Part shown: in pieces, positions 1-64,000 of the stretch
Layout: every line of letters begins with the position of its first letter
Numbering within the stretch: the first letter of the stretch is position 1
From: Blastobasis lacticolella
Lineage: Eukaryota > Arthropoda > Insecta > Lepidoptera > Blastobasidae
DNA: 64,000 nucleotides
Direction of reading: 5' to 3'
NCBI GenBank assembly: GCA_905147135.1
Contig: LR990053.1
Coordinates: forward strand, 12,102,501 to 12,166,500
Translations under genes and position numbers: made by a program
Notes under the pieces: model-generated
Databases searched by the model: none
What the model was told of the DNA's origin: nothing
The model's input: only the letters and a program-made list of their open reading frames with translations

Positions 1-901
1 GTAGTTGTAAAAATTCTTAGCTGGTTTAAAATATCGGCGGCAATGGTACACAGCGCAAAAAACCCTCGATAACTTTCTTAAATACATATACAAAATTTCA
101 TAAATGCTTACGATACTGTGTCTTCGTTGAGCCCATAGAGTGAATGGGATAAGTCCAAGCAACTGATGACGATACTATGTCTCTGTTGTATTATGCTAAT
201 AAAGTTTTAGAATAACTATTCATGATAATGATGAATGATTTGAGAGACCACCATGGCAATCTCTTAAAAATTAACAGTTGATAATTTGGACCGTTTACTT
301 TCATGCATCCTAGAATATGTTATTGGTGAGTTTTCTGGTTTAGATGTTAAAGCTGAACATATTGGTATGTTACTTAATTTAAGGTTATAAGACTAGACAA
401 AACTTGTTTCATCTAATGGGAAAAAAAATAGAAACAACGAATCGCTTCGTCATCGTTTCAATTTCCATTTATAGCCATAACTTATCATAAGGTTACATTT
501 CATTATACGTCGCCCGGCTCATCCGTGATATCGAAAGGAAAACGTTCCGTTTAGAAAAGAGTTTAATAGGAATTCGTGCCACTAGATTTTCAAGAGGGCT
601 CTCATATTTTTGCTCACTAGCTATCCTGGCGCCAATGTCAAGTGAGGTTTTGTTATCGTCAAAGTAATGCCGTTGTATTGACGTATCCATCTGTCAACTG
701 TGAGCGTTTAATACTGATGTATTTCCAGAACAAACCACCAGTGGCAGCATTTACTGAAAATTCGGTCTCGCGTTAGCCTCCATTTTATACTTTACAATGC
801 TACCAATTTGTCTGTTCAGTTGATGATGTCGCCGATGGTGAAAAGATGGGCGTTTCGTACCTATAACATATAAGTTTTTGACACCCTACCCTACTCCACA
901 G
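1..901. other. Upstream intron or flank, no exon recognised
   Basis: This stretch precedes the first recognisable RALGAPB exon. I see no conserved coding segment with splice sites in it. It is probably intron of RALGAPB, because the 902 exon opens with an acceptor and encodes an internal part of the protein; the N-terminal part of the gene must lie outside the window. Confidence 0.5.
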
Positions 902-3900
902 AGGCGATAGAACGCAAACGCGCCGTGCGCTGGATCTGCGACTACATAACAGTACAATGCGGTCGACCCCCGCAAGCGCACTCCCGAGACTTGCACTCGT
1001 GCGTAGTCGCCGCCTACTCGTGCCTTGCCGCGTGGCTCTGCCCGGCGCTGTTGGCTGACCCGGACTGTCTGGCTACTTTACTAGAGGTGGTCGAGTTGGG
1101 GATCTCGGGCAGTAAGAGTCAGGGTGAGCGCTTAATACAACTATATTCAATTCAAGAGTCCATACATAGATTCATACTTACTCAAGCCCGTATCCGACAG
1201 GGGTAGACATAAACTATCGAGTGCCACAAGCTAAGATCCTGACACACCCTTTCTGTCTAAGCATAAGTTCCTAGAGGCCCTAAGTCTTGCAGTGGACTGT
1301 TATGGACTGTGATGATGATAAGGCCAATCACCACTTTCAGAATTCCTTTGCAGCTACAGCAACGTACAGTGTATTTGGTTAGCACCGTTACCCTAATTGA
1401 ATTGACAAGACAGAGTTCATTAGCTGTCGCTTAAGTCCAAAGAACTCATGCTTGACCAACGGCATTAAAAAAAAAATTAAATCTTTCATAAATCTTACAA
1501 CCTTTTAACAACGGCACAGGAATATGATTCTTAAGGTGGTAATGTACTTACTGTACATGTACACATAAATAACGTTACGTCACTTTCCAGTAGCACACAT
1601 TGTTCCACTCGCTGCGGTCCTGACAAACTCATTCGCTGCTACCATATTCATAAACCTTCAGCTTTCTATATCGTGGGTTTGTACCTTCTACATCCATCCG
1701 CCGACCCTCTATCCTACTATCAAAACAACGTTTTCCATGAATTGTTTAAACATAATCTAATTAATTAGACATAGTCATTAATTGATACCTTTATGTTCAT
1801 AGGGAAACCTGGTGAGCCACCCAAAATGAAGGATGAAAAGGAGCTGAAGCCAGTCTCAATGCGCGTGCGGGACGCGGCCGAATCGCTGCTCATGCTTATA
1901 TTGGATGAGGTGATTATTTTATTTTTTATTTTTAGCGGACTTTCTCTAGTCTGTGCCACGTGGAGAGAAAACGCGATCATGTTTTAAGGAAACACTTCGA
2001 AAACCTCTCCAGAACAAGATACAGAGACGAAGTTATTTAGTCGCCACTTGAGAACATTTGCATCCCATCGGCCATCGCTTCTGTGAGCTACATGTCATGT
2101 GGTAACCGTTCGGTAATTCCACCAGCTCCCCTACAGCCTCAGGCAGCGACTGAGAAGTAATTCTGCTTTCTCTGAGGAAGGCCCAAATCAAACATGAATG
2201 TCACCATCGCCAGGTCTCGACAGAGGTACGAGCCTGCCACTCATTAGGTGTACCTCCTTATTCTTATACCGTTGGGGAAGCGAGGTTGATCAAGGTCTTC
2301 CTCTGGGAACCCTGGGACTGGTTGAACAGTTTAGGGCTCCGTGACGGTATTTCATTGAATATCCCCATAATCAGGTCGGCGAAGACAACGAGTCCGGATG
2401 GTGTCGGCTCGACGAGCGCTGGCTGTCGGCGCTGGGCCACGGCCGGCTAAGGCACTACGTGGCGGACGGGAACATATTACTGTCCTTACTGGAGGAACCT
2501 CTAGCCAATAGCCAAGAGCCGCAGCCTACGCTTATCGGTGAGAGGGCCAAGTTGGAGAATGAAATTTTACTAATTGTGGAGTGTTCTTTTTGCCTTGGGA
2601 GGCGCACGGACGGATGGTCCACCTGATGGAATGCAGCCACCGTCGTCTAGGACATGTGCAACCAATGGGGGATTATCAATGCATTGTTGGGCTGCGGCAC
2701 TACGTAGCCGACGGGAACATACTGCTGTCGTTGCTGGAAGAGCCTCTAGCCAATAGCCAGGAGCCGCAGCCTACGCTTATCGGTGAGATAAGAGTTGTGG
2801 AGTGTCTTTTTTTTGCCCAGAGACGCGCACGGACGGATGGCCCACCTAATGGAAAGCAGCCACCGTCGTCTAGGACATCTGCAACCTAAAGGGATTATTT
2901 TTCGATTTTATAACAAACCCGTTCCCGTGAAAAATACATTGAATTTCGGGATAAATTGTAGCCTATATTTGCTATAAACTACTAAAATCCGTTTAATAGT
3001 TTATCGTGAATGTCTGGTCCACGTGGTCGGTATCTTGTATGCCTTAACGTGCCTTGCGCAGCCCCTGGTAGGTTTTTCGGTTAAAACGCATCGGCCTCTC
3101 AACCTGGCAGTGATAATCCGCTGCGGCTGGGGCCGGTTCGCGTGGTCGGTGTCGTGCCGGGGCGCGGCACCGTCTACCGTGCCTTCCGTCTCTATAGCGG
3201 CCCGTGGTGGCTTTCTAAAACTCACCCCCCTCCCATTCCTTAGTGATAATCCGCTGCGGCTGGGGCCGGTTCGCGTGGTCGGTGTCGTGCCGGGGCGCGG
3301 CACCGCCTACCGTGCCTTCCGTCTCTATAGCGGCCCGTGGTGGCTTTCTCAAACTCACCCCCCTCCCATCCCTTAGTGATAATCCGCTGCGGCTGGGGCC
3401 GGTTCGCGTGGTCGGTGTCGTGCCGGGGCGCGGCACCGCCTACCGTGCCTTCCGTCTCTATAGCGGCCCGTGGTGGCTTTCTCAAACTCACCCCCCTCCC
3501 ATCCCTTAGTGATAATCCGCTGCGGCTGGGGCCGGTTCGCGTGGTCGGTGTCGTGCCGGGGCGCGGCACCGCCTACCGTGCCTTCCGTCTATAGCGGCCC
3601 GTGATGGCTTTCTAAAACTCACCCCCCTCCCATCCCTTAGTGATAATCCGCTGCGGCTGGGGCCGGTTCGCGTGGTCGGTGTCGTGCCGGGGCGCGGCAC
3701 CGCCTACCGTGCCTTCCGTCTATAGCGGCCCGTGGTGGCTTTCTAAAACTCACTCCCCTCCCACCCCTTAGTGATAATCCGCTGCGGCTGGGGCCGGTTC
3801 GCGTGGTCGGTGTCGTGCCGGGGCGCGGCACCGCCTACCGTGCCTTCCGTCTATAGCGGCCCGTGGTGGCTTTCTAAAACTCACTCCCCTCCCACCCCTT

Positions 3901-6900
3901 AGTGATAATCCGCTGCGGCTGGGGCCGGTTCGCGTGGTCGGTGTCGTGCCGGGGCGCGGCACCGCCTACCGTGCCTTCCGTCTATAGCGGCCCGTGGTGG
4001 CTTTCTAAAACTCACTCCCCTCCCACCCCTCAGTGATAATCCGCTGCGGCTGGGGCCGGTTCGCGTGGTCGGTGTCGTGCCGGGGCGCGGCACCGCCTAC
4101 CGTGCCTTCCGTCTATAGCGGCCCGTGGTGGCTTTCTAAAACTCACTCCCCTCCCACCCCTTAGTGATAATCCGCTGCGGCTGGGGCCGGTTCGCGTGGT
4201 CGGTGTCGTGCCGGGGCGCGGCACCGCCTACCGTGCCTTCCGTCTATAGCGGCCCGTGGTGGCTTTCTAAAACTCACTCCCCTCCCACCCCTTAGTGATA
4301 ATCCGCTGCGGCTGGGGCCGGTTCGCGTGGTCGGTGTCGTGCCGGGGCGCGGCACCGCCTACCGTGCCTTCCGTCTATAGCGGCCCGTGGTGGCTTTCTA
4401 AAACTCACTCCCCTCCCACCCCTCAGTGATAATCCGCTGCGGCTGGGGCCGGTTCGCGTGGTCGGTGTCGTGCCGGGGCGCGGCACCGCCTACCGTGCCT
4501 TCCGTCTATAGCGGCCCGTGGTGGCTTTCTAAAACTCACTCCCCTCCCACCCCTTAGTGATAATCCGCTGCGGCTGGGGCCGGTTCGCGTGGTCGGTGTC
4601 GTGCCGGGGCGCGGCACCGCCTACCGTGCCTTCCGTCTATAGCGGCCCGTGGTGGCTTTCTAAAACTCACTCCCCTCCCACCCCTTAGTGATAATCCGCT
4701 GCGGCTGGGGCCGGTTCGCGTGGTCGGTGTCGTGCCGGGGCGCGGCACCGCCTACCGTGCCTTCCGTCTATAGCGGCCCGTGGTGGCTTTCTAAAACTCA
4801 CCCCCCTCCCACCCCTCAGTGATAATCCGCTGCGGCTGGGGCCGGTTCGCGTGGTCGGTGTCGTGCCGGGGCGCGGCACCGCCTACCGTGCCTTCCGTCT
4901 ATAGCGGCCCGTGGTGGCTTTCTAAAACTCACTCCCCTCCCACCCCGCAGTGATAATCCGCTGCGGCTGGGGCCGGTTCGCGTGGTCGGTGTCGTGCCGG
5001 GGCGCGGCACCGCCTACCGTGCCTTCCGTCTATAGCGGCCCGTGGTGGCTTTCTAAAACTCACTCCCCTCCCATCCCTTAGTGATAATCCGCTGCGGCTG
5101 GGGCCGGTTCGCGTGGTCGGTGTCGTGCCGGGGCGCGGCACCGCCTACCGTGCCTTCCGTCTATAGCGGCCCGTGGTGGCTTTCTAAAACTCACTCCCCT
5201 CCCACCCCTTAGTGATAATCCGCTGCGGCTGGGGCCGGTTCGCGTGGTCGGTGTCGTGTAGGGGCGCGGCACCGCCTACCGTGCCTTCCGTCTATAGCGG
5301 CCCGTGGTGGCTTTCTAAAACTCACTCCCCTCCCATCCCTTAGTGATAATCCGCTGCGGCTGGGGCCGGTTCGCGTGGTCGGTGTCGTGCCGGGGCGCGG
5401 CACCGCCTACCGTGCCTTCCGTCTATAGCGGCCCGTGGTGGCTTTCTAAAACTCACTCCCCTCCCACCCCTTAGTGATAATCCGCTGCGGCTGGGGCCGG
5501 TTCGCGTGGTCGGTGTCGTGTAGGGGCGCGGCACCGCCTACCGTGCCTTCCGTCTATAGCGGCCCGTGGTGGCTTTCTAAAACTCACTCCCCTCCCACCC
5601 CTTAGTGATAATCCGCTGCGGCTGGGGCCGGTTCGCGTGGTCGGTGTCGTGCCGGGGCGCGGCACCGCCTACCGTGCCTTCCGTCTATAGCGGCCCGTGG
5701 TGGCTTTCTAAAACTCACTCCCCTCCCATCCCTTAGTGATAATCCGCTGCGGCTGGGGCCGGTTCGCGTGGTCGGTGTCGTGCCGGGGCGCGGCACCGCC
5801 TACCGTGCCTTCCGTCTATAGCGGCCCGTGGTGGCTTTCTAAAACTCACTCCCCTCCCACCCCTTAGTGATAATCCGCTGCGGCTGGGGCCGGTTCGCGT
5901 GGTCGGTGTCGTGCCGGGGCGCGGCACCGCCTACCGTGCCTTCCGTCTATAGCGGCCCGTGGTGGCTTTCTAAAACTCACTCCCCTCCCACCCCTTAGTG
6001 ATAATCCGCTGCGGCTGGGGCCGGTTCGCGTGGTCGGTGTCGTGTAGGGGCGCGGCACCGCCTACCGTGCCTTCCGTCTATAGCGGCCCGAGGTGGCTTT
6101 CTAAAACTCACTCCCCTCCCATCCCTTAGTGATAATCCGCTGCGGCTGGGGCCGGTTCGCGTGGTCGGTGTCGTGCCGGGGCGCGGCACCGCCTACCGTG
6201 CCTTCCGTCTATAGCGGCCCGTGGTGGCTTTCTAAAACTCACTCCCCTCCCATCCCTTAGTGATAATCCGCTGCGGCTGGGGCCGGTTCGCGTGGTCGGT
6301 GTCGTGCCGGGGCGCGGCACCGCCTACCGTGCCTTCCGTCTATAGCGGCCCGAGGTGGCTTTCTAAAACTCACTACCCTCCCATCCCTCAGTGATAATCC
6401 TCTGCGGCTGGGGCCGGTTCGCGTGGTCGGTGTCGTGCCGGGGCGCGGCACCGCCTACCGTGCCTTCCGTCTATAGCGGCCCGTGGTGGCTTTCTAAAAC
6501 TCACTCCCCTCCCATCCCTTAGTGATAATCCGCTGCGGCTGGGGCCGGTTCGCGTGGTCGGTGTCGTGCCGGGGCGCGGCACCGCCTACCGTGCCTTCCG
6601 TCTATAGCGGCCCGAGGTGGCTTTCTAAAACTCACTACCCTCCCATCCCTCAGTGATAATCCTCTGCGGCTGGGGCCGGTTCGCGTGGTCGGTGTCGTGC
6701 CGGGGCGCGGCACCGCCTACCGTGCCTTCCGTCTATAGCGGCCCGTGGTGGCTTTCTAAAACTCACTCCCCTCCCATCCCTCAGTGATAATCCGCTGCGG
6801 CTGGGGCCGGTTCGCGTGGTCGGTGTCGTGCCGGGGCGCGGCACCGCCTACCGTGCCTTCCGTCTATAGCGGCCCGTGGTGGCTTTCTAAAACTCACTCC

Positions 6901-9900
6901 CCTCCCACCCCTTAGTGATAATCCGCTGCGGCTGGGGCCGGTTCGCGTGGTCGGTGTCGTGCCGGGGCGCGGCACCGCCTACCGTGCCTTCCGTCTATAG
7001 CGGCCCGTGGTGGCTTTCTAAAACTCACTCCCCTCCCATCCCTTAGTGATAATCCGCTGCGGCTGGGGCCGGTTCGCGTGGTCGGTGTCGTGCCGGGGCG
7101 CGGCACCGCCTACCGTGCCTTCCGTCTATAGCGGCCCGTGGTGGCTTTCTAAAACTCACTCCCCTCCCATCCCTTAGTGATAATCCGCTGCGGCTGGGGC
7201 CGGTTCGCGTGGTCGGTGTCGTGCCGGGGCGCGGCACCGCCTACCGTGCCTTCCGTCTATAGCGGCCCGAGGTGGCTTTCTAAAACTCACTACCCTCCCA
7301 TCCCTCAGTGATAATCCTCTGCGGCTGGGGCCGGTTCGCGTGGTCGGTGTCGTGCCGGGGCGCGGCACCGCCTACCGTGCCTTCCGTCTATAGCGGCCCG
7401 TGGTGGCTTTCTAAAACTCACTCCCCTCCCATCCCTCAGTGATAATCCGCTGCGGCTGGGGCCGGTTCGCGTGGTCGGTGTCGTGCCGGGGCGCGGCACC
7501 GCCTACCGTGCCTTCCGTCTATAGCGGCCCGTGGTGGCTTTCTAAAACTCACTCCCCTCCCATCCCTCAGTGATAATCCGCTGCGGCTGGGGCCGGTTCG
7601 CGTGGTCGGTGTCGTGCCGGGGCGCGGCACCGCCTACCGTGCCTTCCGTCTATAGCGGCCCGTGGTGGCTTTCTAAAACTCACTCCCCTCCCATCCCTTA
7701 GTGATAATCCGCTGCGGCTGGGGCCGGTTCGCGTGGTCGGTGTCGTGCCGGGGTGCGGCGCGCTCGGCGACCCGCGGCGGGGGCGCGGCGTGCGCGCGGC
7801 CCGTGGACATCGCGGAGCCGCCGCCGAGGCAGGAGCCGGTCTGCTTGCCGCTGCCGCCGGCGCCGGCCTGTGCTACGTATGTATTGGCTGAGTGGGAAAG
7901 TAGATCCCGATGTGTATATTTGAAGATGAAATTTAAGTACAAAACTGTATGTATACTATGGGCCTTATAAGAAAGCTCACTGTTACCCAAAGGGCAATGG
8001 AAAGGATTAGGCTCGGAGTCTCGGAGGCTCGAGAATCAGAAATAAGAAGATCCGCAAGCGAACCAAGGTCACCGATATACCGAATAGACCCAAATGGGGG
8101 ATTATCTAAAATAATTGAAATATCGATAAAAATTATCACATTCAAAATGAAATAAAATCGCATTAATATTTAAGAAAATACTATTTTGAATAATCTACTC
8201 CTTGGCTTTATTTTTTATAGTTTCAATTTGTTTACACTTTTGATCTTGAATTTCATCTCCGAATTTAAGTACTGTGCGCGCGCGAATTTATGTCCATCGG
8301 GCACGACCACTTAAATAATTCGAAAAGGAATTATTGAAGTCCCGATGGACATAAACGCGCGCGCTCTGTGATGGTTAACCACAAAACGACGCTAGGTTTG
8401 TTGCCAGACTTTTAAAATAATAACTCTTATGACTATGAAGAAATATACTGAAAGGAGGCACCTTAGTTAGTATATATCATATTGTTAATTAAATTTGCTA
8501 CCAAATTGAGTTATTTTTCCATTATTCGAGATACAAATCTAGAGTCGACTTTTTGTCCACCAGTGTAGTAAAGTCATTGGGTCTAGTCAAGATGCATATC
8601 GTTCCATAGCAACTCCACTACCACTGACGAATGGTGCCCATCGGCTACATTCAGCTGGCTTCGCAGCGTTCGCAGTACTGTGCAGATCTACGAGCGCTAG
8701 CCGAACGTAGCCAACAAGTTCCGATCTAATATCGCAATCAACAGTTTTCCAATAGGTATCTAAAGCATTCCTAACCACTCACTAGATGGCGCCCCGACAA
8801 TTTTGGTAATTGATAATCGCTTGAAATAGGTTTTTAGCAAACAGGATATAAACACTGGGTAGGTTGTATTGGATAATATTGTATTTGTCAATAGTTTTTA
8901 ACCATTTTAGAGGTTGTAATAATAATGGAACATAGTGCCAACTTCTATAAATATTTCTTTTTACACTTCGTTCAACCTTTAACAATTATGTTTATATTAA
9001 TAAACATTTTATTTTTAAGTTTAGTATTAGTTGGCAGCATGAAATCACTGCCACCATTATACAGATTATAAAAAGATTACCAAAATTGTAGGGGCGCCAT
9101 CTATTGATGCTTTTTGAAACCAACAATCAATACCTACTGGAAAACTCCTCATTAAACAGCTACAACGCCATTAGCATCTTTGCTAGACCCGGAATGTCCG
9201 CCGATTCTTTACTCTCTCACCCTGGCTCTTGGCCGTTTGGGCTCCTCTGGTAAAGGGTGGTATCTTTCCTCTATCATGGAATACCAAATTGGGTTCATAT
9301 TCCCACGTTTATCCGAACCTGTGTCTCTGTATGGTTTTGTTTTCTATAGACAAGTTAAGTCATAAACGCGGAAGGGAAAATAATTGGTAATTGTAAGCCG
9401 CTACCGTCCGCGCCTCCTTGTACAAACTAGTATACGCGTTTATAAACTGTTAATGTACTCTATGTAGATAGTGAATACAAAGTGCCTATCTCTTGCCACA
9501 TGTGGTACCAGCAGTAAGCTTGATGTCGTCCTCCCATCTTTTCATTTACCTATTTGTATGAATAGGCAACAGCCTTAACGGTGCTAGGGTTGTCCCTAAG
9601 ACATCAGTTCTCATACACTCTCAACAACCACGCTGGATATTCTACACTTGTTGGTTTAAATTAAATTAATGTGCTACTTTCTAAGTCATCTTACCATTAT
9701 CTCTCCAACATTAATTACACAACCATGGTCTTATTACAGTGACTCGGCGATCCCAAGTTTAGACGCCGTGTTGAGACAACTGAACGACCCGGAAGCACCG
9801 ACGTTGTTTAAATTGCTGGAACAACAAGCAGCTATAGAAAAACGTGTTAGGGAGAGCGAAGATAACGTGGTGAGTATGGCAGATAAGGATGGCCCTTGAT

Positions 9901-12900
9901 AGACTAAATTCTCTCAGTTAGCAATAACGTAATTTTGTTTCCTCACAGGTACCAGAAGAATGCGTCCCTCCAGAGCCGGTGACTGAATTCCAAACGGCAC
10001 GATTGTTTTTGTCACACTTTGGATATCTCAACATTGGAGGCGACAAAAAGGTATATTCACATAATTTTAATTTCTTTTCCACATAGCAGATACAACTATG
10101 ACATCGATGTGGGTGCGATGTTTTCTGTAACGCTAATATCTCCAATCCGACTGCCAGGTGTATTGTGACGACAATCTGCACTCGATGGACGCTACCGCAA
10201 TTCGAATTTAGATATTCCACTAGATGGCGCTGCTAAAACGTTAGGTCTGTTGTCAAAGTCATGGCTATTGGTATCAGAAGTTAAGTTTATAAGGAGGAAA
10301 AGTTTGTATGTTTGAGAGATTCTGTGTCGGGGGTAATATCCGAGGCTGCTGAACAGATTTCGAGAATTCTTTCTCTAATAGGAAGCTACATCATTCCCAA
10401 GTGACATAGGATGCTTTTTATAACGGAAAAATAATGGGGTCCCGCGTGATAATTTAATGGTTATAGACGAACTGTGCGCGGGTGCACACTGCGTGGGACG
10501 GCCAGTAGACAATAATGCTGAGGCGGATCCAATTTGGTCCGAAGACGCATCGCCCTGCTTCCTTATACTTTCCGTTAATTTAAAGTTTTTTATGTATTAT
10601 TGGACCCAATAAATATACGTCTAAGTCTATATCTACGTCTATGTCAAAATGTCATGAAGGCCTTCCGCCTTACACATATTTGTTACCTACAGGTGGAGAC
10701 TTATAATTGGTTTTCTATTAAGTGCATAAGATATCCATTGTAATATAATAGCTGTAAGTCTTCCGAAGAGGTTGGCAGACTCATACTCTTATTTATATGA
10801 TGATGATGAAGTCTTCCGAAAATAAATAAAATATTACTGACCATCCCCGCAACAGGCCAGCGTCCCCCGCCTAGTAGCCCTAGACGAGTCAGCGCCCGGT
10901 TTCGCCACTGCCCTTCGACGAGTGGACGCTTGCGGCGCCCGCGGTGCGGTCACCGCCCACGTGTTCTGCGTTCGCGCCGGGCAGACGTCGGCCGCTAGTA
11001 TCGTCGCCAACGCGAACAGTGTTGAGACAGTGCCCGCCGGGTTCATACGGATGCTGAGGGGGTATGTAGTGAGGTTTTTGGTCATGGAGCTATGGAGGGT
11101 CTAGTTTAGACTAACTCCTTGGCGGGCTATTTAGGGCGAATGCCGGTGCTGTCACCGCCCACGTGTTCTGCGTTCGCGCCGGGCAGACGTCGGCCGCTAG
11201 TATCGTTGCCAACGCGAATAGTGTTGAGACAGTGCCCGCCGGGTTCATACGGATGCTGAGGGGGTATGTAGTTATGGAGCTATGGAGGGTCTAGACGTCT
11301 ATATACCCTTAGCGACCTATTTATGCAGGTATAGAGCTGAGTACTTTTGCGTGCGCGCGGGCCAGACGTCGGCCGCTAGTATCGTCGCCAACGCGAACAG
11401 TATCGACACCATGCCCGCCGGGTTCATTCGAATGCTGAGGGGGTATGTAGCACTGTTATTGTCATGGAGCTATGGGCGGTCTAATCAAGTCTATCTAGGG
11501 TTTGGAGGGTCTAGACGGCTATCTACTCTTTAGTCGAGCTATTTATGCAGGTAGATTATAAGGTAATCTTGAAACGGGGTCCGGTGCCATCACCGCCCAC
11601 GTGGTTTGCGTTCGCGCGGGTCAGACATCGGCTGCTAGTATTGTCGCTAACGCGAATAGTGTCGACACCGTGCCCGCCGGGTTCATACGTATGCTGAGGG
11701 GGTATGTAGCGCGGTTTATGGTCGGGGAGCTGTGAAGGGTCTAGCCTATCTACCCTTAGCGGGCTATTCATGCAGGTAGGATAGTAGGCTGGGTACTCTT
11801 GAAACGGCGCCCGGCTTCGCCTCTGCCCTTAGACGATGCTAAGGGGGTATCTTAGCGCGGGTTTTGGTTGCAGCTATGGAGGTAAATAATAGGGTAATCT
11901 TGAAGCGGGTTCCGGTGCCGTCACCGCCAACGTGTTCTGCGTTCGCGCCGGGCAGACGCCGGGTACACAAACAGTGTTGAGACAGTGCCCGCCGGGTTCA
12001 TGCGGATGCTAAGGAGCTTAAGAAGTGTCAGATCCCAGACATTTTCTGAGTTATGTACATTGGTTGAACAGTAACCGATGCTCTTGTTGTGAGTAATTAT
12101 ATTTTTTATACCACTAAGGTGTCAAGCAATCATGTGGCAAAGAATCCTGATGGTAAACAGTTACCGTAGCCTACAGACGTTTGCAATACTACGTTTCGGG
12201 CACTAATTGTGCTTGCCTATGTCAGTGGCTGAGACGTTCGAGTTTGACATTCAAGATTGGCTGTCTAGACTCTTAACAAGTGTCTAGGGTCTTAACAAGT
12301 ATGAGCTTGTCACTTGACCGGCCAGTTTAAAGTGGTTTCGTCCACTCGCATCGCAGTTCACGACTTGCGGGCATTTCATCATCATCTGCCTGCTCTTATC
12401 CCACTAGTAGGGGTCGGCACAACATCTCTCTTCTATTCAACCCTATAACTAGTCATCTCTGTACTCAATCCTTGCGCCCGCATGTCATCAATATTAGGCT
12501 ATGCTTGTACTTATTCTTATTTTTGTTGCTCTTATTTTATACTAGTGGACCCGGCGCGACTTCGTTCACGTACACCTACCCACCCTCTACCCATTTTTCT
12601 TGCTTATAAACCTTCCTCTTGAATCACTCTATCTATTAAAAAAAACCGCATCAAAATCCGTTTCGTAGTTTCAAAGATTTAAGCATACAAAGGGACATAG
12701 GGACAGAGAAAGCGACTTTGTTTTATACTATGTAGTGATGTTTAATATTGTTTACATAATTTAGGCTTAAGCTGTAATGTAAACATTATCCCTAAATAAA
12801 TAAATCATTCACACAGTTCATCCATCTTTTCGTTAGGTGAGCTTTTACTGAAGTATCCGTTCATATTCATATTCATCGCCTTCTACCCTCCTCCACCCAG

Positions 12901-15900
12901 GGTCCTATCGACCTCGATAGGCCTATCACGAATGATGCACGCTTACTTGCCGGTGGCTCTTTGGGCGTGCGCACATTTTGACACCCACAAATCCGGTTGT
13001 CCATAACCACTCTCCCTTAACGGGCTGACGTTACAACACGCTCTACTATCCCGTCGGCCATCTCTCATCCTCCTTCCCTCCCTTATTTATCTGCTTCATA
13101 TTCATCGCCTTGTTGTGTCAAAGCGTTGTGTCCGCTCCATTGTTTACCTATGTAAACGAAATGCAGCAGCGACGCTTGGGTGATGCCCCTGGTATTGCAA
13201 ATGTCTATAGGCTGCGGTGACTGCTTACCATCAGGCAAGCCGGAAGCTTGTTTGTCACCTTGGTGGTATAAAAGATAATCTAACATGGGTATACCATCGC
13301 AGTCTCGGCCAACCGGTCCGCGTGCGAGGCCACCCCGGGTGGAGCGGCCACGTGTCGACGAGCTACGACGCGCGGCCGGAGTACGGGCCGCCCGCGCCCG
13401 CGCCGCCGCCCGCAGCGGACCCCTCACCCGCTATCTACGACGGACGGGAACAGGTACCACGAGACGACGGCAGCGCTGCCAGGGGGCTAAAAAGGCCACA
13501 TTAGCGGTTCATAATGTGATACATAATCATTTGTCACAAATTTATCTGCTGTTTTGACATGACAATTCAAAATGGCGTCACTTAGTTCCAGTATTGGCCT
13601 ACGGATCAGATAAGTTTGTGGCACCCTAATATGAAACGCTGATGGGGCCTTTTTAGACCCCGTGGTCTCTTTGAGTGTTAGGCGCTAGATCAGTTAAAAA
13701 AGCGCTAGATTCCGCCAAACAAGTATGAAAAGGCGCTAAATTTTTGCTATTAGAAGTTACATATTACTATCCACAACCATACCTTATGTTTGCCTATCGA
13801 ATAAATTAATTAGTTGGCTTTTATTAGAGCGGCACAAACAGGAGCTCGTTGCGCTCGCTCAATCAGTGGTTACGTACCTGTACCATACTCACTCCAGGTC
13901 TATTGAGCCAAAATTTAACATATTTTGGTATATTTAACAACTATTTCGACAAAGCGTTAGGAGTCAAATATTAAGAATGGAAGTTGATTACCCTGAAATT
14001 CCGGTAGATCTAGCGCCGAAAGCGCTAAAATGGCAACTGGAGGACGAATGACATGTAGATAAATCTATATAATTAAGTTAGAACCACTGGCTAACCGAAG
14101 GTACTTTGGCTCCCTGTGTGTGTTCTATCGGCTGTACAATGGGGAGTGTTCCGAGGAACTTTTCGATCTGGTGCCCATAGCATAATTCCGCCATCGCACG
14201 GCTGGGTACTCATCCCAACTACGTGGACCCTCGGTCACCACGCCAAGGTTTCAAAGAATGTTTCTCGCTCGTTCGATTCGGATTTAGAATGAGCTCCCAG
14301 CCACAGTGTTTCCTTTGGACTATGACATGGGATCGTTCAACAGGTATATTAGAGGTCTCTTCAGAGGCAGGCAACGCATTGGTGACTCCCCTGGTGTTGC
14401 TGATGTCCATAGGCGGCGGTGACCACTTTCCATCAGGTGGCCCGCATGCCTGTTTATCTACCGATAAACACAAAAAAAAAAAACAATTTGCCAAGTTCAT
14501 GTTCGCGCATGAGACATTTTATTGTAGCACTTACATGTTTTTTTATTCTACAGGTGCTGTATTGGTCGGATTCAATCAACGAGATTGCGTTTGTCGTACC
14601 TTCCGGATTCGAAATAGCTGACTTGGACCAAAACGACAGCCTCAAATCTGATACGGACGGGTCTTGTTTATCCAACAGGTAAATACACTATATTCTTTAC
14701 GCTCATCTTTTATCAAAGTAAGGTAATATATCATAGTATAAAACAAAGTCGGTTCCCGCTGTCTGATCTGTATATATTATCTTTTAAACTTCGCAACGGA
14801 TTTTAATGCGATTTTCAACAATAGATAGCGTCCTCTCAACCACAATATTTATCAAGCACACACATGTTCATACACATGCATCACTTCATCATCATCGTAT
14901 TGGCGTTATATCCCAGTTGTCCCTCCGCGCGGCACGCGAAGGCTCAGGATCCGCTACTCCTGGCCCACCCCGCTCGGTCTCTGCATCCTTGATGATGAGC
15001 TTATTTGGCCGCATGTCATTCTTAACAACGTCAAGCCATGCCTTCTTGTGCCATGCAAAGCTTACTCGTCTAAATATACCCCCATTACCCTTACAGGGGC
15101 TCAGACAAAGCCGCGGGCTCCTACTGGGACGTCTCTAGCGGCGGGTCGGGCGCGTCCGTGGGCTACGAGCGCTCCGTCAGCGAGTCTGAACGAGAGCGAG
15201 CGAGACACAGCCTCAATGAGAAAGTGCGAGCGCTCTCGTTGGAGTTGGACAAGCAGCCGAATACTGGGCTTACGGGTAAAGTGCGATACGGTTTCATTTA
15301 TTCATAGGTAGAGCTCGTCTAATTTAAAATGACGCGCCCCACTATCGCATTAACGCACACAAGCAAGTTTATAATATGGACACAATACATATACAAATGC
15401 CGTTGTAATTGGTCATTCAGTTGCCGGTAAGATTCAAACGTCGGGGCACGCGCCGTTCATTGGCTCCCACACAGATGAAGTGTCGTTATTAATATTTGCA
15501 CTCACACATCGAAATCAACTAACTAAGTAGTAGGGCGCGTCATCTTAGACTAGACGAGCTCTACTTATAATAACCACACTGCAGGTCTAGCCAAGATGCA
15601 ATTTTAGGAATCGATAGAAGATCAAATAGGAAAATGTATTAGATTTGACGTAAGTAATAGAAAAGTGACATTGATTGCTAAATGGCATATACTGGCGATA
15701 TATTATTTGTAAATTGGCCTCTACTTATCATCATCATCCGGGGAGCGCCGCCCAGAGGTTCGGACAAAGCCGCGGGCTCCTACTGGGACGTCTCGAGCGG
15801 CGGGTTGGGCGCGTCCGTGGGCTACGAACGCAGCGTCAGGGAGTCCTAGCGGGAGCGTGCGAGGCAAGCCTCAATGAGAAAGTGTGAGCGCTCTCGTTGG

Positions 15901-18106
15901 AGTTGGACAAGCAGCCGAATACCGTGCTGACGGGTATAGTGGATTTACACCCGTATATACGGTTTCATTTATTCTGGTCTAGGCAATATGCATTCTTTTT
16001 TCACGTTCGCACTGACAGTAGAATAAATGGGAAGATAAAGGGGTTTTGATTTTTCATCAGCATCTTGACGCCGATTGTGCCGCCGATCCCGATAAGCGAA
16101 TTGCAACTTAATGTGCTCCGCATTCGACTTAAATTGGCGAAGCGAAATAAAACAATTATTTTTATATTGCTTTTCCAATTTCAGCATATTAAGTTGCTTT
16201 GACTCTCCACTCATCATCATCATCCATGTGGTCAATATCGGCTTCCACCAGGGTCCGCTTTCCTCTTTGACTTCTCTATTATTCGAGTGTTTTACAGTGT
16301 CCATTTGGATGCGAAATAGGTAATTTTACTTACAGAATGCTGGAACATTACTAGAGGTATGAGTATTTTATAAACTGAAAGTCATACTTTAAAAATATTG
16401 ACGCTGAACACAGCTACATATTGTGGTAAAGTCCCTTATATTATGTTGTTTTCTCACAGGTAGTGGAAGACGGAATAGAGATTTTACGACAAAGATACTC
16501 ATCGTATGGCTAGAAGACTTCGAGGATCATTTGAATTTGCCAATCGGTAAGTTTCATTAACTGCGGCATACTTTCAGTAAGATCATCGAAATGTCTACGC
16601 AAAAACGGATCCGTGTAGCACGAGTCCGTCGATATCGGGCCCGACGTCCAAGTCCCGAATCAATGGGGTGACATGGTCGGACGTCGACTGCGCATCCGAA
16701 TTAATCCAAAAGCTACTTTATTTTGTACTACGTAAGGATGAGTATCGAATGCAACTGGCGGTTGGTCGGCTCCAGCAAATCGGAGAGCCTGTATATTTTT
16801 ATTAGGTCTACTAAAGTAGATGTTTCACAAGATAGAAGTTAATTAACAAAGCTCGTATGGTAGAAAACAGTGTACATCCTAGTATTACTGTTATAAAACC
16901 ACCCAGCTACCCACAGACGAGCTCAACCGACGAGCCAACTGTACGGACGACGTAGTCAAACGTCGACCGCGCATCGGAATCAATCCGAAATCAACTCTAT
17001 TTTGTACTTCATAAGGATCAGCATCGACTGTACCATAAAAAAATCTAATATAACCACCCGCCACCCCCGCAGACGACCTCCTCCGCTACTGCGAAACGGG
17101 CCAACCGTGGCGTCGTCACGAAGCCGCCGCGATATGCGTCTCCCAGCGTCGCAGCGGGCTCGTTCGTGTTCGCGCGCCGCTCGCCGCGCCCGCCGCGCTC
17201 GCCGACGGCGCGCAGATAGCGCCCAGGCTGCTGCCGGCGTGCCTGAGGCGGGCGGCCATCGATGTGGCGCGGCGGACGTGGCTCAACACCGACCTGTGAG
17301 TCTGACGTTATTGACAGCCAGTAGCTAGTGTGCATCGCCACCAATACCACCGACAATGCCGACATCATCGACATTCATGACACTACCGACATTAGTGACA
17401 CCACCTACATTATTGACACCACCGACATTACTGACACCACCGACATTACTGACACCATCGACATTAGTGACACCACCGACATTAGTGACACCACCTACAT
17501 TACTGACACCACCGACATTAGTGACACCACCTACATTATTGACACCACCGACATTACTGACACCACCGACATCAGTGACACCACACGTACTACCGACAGC
17601 CTGAAAAAATGACCACGGTGACGAACATTATCCCGTAACTTCGGAACTGCGCTTTACCATCTTGCTCGGCCCTTTCGGTTTGATGGATTGCCAATACAAC
17701 ACCCACAATAGCGGAAAACGCAGCGCAGGTAGGCCTCCCACAAGGTGGACCGACGACCTGGTAAAGATCGCAGGTACCAGCTGGATGCGGAAGGCACAGG
17801 ACCGGCCTTTGTGGAGATCTCTTCCGGAGGCCTATGCCCAGCAGCTGGCGTCTTTCGGCTGATATGATGATGATGATGACCCACAATAGGACACCACTGA
17901 TACTGATCTCATAACCAATAACTGCCACCTTTATAATGCCTAAACCGGACACTTCATATACGTTTTGTACTCAAATGGCGTTTTGTTACAGATATCAACC
18001 ACCCCACGTTAGAAGAAGACACCTAATTCAAGAATTGGCGCAGCAGTACAAGAAGGACCTCTCTGAACCAGAGCTACTGGAATCGCTGTTCCAAACACCA
18101 GCGTAA
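902..18106 (+). CDS. RALGAPB: Ral GTPase-activating protein subunit beta, C-terminal 660 residues (13 exons, 5' partial)
   Basis: Non-catalytic partner of the RalGAP alpha subunits; the heterodimer switches off RalA/RalB GTPases in the cytoplasm. Exons: 902-1123, 1803-1909, 2375-2537, 7702-7876, 9740-9869, 9949-10050, 10856-11061, 13303-13453, 14554-14678, 15097-15275, 16460-16546, 17073-17295, 17992-18106. Every junction is GT-AG, every phase matches and the joined frame is open to TAA. Recognition rests on conserved runs in the family's order: [10 protein letters not shown] and SRDLHS (exon 1), [12 protein letters not shown] (2), [15 protein letters not shown] (6), [13 protein letters not shown] (8), [10 protein letters not shown] (9), [16 protein letters not shown] (11), GLVRVRAPL (12) and [20 protein letters not shown] (13). 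The length fits the C-terminal part of a roughly 1500-residue protein. The first exon may start at 902 or 904. Introns hold partial copies of exons 3, 4, 7 and 10, plus transposon debris. Exons 4, 7, 8 and 12 are very GC-rich compared with neighbouring introns and genes. Confidence 0.93.
1255..1325 (+). repeat. RTE-type LINE tail remnant
   Basis: GCAGTGGACTGTTATGGACT followed by GATGATGATAA resembles the 3' end of lepidopteran RTE-like elements; the same motif recurs at 62050. It lies in RALGAPB intron 1. Confidence 0.5.
2447..2893 (+). repeat. Tandem duplication of the 3' part of RALGAPB exon 3 plus downstream intron
   Basis: Unit 1 is about 2447-2655 (exon 3 from codon LRHYVADGN to the donor at 2538, then intron). 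Unit 2 is about 2691-2893 and repeats the exon tail ([18 protein letters not shown], then [11 protein letters not shown]), the donor GGTGAGA and the following intron with the CGCACGGACGGATGG segment. The two exon copies differ mostly at third codon positions (for example gtggcg/gtagcc), so the encoded peptide is unchanged. Copy 2 lacks the first part of the exon and I see no acceptor in front of it, so it is not a complete alternative exon. Confidence 0.85.
3110..7758 (+). repeat. 131-133 bp minisatellite made from the RALGAPB intron 3/exon 4 junction (36 units including the real exon)
   Basis: Units start at the g of GTGATAATCCGC at 3110, 3243, 3376 and 3509 (133 bp spacing), then every 131 bp from 3640 to 7701, the last being the true exon 4 start. 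The 2-bp difference is CTCTATAG against CTATAG. Each unit holds a C-rich pyrimidine tract, an acceptor (CCTTAG or CCTCAG), about 57 nt identical or nearly so to the 5' end of exon 4, and about 70 nt of spacer. Most variation is in a few recurring positions (ACCCC/ATCCC, TTAG/CTCAG, CCGGGG/TAGGGG, GTGGTGG/GAGGTGG). A degraded trace of the unit is visible near 3015-3060. Confidence 0.95.
8275..8365. repeat. Imperfect palindrome, MITE-like
   Basis: Arms GCGCGCG..TTTATGTCCATCGGG and its reverse complement surround a second small inverted repeat (AATAATTC/GAATTATT). The whole could form a hairpin. It lies in RALGAPB intron 4. Confidence 0.7.
8743..9150 (+). mobile_element. 410-bp MITE family A, copy 1
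   Basis: Terminal inverted repeats AGTTTTCCAATAGGTAT and ATACCTACTGGAAAACT frame a non-coding AT-rich core. The same element occurs at 44146-44563 (most complete), 53335-53752 (reverse) and split at 31656/35582. This copy has lost the outer AATGAGG at its left end. It lies in RALGAPB intron 4. Confidence 0.85.
10285..10460 (+). mobile_element. Helitron fragment
   Basis: The run from AAGGAGGAAAAGTTTGTATG through GAATTCTTTCTCTAATAGGA and GTGACATAGGATG matches the internal layout of the Helitron-type element at 45764. Both element ends are missing. It lies in RALGAPB intron 6. Confidence 0.55.
11127..12020 (+). repeat. Tandem partial copies of RALGAPB exon 7 and its following intron
   Basis: After real exon 7 (10856-11061) come about five partial copies of its 3' half: about 11139-11263, 11335-11442, 11578-11701, a short internally deleted one at 11805-11846, and a decayed one at 11908-12015. 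Copies 2 to 4 keep the reading frame ([17 protein letters not shown], then [10 protein letters not shown]) and the donor GGTATGTAG at the right place. Intron text such as ATGGAGCTATGGAGGGTCTAG and TATTTATGCAGGTA is repeated with them, so the unit spans exon end plus intron. I see no acceptor placed to make any copy a free-standing exon. Confidence 0.9.
12630..12745 (+). repeat. Dispersed transposon tail fragment
   Basis: CCGCATCAAAATCCGTTTCG, followed by AGATTTAAGCATACA and a GCGACTTTGTTTTATACTAT end, is repeated in reverse orientation near 14742-14820. I regard it as the end of a common lepidopteran element; the class is uncertain. Confidence 0.5.
13165..13275 (+). repeat. LINE/SINE-type 3' tail fragment
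   Basis: The motif CTGCTTACCATCAGGCAAGC, preceded by CCCTGGTATTGC and ATGTCTATAGGC, recurs in diverged form at 14383-14460 (CCACTTTCCATCAGGTGGCC), next to an A-rich run. Similar short tails sit in the duplicated exon 3 region near 2600 and 2830. These are typical interspersed remnants in moth introns. Confidence 0.5.
14383..14482 (+). repeat. LINE/SINE-type 3' tail fragment with A-rich end
   Basis: Same tail family as at 13165, ending in a run of 12 A residues at about 14471-14482. It lies 70 bp upstream of RALGAPB exon 9. Confidence 0.5.
14742..14820 (-). repeat. Dispersed transposon tail fragment, reverse copy
   Basis: Reverse-complement relative of the 12630-12745 repeat (AAAACAAAGTCG, then CGCAACGGATTTTAATGCG). 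It begins about 60 bp downstream of RALGAPB exon 9. Confidence 0.5.
15755..15935 (+). pseudogene. Degenerate tandem copy of RALGAPB exon 10
   Basis: GGACAAAGCCGCGGGCTCCT and following text copy exon 10 (15097-15275) over nearly its full length, 656 bp downstream. The copy has CAGAGG where the true acceptor CAGGGG stands, a TAG where the exon has AGC-GAG-like codons (GAGTCCTAG), indels around GAGGCAAGCC, and a weakened donor (GGTATAG against GGTAAAG). It cannot serve as a coding exon. Confidence 0.88.
17345..17600 (+). repeat. Minisatellite of 18-bp GACACCACCGACATTACT-type units
   Basis: About 14 tandem units alternating GACACCACCGACATTACT and GACACCACCTACATTAGT follow 50 bp after the donor of RALGAPB exon 12. 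Because 18 is a multiple of three, several frames stay open, but the tract sits between a good donor at 17296 and the acceptor at 17990-17991 and is intronic. Confidence 0.9.
17640..17880 (+). mobile_element. RTE-clade LINE 3' fragment
   Basis: Encodes the C-terminal tail typical of RTE reverse transcriptases ([11 protein letters not shown], then [14 protein letters not shown] and EAYAQQ) and ends in a GATGATGATGATGA run. A 5'-truncated insertion in RALGAPB intron 12; a relative is at 31420. Confidence 0.85.
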
Positions 18107-20254
18107 TATACTCGTCTATAATAGTTTTATGTATAAAATATGATTTTTTATTGATACAGTTATATTTTCTAACGAGATTTATTATTGCTACTGGAACAAC
18201 TATCGGTGTGCCTTGGGTGAAGACCACCTCATATGGAAACTTTAAAAAACAAAACGAAGTATTAATGGAAATAATAGTTCTTCCCGTATTGCAAGAACTC
18301 AAATCAGAATCGCACATAATTATTATTGTTATAAATAAGTTGTTGTAATTGAGTTTATTAACAGAATTGAAATATTTACAACAAATAATGTATACTGTTT
18401 TTGTTTTATGTATTATATAAGTATTTTTAAGTTCAAAATATGAAAAGCTTTAGGTATTTCATTAGTATGCGTGGTAAATATCATACTAGGTCTTTGCAGC
18501 AGGAATCCCTCCTGGGAACGAAAATTGAAGGTTCCTATCTGCAGATGGGAAAAATAGTTTCATCGTCGGGATACAGATCAAGTTTTATTTACCTAGTTAT
18601 ACCAGGGTACATGAAGCTTGAGCTGTACCATCCGCCCCAAACGACAAGATTACCGGGGTCGATGAAACTATATATCTTAACTGTCTACCGGGGCGGCTGG
18701 GTGATCATGGGTGTAACTCAGAAAGTCAAGACTGTTTTGTTATATTTTAAGAGAATTCGAATATTCATTAATATTTTAATTAACGACATTCCGAAGTATT
18801 GAATTGTTTAACTTAAAACTAAATTATTAATCGCTTTTTTAATATAGATAATGTAATAGATGCACAATGTACTTATTATTGTTTATATACTGTTACTAAA
18901 TAAAGTTATTATTCAAAATAAAAATGTTTATTATTTTTACGTACAGACAACAATAAATAAAAGGACAACAGGAATCTTACGAGAAAAAATTACAGGTTGC
19001 CGCATTGGCTCCCGCTCCGCTTCCATACCGAAGGACAGGCGCTACCGCCTAACTACCGCCTAGCTTTATTACTTCATCTCGCTCCATTCGTGGCGCCTTT
19101 CGCGAGCGAAAGAGATGGTTAGTCATAAGCGATAACATTCGAATTTTACGATCGGGCCCTGGCTCCTGGTGGTTACTGATGGCAGGACGTTAAGTCGTGC
19201 AAAATGTCGTTTCCCCAAAATGTCCCTTCTTAAAAATGTTCCAAATGTCGACACTTCTTTGGAAAGAAGTTGTTGATAGAAGTACCTAATTTAAATATTA
19301 GATAGATAGTTAAACAAATGATTGCTCATAAAATACAACAATATCAATCACTTACAACAATAAGGAATACATATTATGATCAAAGGCAGCCTTATTGCTA
19401 AAAGCGATATCAAATATTACCTATTACTTTGTCATAAACAACCACGAATTTGACCTGCGACTGACCGCGCTCGCCGGGAAAGAAGAAAACAAGTTCTTAC
19501 GGTGCGACTATTTGACTGAGTATCAGAAGTTCGCTGGATGGTGTCATCTAGCGAATATTGCTCTACCATTTCCCCAGATGGTTTCTTTGTGATTTTGTGA
19601 TTCCACCTTTGGGCTTCACCTCCACGAGCAAAAAAATCGCAACAAGAACGTTGCGTCTTGCAGCGGGCTCGCGGCGAATCGTCGACTTTTGCCACTCGAC
19701 GTATCGCCGCGATTTTCACCGTGTGGAGACACGCTCATAACGTTGTTATAGGACTATGTCGCTCGTGAAGGTGGCGCCTTGGGGTGCAGAGAGAAGATTC
19801 ACTAAGTGTTACATGGACCACTTGGAAAAAAAATCGAGAAAAATAAGTTTCAATAGATATCGGTAGCAAATACATTTTCTAGCTAATCAATTGAACGAAT
19901 ATAGAATACCATCTCGTACTTTTTTGAAGACGGTTAAGAAACAGCGGAATCTGTCGAACCTAGTTCTGTGGTCAATCCTCAGGGTATTTGATTTGAGCCA
20001 CCACGACTCTCAGGCTCGCAAGACAAAGAAAGAGGTCAGTGATTTAGACATATCCTAAACTCCATACAGCCAGTATATGAACTTCGTCAACAACCCCCTA
20101 CGATTTTATTATCTATCTATTCCAATTTTGAAATCTATAAATTATCAAAACAATTCCTATTTTAATTTTTATAATGTTGACTAAAATTTCTAATGACATT
20201 GTCTTTTTGTAAGATTTTATTAGTTTTAACCTTTTGATCTGTGTGTTTTTTCAG
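18107..20254. other. RALGAPB 3' UTR and intergenic DNA
   Basis: A plausible polyadenylation signal is AATAAA near 18898, in TTACTAAATAAAGTTATT; another AATAAA-like run is near 18954. The open frame at 18440-18802 lies inside this presumed 3' UTR and resembles nothing I know. The rest of the interval shows no coding exon I can support. Confidence 0.5.
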
Positions 20255-20293
20255 TTTTGTGTGGGTTTCCATAAAATCTATGTGGTAGTAGAC

Positions 20294-23200
20294 ATGTTCA
20301 TATCGCCCGTGGCCGAAGAATCGGAGGAGCGGGAGACGTACGGGGGACAGACGGACCTCGACCAGGAGTATCGCACGGCCAGCGAGCTGTTCGATATCAT
20401 GGCACGCAACCATGACTTCCAATGTAGTGGTAAGTTTACACTTTGTTACCTTTGACCCAGATGACACGAGTTCAATGTACCCAACCCTTGCCATACCCTT
20501 AGATAAAAAAGTAGACAACAATGTAGGTACCACGGTGTCGATCGGCCAAGGCCTACGGTCGGATGAGAAAGTGGTCTATTAGTTTTGACATTTCCCATGT
20601 AAACAAGAGGTCGCTAAGGTTGAGCCATTGTGACTCTTCGAATATTAAGGAAAGGAAAATTAACGTTGTTTTATGACGTCCCTACAAGTGAACCTTAGTA
20701 TGGTAGACTATATTGTTTCCGCCGTTCCGCCAATCCAGTGGAGTCCCAGGTGTGACGATTTGCGAAAGGCTGCTGGTAGAGGCTTGAAGCGACAAGCTGA
20801 GGACAAGGTTGGCGCTTATTGGGGGAAGCCCGCTTACAGTGCACTGCCGTTATAAGCGGATGACGATTGATGACTCCTCCAACAAAGAGTCGTACAGAAG
20901 TCTGTCCAAAGAACATGGTGACTGGTAAAACATTGGCATAATTCAAGTGGTCGTGCACGACGTTGGCGGTGTAATTGGACACCCATCGCACGCGTTTACA
21001 ACACTGCTATCTCCCAAATATATAATTATTTTGCGGCGCAGAGTATTTACCACTTTTCATAAGGGCCGACTCCGCTGCTGCCCCACCCGCTCTAACGATG
21101 CTCATGCATATTGCGTCCCACAAAAGACACTTGCCTCTCTACCACGGCACCAGTGTCAATCCATCATACTTGTTAAGTCCGGGAGGCCATGTTGGCCAAT
21201 ACCAGTGCCCTCCGAACAATATGGTTGAGAACGTGGTGATGAGGAAATCTTTCTGACCACCGACAGCAACCCAAAGCGTGGTGACCATTGGCTTCCACCC
21301 TTGTAACGCAGATGCATTGACGAGGTACACAAACGTCGCAGCCCAAGCGAAGACGGACCCTGAGGACGGAAGGTCAAGGTGAACCCCTGCCCTCGCACGT
21401 GAGAGCACAACCGACATATTGACGCCAAGATGAATTTGTATAATCTACTAAATTTCACATCTCTAATATAAATTCTTTCTGAGTTAAACCGCGGACAGAC
21501 AGACAGAACTTCATTTTCGCAAATGGCGAGCAGTTCAATTGCAGTCAGACTTTTTCCTTATCTTACTTCAAACTGATCTTTAACCCTTCCTCTAATTATT
21601 TTGTCTTAATTTTGTGGTTTTCTACAAATAGTGCAATTTATTTGCTTTTCAGATTGTGACTCATTATCAGCTAGAGATTTAGTAATCTTGTATGAAAACA
21701 TTGATTTAGGAACTAAACTTATGTCTTGTGCGACCGAGAAAAAAACTAATCAACATGTCGAAACAGTTATTTACGATGATCCAGAATCGGATTCAGACTA
21801 CAGTGACTTACCAAATACTGAAGACATACGAAACGCTATTCTGATAAACGAAGAGCGTATCGATATGTTAACCAATAAATCTTTGCACAATTGCCTTTGT
21901 CCTAAATTGGGAAACTTTGAAATGCAGACGCCGGCTTTCAAGACAAAATTGGATACCAATATTCTGCTTAACGATCCGGTCTTAAAGGAACAGTTGAAAT
22001 CCTTGAACATTATGACAAATTCTGAGGCATTGGTAGGTTCTGCCTATCCTCCATCTTTACTTGATTATATATGTTGTAAGAAACTTGAAGACAATTATGT
22101 TTTTTATATGGATAATATAATCTTATACGTAAAACATACGATAGATCAACTAAAACGGATCAGCAATGGTGACTATCTTACGGAAAAGGTGAAAGAGAAA
22201 TGGAAAGAAGTAGACAATACTGAGGAAGTTTCTACAGGAAACAATACAAAAGTTCTTGAAAACTATACTAGTATTCCCTTACATGTTCAAAAGAAGGTAT
22301 CAGGCCATGTAACCACATGGGACGACATAGTACATTCTGAAATCGATGTAAGATGCCTTTCGAAAATATTGGAAAAGAAAGTATTCATAGAAATACCTAA
22401 AATGATTCATGGAACATTCAAGCTGTACAGCAAGTTTTGTGCAGATAATTTAATTATCAGTTGTAAAAAAGAGAAAAGTCAATCTGGTGGAATAGTTGAT
22501 GATGAGGAAGAGTCTCGCATGGAGGTAGTGTTCAAGCTCGAGCGTTCAAAATCTGGACATGTTGTCAGTAACATTAGTTCGGTCATGGTTTTGCAAAAAT
22601 CTCTTGAAAACCAGAGAGGTAACTTAATATTTGTACTGTTTTGAAATTATCTATGTAGGTATTGAAAACATTGTTAAATTAATCACTTCAACTCTTCTAT
22701 CTTCTTTTACAGGGGCTCGTATTTTGCCAATAGTATCTAATTATGATAAAGTTATAGAAGTGACAGATGAAACTGTCAAGCAAGAAAATTTACCGCTCGA
22801 AATAAGTTGTTCTACAAATGAAAAGAATATCAATGAATGTCATAATGGCAATGAAACATACTACGACAGTTATGTGAGTACGAATTTAATAAATAAAGAA
22901 TGTACCACATTGAATGGTATACAAAATGGTGTTAATGAAAATGGCAATATCGAAACGGATGGCGATAGTTCCTTTTATTTTAAAGCTAAAAATGATACCG
23001 AAATAGAACAAGACGTGGCATGTGATCCCGAAAGTGATTCATTAGGTGTGAACAGGTTGCTCGGTGACAACGTTCACAAGAAATTTAATCCGGATATAAT
23101 ACCAGATGAATTACGATGGACCATGCAAAGGCTTAACATACAAACATCACTGCCTGAAGAAAGCTTAGAAGATGTATTGTCATTATCACAAAACCCAAAA

Positions 23201-26200
23201 AGAAAATCTCCTCAACGTGTCCGAATTAAGTCTCCATATGAAAATGCGTCACACATTTTGGAAGAAAAGAAAAGGAAGAAGTTGTTAGAAATTAGAGAGA
23301 AACGAGAGAGAAGAAAAGTAGCAATGACGGAAAACTGTAAAGTTATGAAACCCAAGTACACCAAGGGTGGTATTGTGCCACAATCATCTAATTCGGTCAC
23401 CAAATTGTCCATATCTAATAAATCATTTTATAACTCAATTTATGGCCAGTCAGTCGGCATGCTTCTTCAACGACAGGAAAAAAATAGCAAGAAAGGCGGA
23501 AATATTACACCTGAATTCAATATTTCCGATCCTGATGCAGAAAGCAATAAAATTTGTGAAGCTCCTAATGGTAATAAATACATAAATAGAAGTTTTTATT
23601 TAGACGACACGATATCGGAAATGATGTATCTACAGATGAAGCAAAAGAAAGGTGACGGTTCGTTTTCAGAGAGTACCTCCGCATTGTCGACTGATCACGT
23701 GGAGCCCTTAGAATCATTTGGACGTTTAATGACTCCAATTTCAATCACTGATATCAGTGAATCTACAAGAGATATTCTACAAGCTACTTCTAAAAAGTAC
23801 GTTACTAATGTAACCTAAATATTGCTATTTGAAATTCGTATCGTATATTTCAAATATAAACTTATTTATCTTACAGGTCTGTAGAAAATGATGTTATAAA
23901 CGAGTGTGCAGAAAATGCAATGTCAGCGAATAGCAATCATGAATTACTAAAAGCGCCTGTAAATTCGCCCAACACGATTGCTCAAAATAGAGAACGATAT
24001 AAGGGTGAGCGCCCCACGAAAACTGACTTTAGAAAAAGCATTAACAGGATTTACAACTTAATGAATAAAATTGGTAAAAATGATAGCACAGCAACAAAAC
24101 AAACTAAATTCGAGAGAAACAATTTTGCTACTAACCGAAAAGTTTCTCCTTCACCATGTTGTGAAAGCGTCACAAGTGACAGACAACATGCGTCTACAAT
24201 ACAAAGTCCTAATAATTTTGAGAAACCGTCAGAAGTTAATAGAACAAGAAATATAAATAGACGAGCTGGAGTGGCACCTAATGTAGTGCCCAAAGTTATA
24301 ATCACCACCAAATCTCATACATCAAAGGCAGAAGAAGAAAGAAACAATAGGAGGAAGTCAATGTCTCCAGTTCCTAAAATGGAGAACCCCTTGAAAGCTA
24401 TATCTCAACTTTTACATGACATAGACAACGTGCAACAACAAAGACATAAATCCGGAATAGAGCTTAGAACCAAATCGCCCAAAACCAATACAGAATCAAA
24501 ATTAGGTGTGACCCGCCAAACTTTTAACAAACCCAAATTGAATGAAATATCAAAAGGTTACGATCTACAAAAGATAAGAGAAAAAAGGAAGTTGGGTTTT
24601 GTTTGTGGAGATAATGCCAAAATCAACGAAAATCTTAACAAAACACCTAAGAAACCCATATCCGAAATAATGGACGAATATAAAGAAGCTAGGGGTGAAG
24701 CAGTGCGAGGGCCGTCTCGATGGATGTCGCGTCTTAATTCCTTAGCGCAACCAAAAAAGGCTTACGTGCAAGCTACTATCGAGGAATGTCAGGCAAGATA
24801 TGGAAAGAACCCAGTGACAGAGAGATTGCAACGATTGGTTGCTATGCCGCAAAACGCAGATAAACGACCATTATCTCCCAGGCGTAGACAGAAAATGGGC
24901 GGTGGAGGCGAAACAATTCCTCCTGTGTCACATCCATCGCCAACTTTAGGTGTGTAAAGGTGAATCTTACATGTTTTATTAGACGATAATTAAGTCAAAC
25001 AACTAATCACGATTTTATATTTATTATTTTATCCCGTCCTTTCGATTACTCTTCAATCTTCATGGTCACGGGTAGACTAAGATGATTGTTTTTAGAAGTT
25101 GTTTCATTTCAAATGCTTGAACATCGCGTAAACAGAAGAAAATACTATTGAATTTATCGAGCACGACAAATTCGTAAGCATGTAACTTTCTGTTTCTATA
25201 TAATTTGGTTTATATGCTCTGCATAAAACACAATGTTTTCAGAGAGAGCAGCAAAACGAAACCTTGCTGGCAACAATCCTGACCATACCAATATGCCGGT
25301 GATGAATGAAATGTCCAAAGAAAAATATGTTCCCGATAGACCTAGCATCTTGTGAGTATAACCAACGTTTTAGCTACACTATAAATTTTACTGGCACACT
25401 TCAACTATTTAATTATCACTGGAAATGGGCATTTTATATAGTGACCGTTACTGGCTTTGAATGAAGCTGAAGAGTAATCAAACTTCACAACTGGAAGAAA
25501 TCGCTTTAAGCAATAAAGCCGCCGGTTGCTTTTTATTTTTTCCTTTGTTTTTGCTATGTATTTTGTGACCAATAAGCAATAAAGAATTTTCATTCAATAA
25601 TCCACACATTGCACCACTTTCCAGTGGTAGCTAGAGAGAGATTACAGTTACACATACTTCATCGTCTTCATGCGTCTTTACAAACCTCTTTCGCTTCCTC
25701 CACATTCATCAGCCTTTTCATACCAGGTCGCCTGTTTAGGATACTCTTGATCTGATGTTTCGTTAGAACCGAAGTTTAGTAGAAAATGCCAGATAATACT
25801 TTTTGCAATTCCACTATTTTTCCATTTGACAGAATGACGCTCGTGGACAAGCATAAGTGTTTGTGTTTTATGGTGTCCGACATGCCTAGAGGATTGGCGT
25901 TCGAACAATCGATTTCAAACCATTTAGAAGATCAAAAGTTTTTGGAAGTCGGGCGTTGCGTGGACAAGCTATAAGGATATGAATATAATCATATCGAAGG
26001 CGCCGTCATAGGTCCGATATTTATCTTTCCGTAACATTGACAATTGTCTGTGCAGCGCCCTATGACCGTGGCCATGCACCGAGGTGCGTCGAACGGCGAG
26101 GCAAACATTGAAGTATTTGCAGTTATAGTTGTAACGCTTTACCTAGTAGGTTTCTGCGGTAGGGGAGCGGTGCGGGAGTACGTGAAAGGTGACGTAGTAA

Positions 26201-29196
26201 AACCAGCACTTTCCGCATCCTCGAATGAAGACTCGCGTCTATCAATAACGTCACCACATCTCGACCCCTTGCCGTTCCCATAACGTAGAGGCCAACTTTA
26301 CTCATTCATTAGACTTGGCGCTACACCTATAAATATCATGATGTGGATGCGAGCAGGAGCGACATGCTATTTTTCAACACATCACACGCCGCTCAACGTG
26401 CTTATGTCAACCGGCATAAAACGCTGCATGGCTGCTTGTAATATTTGTGCTATCCGCGTAACACACCGCGCGCATTTTTGCATTTCAAATAATCTGGCAT
26501 TACTATAGCTCTGTATGGCGGACACAAAAAAGTGCATGGCCACGACAGGCTATTCCCAAAACCTCAGATTTTAAATGATTACAGGAATTAAATTTATTTT
26601 TAGAAAAAAGAAGATGGTGGTAGCAGAATCTTACGTGAAAGACCATTGCGGACGCGCTACATCTCCGGCGAGAAGGCCAGAACCTGTACATAAGTTGCTG
26701 GAAGGATTAACAACCCGAGTTCCTCTCTTACCTCGCGATTTGGGTATAATTGATGGTAAGAATTTAATCCACTGGAAATAATTATTGCGTGAGCAGCATA
26801 GAATTCAACGTCTTAAGCCCACAAAAGTCCACTGCCGTACTTCGTCCATTTTCATATATTTAATTTAAGAGAGAGGCGAACGAGAAAGCATGGTAATTAG
26901 TGTATTAGTAGTGGGTATTACTATAACCTCAACGTTTGGCAGACTGGTGGGAGATCGCAGTTTTACAAAATACTCAACAGAAAACTCAGTTGCCATTTTG
27001 GAGTTTAAGTGCTAGCCGCCTCTATCTGCTTCTTCTTCTTCTTCTTCGTTCTTTACTTTTACTATGAAACAAAAGCACAATGTAACTAAGATATTCCATT
27101 GAGATAAATGACCGATTACTGATATTTGGTAGACGGCGAAGATTACATCCCAAGTAAAGCCGGCGGAAACAAAGTATGTAGCTAACATTGTAGATATTTT
27201 ACACTTCAATAATTTAATTGTTGTAGATTCACTTTCATCACTCAACATGGAAGAATCATCTGCATTGGGACAAAAACTTCATACCATGGTTGATTCATTA
27301 TTTGACGATTCCTCTTCAACCACTCAAACAGCGATATCTTCCACTTGGAAAGATACTGTAATATCAGAAACTAAATCGAAAAGAAATGTCAACTTTACGT
27401 TACCGCAGTCATTAATAACAGAAAACGTGTCCAACGATATAAGGGCTTCTAAATCTTCTGAAAATGAAGACGATATGAAGCATGAAGTACGCGATTGCAT
27501 TAGTGTTGATGAAAATATATTCATAAACACTACAGAGGCTGATTCGAAAATCCATCCTATGCCTGTGCAACCTTTCAGTTCAGAAACTGAACTTGAAATA
27601 TTAGAAACTGCTTTACATCGCCACCTGTCAGTGGGCACATTTCAAAAGCGCTTGAAAATCAAAAATTTTACAATTACGCCTAAGCCATCACTGGTCATTC
27701 TGCAGTCCGCAGAAGTAGGTCCAATGCTAGTTAATACTGCTGTGACACAAAACAGACCCAAATCTGAAAACTTATTAGACATAAGAACCAGCATATCTCA
27801 CATAAATTTGAACTTTTCTGCTGTGCCAATGCCAATGCAGTTCTCCACAGTTGGATATCCATTTTCCATGATTCCTTCAAAAGAGCCTTTAAATTCCGAA
27901 GTTATTGTTCACCATGAAGAAAAAACACAAACCACTAACAGCCTATCTAGATGCATGGGTTACACTAAAGAAGATTTAAAAGAAATCTCTGCTCAAGTCG
28001 ATTTTAAAGAGATGGATACGCATAGTATCGTAAATGGAATTTCAGGTAATGCTATCAATGATTTAGCGTGTAACGCTTTTGGATGTAAAACTTCGCCCAT
28101 AGTCATTGTGAAATCTCCGTATGAGAAAAACGCAGAAACAAACACCATTAAACCTGAAATGTGTGAATCAAGTTCTTGGGCATCACAAACAATGCTGAGT
28201 AATGAGATTAAAAATTTCGGTAATTTAACAGAACCGATAAATAACATTACTCCAAATGATATCATAACGCCCATGGAAGCCGATTACACTTCTTCTTTAG
28301 ATATATTAGCTGGTCTTCTAAATGAAATACAGAATATAACGACATGTCAAACTCAAATAGCGAACTCGAAGACAATTGCAGCTAATGAGGACCGCTACGA
28401 TTATGATAGGACTTCATTGAATGAATCTATTGATACCGAACTGCCAGAAAGTCATATAGTTGTTGAAACTGTTGATATAATATCAATATCATCTCTTGAG
28501 AAACTGCGCCATTTAGAATCTACGCCCAGTATTATGTCACGTTACTTGTCAAATGATGAAAACAAAAGTACCAATTTTGAATTGTTGTCCGAAATCGGTA
28601 ATGGGCCGATACAAAGTCTTTGCGATAATGAAGTCATAGTTCCGATAAATAGTATTTGTGACCATGGGGTATCTGCAGAAACTCCAGATACAATAAACCA
28701 ATTGACTGACACCAGTTCTTTAGTTAATCATACAGTAAACCACAGCACATACGTATCTAATTCTTTCATCGGAATTCTGAGCCAACCATCTAATCAATCT
28801 ATATATCCCTCTTGTGGGAAGGACAAAATTATAGATATCCAAGAAATTTATGATGACGAAAATGCGGGTGGATGTATAATTACTGAAATTGATGACGATA
28901 TTGTGCAGACGCGAGATAGCAACGAGGTAAAAACTTGTGAATCCGAAACGAAAGCAGAACTCGCAACGCCTATTCATAAAAATAAAATTACCCCAACGAA
29001 AACAAGTACTCAAGTTATCCACAAAAATATTTGTATGAAATCAAGCTCTGAACTTGCCCATAGGAATATTCCCACGAAATCAAACACTGACCCCGTTTTA
29101 AAGATAAAAAGAGATATTTTGGTGACTGTCTACTCTATTTTGGTTTTCACTGTGTTTGCTGCGTTATCATTTCCTGAAATGATATACCACAGTTGA
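20294..29196 (+). CDS. Predicted 1829-residue, mostly disordered protein with C-terminal membrane segment (7 exons)
   Basis: Not recognised. Exons: 20294-20429, 21653-22618, 22713-23796, 23877-24949, 25243-25351, 26604-26755, 27227-29196. All junctions are GT-AG with matching phases and the total is exactly 1830 codons including stop. The start is the Met at 20294 (MFISPVAEESEERET); an acceptor at 20253-20254 lies in the same open frame, so an upstream coding exon is possible. Composition is rich in Ser, Asn, Lys and Glu with few hydrophobic stretches. A basic, probably helical segment HILEEKKRKKLLEIREKRER lies in exon 3. A KSPYE motif occurs in exon 3 (at about 23230) and in exon 7 (at about 28117), supporting one gene. 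The last residues contain a hydrophobic stretch (ILVTVYSILVFTVFAALSF) followed only by PEMIYHS, so the product is probably tail-anchored. If the donor at 24950 is not used, the frame ends eight bases later, giving a possible short form. Confidence 0.75.
20715..20875 (+). mobile_element. Probable RTE LINE tail remnant
   Basis: The frame reads IQWSPRCDDLRKAAGRGLKR, then QAEDKVGAYW, a pattern like the RTE C-terminus (RW..DDL.KAAG..W...AQDR..W), followed by GATGACGATTGATGA. It lies in the first intron of the unrecognised gene. Confidence 0.45.
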
Positions 29197-29418
29197 TTTA
29201 CACGAATTTATAATTATTTTAGCTTTGTTAAATTATTTGTTCTAATTTATTCGTTATATTTGATAATGTAAAGTTTAAATATATATCGTTGAAATTCGTT
29301 TTCAAAGTTTGTTTTCTTTTACAGTCATTCGTATTTTATACATGGTTTAGTTAGACTGAAATTAAACGGAAAACAACAACTAGAATTACGCAATAGCAAC
29401 TATGATTCCCAAAGTAAT
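29197..29418. other. 3' flank of the unrecognised tail-anchored gene
   Basis: AT-rich, about 220 bp. No canonical AATAAA stands out; the closest are AT-rich runs near 29276. No coding signal seen. Confidence 0.4.
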
Positions 29419-29664
29419 ACGCTTATTACACATTCCTAAATTCAGTAACTGAATTCAGAAACAAAAAGCGTGAGAGCAAATCAAAGTGGAATGTATTGCT
29501 CATAGAATAAGGTCAAATTTTGTATCACTTATATTAAGTCACGCGTCGCACCGCCTTTCAAAAATCCGTGATACAAAAATGGACCTTATTCTATGAGCAA
29601 TACATTCCACATTGATTTGCTCTCACGCTTTTTGTTTCTGAATTTAGAAATGTGTAATAAGCGC
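29419..29664. mobile_element. Palindromic MITE
   Basis: Two long inverted arms: CGCTTATTACACATTCCTAA and about 80 more bases on the left match the reverse complement on the right, ending in ATGTGTAATAAGCG. The arms include GCGTGAGAGCAAATC and ATGTATTGCTCATAGAATAA, around a centre of about 60 bp. There is no coding capacity. A target duplication could not be defined with confidence. Confidence 0.85.
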
Positions 29665-31419
29665 ATAAGAAAGAAATAGGATATTATGATGATCTAGCAT
29701 AAGGTATCAGCTGATCAGATTATGGAGACCGAAGATAGCCATAGGAATCTTCTTGAATGAAACAGAACCACTCTGTCGAGTTTGGGCTCATCAGATTTGG
29801 ACTAGTCCCAGAAGGTACCCAGAGTGGAACCGAAAGCTCGCTACAAGGTATATTTTTACCCGCCAAACTTTTTCTTGCCCTCATCTACGTACATTGCCGA
29901 TCCTTTAGCGGCTAAACTATAGGTCGAGACACTCTGTTGGTATTTCATACCAAACGCGACGTGTAGTTACGTGGCGTCGTCATCACTGTCGAATATGTTA
30001 GCACGCAGTATGGTAGGTTATAGAGTCCCGCCAGCAGCCGTACCGCCGATATCCGATTGTACGCCGCCCTTTTGATGCAATTGAGCGGAGCGAGAAAAGG
30101 ACACCCACTGCTAGGCTAGGCATAAGTACCCTAGATATCTCCACAAAGGCCTACAGTTAAAAACATTACCCAAGATCCCTAGTGACCGGGTAAATTAACC
30201 AGGGTGTTAGAGTAAATCCGTCGGGCCTTTTACCATCGTCGCGTTACCATTAGCCCCAACGGAGGTATAGGCCCGGCGAATAACATCATTTAGGGATACG
30301 TGCTGAGATATGCGACCAGCACTCCTGCAGCATGATAGGCCATGGTGGCCGATCTGTCAACTTGCACACATAAACACGCATGCGGCGCATTGCAGGGAGT
30401 GCCTAATCGTAGGGCCGTGACAATTCTGAATGTCGGACGGTTAACGACTGTGCCGATGTTCCTTGAGGGCAAAGCCTGGCTGGAGCCAGGATTCCGACTC
30501 CCATTCACCAACTGCTAGGAGACGAACACGCTCTGCAGAATTGGTTGTCTTGGAGACTCTTGGCCCAGACCCCCATGCCTAATAGGGATGCTTGGATCTT
30601 GGCGGAGTCGTCAAGGTCAATATATAAATATATTAATCTGAATATGTCATGAATATGTGGGCGATTTGGTTGAAACGTAAGTGTAGTTATGTTATGTGCG
30701 TGTGGTGTGAGGGCCACTCCGTTAAAACTCTTTGAAGCTTAGGATTTAGTGAATATTCCAAACAATTGTGGAACTTGGAATCAGATAATGTGAAAATCAA
30801 TTAAGTGAGGTATTGACAGAAAAGTTGGGCCCTCAATTCTCACATAGAGGATTGAGGGCCCACCCGTACCAGGCAACTATGCGCACTAAGAGAAAGTCTT
30901 TAAGACAAAATGTAAGTCAATAACAAACAAAATTTGTAAAAATGAGATATTATCACAAAACGCTATCGTTCTCAGTATATCTTTGTTCAAAAGTAGCCCT
31001 CAATCCTCACACTCCTGAAAGTAAATAACGAATTTTTTTTAAATACTATACTTACGGCTACTGTTTGTTAACCTATGTGCTACATAATAAATTGTGAAAA
31101 ATTGTGAAAGCAAGATCGAGTCTGTACGTCTCGTTGTTTGAAAGTTATGACCTTGTAATATTGGGGCCCTCTATTCTCCACTTTTTTTGGTTTTTATTTT
31201 ATTACTCTTAAACTACGAAAGTAACGACAAAACATAACAATGTATAATTTAGTGAAAAAAAAAGTGAAACAAATTGCTACTATTGTTAATAATGAGAATT
31301 GTGTTGAAACTATAAATCTTGACAAATACCAAAATCGGACTATTGTTTAAGTTTGTACGTAGTTAATTACGTAAATGTTATTTTATTCTATTAAGCATTT
31401 ATATTTTAATTATTAAGCA
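29665..31419. other. Intergenic DNA with short inverted and dispersed motifs
   Basis: No gene recognised. GGGCCCTCAATTCTCAC and its near reverse complement GATTGAGGGCCC form a small hairpin at about 30827-30861. Related strings recur at about 30993 (GCCCTCAATCCTCACAC) and 31162 (GGGCCCTCTATTCTCCAC). The 30240-30520 stretch is GC-richer and may be an old LINE fragment, which I cannot classify. Confidence 0.5.
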
Positions 31420-31652
31420 GGGCACATAGCTCGAAGAACAGCCGATGGGGCAATAAAGTTCTCGAGTGGCGACTACGTACCGGAAGACGCATCGTGGGCA
31501 TGCCACCTACAAGGTGGACCGACGACCTAGTAAAAATACCAGCTGCCACCACCAGCTGGATGCGGAAGACACAGGATCGGCCTTAGTGGAGATCTCTGTG
31601 GGAGGCCTATGCCCAGTAGTGGGGCGTCTTTCGGCTGATATGATGATGATTT
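31420..31652 (+). mobile_element. RTE-clade LINE 3' fragment
   Basis: Contains CACCTACAAGGTGGACCGAC and CCAGCTGGATGCGGAAGAC, encoding TRWTDDL and SWMRK.. tail motifs, and ends in GATATGATGATGAT. It is the same family as 17640-17880, with frame damage. It abuts the split MITE. Confidence 0.8.
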
Positions 31653-31655
31653 TAA

Positions 31656-34600
31656 TGAGTTTTCCAATAGGTATCTAAAGCATTCTTAACCACTCACTAG
31701 ATGGCGGCCCGACAATTTTGGTAATTGACAATCGCTTGAAAAAGGTTCTTAGCAAAGGGGATATAAACACTGGGTAAGTTGTATTGGATAAAATTGTATT
31801 TATCAATAGTTTTCAACCATTTTAGAGGTTGTTATAGCATTGTATACCATAGTGCCTATTCATAAAAATATTATTTATTATTTATTTAAAACTTTATTGC
31901 ACAATAATACAATTGGCGGACTTAAAGCCATTAAGGCTTTATCTTCCAGTCAACCAGTAGACAATGCAGAAAGTTAGTAAGTAGGTGCTTTATAAAGCGT
32001 GATGATAGATTGTAACTTACCTAAATACAATACTAACAACATCAAGATAGAATAAACATATATTATATTGTAATAAATACTATACATACATACATATATT
32101 AAAAATAAAGATACTTTATACTATTTATATTGACTTTATGGCCTTTGATCTATAAAAAATTTCTTAATTTGTTTTTTTAAAAATAAAGCGATTCGGTGCT
32201 TTACGTACATCATCAGGAATCTCATTCCAAAGACGTGCTGCCTGGACTGTGAAAGAATGGCTGTAGAAGTTCGTATTATGGAGGGGAATATCTAGTCGCA
32301 AGTTATTTGTAGATCGAAGTTCACGCTCATGCGTTGAATGCAAAAAGACTACATTGTCTCTAAGATAACCAGGCGAGGAAGGATTATCAAAAATAGAAAA
32401 GAGTGTGGAGAGAATACGTGACTTCCTTCTCTCGCGGATGGTTAACCAGCCCAGCCTATCTCTGTATTCAGAGATGTGGTCATACTTCCTCAGGCCGAAG
32501 ATGAATCGAATGCAGTTATTCAGCAGGCGCTCAAGCTTATTGAGGTAGGCTTCATTCAGGTCAAGGTAGCACACGTCTGCGTAGTCTAAAATAGGTAAGA
32601 CTAAAGTCTGCATGAGGAGAATTTTAGTCTTAATTGGTAGAAAAATTTATAACGATGCAGGGTGCGCAGTGTGCCCGTGACCTTCCTGCCCACATCAGCC
32701 ACCTGAACGTTCCAGGTAAACGATTGGTCCATATGGAGACCCAAGTTGTTGACGTTAGATGCGTAAGGAATGGCAATACCATCATAGATTATGGGATTCA
32801 AGGTACCCATATCCAAGTTCGCTAAAATACGCGAGCTGCCCAAAATAATGGCCTGACATTTGTTAGGATTAACAGAAATGCCAAAGCTACGTGACCAGTC
32901 GTAAATTCTGGCCAAATTAACATTCAGATCACTTATGGCACTTGCTAAATCATTCCTGTCGCACTGTACGTAAAGTTGGAGGTCATCGGCGTAAAGATGG
33001 TACGAGCATGAAATATTACAGGTTATAAAATTTATGTAGATAGCAAACATTAATGGAGAAAGTAAACCGCCCTGCGGAACACCAGCTGTGAGGTTGCACC
33101 AGTCAGAGCATGTCTGCCCTAGCCGGACACGTTGCTGGCGACCGCGAAGATAGTTCGAAAACCACTCCAAAGCCGAAGACGATATGCGAAGATGGGATAG
33201 GATGGCCAGGAGGATATCATGGTCCACCGTGTTGAAAGCATTCGAGAAGTCAATGAGTACAAGGATGGTGACCGTAGTGCCCTCCATCCCTCTCCTAACG
33301 TCATCAGTGACCTTCAGCAAGGCAGTTGTGGTGCTATGCCCAGGTCTAAATCCAGACTGGTATGGACTGAGGAGGTTATGTTTATGAACATACGCCGAAA
33401 GCTGCTTGTGCGCAGTAGCCTCTAGGATCTTGGAAAAGAAGGGAAGAATAGAGATCGGGCGAAAATGATTGGGAAGGGAAGGAAGTGGGACCTTAGGAAG
33501 TGGACGAACAAAGGCTTTACGCCATAAAGTAGGGAATTGACCGTTTATCAGACAGAAATTTACAATATGGGCGATGGCTGGTAAAATATCATCAATAATT
33601 AATTAAACCATTCTGCGACTTACTTCATCACACCCCATAGCGTTTGATTTGATGGATAAGATGCTCTTTTTAATCTCGTCTTCACTAACATAAGTAAATG
33701 TGAAAGGTTTAGAATCAGGCGAAGGCAATGCAGAAATCAGCTGCAAAGTAGCTAGTTTCAGGGATGGATCGAATGATTCTACCGTAGAGAAATGATCATT
33801 GATTTCACTAAGTGACACAGAAGAAAAGGATTGGTCATCAGCTGTCTTACCTATGCCCACTGACTTCAGGAATTTCCACAGATTGGCCCAAGATAAATTT
33901 AAGATATTATTGTGAAAATAGCGGCGTTTAGCAGCCCGTACCATCTGATTACACCGATTCCTAGCTGCCCTAAAGTAACCCCAGTTAGCCTCCGAACGGT
34001 CCCTCTTATATTTTCTGAATGCTCCATCACGACTGCTCATTGCATTGCGTACTTCCTTTGTCATCCATGGAGCAGGAGGGCGCTTTACTCTCACCCTTCG
34101 AACAGGAGCATGGGTATCGAATATTCTATTCACCGCTGAGTTTAGTAAATCGACTTTTTCATCAGCTGATGATGCGTCCGCTATCATTGCAAAGTCGATT
34201 TGTGAAGCATCCTGTGAAGAGCATCGATGTCCAACTTGGAAAAATTTCACAGGAGCAGGGCCTCCGGTTTCTGTCGAGGAGCTTTAATTTTATACGAGGC
34301 AAAAATGAGATCGTGATGCGAAAAACCGGGAGCAGAGAACTGTCCATGTGCAGCTACAAGATCTGCGGGGCTATTGGCTAACTCAGTTGACAACTGTATT
34401 TGACACTAGATAATTCTACACCACGTCATCTACGTTGAAAACTGGCAATAGCGTCTACCAAATTAGAGTAGTGTCAGATTTTTTTATGTCAAATTCAGTT
34501 GTCCACTGAGATAGCCGATAGGCCCTCTGGAGAGGAAGTGATGATTAGGTCTATTAAGGTGTCGTCAGTGTCGATATTATGATGGGTTGGTTTGAGCGGA

Positions 34601-35582
34601 AGAAGATTGAGACATGAAGATTCCACGATGGATCTCAGCTTACGAGCTCGTACCGGTTGCCTGGCAGAAGCAAGCAAGTCTGTATTAAAATCCCCCATAA
34701 TAATAATGTGTGAGTATTCCGACGATAGCGACTCAAGCGCCTGATCAAAAAGTAGACAGTAGCAGGAGGACAATAGACGACACCGAGAACAGCCCTCACA
34801 CCCGCACAAGTAATCTCCAAAAATATAAACTCAGCTGAGGCTGAATAGCTTGACTGTGACATGGTCAGCACCTTATAAGGGATGTGACTGCGCAAATATA
34901 TCGCCACCCCTCCCCAGCCTTTATCTAAACGATCGTTGCGCACCAGTGTGTATCCAGGCATAGAGTAAGTAGAGGACAACATAGGCGGCTTCAAGAGACT
35001 CTCAGAAATAAGCACCGCATGAATCGCATCCGACGCAAAAGTCTCAAGTAAATCCGCATGATGCGCCGCAATGCTCTGGGTATTAATGTGACAAATATTC
35101 AACATACGTGAAGATGACTGAAACGCGTCACGCAGAAGTTCGCCCAACGTACGACCATCATCACTCCCAGAATCATTACAAGATAAATAGTCATCGCTTG
35201 AATTAATTGAAAAGTAAGAATCTATAAAAAATATAATAAACTAAATTAGGCCAATAAATTAATTAAATATAAATATGACTAAATTACCAATAAAATAAAT
35301 AATATTATTATAAAATAAATGATCCAGTCTACTTTTAAAACTACTGGTTCACTTAACTGCACCGCCCGCCAGCTACCTAATATGTCTTTATACATTTCGT
35401 TTAACCTTTAAAATATATGTTTATATTAATGGACATTTTATTTTTAGGTTTAGTATTAGATGGCTGCATGATATCACTGCCAAACTCATAAAGATTCTAA
35501 AAAAATTACCAGATTTGTAGGAGCGCCATCTATTGAAGCTTTTTGAAACCAACTGACAATACCTACTGGAAAACTCCTCATT
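31656..35582 (+). mobile_element. 410-bp MITE family A, copy 2, split by a LINE insertion
   Basis: The left half, 31656 to about 31868, carries the TIR GAGTTTTCCAATAGGTAT and matches the first half of copy 44146-44563. The right half, about 35388-35582, carries the rest and the TIR ATACCTACTGGAAAACTCCT. The 3.5 kb between is a minus-strand LINE. A perfect join is not seen; roughly 25 bp around the breakpoint has diverged or been lost. Confidence 0.85.
31869..35387 (-). mobile_element. CR1/Jockey-type non-LTR retrotransposon, 5'-truncated and frameshifted
   Basis: Read on the minus strand: an APE-type endonuclease segment at 35147-34635 (NICHINTQSI start, GWGGVAIYLR), a linker at 34250-33603, then reverse transcriptase at 33320-32601 with LIDFSNAFNTVDHDILL, GVPQGGLLSPLMF and the catalytic YADD box. 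The RT C-terminus follows at 32613-32164 (LPILDYADVCYLD). The frame is broken in at least three places. Its 3' end at about 31869 is an A/T-rich run reading TAAATAAATAATAAATA on the minus strand. The ORF1 (gag-like) part is absent. Confidence 0.88.
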
Positions 35583-35633
35583 ATTTGAATACACCACAGA
35601 CATAACAGACTAAACACAAATCACAAATATTCC

Positions 35634-36113
35634 CTGTTCGCTCACTCTACAATGATTATGAATCTTGCTACCTCGTTTTTTCACCTATAGGAACGAGCCT
35701 GTCAATACTCAATACTCAAATGTTTATTGCTTCATAAAAGAAATTTTTACAATTATGACCCTGACGGGAACTACAATATCAATAACTTAAAAATACTAGG
35801 GTTATATTATTTTCTAATTTTAATAACAGTGTCATTATATTATCTACCTACTATGGCTATTAACAAGGCAATCTTTAATAAGCTTAATATTAAGTAATAT
35901 AAGTAAAAGTTGTTTTACTTTAGGTAAAGTTTATATAGGCAGACAAAAACTGTACCTATCTATAATAAGTATCTATGTAATTATAATTTACGATATTGTA
36001 ATATCTAACCTAATGCCCTATTTTCTATTTATTATATACAAGTTAATAAATCTAAAATAGAGAAGTTTAATAGTTAGGTATACATATACATTATCTGTTC
36101 GCTCACTCTACAA
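35634..36113. repeat. Insertion flanked by a 20-bp direct repeat
   Basis: CTGTTCGCTCACTCTACAAT occurs at 35634 and again at 36093, with about 440 bp between. The insert contains TCAATACTCAATACTCAAAT followed by GTTTATTGC, which looks like the 3' tail of a minus-strand LINE, and no open frame. The direct repeat may be a target-site duplication. Confidence 0.55.
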
Positions 36114-37650
36114 TGCTACTCTACTACTCACTCTACATGCTAAGCAATTCGGATTTATTAGGGGGCGATCCACCATTGATGCGGGTATCGAATTAGTCAA
36201 ACACATTTATGATGCCTGGGAGAAATCACAGAACGCTATTGGCGTCTTCTGTGATCTTTCTAAGGCGTTCGATTGCGTTGATCACGAGATCTTGCTCTCT
36301 AAGTTGAGTCATTATGGAGTAAAAGGAAATGCGCTTTGCCTTTTGCAGAGTTATCTGAACAATAGGTTCCAGAAAGTCAAAATTAATGACATTTACTCGT
36401 GCAAATCTTCCATAAGGATGGGTGTCCCTCAAGGATCAATATTAGGACCATTTTTGTTCCTTGTCTATATAAACGACCTACCTTACTTCCTAGACAAATA
36501 TTGCGAAAGTGTTCTATTTGCTGACGATACATCATTAATATTCAAGACGCCTAGGAATGAAAGTAACTTTGACGACTTAAATAGAGCACTCTCGCATTTA
36601 CATATATGGTTCACTGCAAATAATTTGCTCCTAAATACTGCAAAGACAAAATGCGTGTTATTCAAAATGCCAAACGTAAAGACCAAAAATATTACACTTG
36701 AGATAAACAACGAAGTTGTTAAATTTTCGGATTCTACTGTTTTTTGGGCATCACACTACAGTGGAAAGAACACTTAACGGCTCTATCGCGCAGATTAAAT
36801 TCGGCTATTTTTGCAATAAAAAGAATTCGCAGAATCACTGACGTGGAAACTACTCGGATGGTATACTATAGTTATTTCCACAGCATTATGTCTTATGGTT
36901 TAATGGTAATTATGTGGGGTTCCGCAGCCGACATACAGGATATATTTATTCTGCAAAAAAGAGCCATACGTACAATTTATAAATTAAGTCCCCGGGTCTC
37001 GCTGAGGGATCTATTTAAGGAAATAAATATTCTTACAGTGACCTCACAATACATATATTGCAATCTTATTTATATGTATAAAAGGCAATACGATCGCTTA
37101 AGAGTGGCAGACACTCACCATTATAGCACAAGAAAAGGAAATATGCTGGTAACTGACCGCTTTAGATTGCAGAGAGTGCAGTCATCCTGGGTGGGGAACA
37201 GTGTGTTGTTTTTCAACAAAGTTCCTGAGGATATTCAGAAGCTTCCCTTCGACAAGTATAAAAACTTAATTAAAAGTAGACTTTTAAATAAAGCATATTA
37301 TTGTGTAAAAGACTATATTAATGACATAAATCCATGGCTATGAAATAATTCATAATTATTTATTATTATTATGTATATTAATATGATGAAGATAAATTCT
37401 GACACTATTTATTACAATATTATTTTTATATTGACATTATTATTGTGTGATTATGAATTATTGTTATGATAATTATAATCATTTATTAATTTTATTGACA
37501 TGGATTATTATTATACATATTTAAATTTGTATGTAGAAATTAGTATTTAAGATCTACATTTAAGTGTTTTTACTGTTATGTTGTGACGTTCATAAGTGTT
37601 TCGTCGAAACCTAATCTGAATAAATGATTTTTGAATTTGAATTTGAAACA
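36114..37650 (+). mobile_element. Jockey-like LINE reverse transcriptase fragment
   Basis: The plus-strand frame opens in FGFIRGRSTIDAGIE and runs through CDLSKAFDCVDHEILLSKL, MGVPQGSILGPFLFL and LFADDTSLIF up to about 36777. A frameshift moves it to the frame at 36744-37343 (thumb and C-terminus, ending YINDINPWL). The 5' half with endonuclease is missing. The 3' end reads GAATAAATGATTTTTGAATTTGAATTTG, a tail seen on many lepidopteran Jockey-like elements. Confidence 0.88.
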
Positions 37651-37966
37651 TACGTAAATAATAATTTAAATACAATACATATACATATGTAAATTGTATG
37701 TTAAATAGTAAAATTATATGTATATTGTAATGAAATTACTTTAATTTATCTTCTAAATATTCTTTTACACTGTAATAACTTTTAGTCTGAAGTAGTTCTT
37801 TTAAGTATTGGGTAAATTTTTTATTATTCGTTTCAGTTCGGAGTTTTTCAGGTAATTTGTTATATATCTTTATGGACATGATCAATGGGCTGGTTGAATG
37901 GATTGTGAGGCGTGAGGTGGGTAACATTAGTTTGCTTTCGTCGCGCAGGCTGTATTTCACAGGTAC

Positions 37967-38592
37967 ATTTTTTTTTTGTATGACAATACAGGCATTTGAC
38001 CGCCATCTCACCTGTTGGTAAGTGACGATGCGGCCGAAGATGAAGCATGCCCGTCTTATAACAGCCTATTCACTCTAGCCTTGAAGGCATGCAGATTATA
38101 TTGATCAGCGAACACACTCGCAGGCAACGTGTTTCATTCCTTAGCCGTACGAATTATAAAGGTCGAGCCAAAACGACTCGTGCGGATAGCTGGAAGATCC
38201 ACGACATAAGGATGAAGCGCTCGCCCGGATCGCGTCTCCCGATGGCGGAAAGGGGCCGGCGGAATGAGGTCGTGCAGCTGCTTCGCACACTCTCCGAAAT
38301 GTAACCTGTAGAAGACCGACAGACGTGCAACCCTACGCCGATGTTCGAGGCTCTGCAGCCTAGCCTTAATCAACCGCGGGTCACAAATTATCTTCTTTGC
38401 ACGTTTGTCCACCGAATCCAAAGCCGAAAGTTGATATTTGGCTGATCCATCCCAGAGGTGGCAGCAGTACTCCATGCAGGATCGCACTTGTGCTTGATAT
38501 AGCTGAAGCAATTGCTTTGAAGTGAAGGACCGCCTAACCTTCGAGAGGATACCAAGTTTTTTTGCTGCAGTCTTTGCTTTACTCCCACACTT
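37967..38592 (-). mobile_element. Non-LTR retrotransposon 3' fragment nested in the second LINE
   Basis: Minus-strand reading gives an RT C-terminal domain (YQAQVRSCMEYCCHLWDGSA, LDSVDKRAKKII, RHRETRSGRALHPY) ending in the tail GACGGCGG..CACCTGTTGGTAAG type and a poly-A (T run at 37967-37976 on the plus strand). It splits the host LINE between its HPELY and VPVKYSLRDE segments. Confidence 0.82.
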
Positions 38593-39513
38593 CCTCCCGT
38601 TTCTAATATAACTCAGGATGGTTGCGGACGAATTTACAAACTTCTAGTATATATAAGCATGGGATGGTGAGTATTTTATGTTGTATGAAGTGCGGTTTGC
38701 AGCTATCGGTTGGTTTAATGTTCATCAGTATGCGAATTAGCTTATTTTGTGAGATAAACAGAGAGGGCGCGTCGGTGCTATTTCCCCACAGTATTATGCC
38801 GTAGCTGAGCCACGAATGCGCATAGGCATAGTATGTCACTAGTGCTGTTTCGTAGTTTGTGGATGTTTTTACTTCGTGAGGGGCGTTTGAGAATTTCGAC
38901 AGTTTCTTTCTGATTTTACAGATATGTGCTTTCCAATTAATATTTGTATCTATAGATATAGATACGCCTAACAATGTAAATTCGTTTACTGTCTCTATGT
39001 TATTGTTATTATAGGTATAATTTATTTTGAGAGGGGCTTTTTGATAGGGAAGGAACGTCATGAGTTTAGTTTTGTTGAAATTAATTTCTAGATTATTTCT
39101 GATATGAAGTTTAGTATGGAGTGAGGTTTTTGTTCGAGGTTAACACTATCTTCACATGATGTTAGGAGGGAAACGTCGTCAGCAAATAAAATACATAACT
39201 CCGCTACGGCTTTTGGCAGGTCATTGATGTAGATTAGGAATAGAAGACATCCAATAACGCTGCCTTGGGGGATCGAAGCCTGGGTGGTTTTGTGATCAGA
39301 TTGAATTTTTTCTATTTGAGCGGTTTTGTGATTGTAATATTCTATTTGTACAAATTGTTCTCTATTATTTAAGTATGACTGAAACCATTTATGAGCCACC
39401 CCTCGAATTCCAATGACATAAAGCTTGTTTAACAATATTTCGTGTTGCACCTTATCGTAAGCTTTGGTTTATGTCCAGTAATAAGCCAACTGCATACTTT
39501 TTACTGTCAATTA

Positions 39514-40337
39514 TACAGGGTGGGCCAGAAAGGCGTACGATTTTAAAAACACTTTTGCGTTTGAACCTTATGAGAGGGGGCTGCGCGGGTGGTGGGGTTG
39601 AGAAGCTCGGTTCTCGGAAATGTAGTCGCGATGGATCACTTCACCGGAGCGCAACGTGCATTCTGCGTTAAACATTATTACAAAAATGGCGGTTCGTGCG
39701 CTATTGTTCGGCGTTTATTTCGTCGTGAGTTTGGATTACATGACCTAAATCAGTGTACGAAGGAAAGTGTGATCCGATAGTGTGTCAGAAAGTTTGAAGA
39801 TACTGGTTCGACTCTCAATCAGAAGCCTGCGGGACGCCCAAGGTCAACAAGAACGGATGACACAATTGAACAAGTTAGAGCTTCAGTTCAACATAATCCT
39901 GGTCTATCGACTCGCAAGCGATCAGCCGAACTTGTGGTATCCAGAACATCTTTGCGTCGCATTTTGTTGAAAGATCTGAAATTGCACCCGTATAAAATTC
40001 AACTTATACCGGAATTAAAGCCAAATGATCCAATTTTACGACGAGCTTTTGTTCAAACAATGTTGGAACGCTTTCGGAGTTTCAACAACATTCTGTTCTC
40101 CGACGAAGCCCATTTTCACTTAAATGGGCATGTCAATAAGCAGAATTGCCGTTACTGGTCTGCAGAGAACCCACGTGCAAAATATCAAAAGCCTCTGCAT
40201 TCGCCGAAAGTAACCGTTTGGGCGGCCATATTTTATTATTAAATGGGCATGTCAATAAGCAGAATTGCCGTTACTGGTCTGCAGAGAACCCACGTGCAAA
40301 ATATCAAAAGCCTCTGCATTCGCCGAAAGTAACCGTT
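39514..40337 (+). mobile_element. mariner/IS630-type DNA transposon, decayed, 3' end missing
   Basis: Begins TACAGGGTGGGCCAGAAAGG, a TIR-like start after a TA. The transposase is readable with frame slips: helix-turn-helix part MDHFTGAQRAFCVKHYYKNG at about 39631, linker KPAGRPRSTRTDDTIEQV and HNPGLSTRKRSAELVVSRTS, then DDE segment ILFSDEAHFHLNGHVNKQNC at about 40090. It stops after TVWAAIFYY. A 99-bp piece (40120-40218) is repeated at 40239-40337, and host LINE sequence resumes immediately after. No right-hand TIR is seen. Confidence 0.85.
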
Positions 40338-40885
40338 AATTTTAAAAAAGTATTTAAATACCTACAACTTTGTAAGTACTTAGGATTGATTTTTTATTTT
40401 ATTTTTCTGATTACTGGCATTACTTGGACTATTAATGGTTATCGTTTGGACGTCGCTTTCTGGGACACCCAGTATATTGCCAAAATGGTAGATCTTTTTT
40501 TACGGAAGCCATTTTGTGAGTCGTTAAATATTTCGTACTTTTCGCAGAAAGCGTACACGCGATTACACATTGCTTTTTCAAATATTTTGGAGGCGGTGGG
40601 TAGGTTAGATATGGGTCGGTAATTACTAGGGTCGGACTTTTTACTTTTTTGTGTACCTATAGGTATATTGCTGTTTTTAACGCATTTGAAAATACACCTT
40701 CAAAAGATCGATTTATGAGCATACATAAAGGTGGCGTTAATTCCTGTGCACACTGTTTAAATAGTGCAGGCGGAAGCTCATCTACCCCGTGGCTTTTTTT
40801 ATTTTTAAATTCATTATTATTGCATAGGTTTCGCGATAATCTACTGGGGTTAGAAACATTGTATTTTGGGTTGGCTGAAGCACGG

Positions 40886-41540
40886 GCGGCCGCGGGGCGC
40901 GGGGCGCGTCAGAAAGTGAAGAGCGCAATATTTTGAACGTTCACCACGTTGCTCTAGCTAACAACGACCAGACGTTTTGTTTTTATTCGTGCTGTAATAA
41001 CTCCATGTGAATCTTGCCCTTCCTGCACCTTTGCTTTGTAAAATTTTACTTTTGCAATTCCTGTAGGTACTTATTTATTATGCAATAAAGAATTTACATA
41101 CAAACTTTAAAAACCATCTTTTTTTAAAACCATGAAGCCATACTTTTTATTTGTACAGGTAACCTGAATATTTCTCGCAATCATTTAAAATTGTGAAGTA
41201 GTCTTGTGTGCGCTTTTGTTGAAGTAAATCGTATGGTGGTTGGTGGTTGCGGTATATATTTTTATAGATAAGGTCATAGGAAGGGGGGGGGCGTGACCCC
41301 AGAATGGTCTGATGCCCACCACTTTTTTAAACAAAAAGTCGAATTCTGTTTAAAAAAGTAGGACACTTAGCATTTTCAAATGGCAACCACATGTCATTAC
41401 AATGAAATGAAATTACAATAAAAGTTAGATTGTTATTTTTCCAAAAGTCGGGTAACAAACTTAAGAGAAAATTTTTATATTACTTTTGTTTCTTTTATTA
41501 CGATCAGCATCACATCATTACAATACCTAAGCTAAATGTA
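40886..41540. other. Intergenic, no gene seen
   Basis: Contains a short GC-rich patch at 40888-40915, a repeat-like end with TTATTATGCAATAAAGAA near 41075-41093, and a G-run at 41284-41291. No coding signal. Confidence 0.4.
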
Positions 41541-41544
41541 AAAA

Positions 41545-42310
41545 ATTTCGAACTCGCTCCGCTCGCTCATTCATTTGTTTATTACACCAACTTTTATGAC
41601 TCAAAATATAATAAATTTCGAGCTCGCTTCGCTCGCTCATTCATATGTTCATATACTTTTCTTATTATTCACCTAGCTCGTTGCAGTCACTCATTCTCTG
41701 ATTTCATTAAATTACTGTCTAAAATTGCGAGCTCGCTCCCTCGCTCATTCATTCAATTATCACCACAGACTTTTACCAACATGTCACAACCCAAAATGTC
41801 ACAAATTTCAAGTTCACTTGGCTCGCTCATTCTTTCATTTATCACACCAGCGTTTAAGACCTGAAACGTAAAACTGTCGAATTAGCTCCGGTGGCTCATT
41901 CATTGATCACCCTAGCTTTTAAGACCCAATATGAGAAACATTTCTAGCTCGCTCCGCTCGCTCATACATTCGTTGTTCTTCCCTAGGTTTTAAAACCCAA
42001 CATTTCCGAGCTCGCTGCGCTCGATCATTTCATTATACATTAATGCTGTCTGCATATTCAACCCAGATTTTAAGAACCAATGTAACAATAAATTCAAGCT
42101 CGCTGCGCTCGCTCAGGTCTTTTGAGAAACAAATTCGAATAATTTTGATTTCGCTACATTTTTTAAATAGTATAGGTACGCCTCTCCAAACTCTGTGAAC
42201 TCGTTCATTCATAAGTTTGTGTTACATTTTCAACTCGCTACAATCGCTAATTTTTAAAACATTAACATCGCTTACACCGCTCATCAATTCAGATTAAAAG
42301 AACCAACATA
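41545..42310 (+). repeat. Degenerate GCTCGCTC minisatellite
   Basis: About nine spaced copies of GAGCTCGCTCCGCTCGCTCA, each followed by TTCATT-like text and ACACCAGCTTTTAAGACCCA-like text, with a period of roughly 70-90 bp. Good copies stand at about 41551, 41619, 41729, 41947, 42009 and 42100. Units are strongly diverged. A weakly open frame across the left part (41430-41864) is incidental. Confidence 0.75.
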
Positions 42311-44145
42311 TCAAAAATTCAAAAAGAATTACACAGCTCAACTATGTCATGTGACAACTGAAAACTGACGCCAAACTTGAAAACTGGATCCGCGTTGGGT
42401 GGCTTTAATTATGCTGATTCGTGCTGTAACACCCCTACCCCTGACCTTAAATACTAAACCACTTACTTACAAGACAGAGATGTCACTAGCTATAAGAAGT
42501 GTAACTTACACATAAAATACATTGACCGTACATCGTGATCGTCTAGCTTTAGATACATTACAAGGACTACCTACGTTGTGTGTTTGTTAAAAATCTAGTG
42601 TCTAAATAACACCTTTCAGTCCGCACATAAAGTAAACGACAATTAAAATTTGTACGAGTAGATAAAACAAGCAGATATAAATCTAAAACATGCAACTTAG
42701 CTCTAGAACTGATCTTCATCGTATCTGGTCGTCGGGCGATGAATGGCGGCCGATCGACGCACATCGCGGCATCCGAGCGTTAACATCTTCTTTCTTCGTG
42801 GCCACTCCTAATCCTATGGTTGTGAACTCGCCTAACACAGTCCTGACCCTAATGAGTTATGAAATATGGACACTTTAGGTCTCGGAAATAGCCTAATCGA
42901 TAGGATAACTCTGGGCTCCCTGCCAACCTTCACCCGGGCCAAACACGAGCATATGGACCACATGTCCTGCTCATGCGTCCAGCGAAACCTTGACATCAAA
43001 CGAACCAGTGACCTATTGTCTACTTCGCTCAAAACGTCACACATATTCCGATCATCTCATCGTACTTCCGTTCCAGCCTATTTTTGCTTGCAAGCGGTCG
43101 CGAGACTATTATTTTTATTTTATTTACGCGCACGCGGTGTGTTTTAATATTGGTGTCGGGACGCTAATGGCTGAGCCCACCTATCCACCTAACTCGATTT
43201 TCCATGTCCGCGAATTAAATGTCGTTAAAGCATTAAAAATCACAAAGTTTTAAGCGGACACGAGGCAAAGCCATTCCAAGATCCGGTGGCAAACCCACGG
43301 TGTTAAACCGTCTAAAAGTACATGGAGCACAAATCAGTTTCCTGACATTACTCAACAGAGTGTGGTCCACGTCCGATCCGGCCTTGGTTCCCTGTGTAGT
43401 GATGTTTGCTATGGTTACAGGTGACCTTCGTCTCGGAATTAGTGCGCAGCACGTTACCAGAACTGTACCCATATGTGTATTCTAGGTGATAGTTAGTTTT
43501 TATAAATTTAGAAGTTGAGAATTTATTTTACGGATGTTTCGGATTTAATTATTCTAAGCAGTGGCTTTAAAAGAATAACTAGTGATCGGTTTAATTTGAT
43601 TAAACAACTTTCAGTATCTAACACAAAACTAAGCCTATCTTTATCTTCCACTCTTTAGTATAACTACGTGATGGCCCTACCAAAATACATAATTAAATAA
43701 CAGACTTACTGCAAATCCTCGTACCAACGCAAGTCACCAACATACCCGAGTATTAACTAAAGTAGTATACGATAAACAACACTATGCAATCAACACACAA
43801 GAGATACCTAATGCTCGTACAAAACGTAGATCACCGACTCTAACATTCGACAAACCTCTCGACAGTGTTCTCGTGCTTGCGCGCGTGCACTCTTCGTATC
43901 AACGAAAGACCCCTAGCCGAAGAACCACCATCCAGTCCCGGGACCTTAGACCAACTGTCGTTCTCGTCTTGCTTCCCTTCGCCCCTCAACCCCGCATCCT
44001 AAAGCGTGAGAAAACTGACCATTTGACCAACACGTGTTACACAATTTCTCCATGAATGACAAGGTCCGCCTGTCGGCACTCTTTGTTTCTTTCGAGACTA
44101 CCTATCGCTTGTGTAACAAAAATATATCAACGCAACGCTAATAGC
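42311..44145. other. Intergenic, no gene seen
   Basis: About 1.8 kb with several short open frames under 100 codons on both strands. None shows recognisable homology, consistent codon bias or splice context. Probably decayed mobile-element DNA. Confidence 0.4.
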
Positions 44146-44563
44146 AATGAGGAGTTTTCCAATAGGTATTTAAGGCATTCCTAACCACTCACTAGATGGC
44201 GCCCCGACAATTTTGGTAATTGATAATCGCTTGAAATAGGTTCTTAGCAAACAGGATCTAAACACTGGGTACGTTGTATTGGATAATATTATATTTGTCA
44301 ATAGTTTTCAACCATTTTAGAGGTTGTAATAATAATGGAACATAGTGCTAACTTCTATAAATATTTCTTTTTACACTTCTTTCAACCTTTAACAGTTATG
44401 TTTATATTAATAAACACTTTATTTTCAAGTTTAGTATTACTTGGCTGCATGAAATCACTGCCACCATCATACAGATTTAAAGAAGATTACCAAAATTGTA
44501 GGAGCGCCATCTATTGATGCTTTTTGAAACAAACTATCAATACCTACTGTAAAACTCCTCATT
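44146..44563 (+). mobile_element. 410-bp MITE family A, copy 3 (most complete)
   Basis: Inverted termini AATGAGGAGTTTTCCAATAG and CTACTGTAAAACTCCTCATT. The core contains CACTCACTAGATGGCGCCCC on the left and GTAGGAGCGCCATCTATTGA on the right, a second inner inverted pair. No protein. Confidence 0.9.
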
Positions 44564-45763
44564 GCAGTAAAAAATAAAGAAACGGTCTCGCCTGCCCTAA
44601 AGACAAAAACGCGTACCATTTTTGCTAAAAAATATTAACATAGAGACTAGTTATCAATATGCTTGCTGTGAAGGAACGAAGTCACCGCCGTTTCTTAGTT
44701 AATTGCCGCTTCCAAAACATCTTAATAAATTCCGTTGTTGACAATAGCCCACATGTGCGCAGCGGCGTTTGTTAAAATCCCGAAAAGGCTTTTCTAAAAC
44801 GACACTTTGTTTTATTTGTTCTATGGTATTTCCAAATTGCTAAAGCGATCACAATGCACCCCAATACAAAACCCGCCATTAAAGTTGTGTGCTATTATTT
44901 AGTCACCCGAACATTGCGCATTTAAATAAGACATACAGATACTTTTCGAAATCACATACCTATAGTGATGTAGGTAATAACTAATATACTGGAACGTACT
45001 TATGGCACATACGGATCGTTACAGTGCTCACTGACTGTACATTGGCGATCGACTCGGCTCCATCGGCCACCTCAGGGGCCAGGCCCCCCCTGGAAAATAG
45101 CCCTAGATACGCCAATGGATAAGGTAAAAATAACATTACTTAATAAGTTATTATAATTGACGACTAGGTTTACCATAAATTCATGATGGAATGAATCACG
45201 AGAAAACTTGATCCATTTAGAATGATCTACTTCTATACGCCTCTTGGATATCGTGGCGAAGCTACGGCAACGCCATCGGTCGGTTAACGGCGGCAACTCG
45301 AGGTCGTTTTTCTCGTAGACGTGAACATATAATTCGCATAAAAGTCACCGCACGTTTTGGATGTTTGTTTATTGTAACAAAAAAATCGAGCCAAACAATT
45401 ATTAAGTGACTTTTACTAAGTAGTAAAGAGTAAGACTTTTTTCGCAGAAAATCTGTGTCGAAAGGTAAGTAATTACACGAACCATGAAATATTCTTTCAA
45501 ATTCATTGTATATATAATTTTTACCACGTATTCATTTGATTGCAAGATAGTTTATCGTATTGCCAATAACAGGATGTTAAATTTATTGAAAAAAAATTTA
45601 ACATTTATTTATTTTTTTGGGCATACACTTTTCCAAAGCCATCATGTTCAGGGGGTTGTCGAAATCCGTGATGGTGGAGAAGGAATCATCCGTGGAAAAG
45701 TAATACCGTAAAAAGAGTAAGTAATCGACCGTACGACGTGAAACTAGAGGTATGTATTAATTA
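44564..45763. other. Intergenic, no gene recognised
   Basis: AT-rich. A short GC-rich fragment at 45045-45110 (GGCCAGGCCCCCCCTGG) looks like a transposon scrap. The part from about 45360 may belong to the 5' side of the ISL2EU second gene, but I could not assemble exons there. Confidence 0.35.
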
Positions 45764-46485
45764 TCTACACTAATATTATAAAGAGGAAAGATTTGTACCT
45801 ATTTTTGTATGTTTGTATGTTTGTAATGAATAGGCTCAAAAAGTACTGGGCCGATTTAAAAAATTCTTTCACCAATAGAATGCTACATTCTTCCAATTTG
45901 ACATAGGCTACATTTCATTTTGAAAAAATTAGGGATCCTTGGTAAAATTTGAACAATGTAACCGAAGGTGTAGAAAAATGAGTCTTAAAATGTCTTTCGT
46001 CGAATGCGCTGCCGAAACTATTAGCGATAGAACAAAATAATGTACAACAATATTGAAGAACATCATAATGTCTACAAAAAACTCCGCGGTAGCATATGTC
46101 CAACTATTGTAGTTATGTCACTACAACAACTTTTTTATTTTCAAAATTTAATTGAAATACCGCCGCTAAAAAACGCTCTTTACGCCGCCTAAAAACGCCT
46201 TGGTATTAATCCTTATCAAAATCAATTACTTCATATTCACGACTGCTTCAATACCTTTATATAACTTTTTGAATTATTCAATTCAGACATTCCATTCGAA
46301 AGATATCACGAGTTTAAAAATGTGAATATTAGAAAAAGTCGCGTGTTCGCCGCTCAGTCCGCTCGGCTATCTAGGCAGGACGGGGTACGGATGTCAAGAG
46401 TCGTGTGCGGAATCAAATAATTTTCGCTTGAAAGTAACCCGTGTACCCGTAGTGGTACCCGTGCGAAGCCGGGGCGGATCGCTAG
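45764..46485 (+). mobile_element. Non-autonomous Helitron
   Basis: Starts TCTACACTAATATTATAAAG after an A and ends with a GC-rich segment GCGAAGCCGGGGCGGATCG, then CTAG before a T. This fits Helitron rules (5' TC, 3' CTRR, insertion between A and T). About 720 bp, no Rep/helicase coding. A fragment of a relative is at 10285. Confidence 0.8.
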
Positions 46486-47006
46486 TTAATTATAAAATGA
46501 ATTAATAGTTGAGTAATAATGTAACTAAATATATTTTCAGCAACTTTTCAACCATCCATGCAATTTAGAAATGGAAAATGAAGATATATTTCTTTATCAA
46601 AGAAATATGTATGTATATTGATGGAATAAGTATCGTTCGGAAATGTGGAACCGATAATAATTTCATTTATTTACTTATTTATGATTTTATTGTCTTGCAT
46701 CTACAATATATTATAGATACTAAAACAATGAAAAAAAAAATAACTTGCACGTAAAACTCTAAAAAATTACAGATTTATAATTAATCATGATTAACATTCT
46801 GCATGTTGGTTTCGATTTTTTTTTGTGCTGGTTTTGGTGCGTGTATTACTTGAAAACATGGAATACCGTCAACACAATAATGAATTTTGAATGCTGCATA
46901 TTTTGTTTAGCAATTCCTGTGTGTACATACACGTTAGTGTAAATTTTTTGTGTGCTTTTTCCCGCTCTTCCCGTTTTTTTCCCTATAGGAACTGATTGTT
47001 TATCAG

Positions 47007-48116
47007 GTGAACCTCGATCGTACGGTACGACGGACAGAATGCACTTGCAAGGCGAGTTTATCGGTTCGAGGTTGCAAACATGTAGCAGCGGTCTGTATTT
47101 TTATAAATAATGAATGTACGCAATCAAAAACCGATCAACCGCAATGTTGGAATCAGCCTCGAGAAAGTCAAGTGGAAAAATATAAAAAAGGTTGCACTAT
47201 CGCTCAAATATTCCCAGGTAAGGAACATCTGATTGATTGTAATGCAACGTATACATTCAACGACGTCCAAAATGTACCGTATGAGACTGAAGGTTCATTG
47301 TTCGGCCAGTACATAGAATTGGAGAAAGATATTGAACTGCTAAGAGAAATTGCAAGAGAAGAAGAGAAAAAAAGAAAAGAAGAAGCATATACAATTATGG
47401 ACTAAATTTATAGATTACAAGAGATCGATAATTTGAAAATGCGACTTCAAAAGTATACGTGTCCTCGTGAGCTGCGATCGAAATATGAAGAAAGATTGTA
47501 GCAAGCAGGAGTGAGTGTTTGAGCAACAGCGTACTATCGGAAAGTCAATCCGATTGCTTCGAATGGTTTGAAGAAAGAGCAAAACGGGTAACATGCTCCA
47601 GCAAGGCTCACCGCATAAAAACGAGGCGAGACGCATTCGAATCTTTGGCGGCACAATTTAAAAAGAATAAATTTGATGGCTAGATGACAGAAGCCATGAA
47701 GTATGGTCTTGCAACCAAGCCGCATGCAAGAAAGCGAAGGAGGCTATGAAGAAAGTGTTTCGAAGAACAAACTGGCTTAAAAGTAACTTCAGTTGGATTG
47801 ATTATAAATATTTATAACCCTACCGTTTATGGCCACGAGCCCCGACGGAATAATATTAAGCGAATCAACTTTATTGGAAATCAAATGCCTGTAAGAATCA
47901 GCAAATCGTGAACCGCGACGATAAAGTTTCGAATGTCCCGTATTTGGAAATAGACGACAATAATAAAATTTATTTGAAGAAAAGCGACAAATATTATACA
48001 CAAATTCAGGTATCAATGTATATACTCAACGTTAATAAGTGTCATTTCTTTGTTTACTCGAGTCACGATAACGTAGAGGTCATAGTTGAAAGGGTGAACA
48101 TTTTTTGGAAGAGTTA
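47007..48116 (+). pseudogene. ISL2EU second gene: SWIM zinc finger plus YqaJ-like nuclease, frameshifted
   Basis: ISL2EU elements of the Harbinger superfamily carry, next to the transposase, a protein with a SWIM finger and a YqaJ-type exonuclease fold. Here 47007-47405 encodes the SWIM motif (ECTCKASLSVRGCKHVAAVC, the CxC...CxH pattern). After it, the nuclease region is spread over frames: EERAKRVTCSSKAHRIKTRR near 47570, AMKKVFEEQTGLKVTSV near 47745, and the active-site-like SPDGIILSESTLLEIKCL at 47844-47897, followed by a stop. Several stops and frameshifts break it, so it is not expected to be functional. It faces the transposase gene (convergent). Confidence 0.8.
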
Positions 48117-49404
48117 ATTCCCAAAATTGAGTGGTTTTATTTTTAACATTATCTTCTACTATTATTCTAGGCATTGAGTAGAATAATACACTTGTATCTG
48201 CTTCAGTATTTTAATTTATAAACATATTTGTTTCACGTACGTAGTCCTTTCTTTCTTTACAAATCTCCTCTTCCAAAAATTCCTGAAAGCTAACTACGCG
48301 CTCATTTTTGTTGCTTAATTGGCCGCATCAGGATTTTTTATAAGTGGTGGCTTGCTATTGGCAATAACGCAGCACATGTGCATAATCGCATCAAGATACG
48401 GTAAGAGTGAAATAGGAATACATTTCAAAATATTGCAGAGTTTTATCCTTTGAATAGCCCGTTCGACATGTATTCTAACTGAAGCGATTTTGTACGTTTC
48501 ATCTATTTCGGAATTTGTAAACTGTGGATCGAACGCGAACGGAGGTATCACCAAGAGGGCATTGCGTTTGAGCAGTTCAGATTTTATCTGAGGGAAACCT
48601 TTGTCAGCTAAAACCGTATCCCCTGGTTCTATGCACGATAAAAGTCCACAGTCATTCGTTATAAAACTATCTGTAGTTCTTCCGCCATACCCTTTCGATA
48701 ATTTACAAACGAAACCATCGGGCGTAATAGCGATCAAATATTTGACGGTAAAACGTGACTTGTAGTTAGAGTACATGAGAACGCGTTGTTCCACAGTAGG
48801 GGGGGTTTCAGTAAATATTTCCGTGCAATCGATTATGCATCTGCAATTCGGATATTTTTTTAAACCGACCGGTAAATTTCTTTTGATGCTTTCTCTCGAT
48901 GGCCAAAAAATCCAAGTTTTTGTCTTCTCAGTCAACGTAGTCAAGATTTCGAAGAAGATTTGAGAAGCAGTTGATTCGTGTATCTTAAAAAAGCAAGCTA
49001 GACCAGAAAAAGAAATACCCAATTTAATTTTCATTAAAAAAAGTAATAATCTATTTTGTTTATTCAATACCCGGTAGTAAGCTGGTTGACCATCTGTTTT
49101 CACGCTAATCAAATTGAGCAACACATTGAAAAATATTAGTGAAACCCCGCCTAACTGCAACATAGTTTTGTCTGATCCAATATCAGAGAATCCTGAGAAA
49201 CCGTTATGAAAAATATCGTCAGGACCACATGACTTGTTGGCAACGGTTTTAAGCTCTTTCACTATGATTCGCTCGTTTTTATTTGGCTTTCTGATGTAAA
49301 TGTTCGTCTGCGTGGAAGCTTCATTTTTGTCGTTATTCCAACTCCAGAAAGTATTCCCTTCTGCACTCGCTCCTTCGTTGTCACACGGATCAGTTTGACA
49401 AGCA
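47309..49404 (+). repeat. Left arm of 2.1-kb near-identical inverted duplication
   Basis: Matches the reverse complement of 51241-53333 over its whole length. The two arms differ by a 3-bp indel (one Ile codon of the transposase) and a few substitutions that I can see (one Asn/Ile change in the transposase, one base near 48292). This arm sits in the fuller element copy. Confidence 0.95.
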
Positions 49405-50078
49405 ATGCTCGTACTGCCAGCTTCCGTCGGAGTTTCATTTAATCCTATAATTAGACAAAATCATAGAAAATTCATTTAAAACAACGCAACATGAAACAAT
49501 TGTACATTTCCGAAACTTGAAATCGCCTAACATTTACAGATACTTTTAAAATATATTTTCAATTTTTGATCTTACCCATTTCAATGTCACTTGCGATATT
49601 TTCCTTTTCTTCCGGTTTTGCAGCTGTTGATGAGCCCATTCTTTCTTTTCTTTTCAGAAATCGTTCGTATCTAGCTAAGGCCAGTTGTGAATTCTCTCTT
49701 TTTTTGTACACAGCGGGGAAAATTGTCGGCACATACGCTGGGCTGTTTTCGACGTTGGATTGCTTGCCTCCAACAAAATGAGCACTGCAGATTCGAGTGT
49801 TTTCACTCGGGTGCCATGTCTTGTTATCTAATGTGCTAATAAAAATATAACATACAATACACGTACAGAAAATTTGGATCTTGCATATTTTCGATACGTT
49901 CCTGGTATCAAGTCATCATAATAATAATATTTACTTACATTCTTCTGACAGCTTTTATCCACTTATTTCTTTTTTCAACTTCCCAACTCCGTTTCGGAAA
50001 CGAATAAAAAGTTAATTCACGATTCCGAGATTGGGAATTTTTACACCCCACAACACAACAGTACCTTGTACCACCCAT
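48315..50078 (-). CDS. ISL2EU/Harbinger-type transposase, THAP-DDE_Tnp_4, 509 residues (3 exons)
   Basis: A domesticated or mobile DDE transposase acting in the nucleus on its own element ends. Minus-strand exons: 50078-49939, 49835-49576 and 49444-48315; GT-AG sites, matching phases, exactly 510 codons including stop. Exons 1-2 give an N-terminal C2CH THAP DNA-binding finger: CCVVGCKNSQSRN, then WIKAVRR, TWHPSENTRICSAHF and AYVPTIFP. Exon 3 encodes the DDE_Tnp_4 domain: CIIDCTEIFTE (first Asp), KYLIAITPDGFVCKLSKGYG, DTVLADKGFPQIK (second Asp) and RIHVERAIQRIK (Glu). No stop or frameshift interrupts it, unlike the accompanying YqaJ gene. The C-terminal 316 codons or so recur in the inverted copy at 51241. 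Assignment to ISL2EU rests on the THAP + DDE_Tnp_4 + SWIM/YqaJ combination. Confidence 0.85.
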
Positions 50079-50208
50079 TTTTTTCTTGTTTCAGAGCACT
50101 TTTTAATGCATTCAACTGGTTGAATAATAACGTAAACCGTACAGCTGATCGCACGCAAAACGCCCACGAGTTGCCTAAATCTGCCACAACGCCGCGCCAC
50201 TAGCGTTA

Positions 50209-50623
50209 AGCGCGCTCCACATGTGGACAGTTCCGCGGGAACACGAGAATGTAGAGGGAGTATTCGTGTAGTCCCGTGCATGTTTGGCATGTCTCGCCTA
50301 TTTCATAGACTAAGTAGAGATAGTTTGTTGTCGTCTCAGTTCGATCGATTTTATATTTATATTTCTAGCGTTTTTTCCCGTAACAGGTTCGGGGTACACT
50401 TGACCATGATCCAGGATATTAGTAGATCAAGTAATTACAGTAGAGAAGCTGCCATCACTTCTGTGACCCTGTTTACAGTAGATTACCGATATTACACCCA
50501 TGAATCGATAAAATGTCGCGCGTTTTGACACCACCACATCCCTTATAGGCGAGAATGTAGAGGATCGACCAAAGTCCCGGCAAAAGTTTCGCCGGAAGTT
50601 TCGGCGAACATGTGGAGCGCGCT
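50209..50623 (+). mobile_element. 415-bp MITE family B, copy 1
   Basis: Termini AGCGCGCTCCACATGTGGAC and GGCGAACATGTGGAGCGCGCT are inverted repeats. Flanked on both sides by TTA (50206-50208 and 50624-50626), a 3-bp target duplication as used by PIF/Harbinger elements. The core includes GACCATGATCCAGGATATTA. Non-coding. Confidence 0.9.
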
Positions 50624-50626
50624 TTA

Positions 50627-51041
50627 AGCGCGCTCCACATGTGGACAGTTCCGCGGGAACACGAGAATGTAGAGGTAGTATTCGTGTAGTCCCGTGCATA
50701 TTTGGCATGACTCGCCTATTTCATAGACTAAGTAGAGATAGTTTGTTGTCGTCTTGATTCGATCGATTTTATATTAATATTCCGAGCGCTTTTTCCCGTA
50801 ACAGGTTCGGAATACACTTGACCATGATCCAGGATATTAGTAAATCAAGTAATTACAGTAGAGCAGCTGCCATCACCTCTGTGACCCTGTTTACAGTAGA
50901 TTAGCGATATTACACCGATGAATCGATAAAATGTCGCGCGTTTTGACACCACCACATCCCTAATAGGCGAGAATGTAGAGGGTCTACCAAAGTCCCGGCA
51001 AAAGTTTCGCCGCAAGTTTCGGCGAACATGTGGAGCGCGCT
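50627..51041 (+). mobile_element. 415-bp MITE family B, copy 2
   Basis: Same termini and length as copy 1. It starts directly after the TTA that follows copy 1, so the two sit head to tail sharing one target triplet. The right flank is TAA. Confidence 0.9.
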
Positions 51042-51137
51042 TAATATTATATGGTATTATAGAGTATTTTTAATTGGTATTTGATTGTAAAACTATCGTA
51101 ATTAATAATAAATAACATTGCCAAATAAATATATAAA

Positions 51138-51242
51138 CATTTCTGAACGAACGTAAGATATTCCTAAATTTTAGTTAATTAGTACTAAATGTACTTCAAG
51201 ATTTAACATCGCTTAGGAATATCTTACGTTCGTTCAGAAATG
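51138..51242. repeat. Hairpin with perfect 29-bp arms
   Basis: CATTTCTGAACGAACGTAAG and nine further bases at 51138-51166 are exactly complementary in reverse to 51214-51242, with a 47-nt loop. The right arm ends at the first bases of the inverted ISL2EU copy (51241). Confidence 0.9.
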
Positions 51243-53333
51243 CTTGTCAAACTGATCCGTGTGACAACGAAGGAGCGAGTGCAGAAGGGAATACTTTCTG
51301 GAGTTGGAATAACGACAAAAATGAAGCTTCCACGCAGACGAACATTTACATCAGAAAGCCAAATAAAAACGAGCGAATCATAGTGAAAGAGCTTAAAACC
51401 GTTGCCAACAAGTCATGTGGTCCTGACGATATTTTTCATATCGGTTTCTCAGGATTCTCTGATATTGGATCAGACAAAACTATGTTGCAGTTAGGCGGGG
51501 TTTCACTAATATTTTTCAATGTGTTGCTCAATTTGATTAGCGTGAAAACAGATGGTCAACCAGCTTACTACCGGGTATTGAATAAACAAAATAGATTATT
51601 ACTTTTTTTAATGAAAATTAAATTGGGTATTTCTTTTTCTGGTCTAGCTTGCTTTTTTAAGATACACGAATCAACTGCTTCTCAAATCTTCTTCGAAATC
51701 TTGACTACGTTGACTGAGAAGACAAAAACTTGGATTTTTTGGCCATCGAGAGAAAGCATCAAAAGAAATTTACCGGTCGGTTTAAAAAAATATCCGAATT
51801 GCAGATGCATAATCGATTGCACGGAAATATTTACTGAAACCCCCCCTACTGTGGAACAACGCGTTCTCATGTACTCTAACTACAAGTCACGTTTTACCGT
51901 CAAATATTTGATCGCTATTACGCCCGATGGTTTCGTTTGTAAATTATCGAAAGGGTATGGCGGAAGAACTACAGATAGTTTTATAACGAATGACTGTGGA
52001 CTTTTATCGTGCATAGAACCAGGGGATACGGTTTTAGCTGACAAAGGTTTCCCTCAGATAAAATCTGAACTGCTCAAACGCAATGCCCTCTTGGTGATAC
52101 CTCCGTTCGCGTTCGATCCACAGTTTACAAATTCCGAAATAGATGAAACGTACAAAATCGCTTCAGTTAGAATACATGTCGAACGGGCTATTCAAAGGAT
52201 AAAACTCTGCAATATTTTGAAATGTATTCCTATTTCACTCTTACCGTATCTTGATGCGATTATGCACATGTGCTGCGTTATTGCCAATAGCAAGCCACCG
52301 CTAAAAAATCCTGATGCGGCCAATTAAGCAATAAAAATGAGCGCGTAGTTGGCTTTCAGGAATTTTTGGAAGAGGAGATTTGTAAAGAAAGAAAGGACTA
52401 CGTACGTGAAACAAATATGTTTATAAATTAAAATACTGAAGCAGATACAAGTGTATTATTCTACTCAATGCCTAGAATAATAGTAGAAGATAATGTTAAA
52501 AATAAAACCACTCAATTTTGGGAATTAACTCTTCCAAAAAATGTTCACCCTTTCAACTATGACCTCTACGTTATCGTGACTCGAGTAAACAAAGAAATGA
52601 CACTTATTAACGTTGAGTATATACATTGATACCTGAATTTGTGTATAATATTTGTCGCTTTTCTTCAAATAAATTTTATTATTGTCGTCTATTTCCAAAT
52701 ACGGGACATTCGAAACTTTATCGTCGCGGTTCACGATTTGCTGATTCTTACAGGCATTTGATTTCCAATAAAGTTGATTCGCTTAATATTATTCCGTCGG
52801 GGCTCGTGGCCATAAACGGTAGGGTTATAAATATTTATAATCAATCCAACTGAAGTTACTTTTAAGCCAGTTTGTTCTTCGAAACACTTTCTTCATAGCC
52901 TCCTTCGCTTTCTTGCATGCGGCTTGGTTGCAAGACCATACTTCATGGCTTCTGTCATCTAGCCATCAAATTTATTCTTTTTAAATTGTGCCGCCAAAGA
53001 TTCGAATGCGTCTCGCCTCGTTTTTATGCGGTGAGCCTTGCTGGAGCATGTTACCCGTTTTGCTCTTTCTTCAAACCATTCGAAGCAATCGGATTGACTT
53101 TCCGATAGTACGCTGTTGCTCAAACACTCACTCCTGCTTGCTACAATCTTTCTTCATATTTCGATCGCAGCTCACGAGGACACGTATACTTTTGAAGTCG
53201 CATTTTCAAATTATCGATCTCTTGTAATCTATAAATTTAGTCCATAATTGTATATGCTTCTTCTTTTCTTTTTTTCTCTTCTTCTCTTGCAATTTCTCTT
53301 AGCAGTTCAATATCTTTCTCCGATTCTATGTAC
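51241..53333. repeat. Right arm of the inverted duplication: truncated ISL2EU copy
   Basis: Reverse complement of 47309-49404, lacking the THAP exons, the SWIM-coding start and both element ends. It is cut at the right by MITE A copy 4 (junction at 53333/53334). The YqaJ region here (53330-52525, minus strand) carries the same stops and frameshifts as the other arm, so that gene was already broken before the duplication. Confidence 0.92.
51383..52327 (+). pseudogene. Truncated ISL2EU transposase (DDE part only, 314 codons open)
   Basis: Same protein as the third exon of the 48315-50078 gene, with one substitution (Asn to Ile in DIFHxGFSG) and a one-residue deletion in the C-terminal PPLIKNPD. 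All three acidic positions are kept. The two THAP exons are absent because the duplication stops at 51241, so no DNA-binding domain can be encoded here. Confidence 0.85.
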
Positions 53334-53334
53334 C

Positions 53335-53752
53335 AATGAGGAGTTTTCCAGTAGGTATTGTCAGTTGGTTTCAAAAAGCATCAATAGATGGCGCTCCTAC
53401 AATTTTGGTAATCTTTTTTGAATCTGTATGATGGTGGCAGTGATTTAATGCAGCTAACTAATACTAAACTTAAAAATAAAATGTTTATTAATATAAACAT
53501 AACTGTTAAAGGTTGAACGAACTGTATAAAGAAATATTTATATAAGTTGGCACTATGTTCCATTATTATTACAACCTCTAAAATGGTTTAAAACTATTGA
53601 TAAATACAATATTAACCAATATAACGTACCCAGTGTTTATATCCTCTTTGCTAAGAACCTATTTCAAGCGATTATCAATTACGAAAATTGTCGGGGCGCC
53701 ATCTAGTGAGTGGTTAAGAATGCTTTAGATACCTATTGGAAAACTCCTCATT
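53335..53752 (-). mobile_element. 410-bp MITE family A, copy 4 (reverse)
   Basis: Termini AATGAGGAGTTTTCCAGTAG and CCTATTGGAAAACTCCTCATT; orientation opposite to copies 1-3. It abuts the end of the truncated ISL2EU copy, and its last ATT overlaps the 31-bp inverted repeat arm at 53750. Confidence 0.9.
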
Positions 53753-53780
53753 AAAAATACTCTATAATACCATATAATAT

Positions 53781-54715
53781 AACACATGCGTTTCTGCGAT
53801 AATGCCTTCTGTTTCCTTTCCACACAGCTGCGTCTGAAGCAATTACGCTACCTAAGAAACTAGACAGTTTGTAATATGTATAATTAAAAAGTTCATTAAA
53901 GCCTTATATTTACAAGGCTCTCTCTCATTTCAATTTAATTAACTTTGAATCTTTTGTTGTCTAAAACCGGACAAACCGAGAGTGATCCGACGTCCGTACA
54001 TGACCAGACGTCTTAATGGATACATTATCTCAAAATTTCCCAAAAGTTCCTCAAAGAGTCTGCGCAAGTTGATGAAAAAGGATGACATACTCTTTTGAAC
54101 TGAAACTCTTGACCAACTGTTTATCGCACTCGTATAATAATAATAGTATACGAGTGCATATCGGATTGTTCCACAAACGCGTCTGCTGTAGAGATTCTTA
54201 ACGGGATGTTCGTAAAATCAAAAAGCATAATATTTGCTAGGCATAAGTTGGTAACGCGAACGCAAGAATCAGGGCAAACCCTCAAACGTTTAGCAAAAAC
54301 TTTAGATACCTATGTATCCGACGCAAAAAATGAGAAGGATTCCGTTCATTGCTCCGGTCTATGGTAATACGACAACGTCTGCTATAAAATTTGACGATAC
54401 CATTAGATGACACGCATAAGTGCGCACGCACTCTGGAAACAACTCAAATTCAGGCTTTTAACTACCTGGTTTATCAGCTCAAAGTGAGCCTCAAACCCTG
54501 TATTACGCAAAACGCTGCGGTAAATGTTAAGAAGGCTCAACCGTTAAAAACGGCTCATTCTATCCTTATGGGGAAAATAAAAACTTGATCTTGGGAAATT
54601 TAAGTGCATAACCTAAAGACCCTACTGAATTGACAATCAGCAGCGGTACCTCTGATCTCTGATAGCACACCGCAATTTTGATCCCACCCTGTGAAATAAC
54701 GTCACAATATTTGAC
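53781..54715. other. Intergenic, no gene seen
   Basis: Short open frames only (largest about 65 codons at 54391-54588), without similarity I recognise. Confidence 0.4.
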
Positions 54716-54965
54716 GACGTGAGTGGTTCAGTGGTCAACATCTGGTCTCTCACGCAAGAGGTCCCGGGTTCGATTCCCGGCTGGGAAGAAATTGAAATGA
54801 TGAATTTTAATTTCTGTTACGGATCTGGGTGTTCTATCTATAATAAGTATATATTTAAAAAAAAAAGGATATATGTAGTTTATCAATTATCTAGCACCCA
54901 TAACACAAGCTTTGCTTACTGTGGGGCTAGATGGCGCTGTGTGAATTTGTCCACGATTATAATAT
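54716..54965 (+). mobile_element. tRNA-derived SINE
   Basis: The head at 54718-54788 has a Pol III A-box-like GTGGTTCAGTGG and a B-box GGTTCGATTCC inside CCCGGGTTCGATTCCCGGC, so it looks like a tRNA. The body continues GGATCTGGGTGTTCTATCTA, an A-run, then ATCTAGCACCCATAACACAA and GGGGCTAGATGGCGCTGTGT, a layout I know from lepidopteran SINEs. It is not a functional tRNA gene: there is no paired acceptor stem. Confidence 0.8.
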
Positions 54966-55050
54966 GCATTTTAGGTAGGCTCTGCTGTAGGCTCTATCAA
55001 TAAGGCCTCTCCTGTGAAATGGACTGAAATGTACAGTTTTGAATGACTAA

Positions 55051-55465
55051 AGCGCGCTCCACATGTGGACAGTTCCGCGGGAACACGAGAATGTAGAGGA
55101 AGTATTCGTGTAGTCCCGTGCATGTTTGGCATGTCTCGCCTATTTCATAGACTAAGTAGAGATAGTTTGTTGTCGTCTCAATTCGATCGATTTTATATTT
55201 ATATTTCTAGCGTTTTTTCCCGTAACAGGTTCGGGGTACACTTGACCATGATCCAGGATATTAGTAGATCAAGTAATTACAGTAGAGAAGCTGCCATCAC
55301 CTCTGTGACCCTGTTTACAGTAGATTACCGATATTACACCGATGAATCGATAAAATGTCGCGCGTTTTGACACCACCACATCCCTAATAGGCGAGAATGT
55401 AGAGGGTCTACCAAAGTCCCGGCAAAAGTTTCGCCGGAAGTTTCGGCGAACATGTGGAGCGCGCT
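55051..55465 (+). mobile_element. 415-bp MITE family B, copy 3
   Basis: Same termini AGCGCGCTCCACATG / CATGTGGAGCGCGCT; flanks TAA on the left and TTA on the right. It differs from copy 1 by only a few bases. Confidence 0.9.
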
Positions 55466-55517
55466 TTATCCAAGAGGCGTTGCGACCAAACCACGGTCAC
55501 AATACGCTGTCACTGTG

Positions 55518-55933
55518 AGCGCGCTCCACATGTGGACAGTTCCGCGGGAACACGAGAATGTAGAGGGAGTATTCGTGTAGTCCCGTGCATGGTTGGCATG
55601 TCTCGCCTATTTCATAGACTAAGTAGAGATTGTTTGTTGTCGTCTCGATTCGATCGATTTTATATTTATATTCCTAACGCTTTTTCCCGTAACAGGTTCG
55701 GGGTACTCTTGACCATGATCCAGGATATTAGTAGATCAAGTAATTACAGTAGAGCAGGTGCTATCACCTCTGTGACCCTGTTTACAGCAGATTAGCGATG
55801 TTACACCGATGAATCGATATAATGTCGACGCGTTTTGACACCCACCACATCCCTAATAGGCGAGAATGTAGAGGCCGACCAAAGTCCCGGCAAAAGTTTC
55901 GCCGGAAGTTTCGGCGAACATGTGGAGCGCGCT
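55518..55933 (+). mobile_element. 415-bp MITE family B, copy 4
   Basis: Same family, 416 bp, somewhat more diverged in the core (GAGCAGGTGCTATCACCTCT). It is separated from copy 3 by 52 bp. Left flank GTG, right flank TAA, so no clean target duplication. Confidence 0.88.
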
Positions 55934-56283
55934 TAATAACACGTACTGAATAACCATGCAACGATCGATTCCAAGTTCTATGAGAATGATAATCGATAAT
56001 CGAATAGATTCATTAACGATTTTACACTACCCCATCCCTACTGTGAGGTCAAAATTATTTGACAAAGTATAGACAAAGCACAAGTATAGTAATGTTCTTT
56101 TCTTGGTGATTATACTGTATATTCTCATTGAACTATACTTACTGAAAGAATATAATTTGTTGTATTAATTATGCGAATAAATAGTGAACCAGATGTCTCG
56201 CAATTAATTTTCGTAAATACTTGTTTGTAACAACAATTAGGATTTATATAGTTTCATTCGTGAGTGATTTATTTCAAAACAAA

Positions 56284-58826
56284 ATGACTTCGGCTGGTAA
56301 AGTCACATCAAGTCAAGTAATAACCTACATATATACAATATTAATATATTCACTATCTTTTTGTTATGCTGATTTAACAAACTTACTCTCATTTCCAGCG
56401 CAAAAATCTACAGAATAAATTTACAGCAGGAACACTAGATTGCTCTGTACCTGTGAAAAAGCTTTTAGAAAACCTATATCCTAGAAGTAAGGCTGCTTTT
56501 AAATACTGTTTACATAATGTAAAACAGGCTTCAGTAATATTACAAGACTTAAATTATCATTTCACTCTCCCTGGACAATCACTAAATACATTCACAGATG
56601 AATGGGATGGAGATTTACACAATCGTTATTTTGAACAATTCACATATAAATCTTTAAACCCGAAAATGTTGACTAAAATGATGAATATTGAAAAAGAAGA
56701 CCCTGTTACAAAATGCATGAAAGAAAAAAAAGATTGGCATAATGAGTGCCAAACGTTAAGACAAATCGCAGGTACTATTTCCATTTCATTTAGAAGACCC
56801 ATGCATGTATTATCTATCACTGTATTTCATTTCTAATTTCATTGTCACCTTTCTGTTACCTAGGTAAAAACAATATTGTGAAAAATTATGAAAGTTTAAA
56901 TGATGAAGTCGCCCAGTGCCCCAAATTTTTAGTGGACATGGCAGCCTATTTTGAGAGAGACCCCGATCCAAACTTTGACAGTTCTTACAATTGGTATTAT
57001 GCTGGACATGGGAACATGCAACTAATCTGCATTGAATGGGTTGATTATTTACTTCACAGTGTCTGTAACACTGTCTGTGAGTATAAATTTATTTTTGCTA
57101 TTCTACTATTATACAGCATTGTCAAGTGATAGGACTCTGTCAATACTGACTAGCCCGCCTGGTTGAGTACCACCACTTCATCTATTTCTATCGCAGCGAC
57201 AATGCTTGCATTGTTTCTGTTCCAGTTTAAAGGATAAGAGAGCCAGCACATGCCTGCCTGTAATAGGCATAAGTAATTTCATCTTAGTCCTCATAGTGAC
57301 ATTGCACGTGTGGTTCTGTACTTTTGTTGCCATCAACCTAAATCCATGAATTGTAGACGTTATGGGCAACAGTTACTGCTTACCATCACGTGGATTGTCT
57401 AGCATAAAAAATCATATTATTGTTTCCTCTTTTCCTATTGCTACATAATATATTTAAATATGTCAAATTATGCTATTTCAATTTGTGGTCATTGTTTTCA
57501 GATTTATCAGAATACTCCAAAACTGAAAACACAGTTATTGATAAGGATCATACAGCAACATTTCATAGTGATGACAACAATATACTTGAAACAATTTGCT
57601 CTTCAAGCAATATAATAGCTCTAAGGACAAAATTTAAAATATATGTCTTGAAATTAATCACTGACAAAGAAAATATAACATTCGAAAAACTAAAAATTAT
57701 TGAATCAGAAGTGCCATTTACTGGGATATGTTTTGATAATTACCATAAAAATATGTTATTTATTACACATCTTGATAATAAATTAACTATAGTCAACCTA
57801 GACAGATTAACTCGGCGAACTGTTACATTAAAGAAGTATAATGATACTTTAGTTAATAATTGGAGCACAGTCATGAGTTCTGGACGTGTAAATTATACTC
57901 ATGTTGCTGGAAATTCAATAACATTGTATGATAAAAGAACTAATGTACCATCCTATAGTTGGACCAAACTGCGAGACTTAACTGATGATATTGCCTGCAA
58001 TGATGTGACAGTGGCTAAACAATGTGAGCAAAGTAATTCACTATATTTTGGAACAGACCACCATCTGTTCCTAATGGATGTAAGATTTGGAAATAGCTCA
58101 AACCCCAAAGTAGTACAACGTTGGACACATGGTATGCAATGCGTACCTACTTATATGTCAATCTGTCACTTTGAATTTCATAAAGAAATTATTTGCCTAA
58201 GTAGCCAGTGGTGTGAAGATACTTGCGTAATACCCAATTATATTAATAGACCAATAAATGCCGAGATTCAAGGAGTTTTTATCCCTTACCGCCCACCAAG
58301 TATATTTAATGCTTTGAATGAAGCTCGCCAAAAACTTCTTTGCTATGATCTATACAATCCCATAGATAGCAGGCTTGCAACAAGTATCACTGGCAATATG
58401 ATTATCGAGAATGGGGAGAATTATATGATACTGATGCAAAATTCATTAGGTGATATATCCTGTCACACACTTTTCCCTGCACATATGGAGCCATTTGTCT
58501 TTGACAATAGTTTAGAACACCTGGATAATTGGAGCAAATCTTATTATGTCAAAATGAACCAGCTTGAATTTTCTTCAATTGAAAACTTTTCTAAGGTATG
58601 GAGTAATTTAAAGAAAGTACCGGAAAGTCATAGATTTGGTAAATTTATGAAGGATGGAAAAACTAAGTTCAATAAGGAAGAAATTTTAAATGCCTTTGAA
58701 TCAGAACAAATAGATGTGGGCTTGTTGGATATATGGGTTAAAGAATCCGAAGATAGTGAAGAGAAGTCAACTTACTTGAATGAATCTTCAACAGCAATTC
58801 ATCTACGTTTCTCTGATAGTGATTAA
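56284..58826 (+). CDS. TAF1C: TAF1C-like RNA polymerase I transcription factor subunit, 647 residues (4 exons)
   Basis: TAF1C is a subunit of SL1, the TBP-containing complex that places RNA polymerase I on the rDNA promoter in the nucleolus. Exons: 56284-56316, 56399-56771, 56864-57076, 57502-58826; GT-AG, phases match, 648 codons including stop. The short first exon (MTSAGKVTSSQ) is the least certain part. Family resemblance: VPVKKLLENL near the N-terminus, then a beta-propeller-like region with HVAGNSITLYDKRT and FGTDHHLFLMDVRF followed by VVQRWTHGM, which parallels the LYLVDER..P..KWNHGL segment of vertebrate TAF1C, and a later propeller-like strand GDISCHTLF. The C-terminus is acidic (SEDSEEKS). 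It is shorter than vertebrate TAF1C (about 870 residues), mainly lacking the long basic tail. An AATAAA directly overlaps the stop region (58824-58832). Assignment rests on a few motifs, so moderate. Confidence 0.65.
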
Positions 58827-60244
58827 ATAAAACTATAAGCAATGATAAACAACTATATTTCATTCTTGTCCACAATCACTCTGAGAAACACTATTGAGCA
58901 AAACACTGTTCGTAATTTTAAATGTTTTTATTCAAGACATATAAATACAATAAATAAAAAAAGGATTATCAATAATTATAAACATTTAAAATTACAAACA
59001 TTTATATTCACCTACTCAACAGAAATTAGTTGGGATTTATCTACTAACAAATTTAACAACAGCATTTTTTATAACAATATGTAATGAATTAAATGCGAAA
59101 GTTAAGCTTACTTTTATAAACATTGTGGATGAGGAACATTTTAGTCTTCTAATTCTCCAAAAACTGCAAGAGAAAGTCAAGTTATTTGGACATTTCCCAA
59201 GTTCCTATTTTAGCACTACAAATACATTTTAAAATTTTATAAGTGTATAAACCCACCATGTAATGCTGTCCACTCATTGAATAGATTTTTTAAGTAATAT
59301 TAATTGCACATCAAAACTGTACCTATACTACAACGAAGTAACAAACTATGCCTAGGGATTGTATAACTAACGAAAATTACTGCACCTCATTAGATAAATT
59401 ATTCTACTTAAATTTATAAATGCATAGCTAAGTAGGATGTAGGTATGTGTTTGTGGCACAAACATTTAACATGAAATATATTAGAAACTAAATAGTAAGT
59501 GTCTATTTCATGTTAATACACTTGAATTCATTAACTAAATTATTTTGTTGCAATTTTCTTTTCATATTGAGCATGGTGCTCCTTTAGAAAACCTTTAAAA
59601 AACTAAAGTTCCTAGTTAGTTTATCATCACTATGCGTGTCTACAATCGGATGTCGGTTCCCCTTCATAACCATCACAGGTTCAACTTGTTCAAAATCAGG
59701 GTATTTTTGTCATCAAAACAATATTTTGTTATAGGTACTTACATAAAAAATAGTGATTCAGTTGTGGCATGAATACAATTTTGCTCACTACTTTGCTCCT
59801 ACAGACATAAATAACCTGTCCTTTATACCACTATCAAAGTATGCCATGGTTTTGAACTGGAACCTTTCTTACTCTTGGCCGATGGACTCCAAACAATTAT
59901 AACACACATAATATATAGGGAATTCCTTTAAAATTATCAGTTTATAGATGTGCAATTAAATATTCGATTATTTGTCTTATGATTGTAAGTACATTGCTCT
60001 AAGTTGATAATGTTAATGTTTCTTTAATAAACAATGCAATCATTCCCTGTGATTGCAAGTGATTCATTTCTCAAACTACCAATGTACACATTTGGTACAC
60101 ACCTATAAATGAATTCATTATTTAGGATGATCACTGAAATGAATTCATTATTTAAGATGATCACTGTTACCTATCTATGGTTTGAAAATTTAAGTATCTC
60201 AGTTTCAAGACCCATTTATGGTTGGTACTATCACTCACAAAATG
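58827..60244. other. Convergent 3' flanks of TAF1C-like gene and TIM50
   Basis: AT-rich, no coding signal. It includes the presumed 3' UTRs of both genes. A short direct repeat GAATTCATTATTTAGGATGATCAC stands tandem near 60110-60170 (only partly exact). Confidence 0.5.
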
Positions 60245-62702
60245 CTAACGTCTTGTGAAGCTCCTGATCCAGCTCCTGGTTAATGGCTGATCTGGTTCTT
60301 TACTCTCTCTATCTTTTTCCTCCATTTGCTCCATGAGCTTGCGTTGGTTCTCACGGAATGCCGCTATAGGGTCTTCAAATTGGCTATAGTACATGAGAAC
60401 CTCCCGCACATCAATAACATTTGACATTGATATTGCTGGAAATAGAAAACATCAAGTCACATTTTGTAAATGTACGAGGAGTAAAATTGCAATGTGACAG
60501 TATTAAGTACATGACATGGTCAGTTACAACAAACAACAATTGTAACAGAAGAATCTGCCTTAGCTCTCAAGATGAGTTATCAAATAAAATTGTTGCTTAC
60601 TTTGTAATAAATTCGCAAGATCAAGTAAAGCGGTGTCATCATCTGTACCCTTCCATTTCCTGAGTATCAATGAATTCTGAGGATGGAATTTTGTTGCTTG
60701 TTTGTTCCAGTCTACGACTATAACCTGAAAATCAAGAATTTTATGTAATGTTACTTATAATGAAAATTACTACAGTGGATTGGGATCAGAGCAGACTGAA
60801 TTACCTTGGAAAGATCTCTATTTAATCCTTCTAGATTTTTTACATGAACACCATCAATAAAATGTGTAGAATCCCTGAAGAGTTTGTATGCAATGAATTT
60901 ATTTTCTGGATCCAACTTTTCTATTATGGGCCAAATCATAAATGCATTTTCTGAAGTGAATATTATTACTTCATAGTCTGCATTAGCAACTTGCTGTAGA
61001 AATTGATCAACACCTGGACGTTTTTTGAATCTGGAAAAATGGTTAAAGGATATATTCTAATAAGAATAATATAATATCTCAATTTAAGGTTCTTTATAGC
61101 ATACCTTATTAATCTCCTACTACTAAACATGTGTGCATAAATACAATTTACTGCTTACCTCCACCCAGTTTGATAAGACCAATCAGGATGCACCAATACA
61201 TCAGTGAACTCCAACACAAGAGTGTAAGTAGGCTGGTATGGGGCTTGCAAAGGATCTGGTAGCAGCTTTTCTCGTGAAGGCTCTTTTATCATCTGAATAA
61301 CATATTCAGTTAATATACTTAGTATTAGCTAATAATACACATAGATACATGCTTTTTTACCTTTTCATAAAATGTAAGCTCTTTCCACGTCCGTCTCAAA
61401 TATTGTAGGACTACTGGCATCTCTGAAAACTCATCATCAATAATTTGCCCCTCATCATCTCGTCTAGGAGCTCCCATTTCAATTACCATACAACCACCCA
61501 TTATTGTCAAGCTGCCTCCAAATATTGCAAACCTATAACAAGTTTTATAAATAAATAAGGACAAAGACAGACTACATTTATTTTACACAGTCACTAACAC
61601 ATTTAATCAAGATCATGCCTATTTGTTATCACATCAGCAGCATATAACGGCCCACTGCAGGACTTAGCTTAGCTGGTAATTCCTCAAATAGAATCATTTG
61701 CCATTATCTTCATGCCTGGCATGTGGGTGCAATAAATTGAAAAATGTCAGCATGGTAGACAAGAAAACAAGCAAAGGCATTTTCTACAGAGATACTAGGT
61801 AGTATGCCACTAGTAGTTAGCCGTGTGGTGTCCGGCAGAGTAGAATATCACCAACCCCATACACTCAATGGTGTCGTATAAGGCGACTAATGTTTTCGAG
61901 GCAAAAGATCAAGAGTCTCCGTAGTCTGAAAAATGGGCAGCTGCATTTTCCATTGTTATATTTAAACACTGCTATCTCCAACCCGCCTGCCAAGCGTGGA
62001 GATTATGGCAATAACCTCCCCTTTCGTGGGAGAGGCCCTAAGTCCTGCAGTGGACTGTTACTGGCTGTAATTATGATGATGATGATGCCACTAAATCAGT
62101 CGCCTTGAATGACACCCGTAATGGAAAGGTTAGTAGTACTTTCTACTCTACTGGACATTACACAGCAAATTGAACAATTTGAACTAACTTACCCAATTTT
62201 CATCCTTCTCCAACTTTTTTCATTTTCCTCTGTTTTCTCTTTGCTTTCTTTCTCAAACTGTTCCTGCTCTTTTTTTATTTCGCTGGCATCTTCTGTGCTT
62301 AATTGAGAAGTGGGGAAAAGGCGGCCTAAGATTTCTACCCGACCAGGATCTTTAGAACTTTTTGATTTATCACCTAAACAAAACCAAATTCATTCAATAA
62401 TTAAAATCAATGGAGCATAACCTATAAAATAATGTTCAATGCTGTTTGGTAATGTTAGGTACTACTTAAGTTTGGTACAAAAAGACAAGACGTTATTTAT
62501 GCAGACCGGAATAACGATACTTTTTATACTTTCTTACAGAAAAGGGTACATTTTGCAACTAACCTAAATTATCGGCTGAGTAAAATCTAGCAGAGTTCGT
62601 AGTCAACAGCCATAACTTCTGCCTTGAAAGGTTTCTCGTATTTAACGTAGCAACTTTACAGTACAAAGGATTTGTGAGAGAGAATACTTTCCTGAGAGAC
62701 AT
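60245..62702 (-). CDS. TIM50: Mitochondrial import inner membrane translocase subunit TIM50, 388 residues (7 exons)
   Basis: TIM50 is the intermembrane-space receptor of the TIM23 complex that hands presequence proteins from the outer to the inner membrane. Minus-strand exons: 62702-62564, 62373-62193, 61532-61361, 61292-61159, 61030-60805, 60724-60601, 60435-60245. Phases match and total 389 codons including stop. The N-terminus [20 protein letters not shown] is Arg/Lys/Ser-rich without acidic residues, as in a mitochondrial presequence. One membrane segment, [20 protein letters not shown], is in exon 3. The FCP1/NIF-like domain follows: [64 protein letters not shown]. The first catalytic Asp of phosphatases is Glu here (LEFTDV), as usual for TIM50, which is not a phosphatase. 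The C-terminus [16 protein letters not shown] is also typical. Intron 2 holds a LINE remnant. Confidence 0.95.
61630..62090 (+). mobile_element. LINE-tail remnant in TIM50 intron 2
   Basis: CCCGCCTGCCAAGCGTGGAG, GGCAATAACCTCCCCTTTCG, GTCCTGCAGTGGACTGTTAC and an ending ATGATGATGATGA are the usual pieces of a common lepidopteran RTE-like tail. There is no intact reading frame. Confidence 0.7.
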
Positions 62703-64000
62703 TTTAATTTCACAACATTCCTCAATTCAAAATATTCTCTATCAAATGAACAAATTGTGAACAATTGTTAAACTAGATTGACAGTTAATCAATCAAACAT
62801 AGCTGTCAAAAATACGTGACTGAAAAACCTTTGAAAAACCTCTTTGCCTCTTGAAAAATGTAGTCTACATGTCTATGCTATATAAAGCGGTCTAGCGGTT
62901 CATAGAAAGTGTTCACTAAGATCCAGCCGGTACAAAGAGAATGAAAAACGGAAGAATGTTAAATACGGAACTCGTATCAGTTGAAAAAAGACATCTAAGT
63001 CTAGCCAATTCTTCACAATTACTTATTGAAAAATAAATATTTTTAGCAAAACTGCAACACTCATGCGAAACTCATGCAACACTGGAATAAGCCGTAGAGT
63101 AAATGATGAAAGAAGAAACTCCTTTTACGCAAGGAGTAAGAAGTTTTTTTTGTCATAACGAAGAGAAATCAATGAGGAAAGAAAAAGCTCCTTTTAAGAG
63201 GAGAGGCCATTGTGTTCAATAATGCGTGTAATGCATTGAAAAAACACGGGTATTGCGGCGTGCCCCGGGACATACCATTTAATGTTACATAAAATGGCCG
63301 ACGGATGTGCACAAAATGAAGATTTTCTTAGAATCATGGTATGTACAACACAGTCACCTTGGCGTTAATGTCCCGGATGTACTCTCGCGCGTAAGGGCCC
63401 GAGGTCTGCCTTAACCGTGATCCAGGATTTGGTAGATCAGGTAATTACAGTGGAGCGAGTGCTATCTGACCTCCGTGACCCTGTTAACAGGGGAACCTGA
63501 CCAGATTGAATTATGTATGCAGTCGCCTAATTACGACTGAAGTACAGTAGGCTAATTATGTAACTCTGTTGCAAACAATACTCTCATTTCAATAATTGAA
63601 CTAACCCATCGGTTAGTGTTAACTCAGAAAAGAGTCATAAACGAAACTTGGTTTTACAGCCTGTCATCGCCGTAGAAATCACAACCACAGGGCAAGTCCT
63701 CCTAACAGAGTAAGGAGTTTCATTCGTCATTAGTGGCAGTGACAATGACATGCCTGTCATTGTCAATGTCAAAACCTAAGATTTTTTACCTGTCTGTCTA
63801 CGCAGTGCCACAAACTTAATCTGACCCGGTGACAGCGTCGCTGTTATTGGCATTGACATGACATTTCAAAATGGCGAGTCTTGGTTCCAGTTTTACAAGG
63901 AGAATACCTCAAGTCAAAATTTCGAAAATACTTGGTACTTAACTCATGTAAAAATTTACTTGCAACAAATCAAGTGAGGTATTTTCTTCTTTGCGAAAGC
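62703..64000. other. TIM50 upstream region and repeat debris
   Basis: No gene seen. 63410-63500 contains CCGTGATCCAGGATTTGGTA and GTGACCCTGTTAACAGGG, a diverged relative of the MITE B core (GACCATGATCCAGGATATTA, GTGACCCTGTTTACAG). 63845-63890 (GACATGACATTTCAAAATGG) matches 13555-13585 in RALGAPB intron 8. Both are old dispersed repeats. Confidence 0.5.

Follow-up and report, generated by a model that had tools for sequence, protein, structure and literature searches.

A tandem array of 35 intron-exon border copies in RALGAPB of the moth Blastobasis lacticolella resembles the mirage minisatellites of lancelets

Analysis of the window, a stretch of 64,000 nucleotides within contig C14 of the Blastobasis lacticolella assembly (577 Mb and 45 contigs searched), revealed a gene on the forward strand between positions 902 and 18106. 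The gene model comprises 13 exons joined in a single frame of 661 codons, with the sole stop at position 18106, the end of the final exon (17992 to 18106). The joined translation best matches lepidopteran records annotated as ral GTPase-activating protein subunit beta (E 0), and the peptide of exons c and d matched 9qwp_B, the solved human RALGAP subunit beta, with E 3.4e-4. By these protein matches, the host gene is RALGAPB. Exon c (2375 to 2537), placed by gene model, frame, and splice sites and aligned to 9qwp_B, is followed by a GT at 2538, the donor position given in the initial annotation. Exon d, the real exon 4 (7702 to 7876), joins exons c and e in frame and has the donor GTATGT at 7877. 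It is conserved in at least 45 aligned lepidopteran entries; exon c and the exon c-exon d border are likewise conserved in Lepidoptera. Farther downstream, the model places exon g at 10856 to 11061 and exon j at 15097 to 15275. When the assembly was searched with exons c and d, 38 of 39 candidate matches were confirmed, at this locus only. A processed or dead RALGAPB copy was ruled out, since the frame is intact and exons c and d occur at no second locus.

The intron upstream of exon 4 contains 35 tandem units on the forward strand (3111 to 7701). Each unit consists of 58 nt resembling the start of exon 4, a spacer, a branch-like site, a pyrimidine tract, and an AG. TRF reported a period of 131, 35.5 copies, and 98% matches between 3109 and 7759; 32 units are 131 bp long and three are 133 bp long. 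Counting of AG|TGATAATCC revealed 36 acceptors from 3111 to 7702, namely, those of the 35 units and that of the real exon 4, so that the true junction (7702) forms the downstream edge of the array. These figures describe the array as it stands in one assembly. Both the TRF result and the acceptor count confirm the previously proposed tandem units with pyrimidine tract, AG, and exon 4 start directly upstream of the real exon. The same annotation had held that units lacking the exon-like part would refute the proposal; this part is present in 35 of 35 units, with 57 (29 units), 56 (three units), or 55 (three units) of the 58 nt identical to the real exon 4. All units are truncated and lack the 3' end of the true exon, as had also been stated. 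In the search of the 577-Mb assembly, in which repeat counts are lower bounds, the unit was located at 36 places, all inside the array, and none was found outside it.

The units differ from one another by 1.8% on average and fall into 15 types defined by 13 variable columns. Variants are common to neighboring units, the unit types follow one another in a nonperiodic order, and repeated three-unit blocks outnumber those in shuffles (6 windows versus 1.6 expected; P 0.03). The unit types, the variants shared between neighbors, and the recurring blocks fit a stepwise duplication of blocks. Upstream of the array, positions 3010 to 3110 (forward strand) hold a decayed older unit, termed unit 0 here, which shows 74 identities in 122 columns and whose CAG is the acceptor of the first decoy; the initial annotation did not mention it. 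Its global, in-register alignment score (-10) was significant compared with 500 dinucleotide shuffles (mean, -75; standard deviation, 12; best, -30), and 12 other acceptor regions of RALGAPB scored -54 to -133 against the unit. Local alignment of this flank to the unit scored 24, within the range of the shuffles (up to 25), and was not significant. The three 133-bp units are units 1 to 3. A decayed unit followed by deviating units is what is expected at the edge of an array. The variable columns are distributed over the exon part (3 of 58) and the rest of the unit (10 of 73) without a significant deficit in the former (P 0.14), and purifying selection on the exon part was rejected as an explanation.

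An assembly artefact, with inflated copy number or misjoined reads, was considered, as excerpts from the lancelet literature describe a like array misassembled in the draft of BflGb6. The 15 unit types in nonperiodic order, the decayed unit at one edge, and the presence of similar junction copies elsewhere in RALGAPB and in another gene argue against an artefact and make it very improbable.

Comparison of the acceptors with respect to their splice signals revealed a pyrimidine share at -20 to -4 of 0.88 in 31 of the 36 acceptors, 0.82 in four, and 0.65 in decoy 1, whose acceptor comes from the decayed unit 0. The 11 other scored acceptors of RALGAPB have shares of 0.47 to 0.76. A branch-like CTAAA lies upstream of 32 of the 35 decoys. 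Judged by their bases, the decoys are predicted to be complete 3' splice sites with branch-like site, pyrimidine tract, and AG, in agreement with the claim that the copies carry such sites in full. At -3, the usual C (CAG) is present in 11 of 35 decoys, and the real acceptor has a T (TAG); on this comparison of motifs, some decoys are stronger than the real acceptor.

The spacer had been described as free of good donors. Scored with a general donor matrix, one not fitted to moths, the top GT in a typical unit reaches 3.0, whereas GAG|GTGGCT in four units reaches 5.0, which exceeds the two weakest of the gene's own donors (3.8 and 4.3). The description holds for 31 of the 35 units and fails for these four. 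On the same general, non-moth matrix, the 12 donors of RALGAPB score 3.8 to 9.3, and that of exon 4 is the lowest (3.8). In a recursive (ratchet) splice site, the acceptor is followed at once by a donor (AG|GTRAG); recursive splicing was rejected because the units read AG|TGATAA. The idea that a stable RNA fold of the unit selects the acceptor was also rejected (z, -0.37; 67 of 200 shuffles fold equally well).

To assess the consequence of decoy use, exon c was joined to each decoy and read to the exon 4 donor. In all 35 cases, the joined frame ended prematurely within exon 4, at a stop 175 to 4500 nt ahead of the next junction. The predicted decoy-started exons measure 306 to 4766 nt, compared to 175 nt for the real exon 4. 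An mRNA with such a premature stop is a target of nonsense-mediated decay. Decoy-spliced mRNA would accordingly be a decay target because its stop lies at least 175 nt before the next junction. The decoys might be used appreciably as poison acceptors, with array length or splicing factors setting the amount of RALGAPB mRNA that escapes decay. The completeness of the sites, the better CAG in 11 of 35, the premature stop behind every decoy, and the weak donor of the real exon 4 are consistent with such a role. However, the lancelet genes with comparable repeats, named mirages for alcohol dehydrogenase (Adh), troponin C (TnC), and globin, are reported without aberrant mRNA in excerpts of two papers (PMC3087553, PMC3902484). 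Moreover, the array looks young and variable, and the lepidopteran gene models have copies of differing exons; variation of this sort does not speak for a conserved switch. We consider appreciable use of poison acceptors unlikely.

The explanation that we regard as probable is a mirage minisatellite that is nearly neutral, with splicing almost exclusively to 7702 by exon definition and decay of any leakage. A segment comprising the intron end plus the initial 58 nt of exon 4 would have been duplicated in tandem. Later expansion with partial homogenization would have generated 35 units, while the true junction stayed at their downstream end; growth most likely proceeded by slippage or unequal exchange. 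U1 bound to the lone exon 4 donor (7877) would stabilize U2AF/U2 at the nearest upstream acceptor and thereby define the exon of 175 nt. The unique 3' part of exon 4 and its donor may thus define the exon from its end, so that the nearest acceptor wins and the decoys stay silent. Rare decoy transcripts would be cleared by nonsense-mediated decay, and the array, being nearly neutral, would be free to grow. From the anatomy of the locus and the lancelet reports, the decoys are most likely silent because the last acceptor alone pairs with the donor across a short exon. Exon definition by the unique 3' part and donor, which had been offered as one of two possibilities, is, by inference, the most likely selector. 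The other possibility, noisy splicing at exon 4, would be at odds with the lancelet precedent. Points for the probable explanation, besides the structure of the array, are the intact gene (13 exons, 661 codons, stop only at the end), the premature stop behind all 35 decoys, and the lancelet genes reported to splice normally. Points against it are the exon 4 donor, which is the weakest of 12 on the general matrix and awkward for strong exon definition, and the nearest decoy, which would yield an ordinary exon of 306 nt. The four units with GAG|GTGGCT at 5.0 on that matrix and the real TAG compared with CAG in 11 of 35 decoys also count against it.

Several other exons of RALGAPB are accompanied by local copies on the same strand, which were not mentioned in the initial annotation. 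A partial copy of exon c (2690 to 2788; 89% over 99 nt) comprises its 3' part and donor, and the duplication extends into the intron to about 2898 (duplicate pair 2445 to 2676 and 2690 to 2898). Four partial copies of the 3' part of exon g start at 11144, 11345, 11582, and 11913 and extend to 12014; the first three retain the donor GTATGTAG. Exon j has a copy at 15757 to 15933 (89% identical; 18 differences, 7 of them nonsynonymous), and two upstream exons also have adjoining copies. The copy of exon c differs at 11 of 93 positions, and all 11 differences are synonymous (P about 4e-5 to 3e-4 for an unconstrained copy). In the exon g copies, which are not independent of one another, 12 of 15 (P 0.003 to 0.007), 8 of 11 (P 0.03 to 0.06), and, in the nearest copy, 3 of 3 differences are synonymous. 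The last exon g copy has a broken frame, with two synonymous and three nonsynonymous changes classed. Synonymous differences make up 11 of 18 in the exon j copy (P 0.06 to 0.14) and 6 of 10 in an upstream exon copy.

The prevalence of synonymous differences in the copies of exons c and g (11/11; 3/3, 8/11, and 12/15) would agree with true alternative exons, i.e., tandem exon duplication with mutually exclusive splicing. In such a system each copy is complete and in frame, whereas the exon 4 units are truncated and out of frame, 31 of 35 lack a donor of their own, and a premature stop would follow from the use of each of the 35 decoys. The copies of exons c and g lack the 5' part, and no acceptor that would keep the exon c copy in frame was found by eye. 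True alternative exons are very unlikely on these grounds.

To study the recurrence of such copies, 22 pieces of RALGAPB (9 stretches found with a human sequence and 13 modelled exons, with less conserved upstream exons missing) were compared to 40 controls. The controls (10 PF02145 matches and 30 of 140 PF00271 matches given loci) are Pfam-matched pieces, not whole exons, and include two near-identical genes (L022 and L023). A same-strand local copy within 1.5 kb was present in 6 of 22 RALGAPB pieces and in 1 of 40 controls (Fisher P 0.006), a contrast to be read with the fact that only 4 of the 40 controls are as GC rich as the affected exons. The affected RALGAPB pieces are richer in GC (0.62 to 0.79; Mann-Whitney P 0.01), and in both sets pooled, copies occur in 7 of 15 pieces with a GC content of at least 0.60 and in 0 of 47 below. 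The sole control with a copy belongs to a Rap_GAP gene (C20), in which the last ~33 nt and the donor are repeated 111 bp farther on. The 20 kb around it contain three direct local duplicates, each crossing a GTGAG- or GTAAG-like donor (one exon supported by Pfam, two by open frame only), a biased sample since the gene was examined because its control piece had a copy. Around four other Rap_GAP loci (40 kb) and in 44 kb of the remaining window, the local duplicates found have a GC content of 0.31 to 0.53, GC-rich sequence being scarce in these stretches.

The exon-border pattern may be partly survivorship, because duplications within exons would break the protein and be lost, and those at borders can persist as long as splicing copes. 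The association with GC-rich exons suggests a mutational hot spot in addition. We tentatively propose, as a possibility well short of probable, that GC-rich exon borders are duplication hot spots in this moth and perhaps in Lepidoptera and that the copies rotate, with decoys under intermittent purifying selection. Contraction or unequal exchange could turn any decoy into the working border. Such rotation would explain the synonymous-only exon c copy (11/11) and the 12/15 in an exon g copy. The exon j copy (11/18), the upstream exon (6/10), and the broken last exon g copy are less clear or speak against it, and so does the exon part of the exon 4 units, which lacks a significant deficit of variation (P 0.14).

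Among the best 120 of 1311 RALGAPB matches, 52 records from 36 named species were taken as Lepidoptera by record name, with two unnamed records placed by rank. Exact internal repeats were found in 7 records from 6 of the 36 named species: Mythimna separata, Plutella xylostella (two records), Achroia grisella, Aphomia sociella, Parnassius apollo, and Scirpophaga incertulas. The other 68 records of the best 120 (10 of them unnamed) revealed none. The repeats affect differing exons and, judged by eye, are mostly from their 3' parts, some with translated intron; as the records are protein gene predictions, the underlying DNA is inferred. Annotators should be aware that some lepidopteran RALGAPB protein records apparently contain array copies read as coding.

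The locus offers a natural test of 3' splice-site choice, with 36 near-identical acceptors in one intron, of which the last alone is followed by the remainder of exon 4. Should 7702 be the only acceptor in use, exon definition or an equally powerful rule would operate in vivo over a step of 131 nt; if decoys are used, array length would be a dosage dial.

Zhuo in 2007 and Gao and Lynch in 2009 are said to have described introns that arose from minisatellite arrays or by tandem duplication. VNTRs of the ABCA7 type lie beside a splice site, not across it. The moth unit, in contrast, contains the acceptor and coding sequence. The ABCA7 VNTR, which alters splicing, is alike in that its tandem repeat is intronic and close to an exon, according to excerpts of PMC5954066. 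Novel introns of Drosophila, as portrayed in excerpts of PMC2891723, likewise derive from a short internal tandem duplication with splice signals; the moth array differs in that the conserved exon c-d border is kept and no new intron position has arisen.

The initial annotation had regarded minisatellites with a functional 3' splice site and coding sequence as rare, but an unheard-of kind this is not. Excerpts of PMC3087553 and PMC3902484 describe tandem repeats of intron-exon borders in the lancelet Adh, troponin C, globin, and PGBD5 genes, troponin C and the similar PGBD5 repeats being added by the latter. In every sequence feature that can be tested, the moth array matches a mirage minisatellite: its units are in tandem, all 35 span the intron-exon border with splice signals (58 nt plus AG), the true border adjoins the array in an intact gene, and diverged edge units flank homogenized inner ones. 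The lancelet mirages (Adh3, troponin C, BflGb6, and BflGb9; PGBD5) are described in the same excerpts as border-spanning tandem units with splice signals and an adjoining intact border, with 5' and 3' borders both affected and edge units diverged. BflGb6 shares the geometry of the moth array, combining the 3' end of an intron with the 5' part of exon 2. Among the open-licence papers searched, none was found that reports mirages in insects, Lepidoptera included, and the array extends the lancelet phenomenon to insects. The kind itself is known; new are the lepidopteran host, the 35 units compared to 6 in one BflGb6 haplotype and 3 in the other, and the recurrence in several exons of one gene, with copies here only in GC-rich pieces.

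Duplication of exon-border sequence in RALGAPB extended beyond exon 4. A partial copy of exon c (2375-2537) that includes the donor was located at 2690-2788, and all 11 differences between this copy and exon c were synonymous. Inspection by eye of the copy at 2690-2788 revealed no in-frame acceptor. Four partial copies of exon g (10856-11061) were detected at 11144-12014; in three of the four, the frame remained open, the donor GTATGTAG was retained, and the changes were conservative. Exon j (15097-15275) was copied in its entirety at 15757-15933, and this copy, with 89% identity to exon j, is decayed. Upstream of the window, on contig C14 of the same assembly, two more RALGAPB exons are each adjoined by partial copies (about -17203 to -16974 and -14536 to -14201 in window coordinates).

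Analysis of other repeats in the window revealed an 89-nt imperfect palindrome in the intron downstream of exon 4 (8276-8364) and an 18-bp minisatellite of 13 copies in a RALGAPB intron (17346-17584). A 418-bp tandem pair (50206-51042) is flanked by two long frames that are almost the same in sequence but lie on opposite strands (48315-49460 on the minus strand and 51179-52327 on the plus strand); both were judged by eye to be transposase-like.

In the same genome, a Rap_GAP-domain gene on contig C20 contains three duplicates spanning exon-donor borders (7672-7831, 3712-3876, and 318-562 in the coordinates of this locus, L052). Among RALGAPB protein records of other Lepidoptera, seven from six species (P0001, P0019, P0030, P0033, P0040, P0046, and P0049) contain internal tandem repeats, including a 40-residue repeat in seven copies in the Achroia grisella record. 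These internal repeats probably represent arrays annotated as coding.
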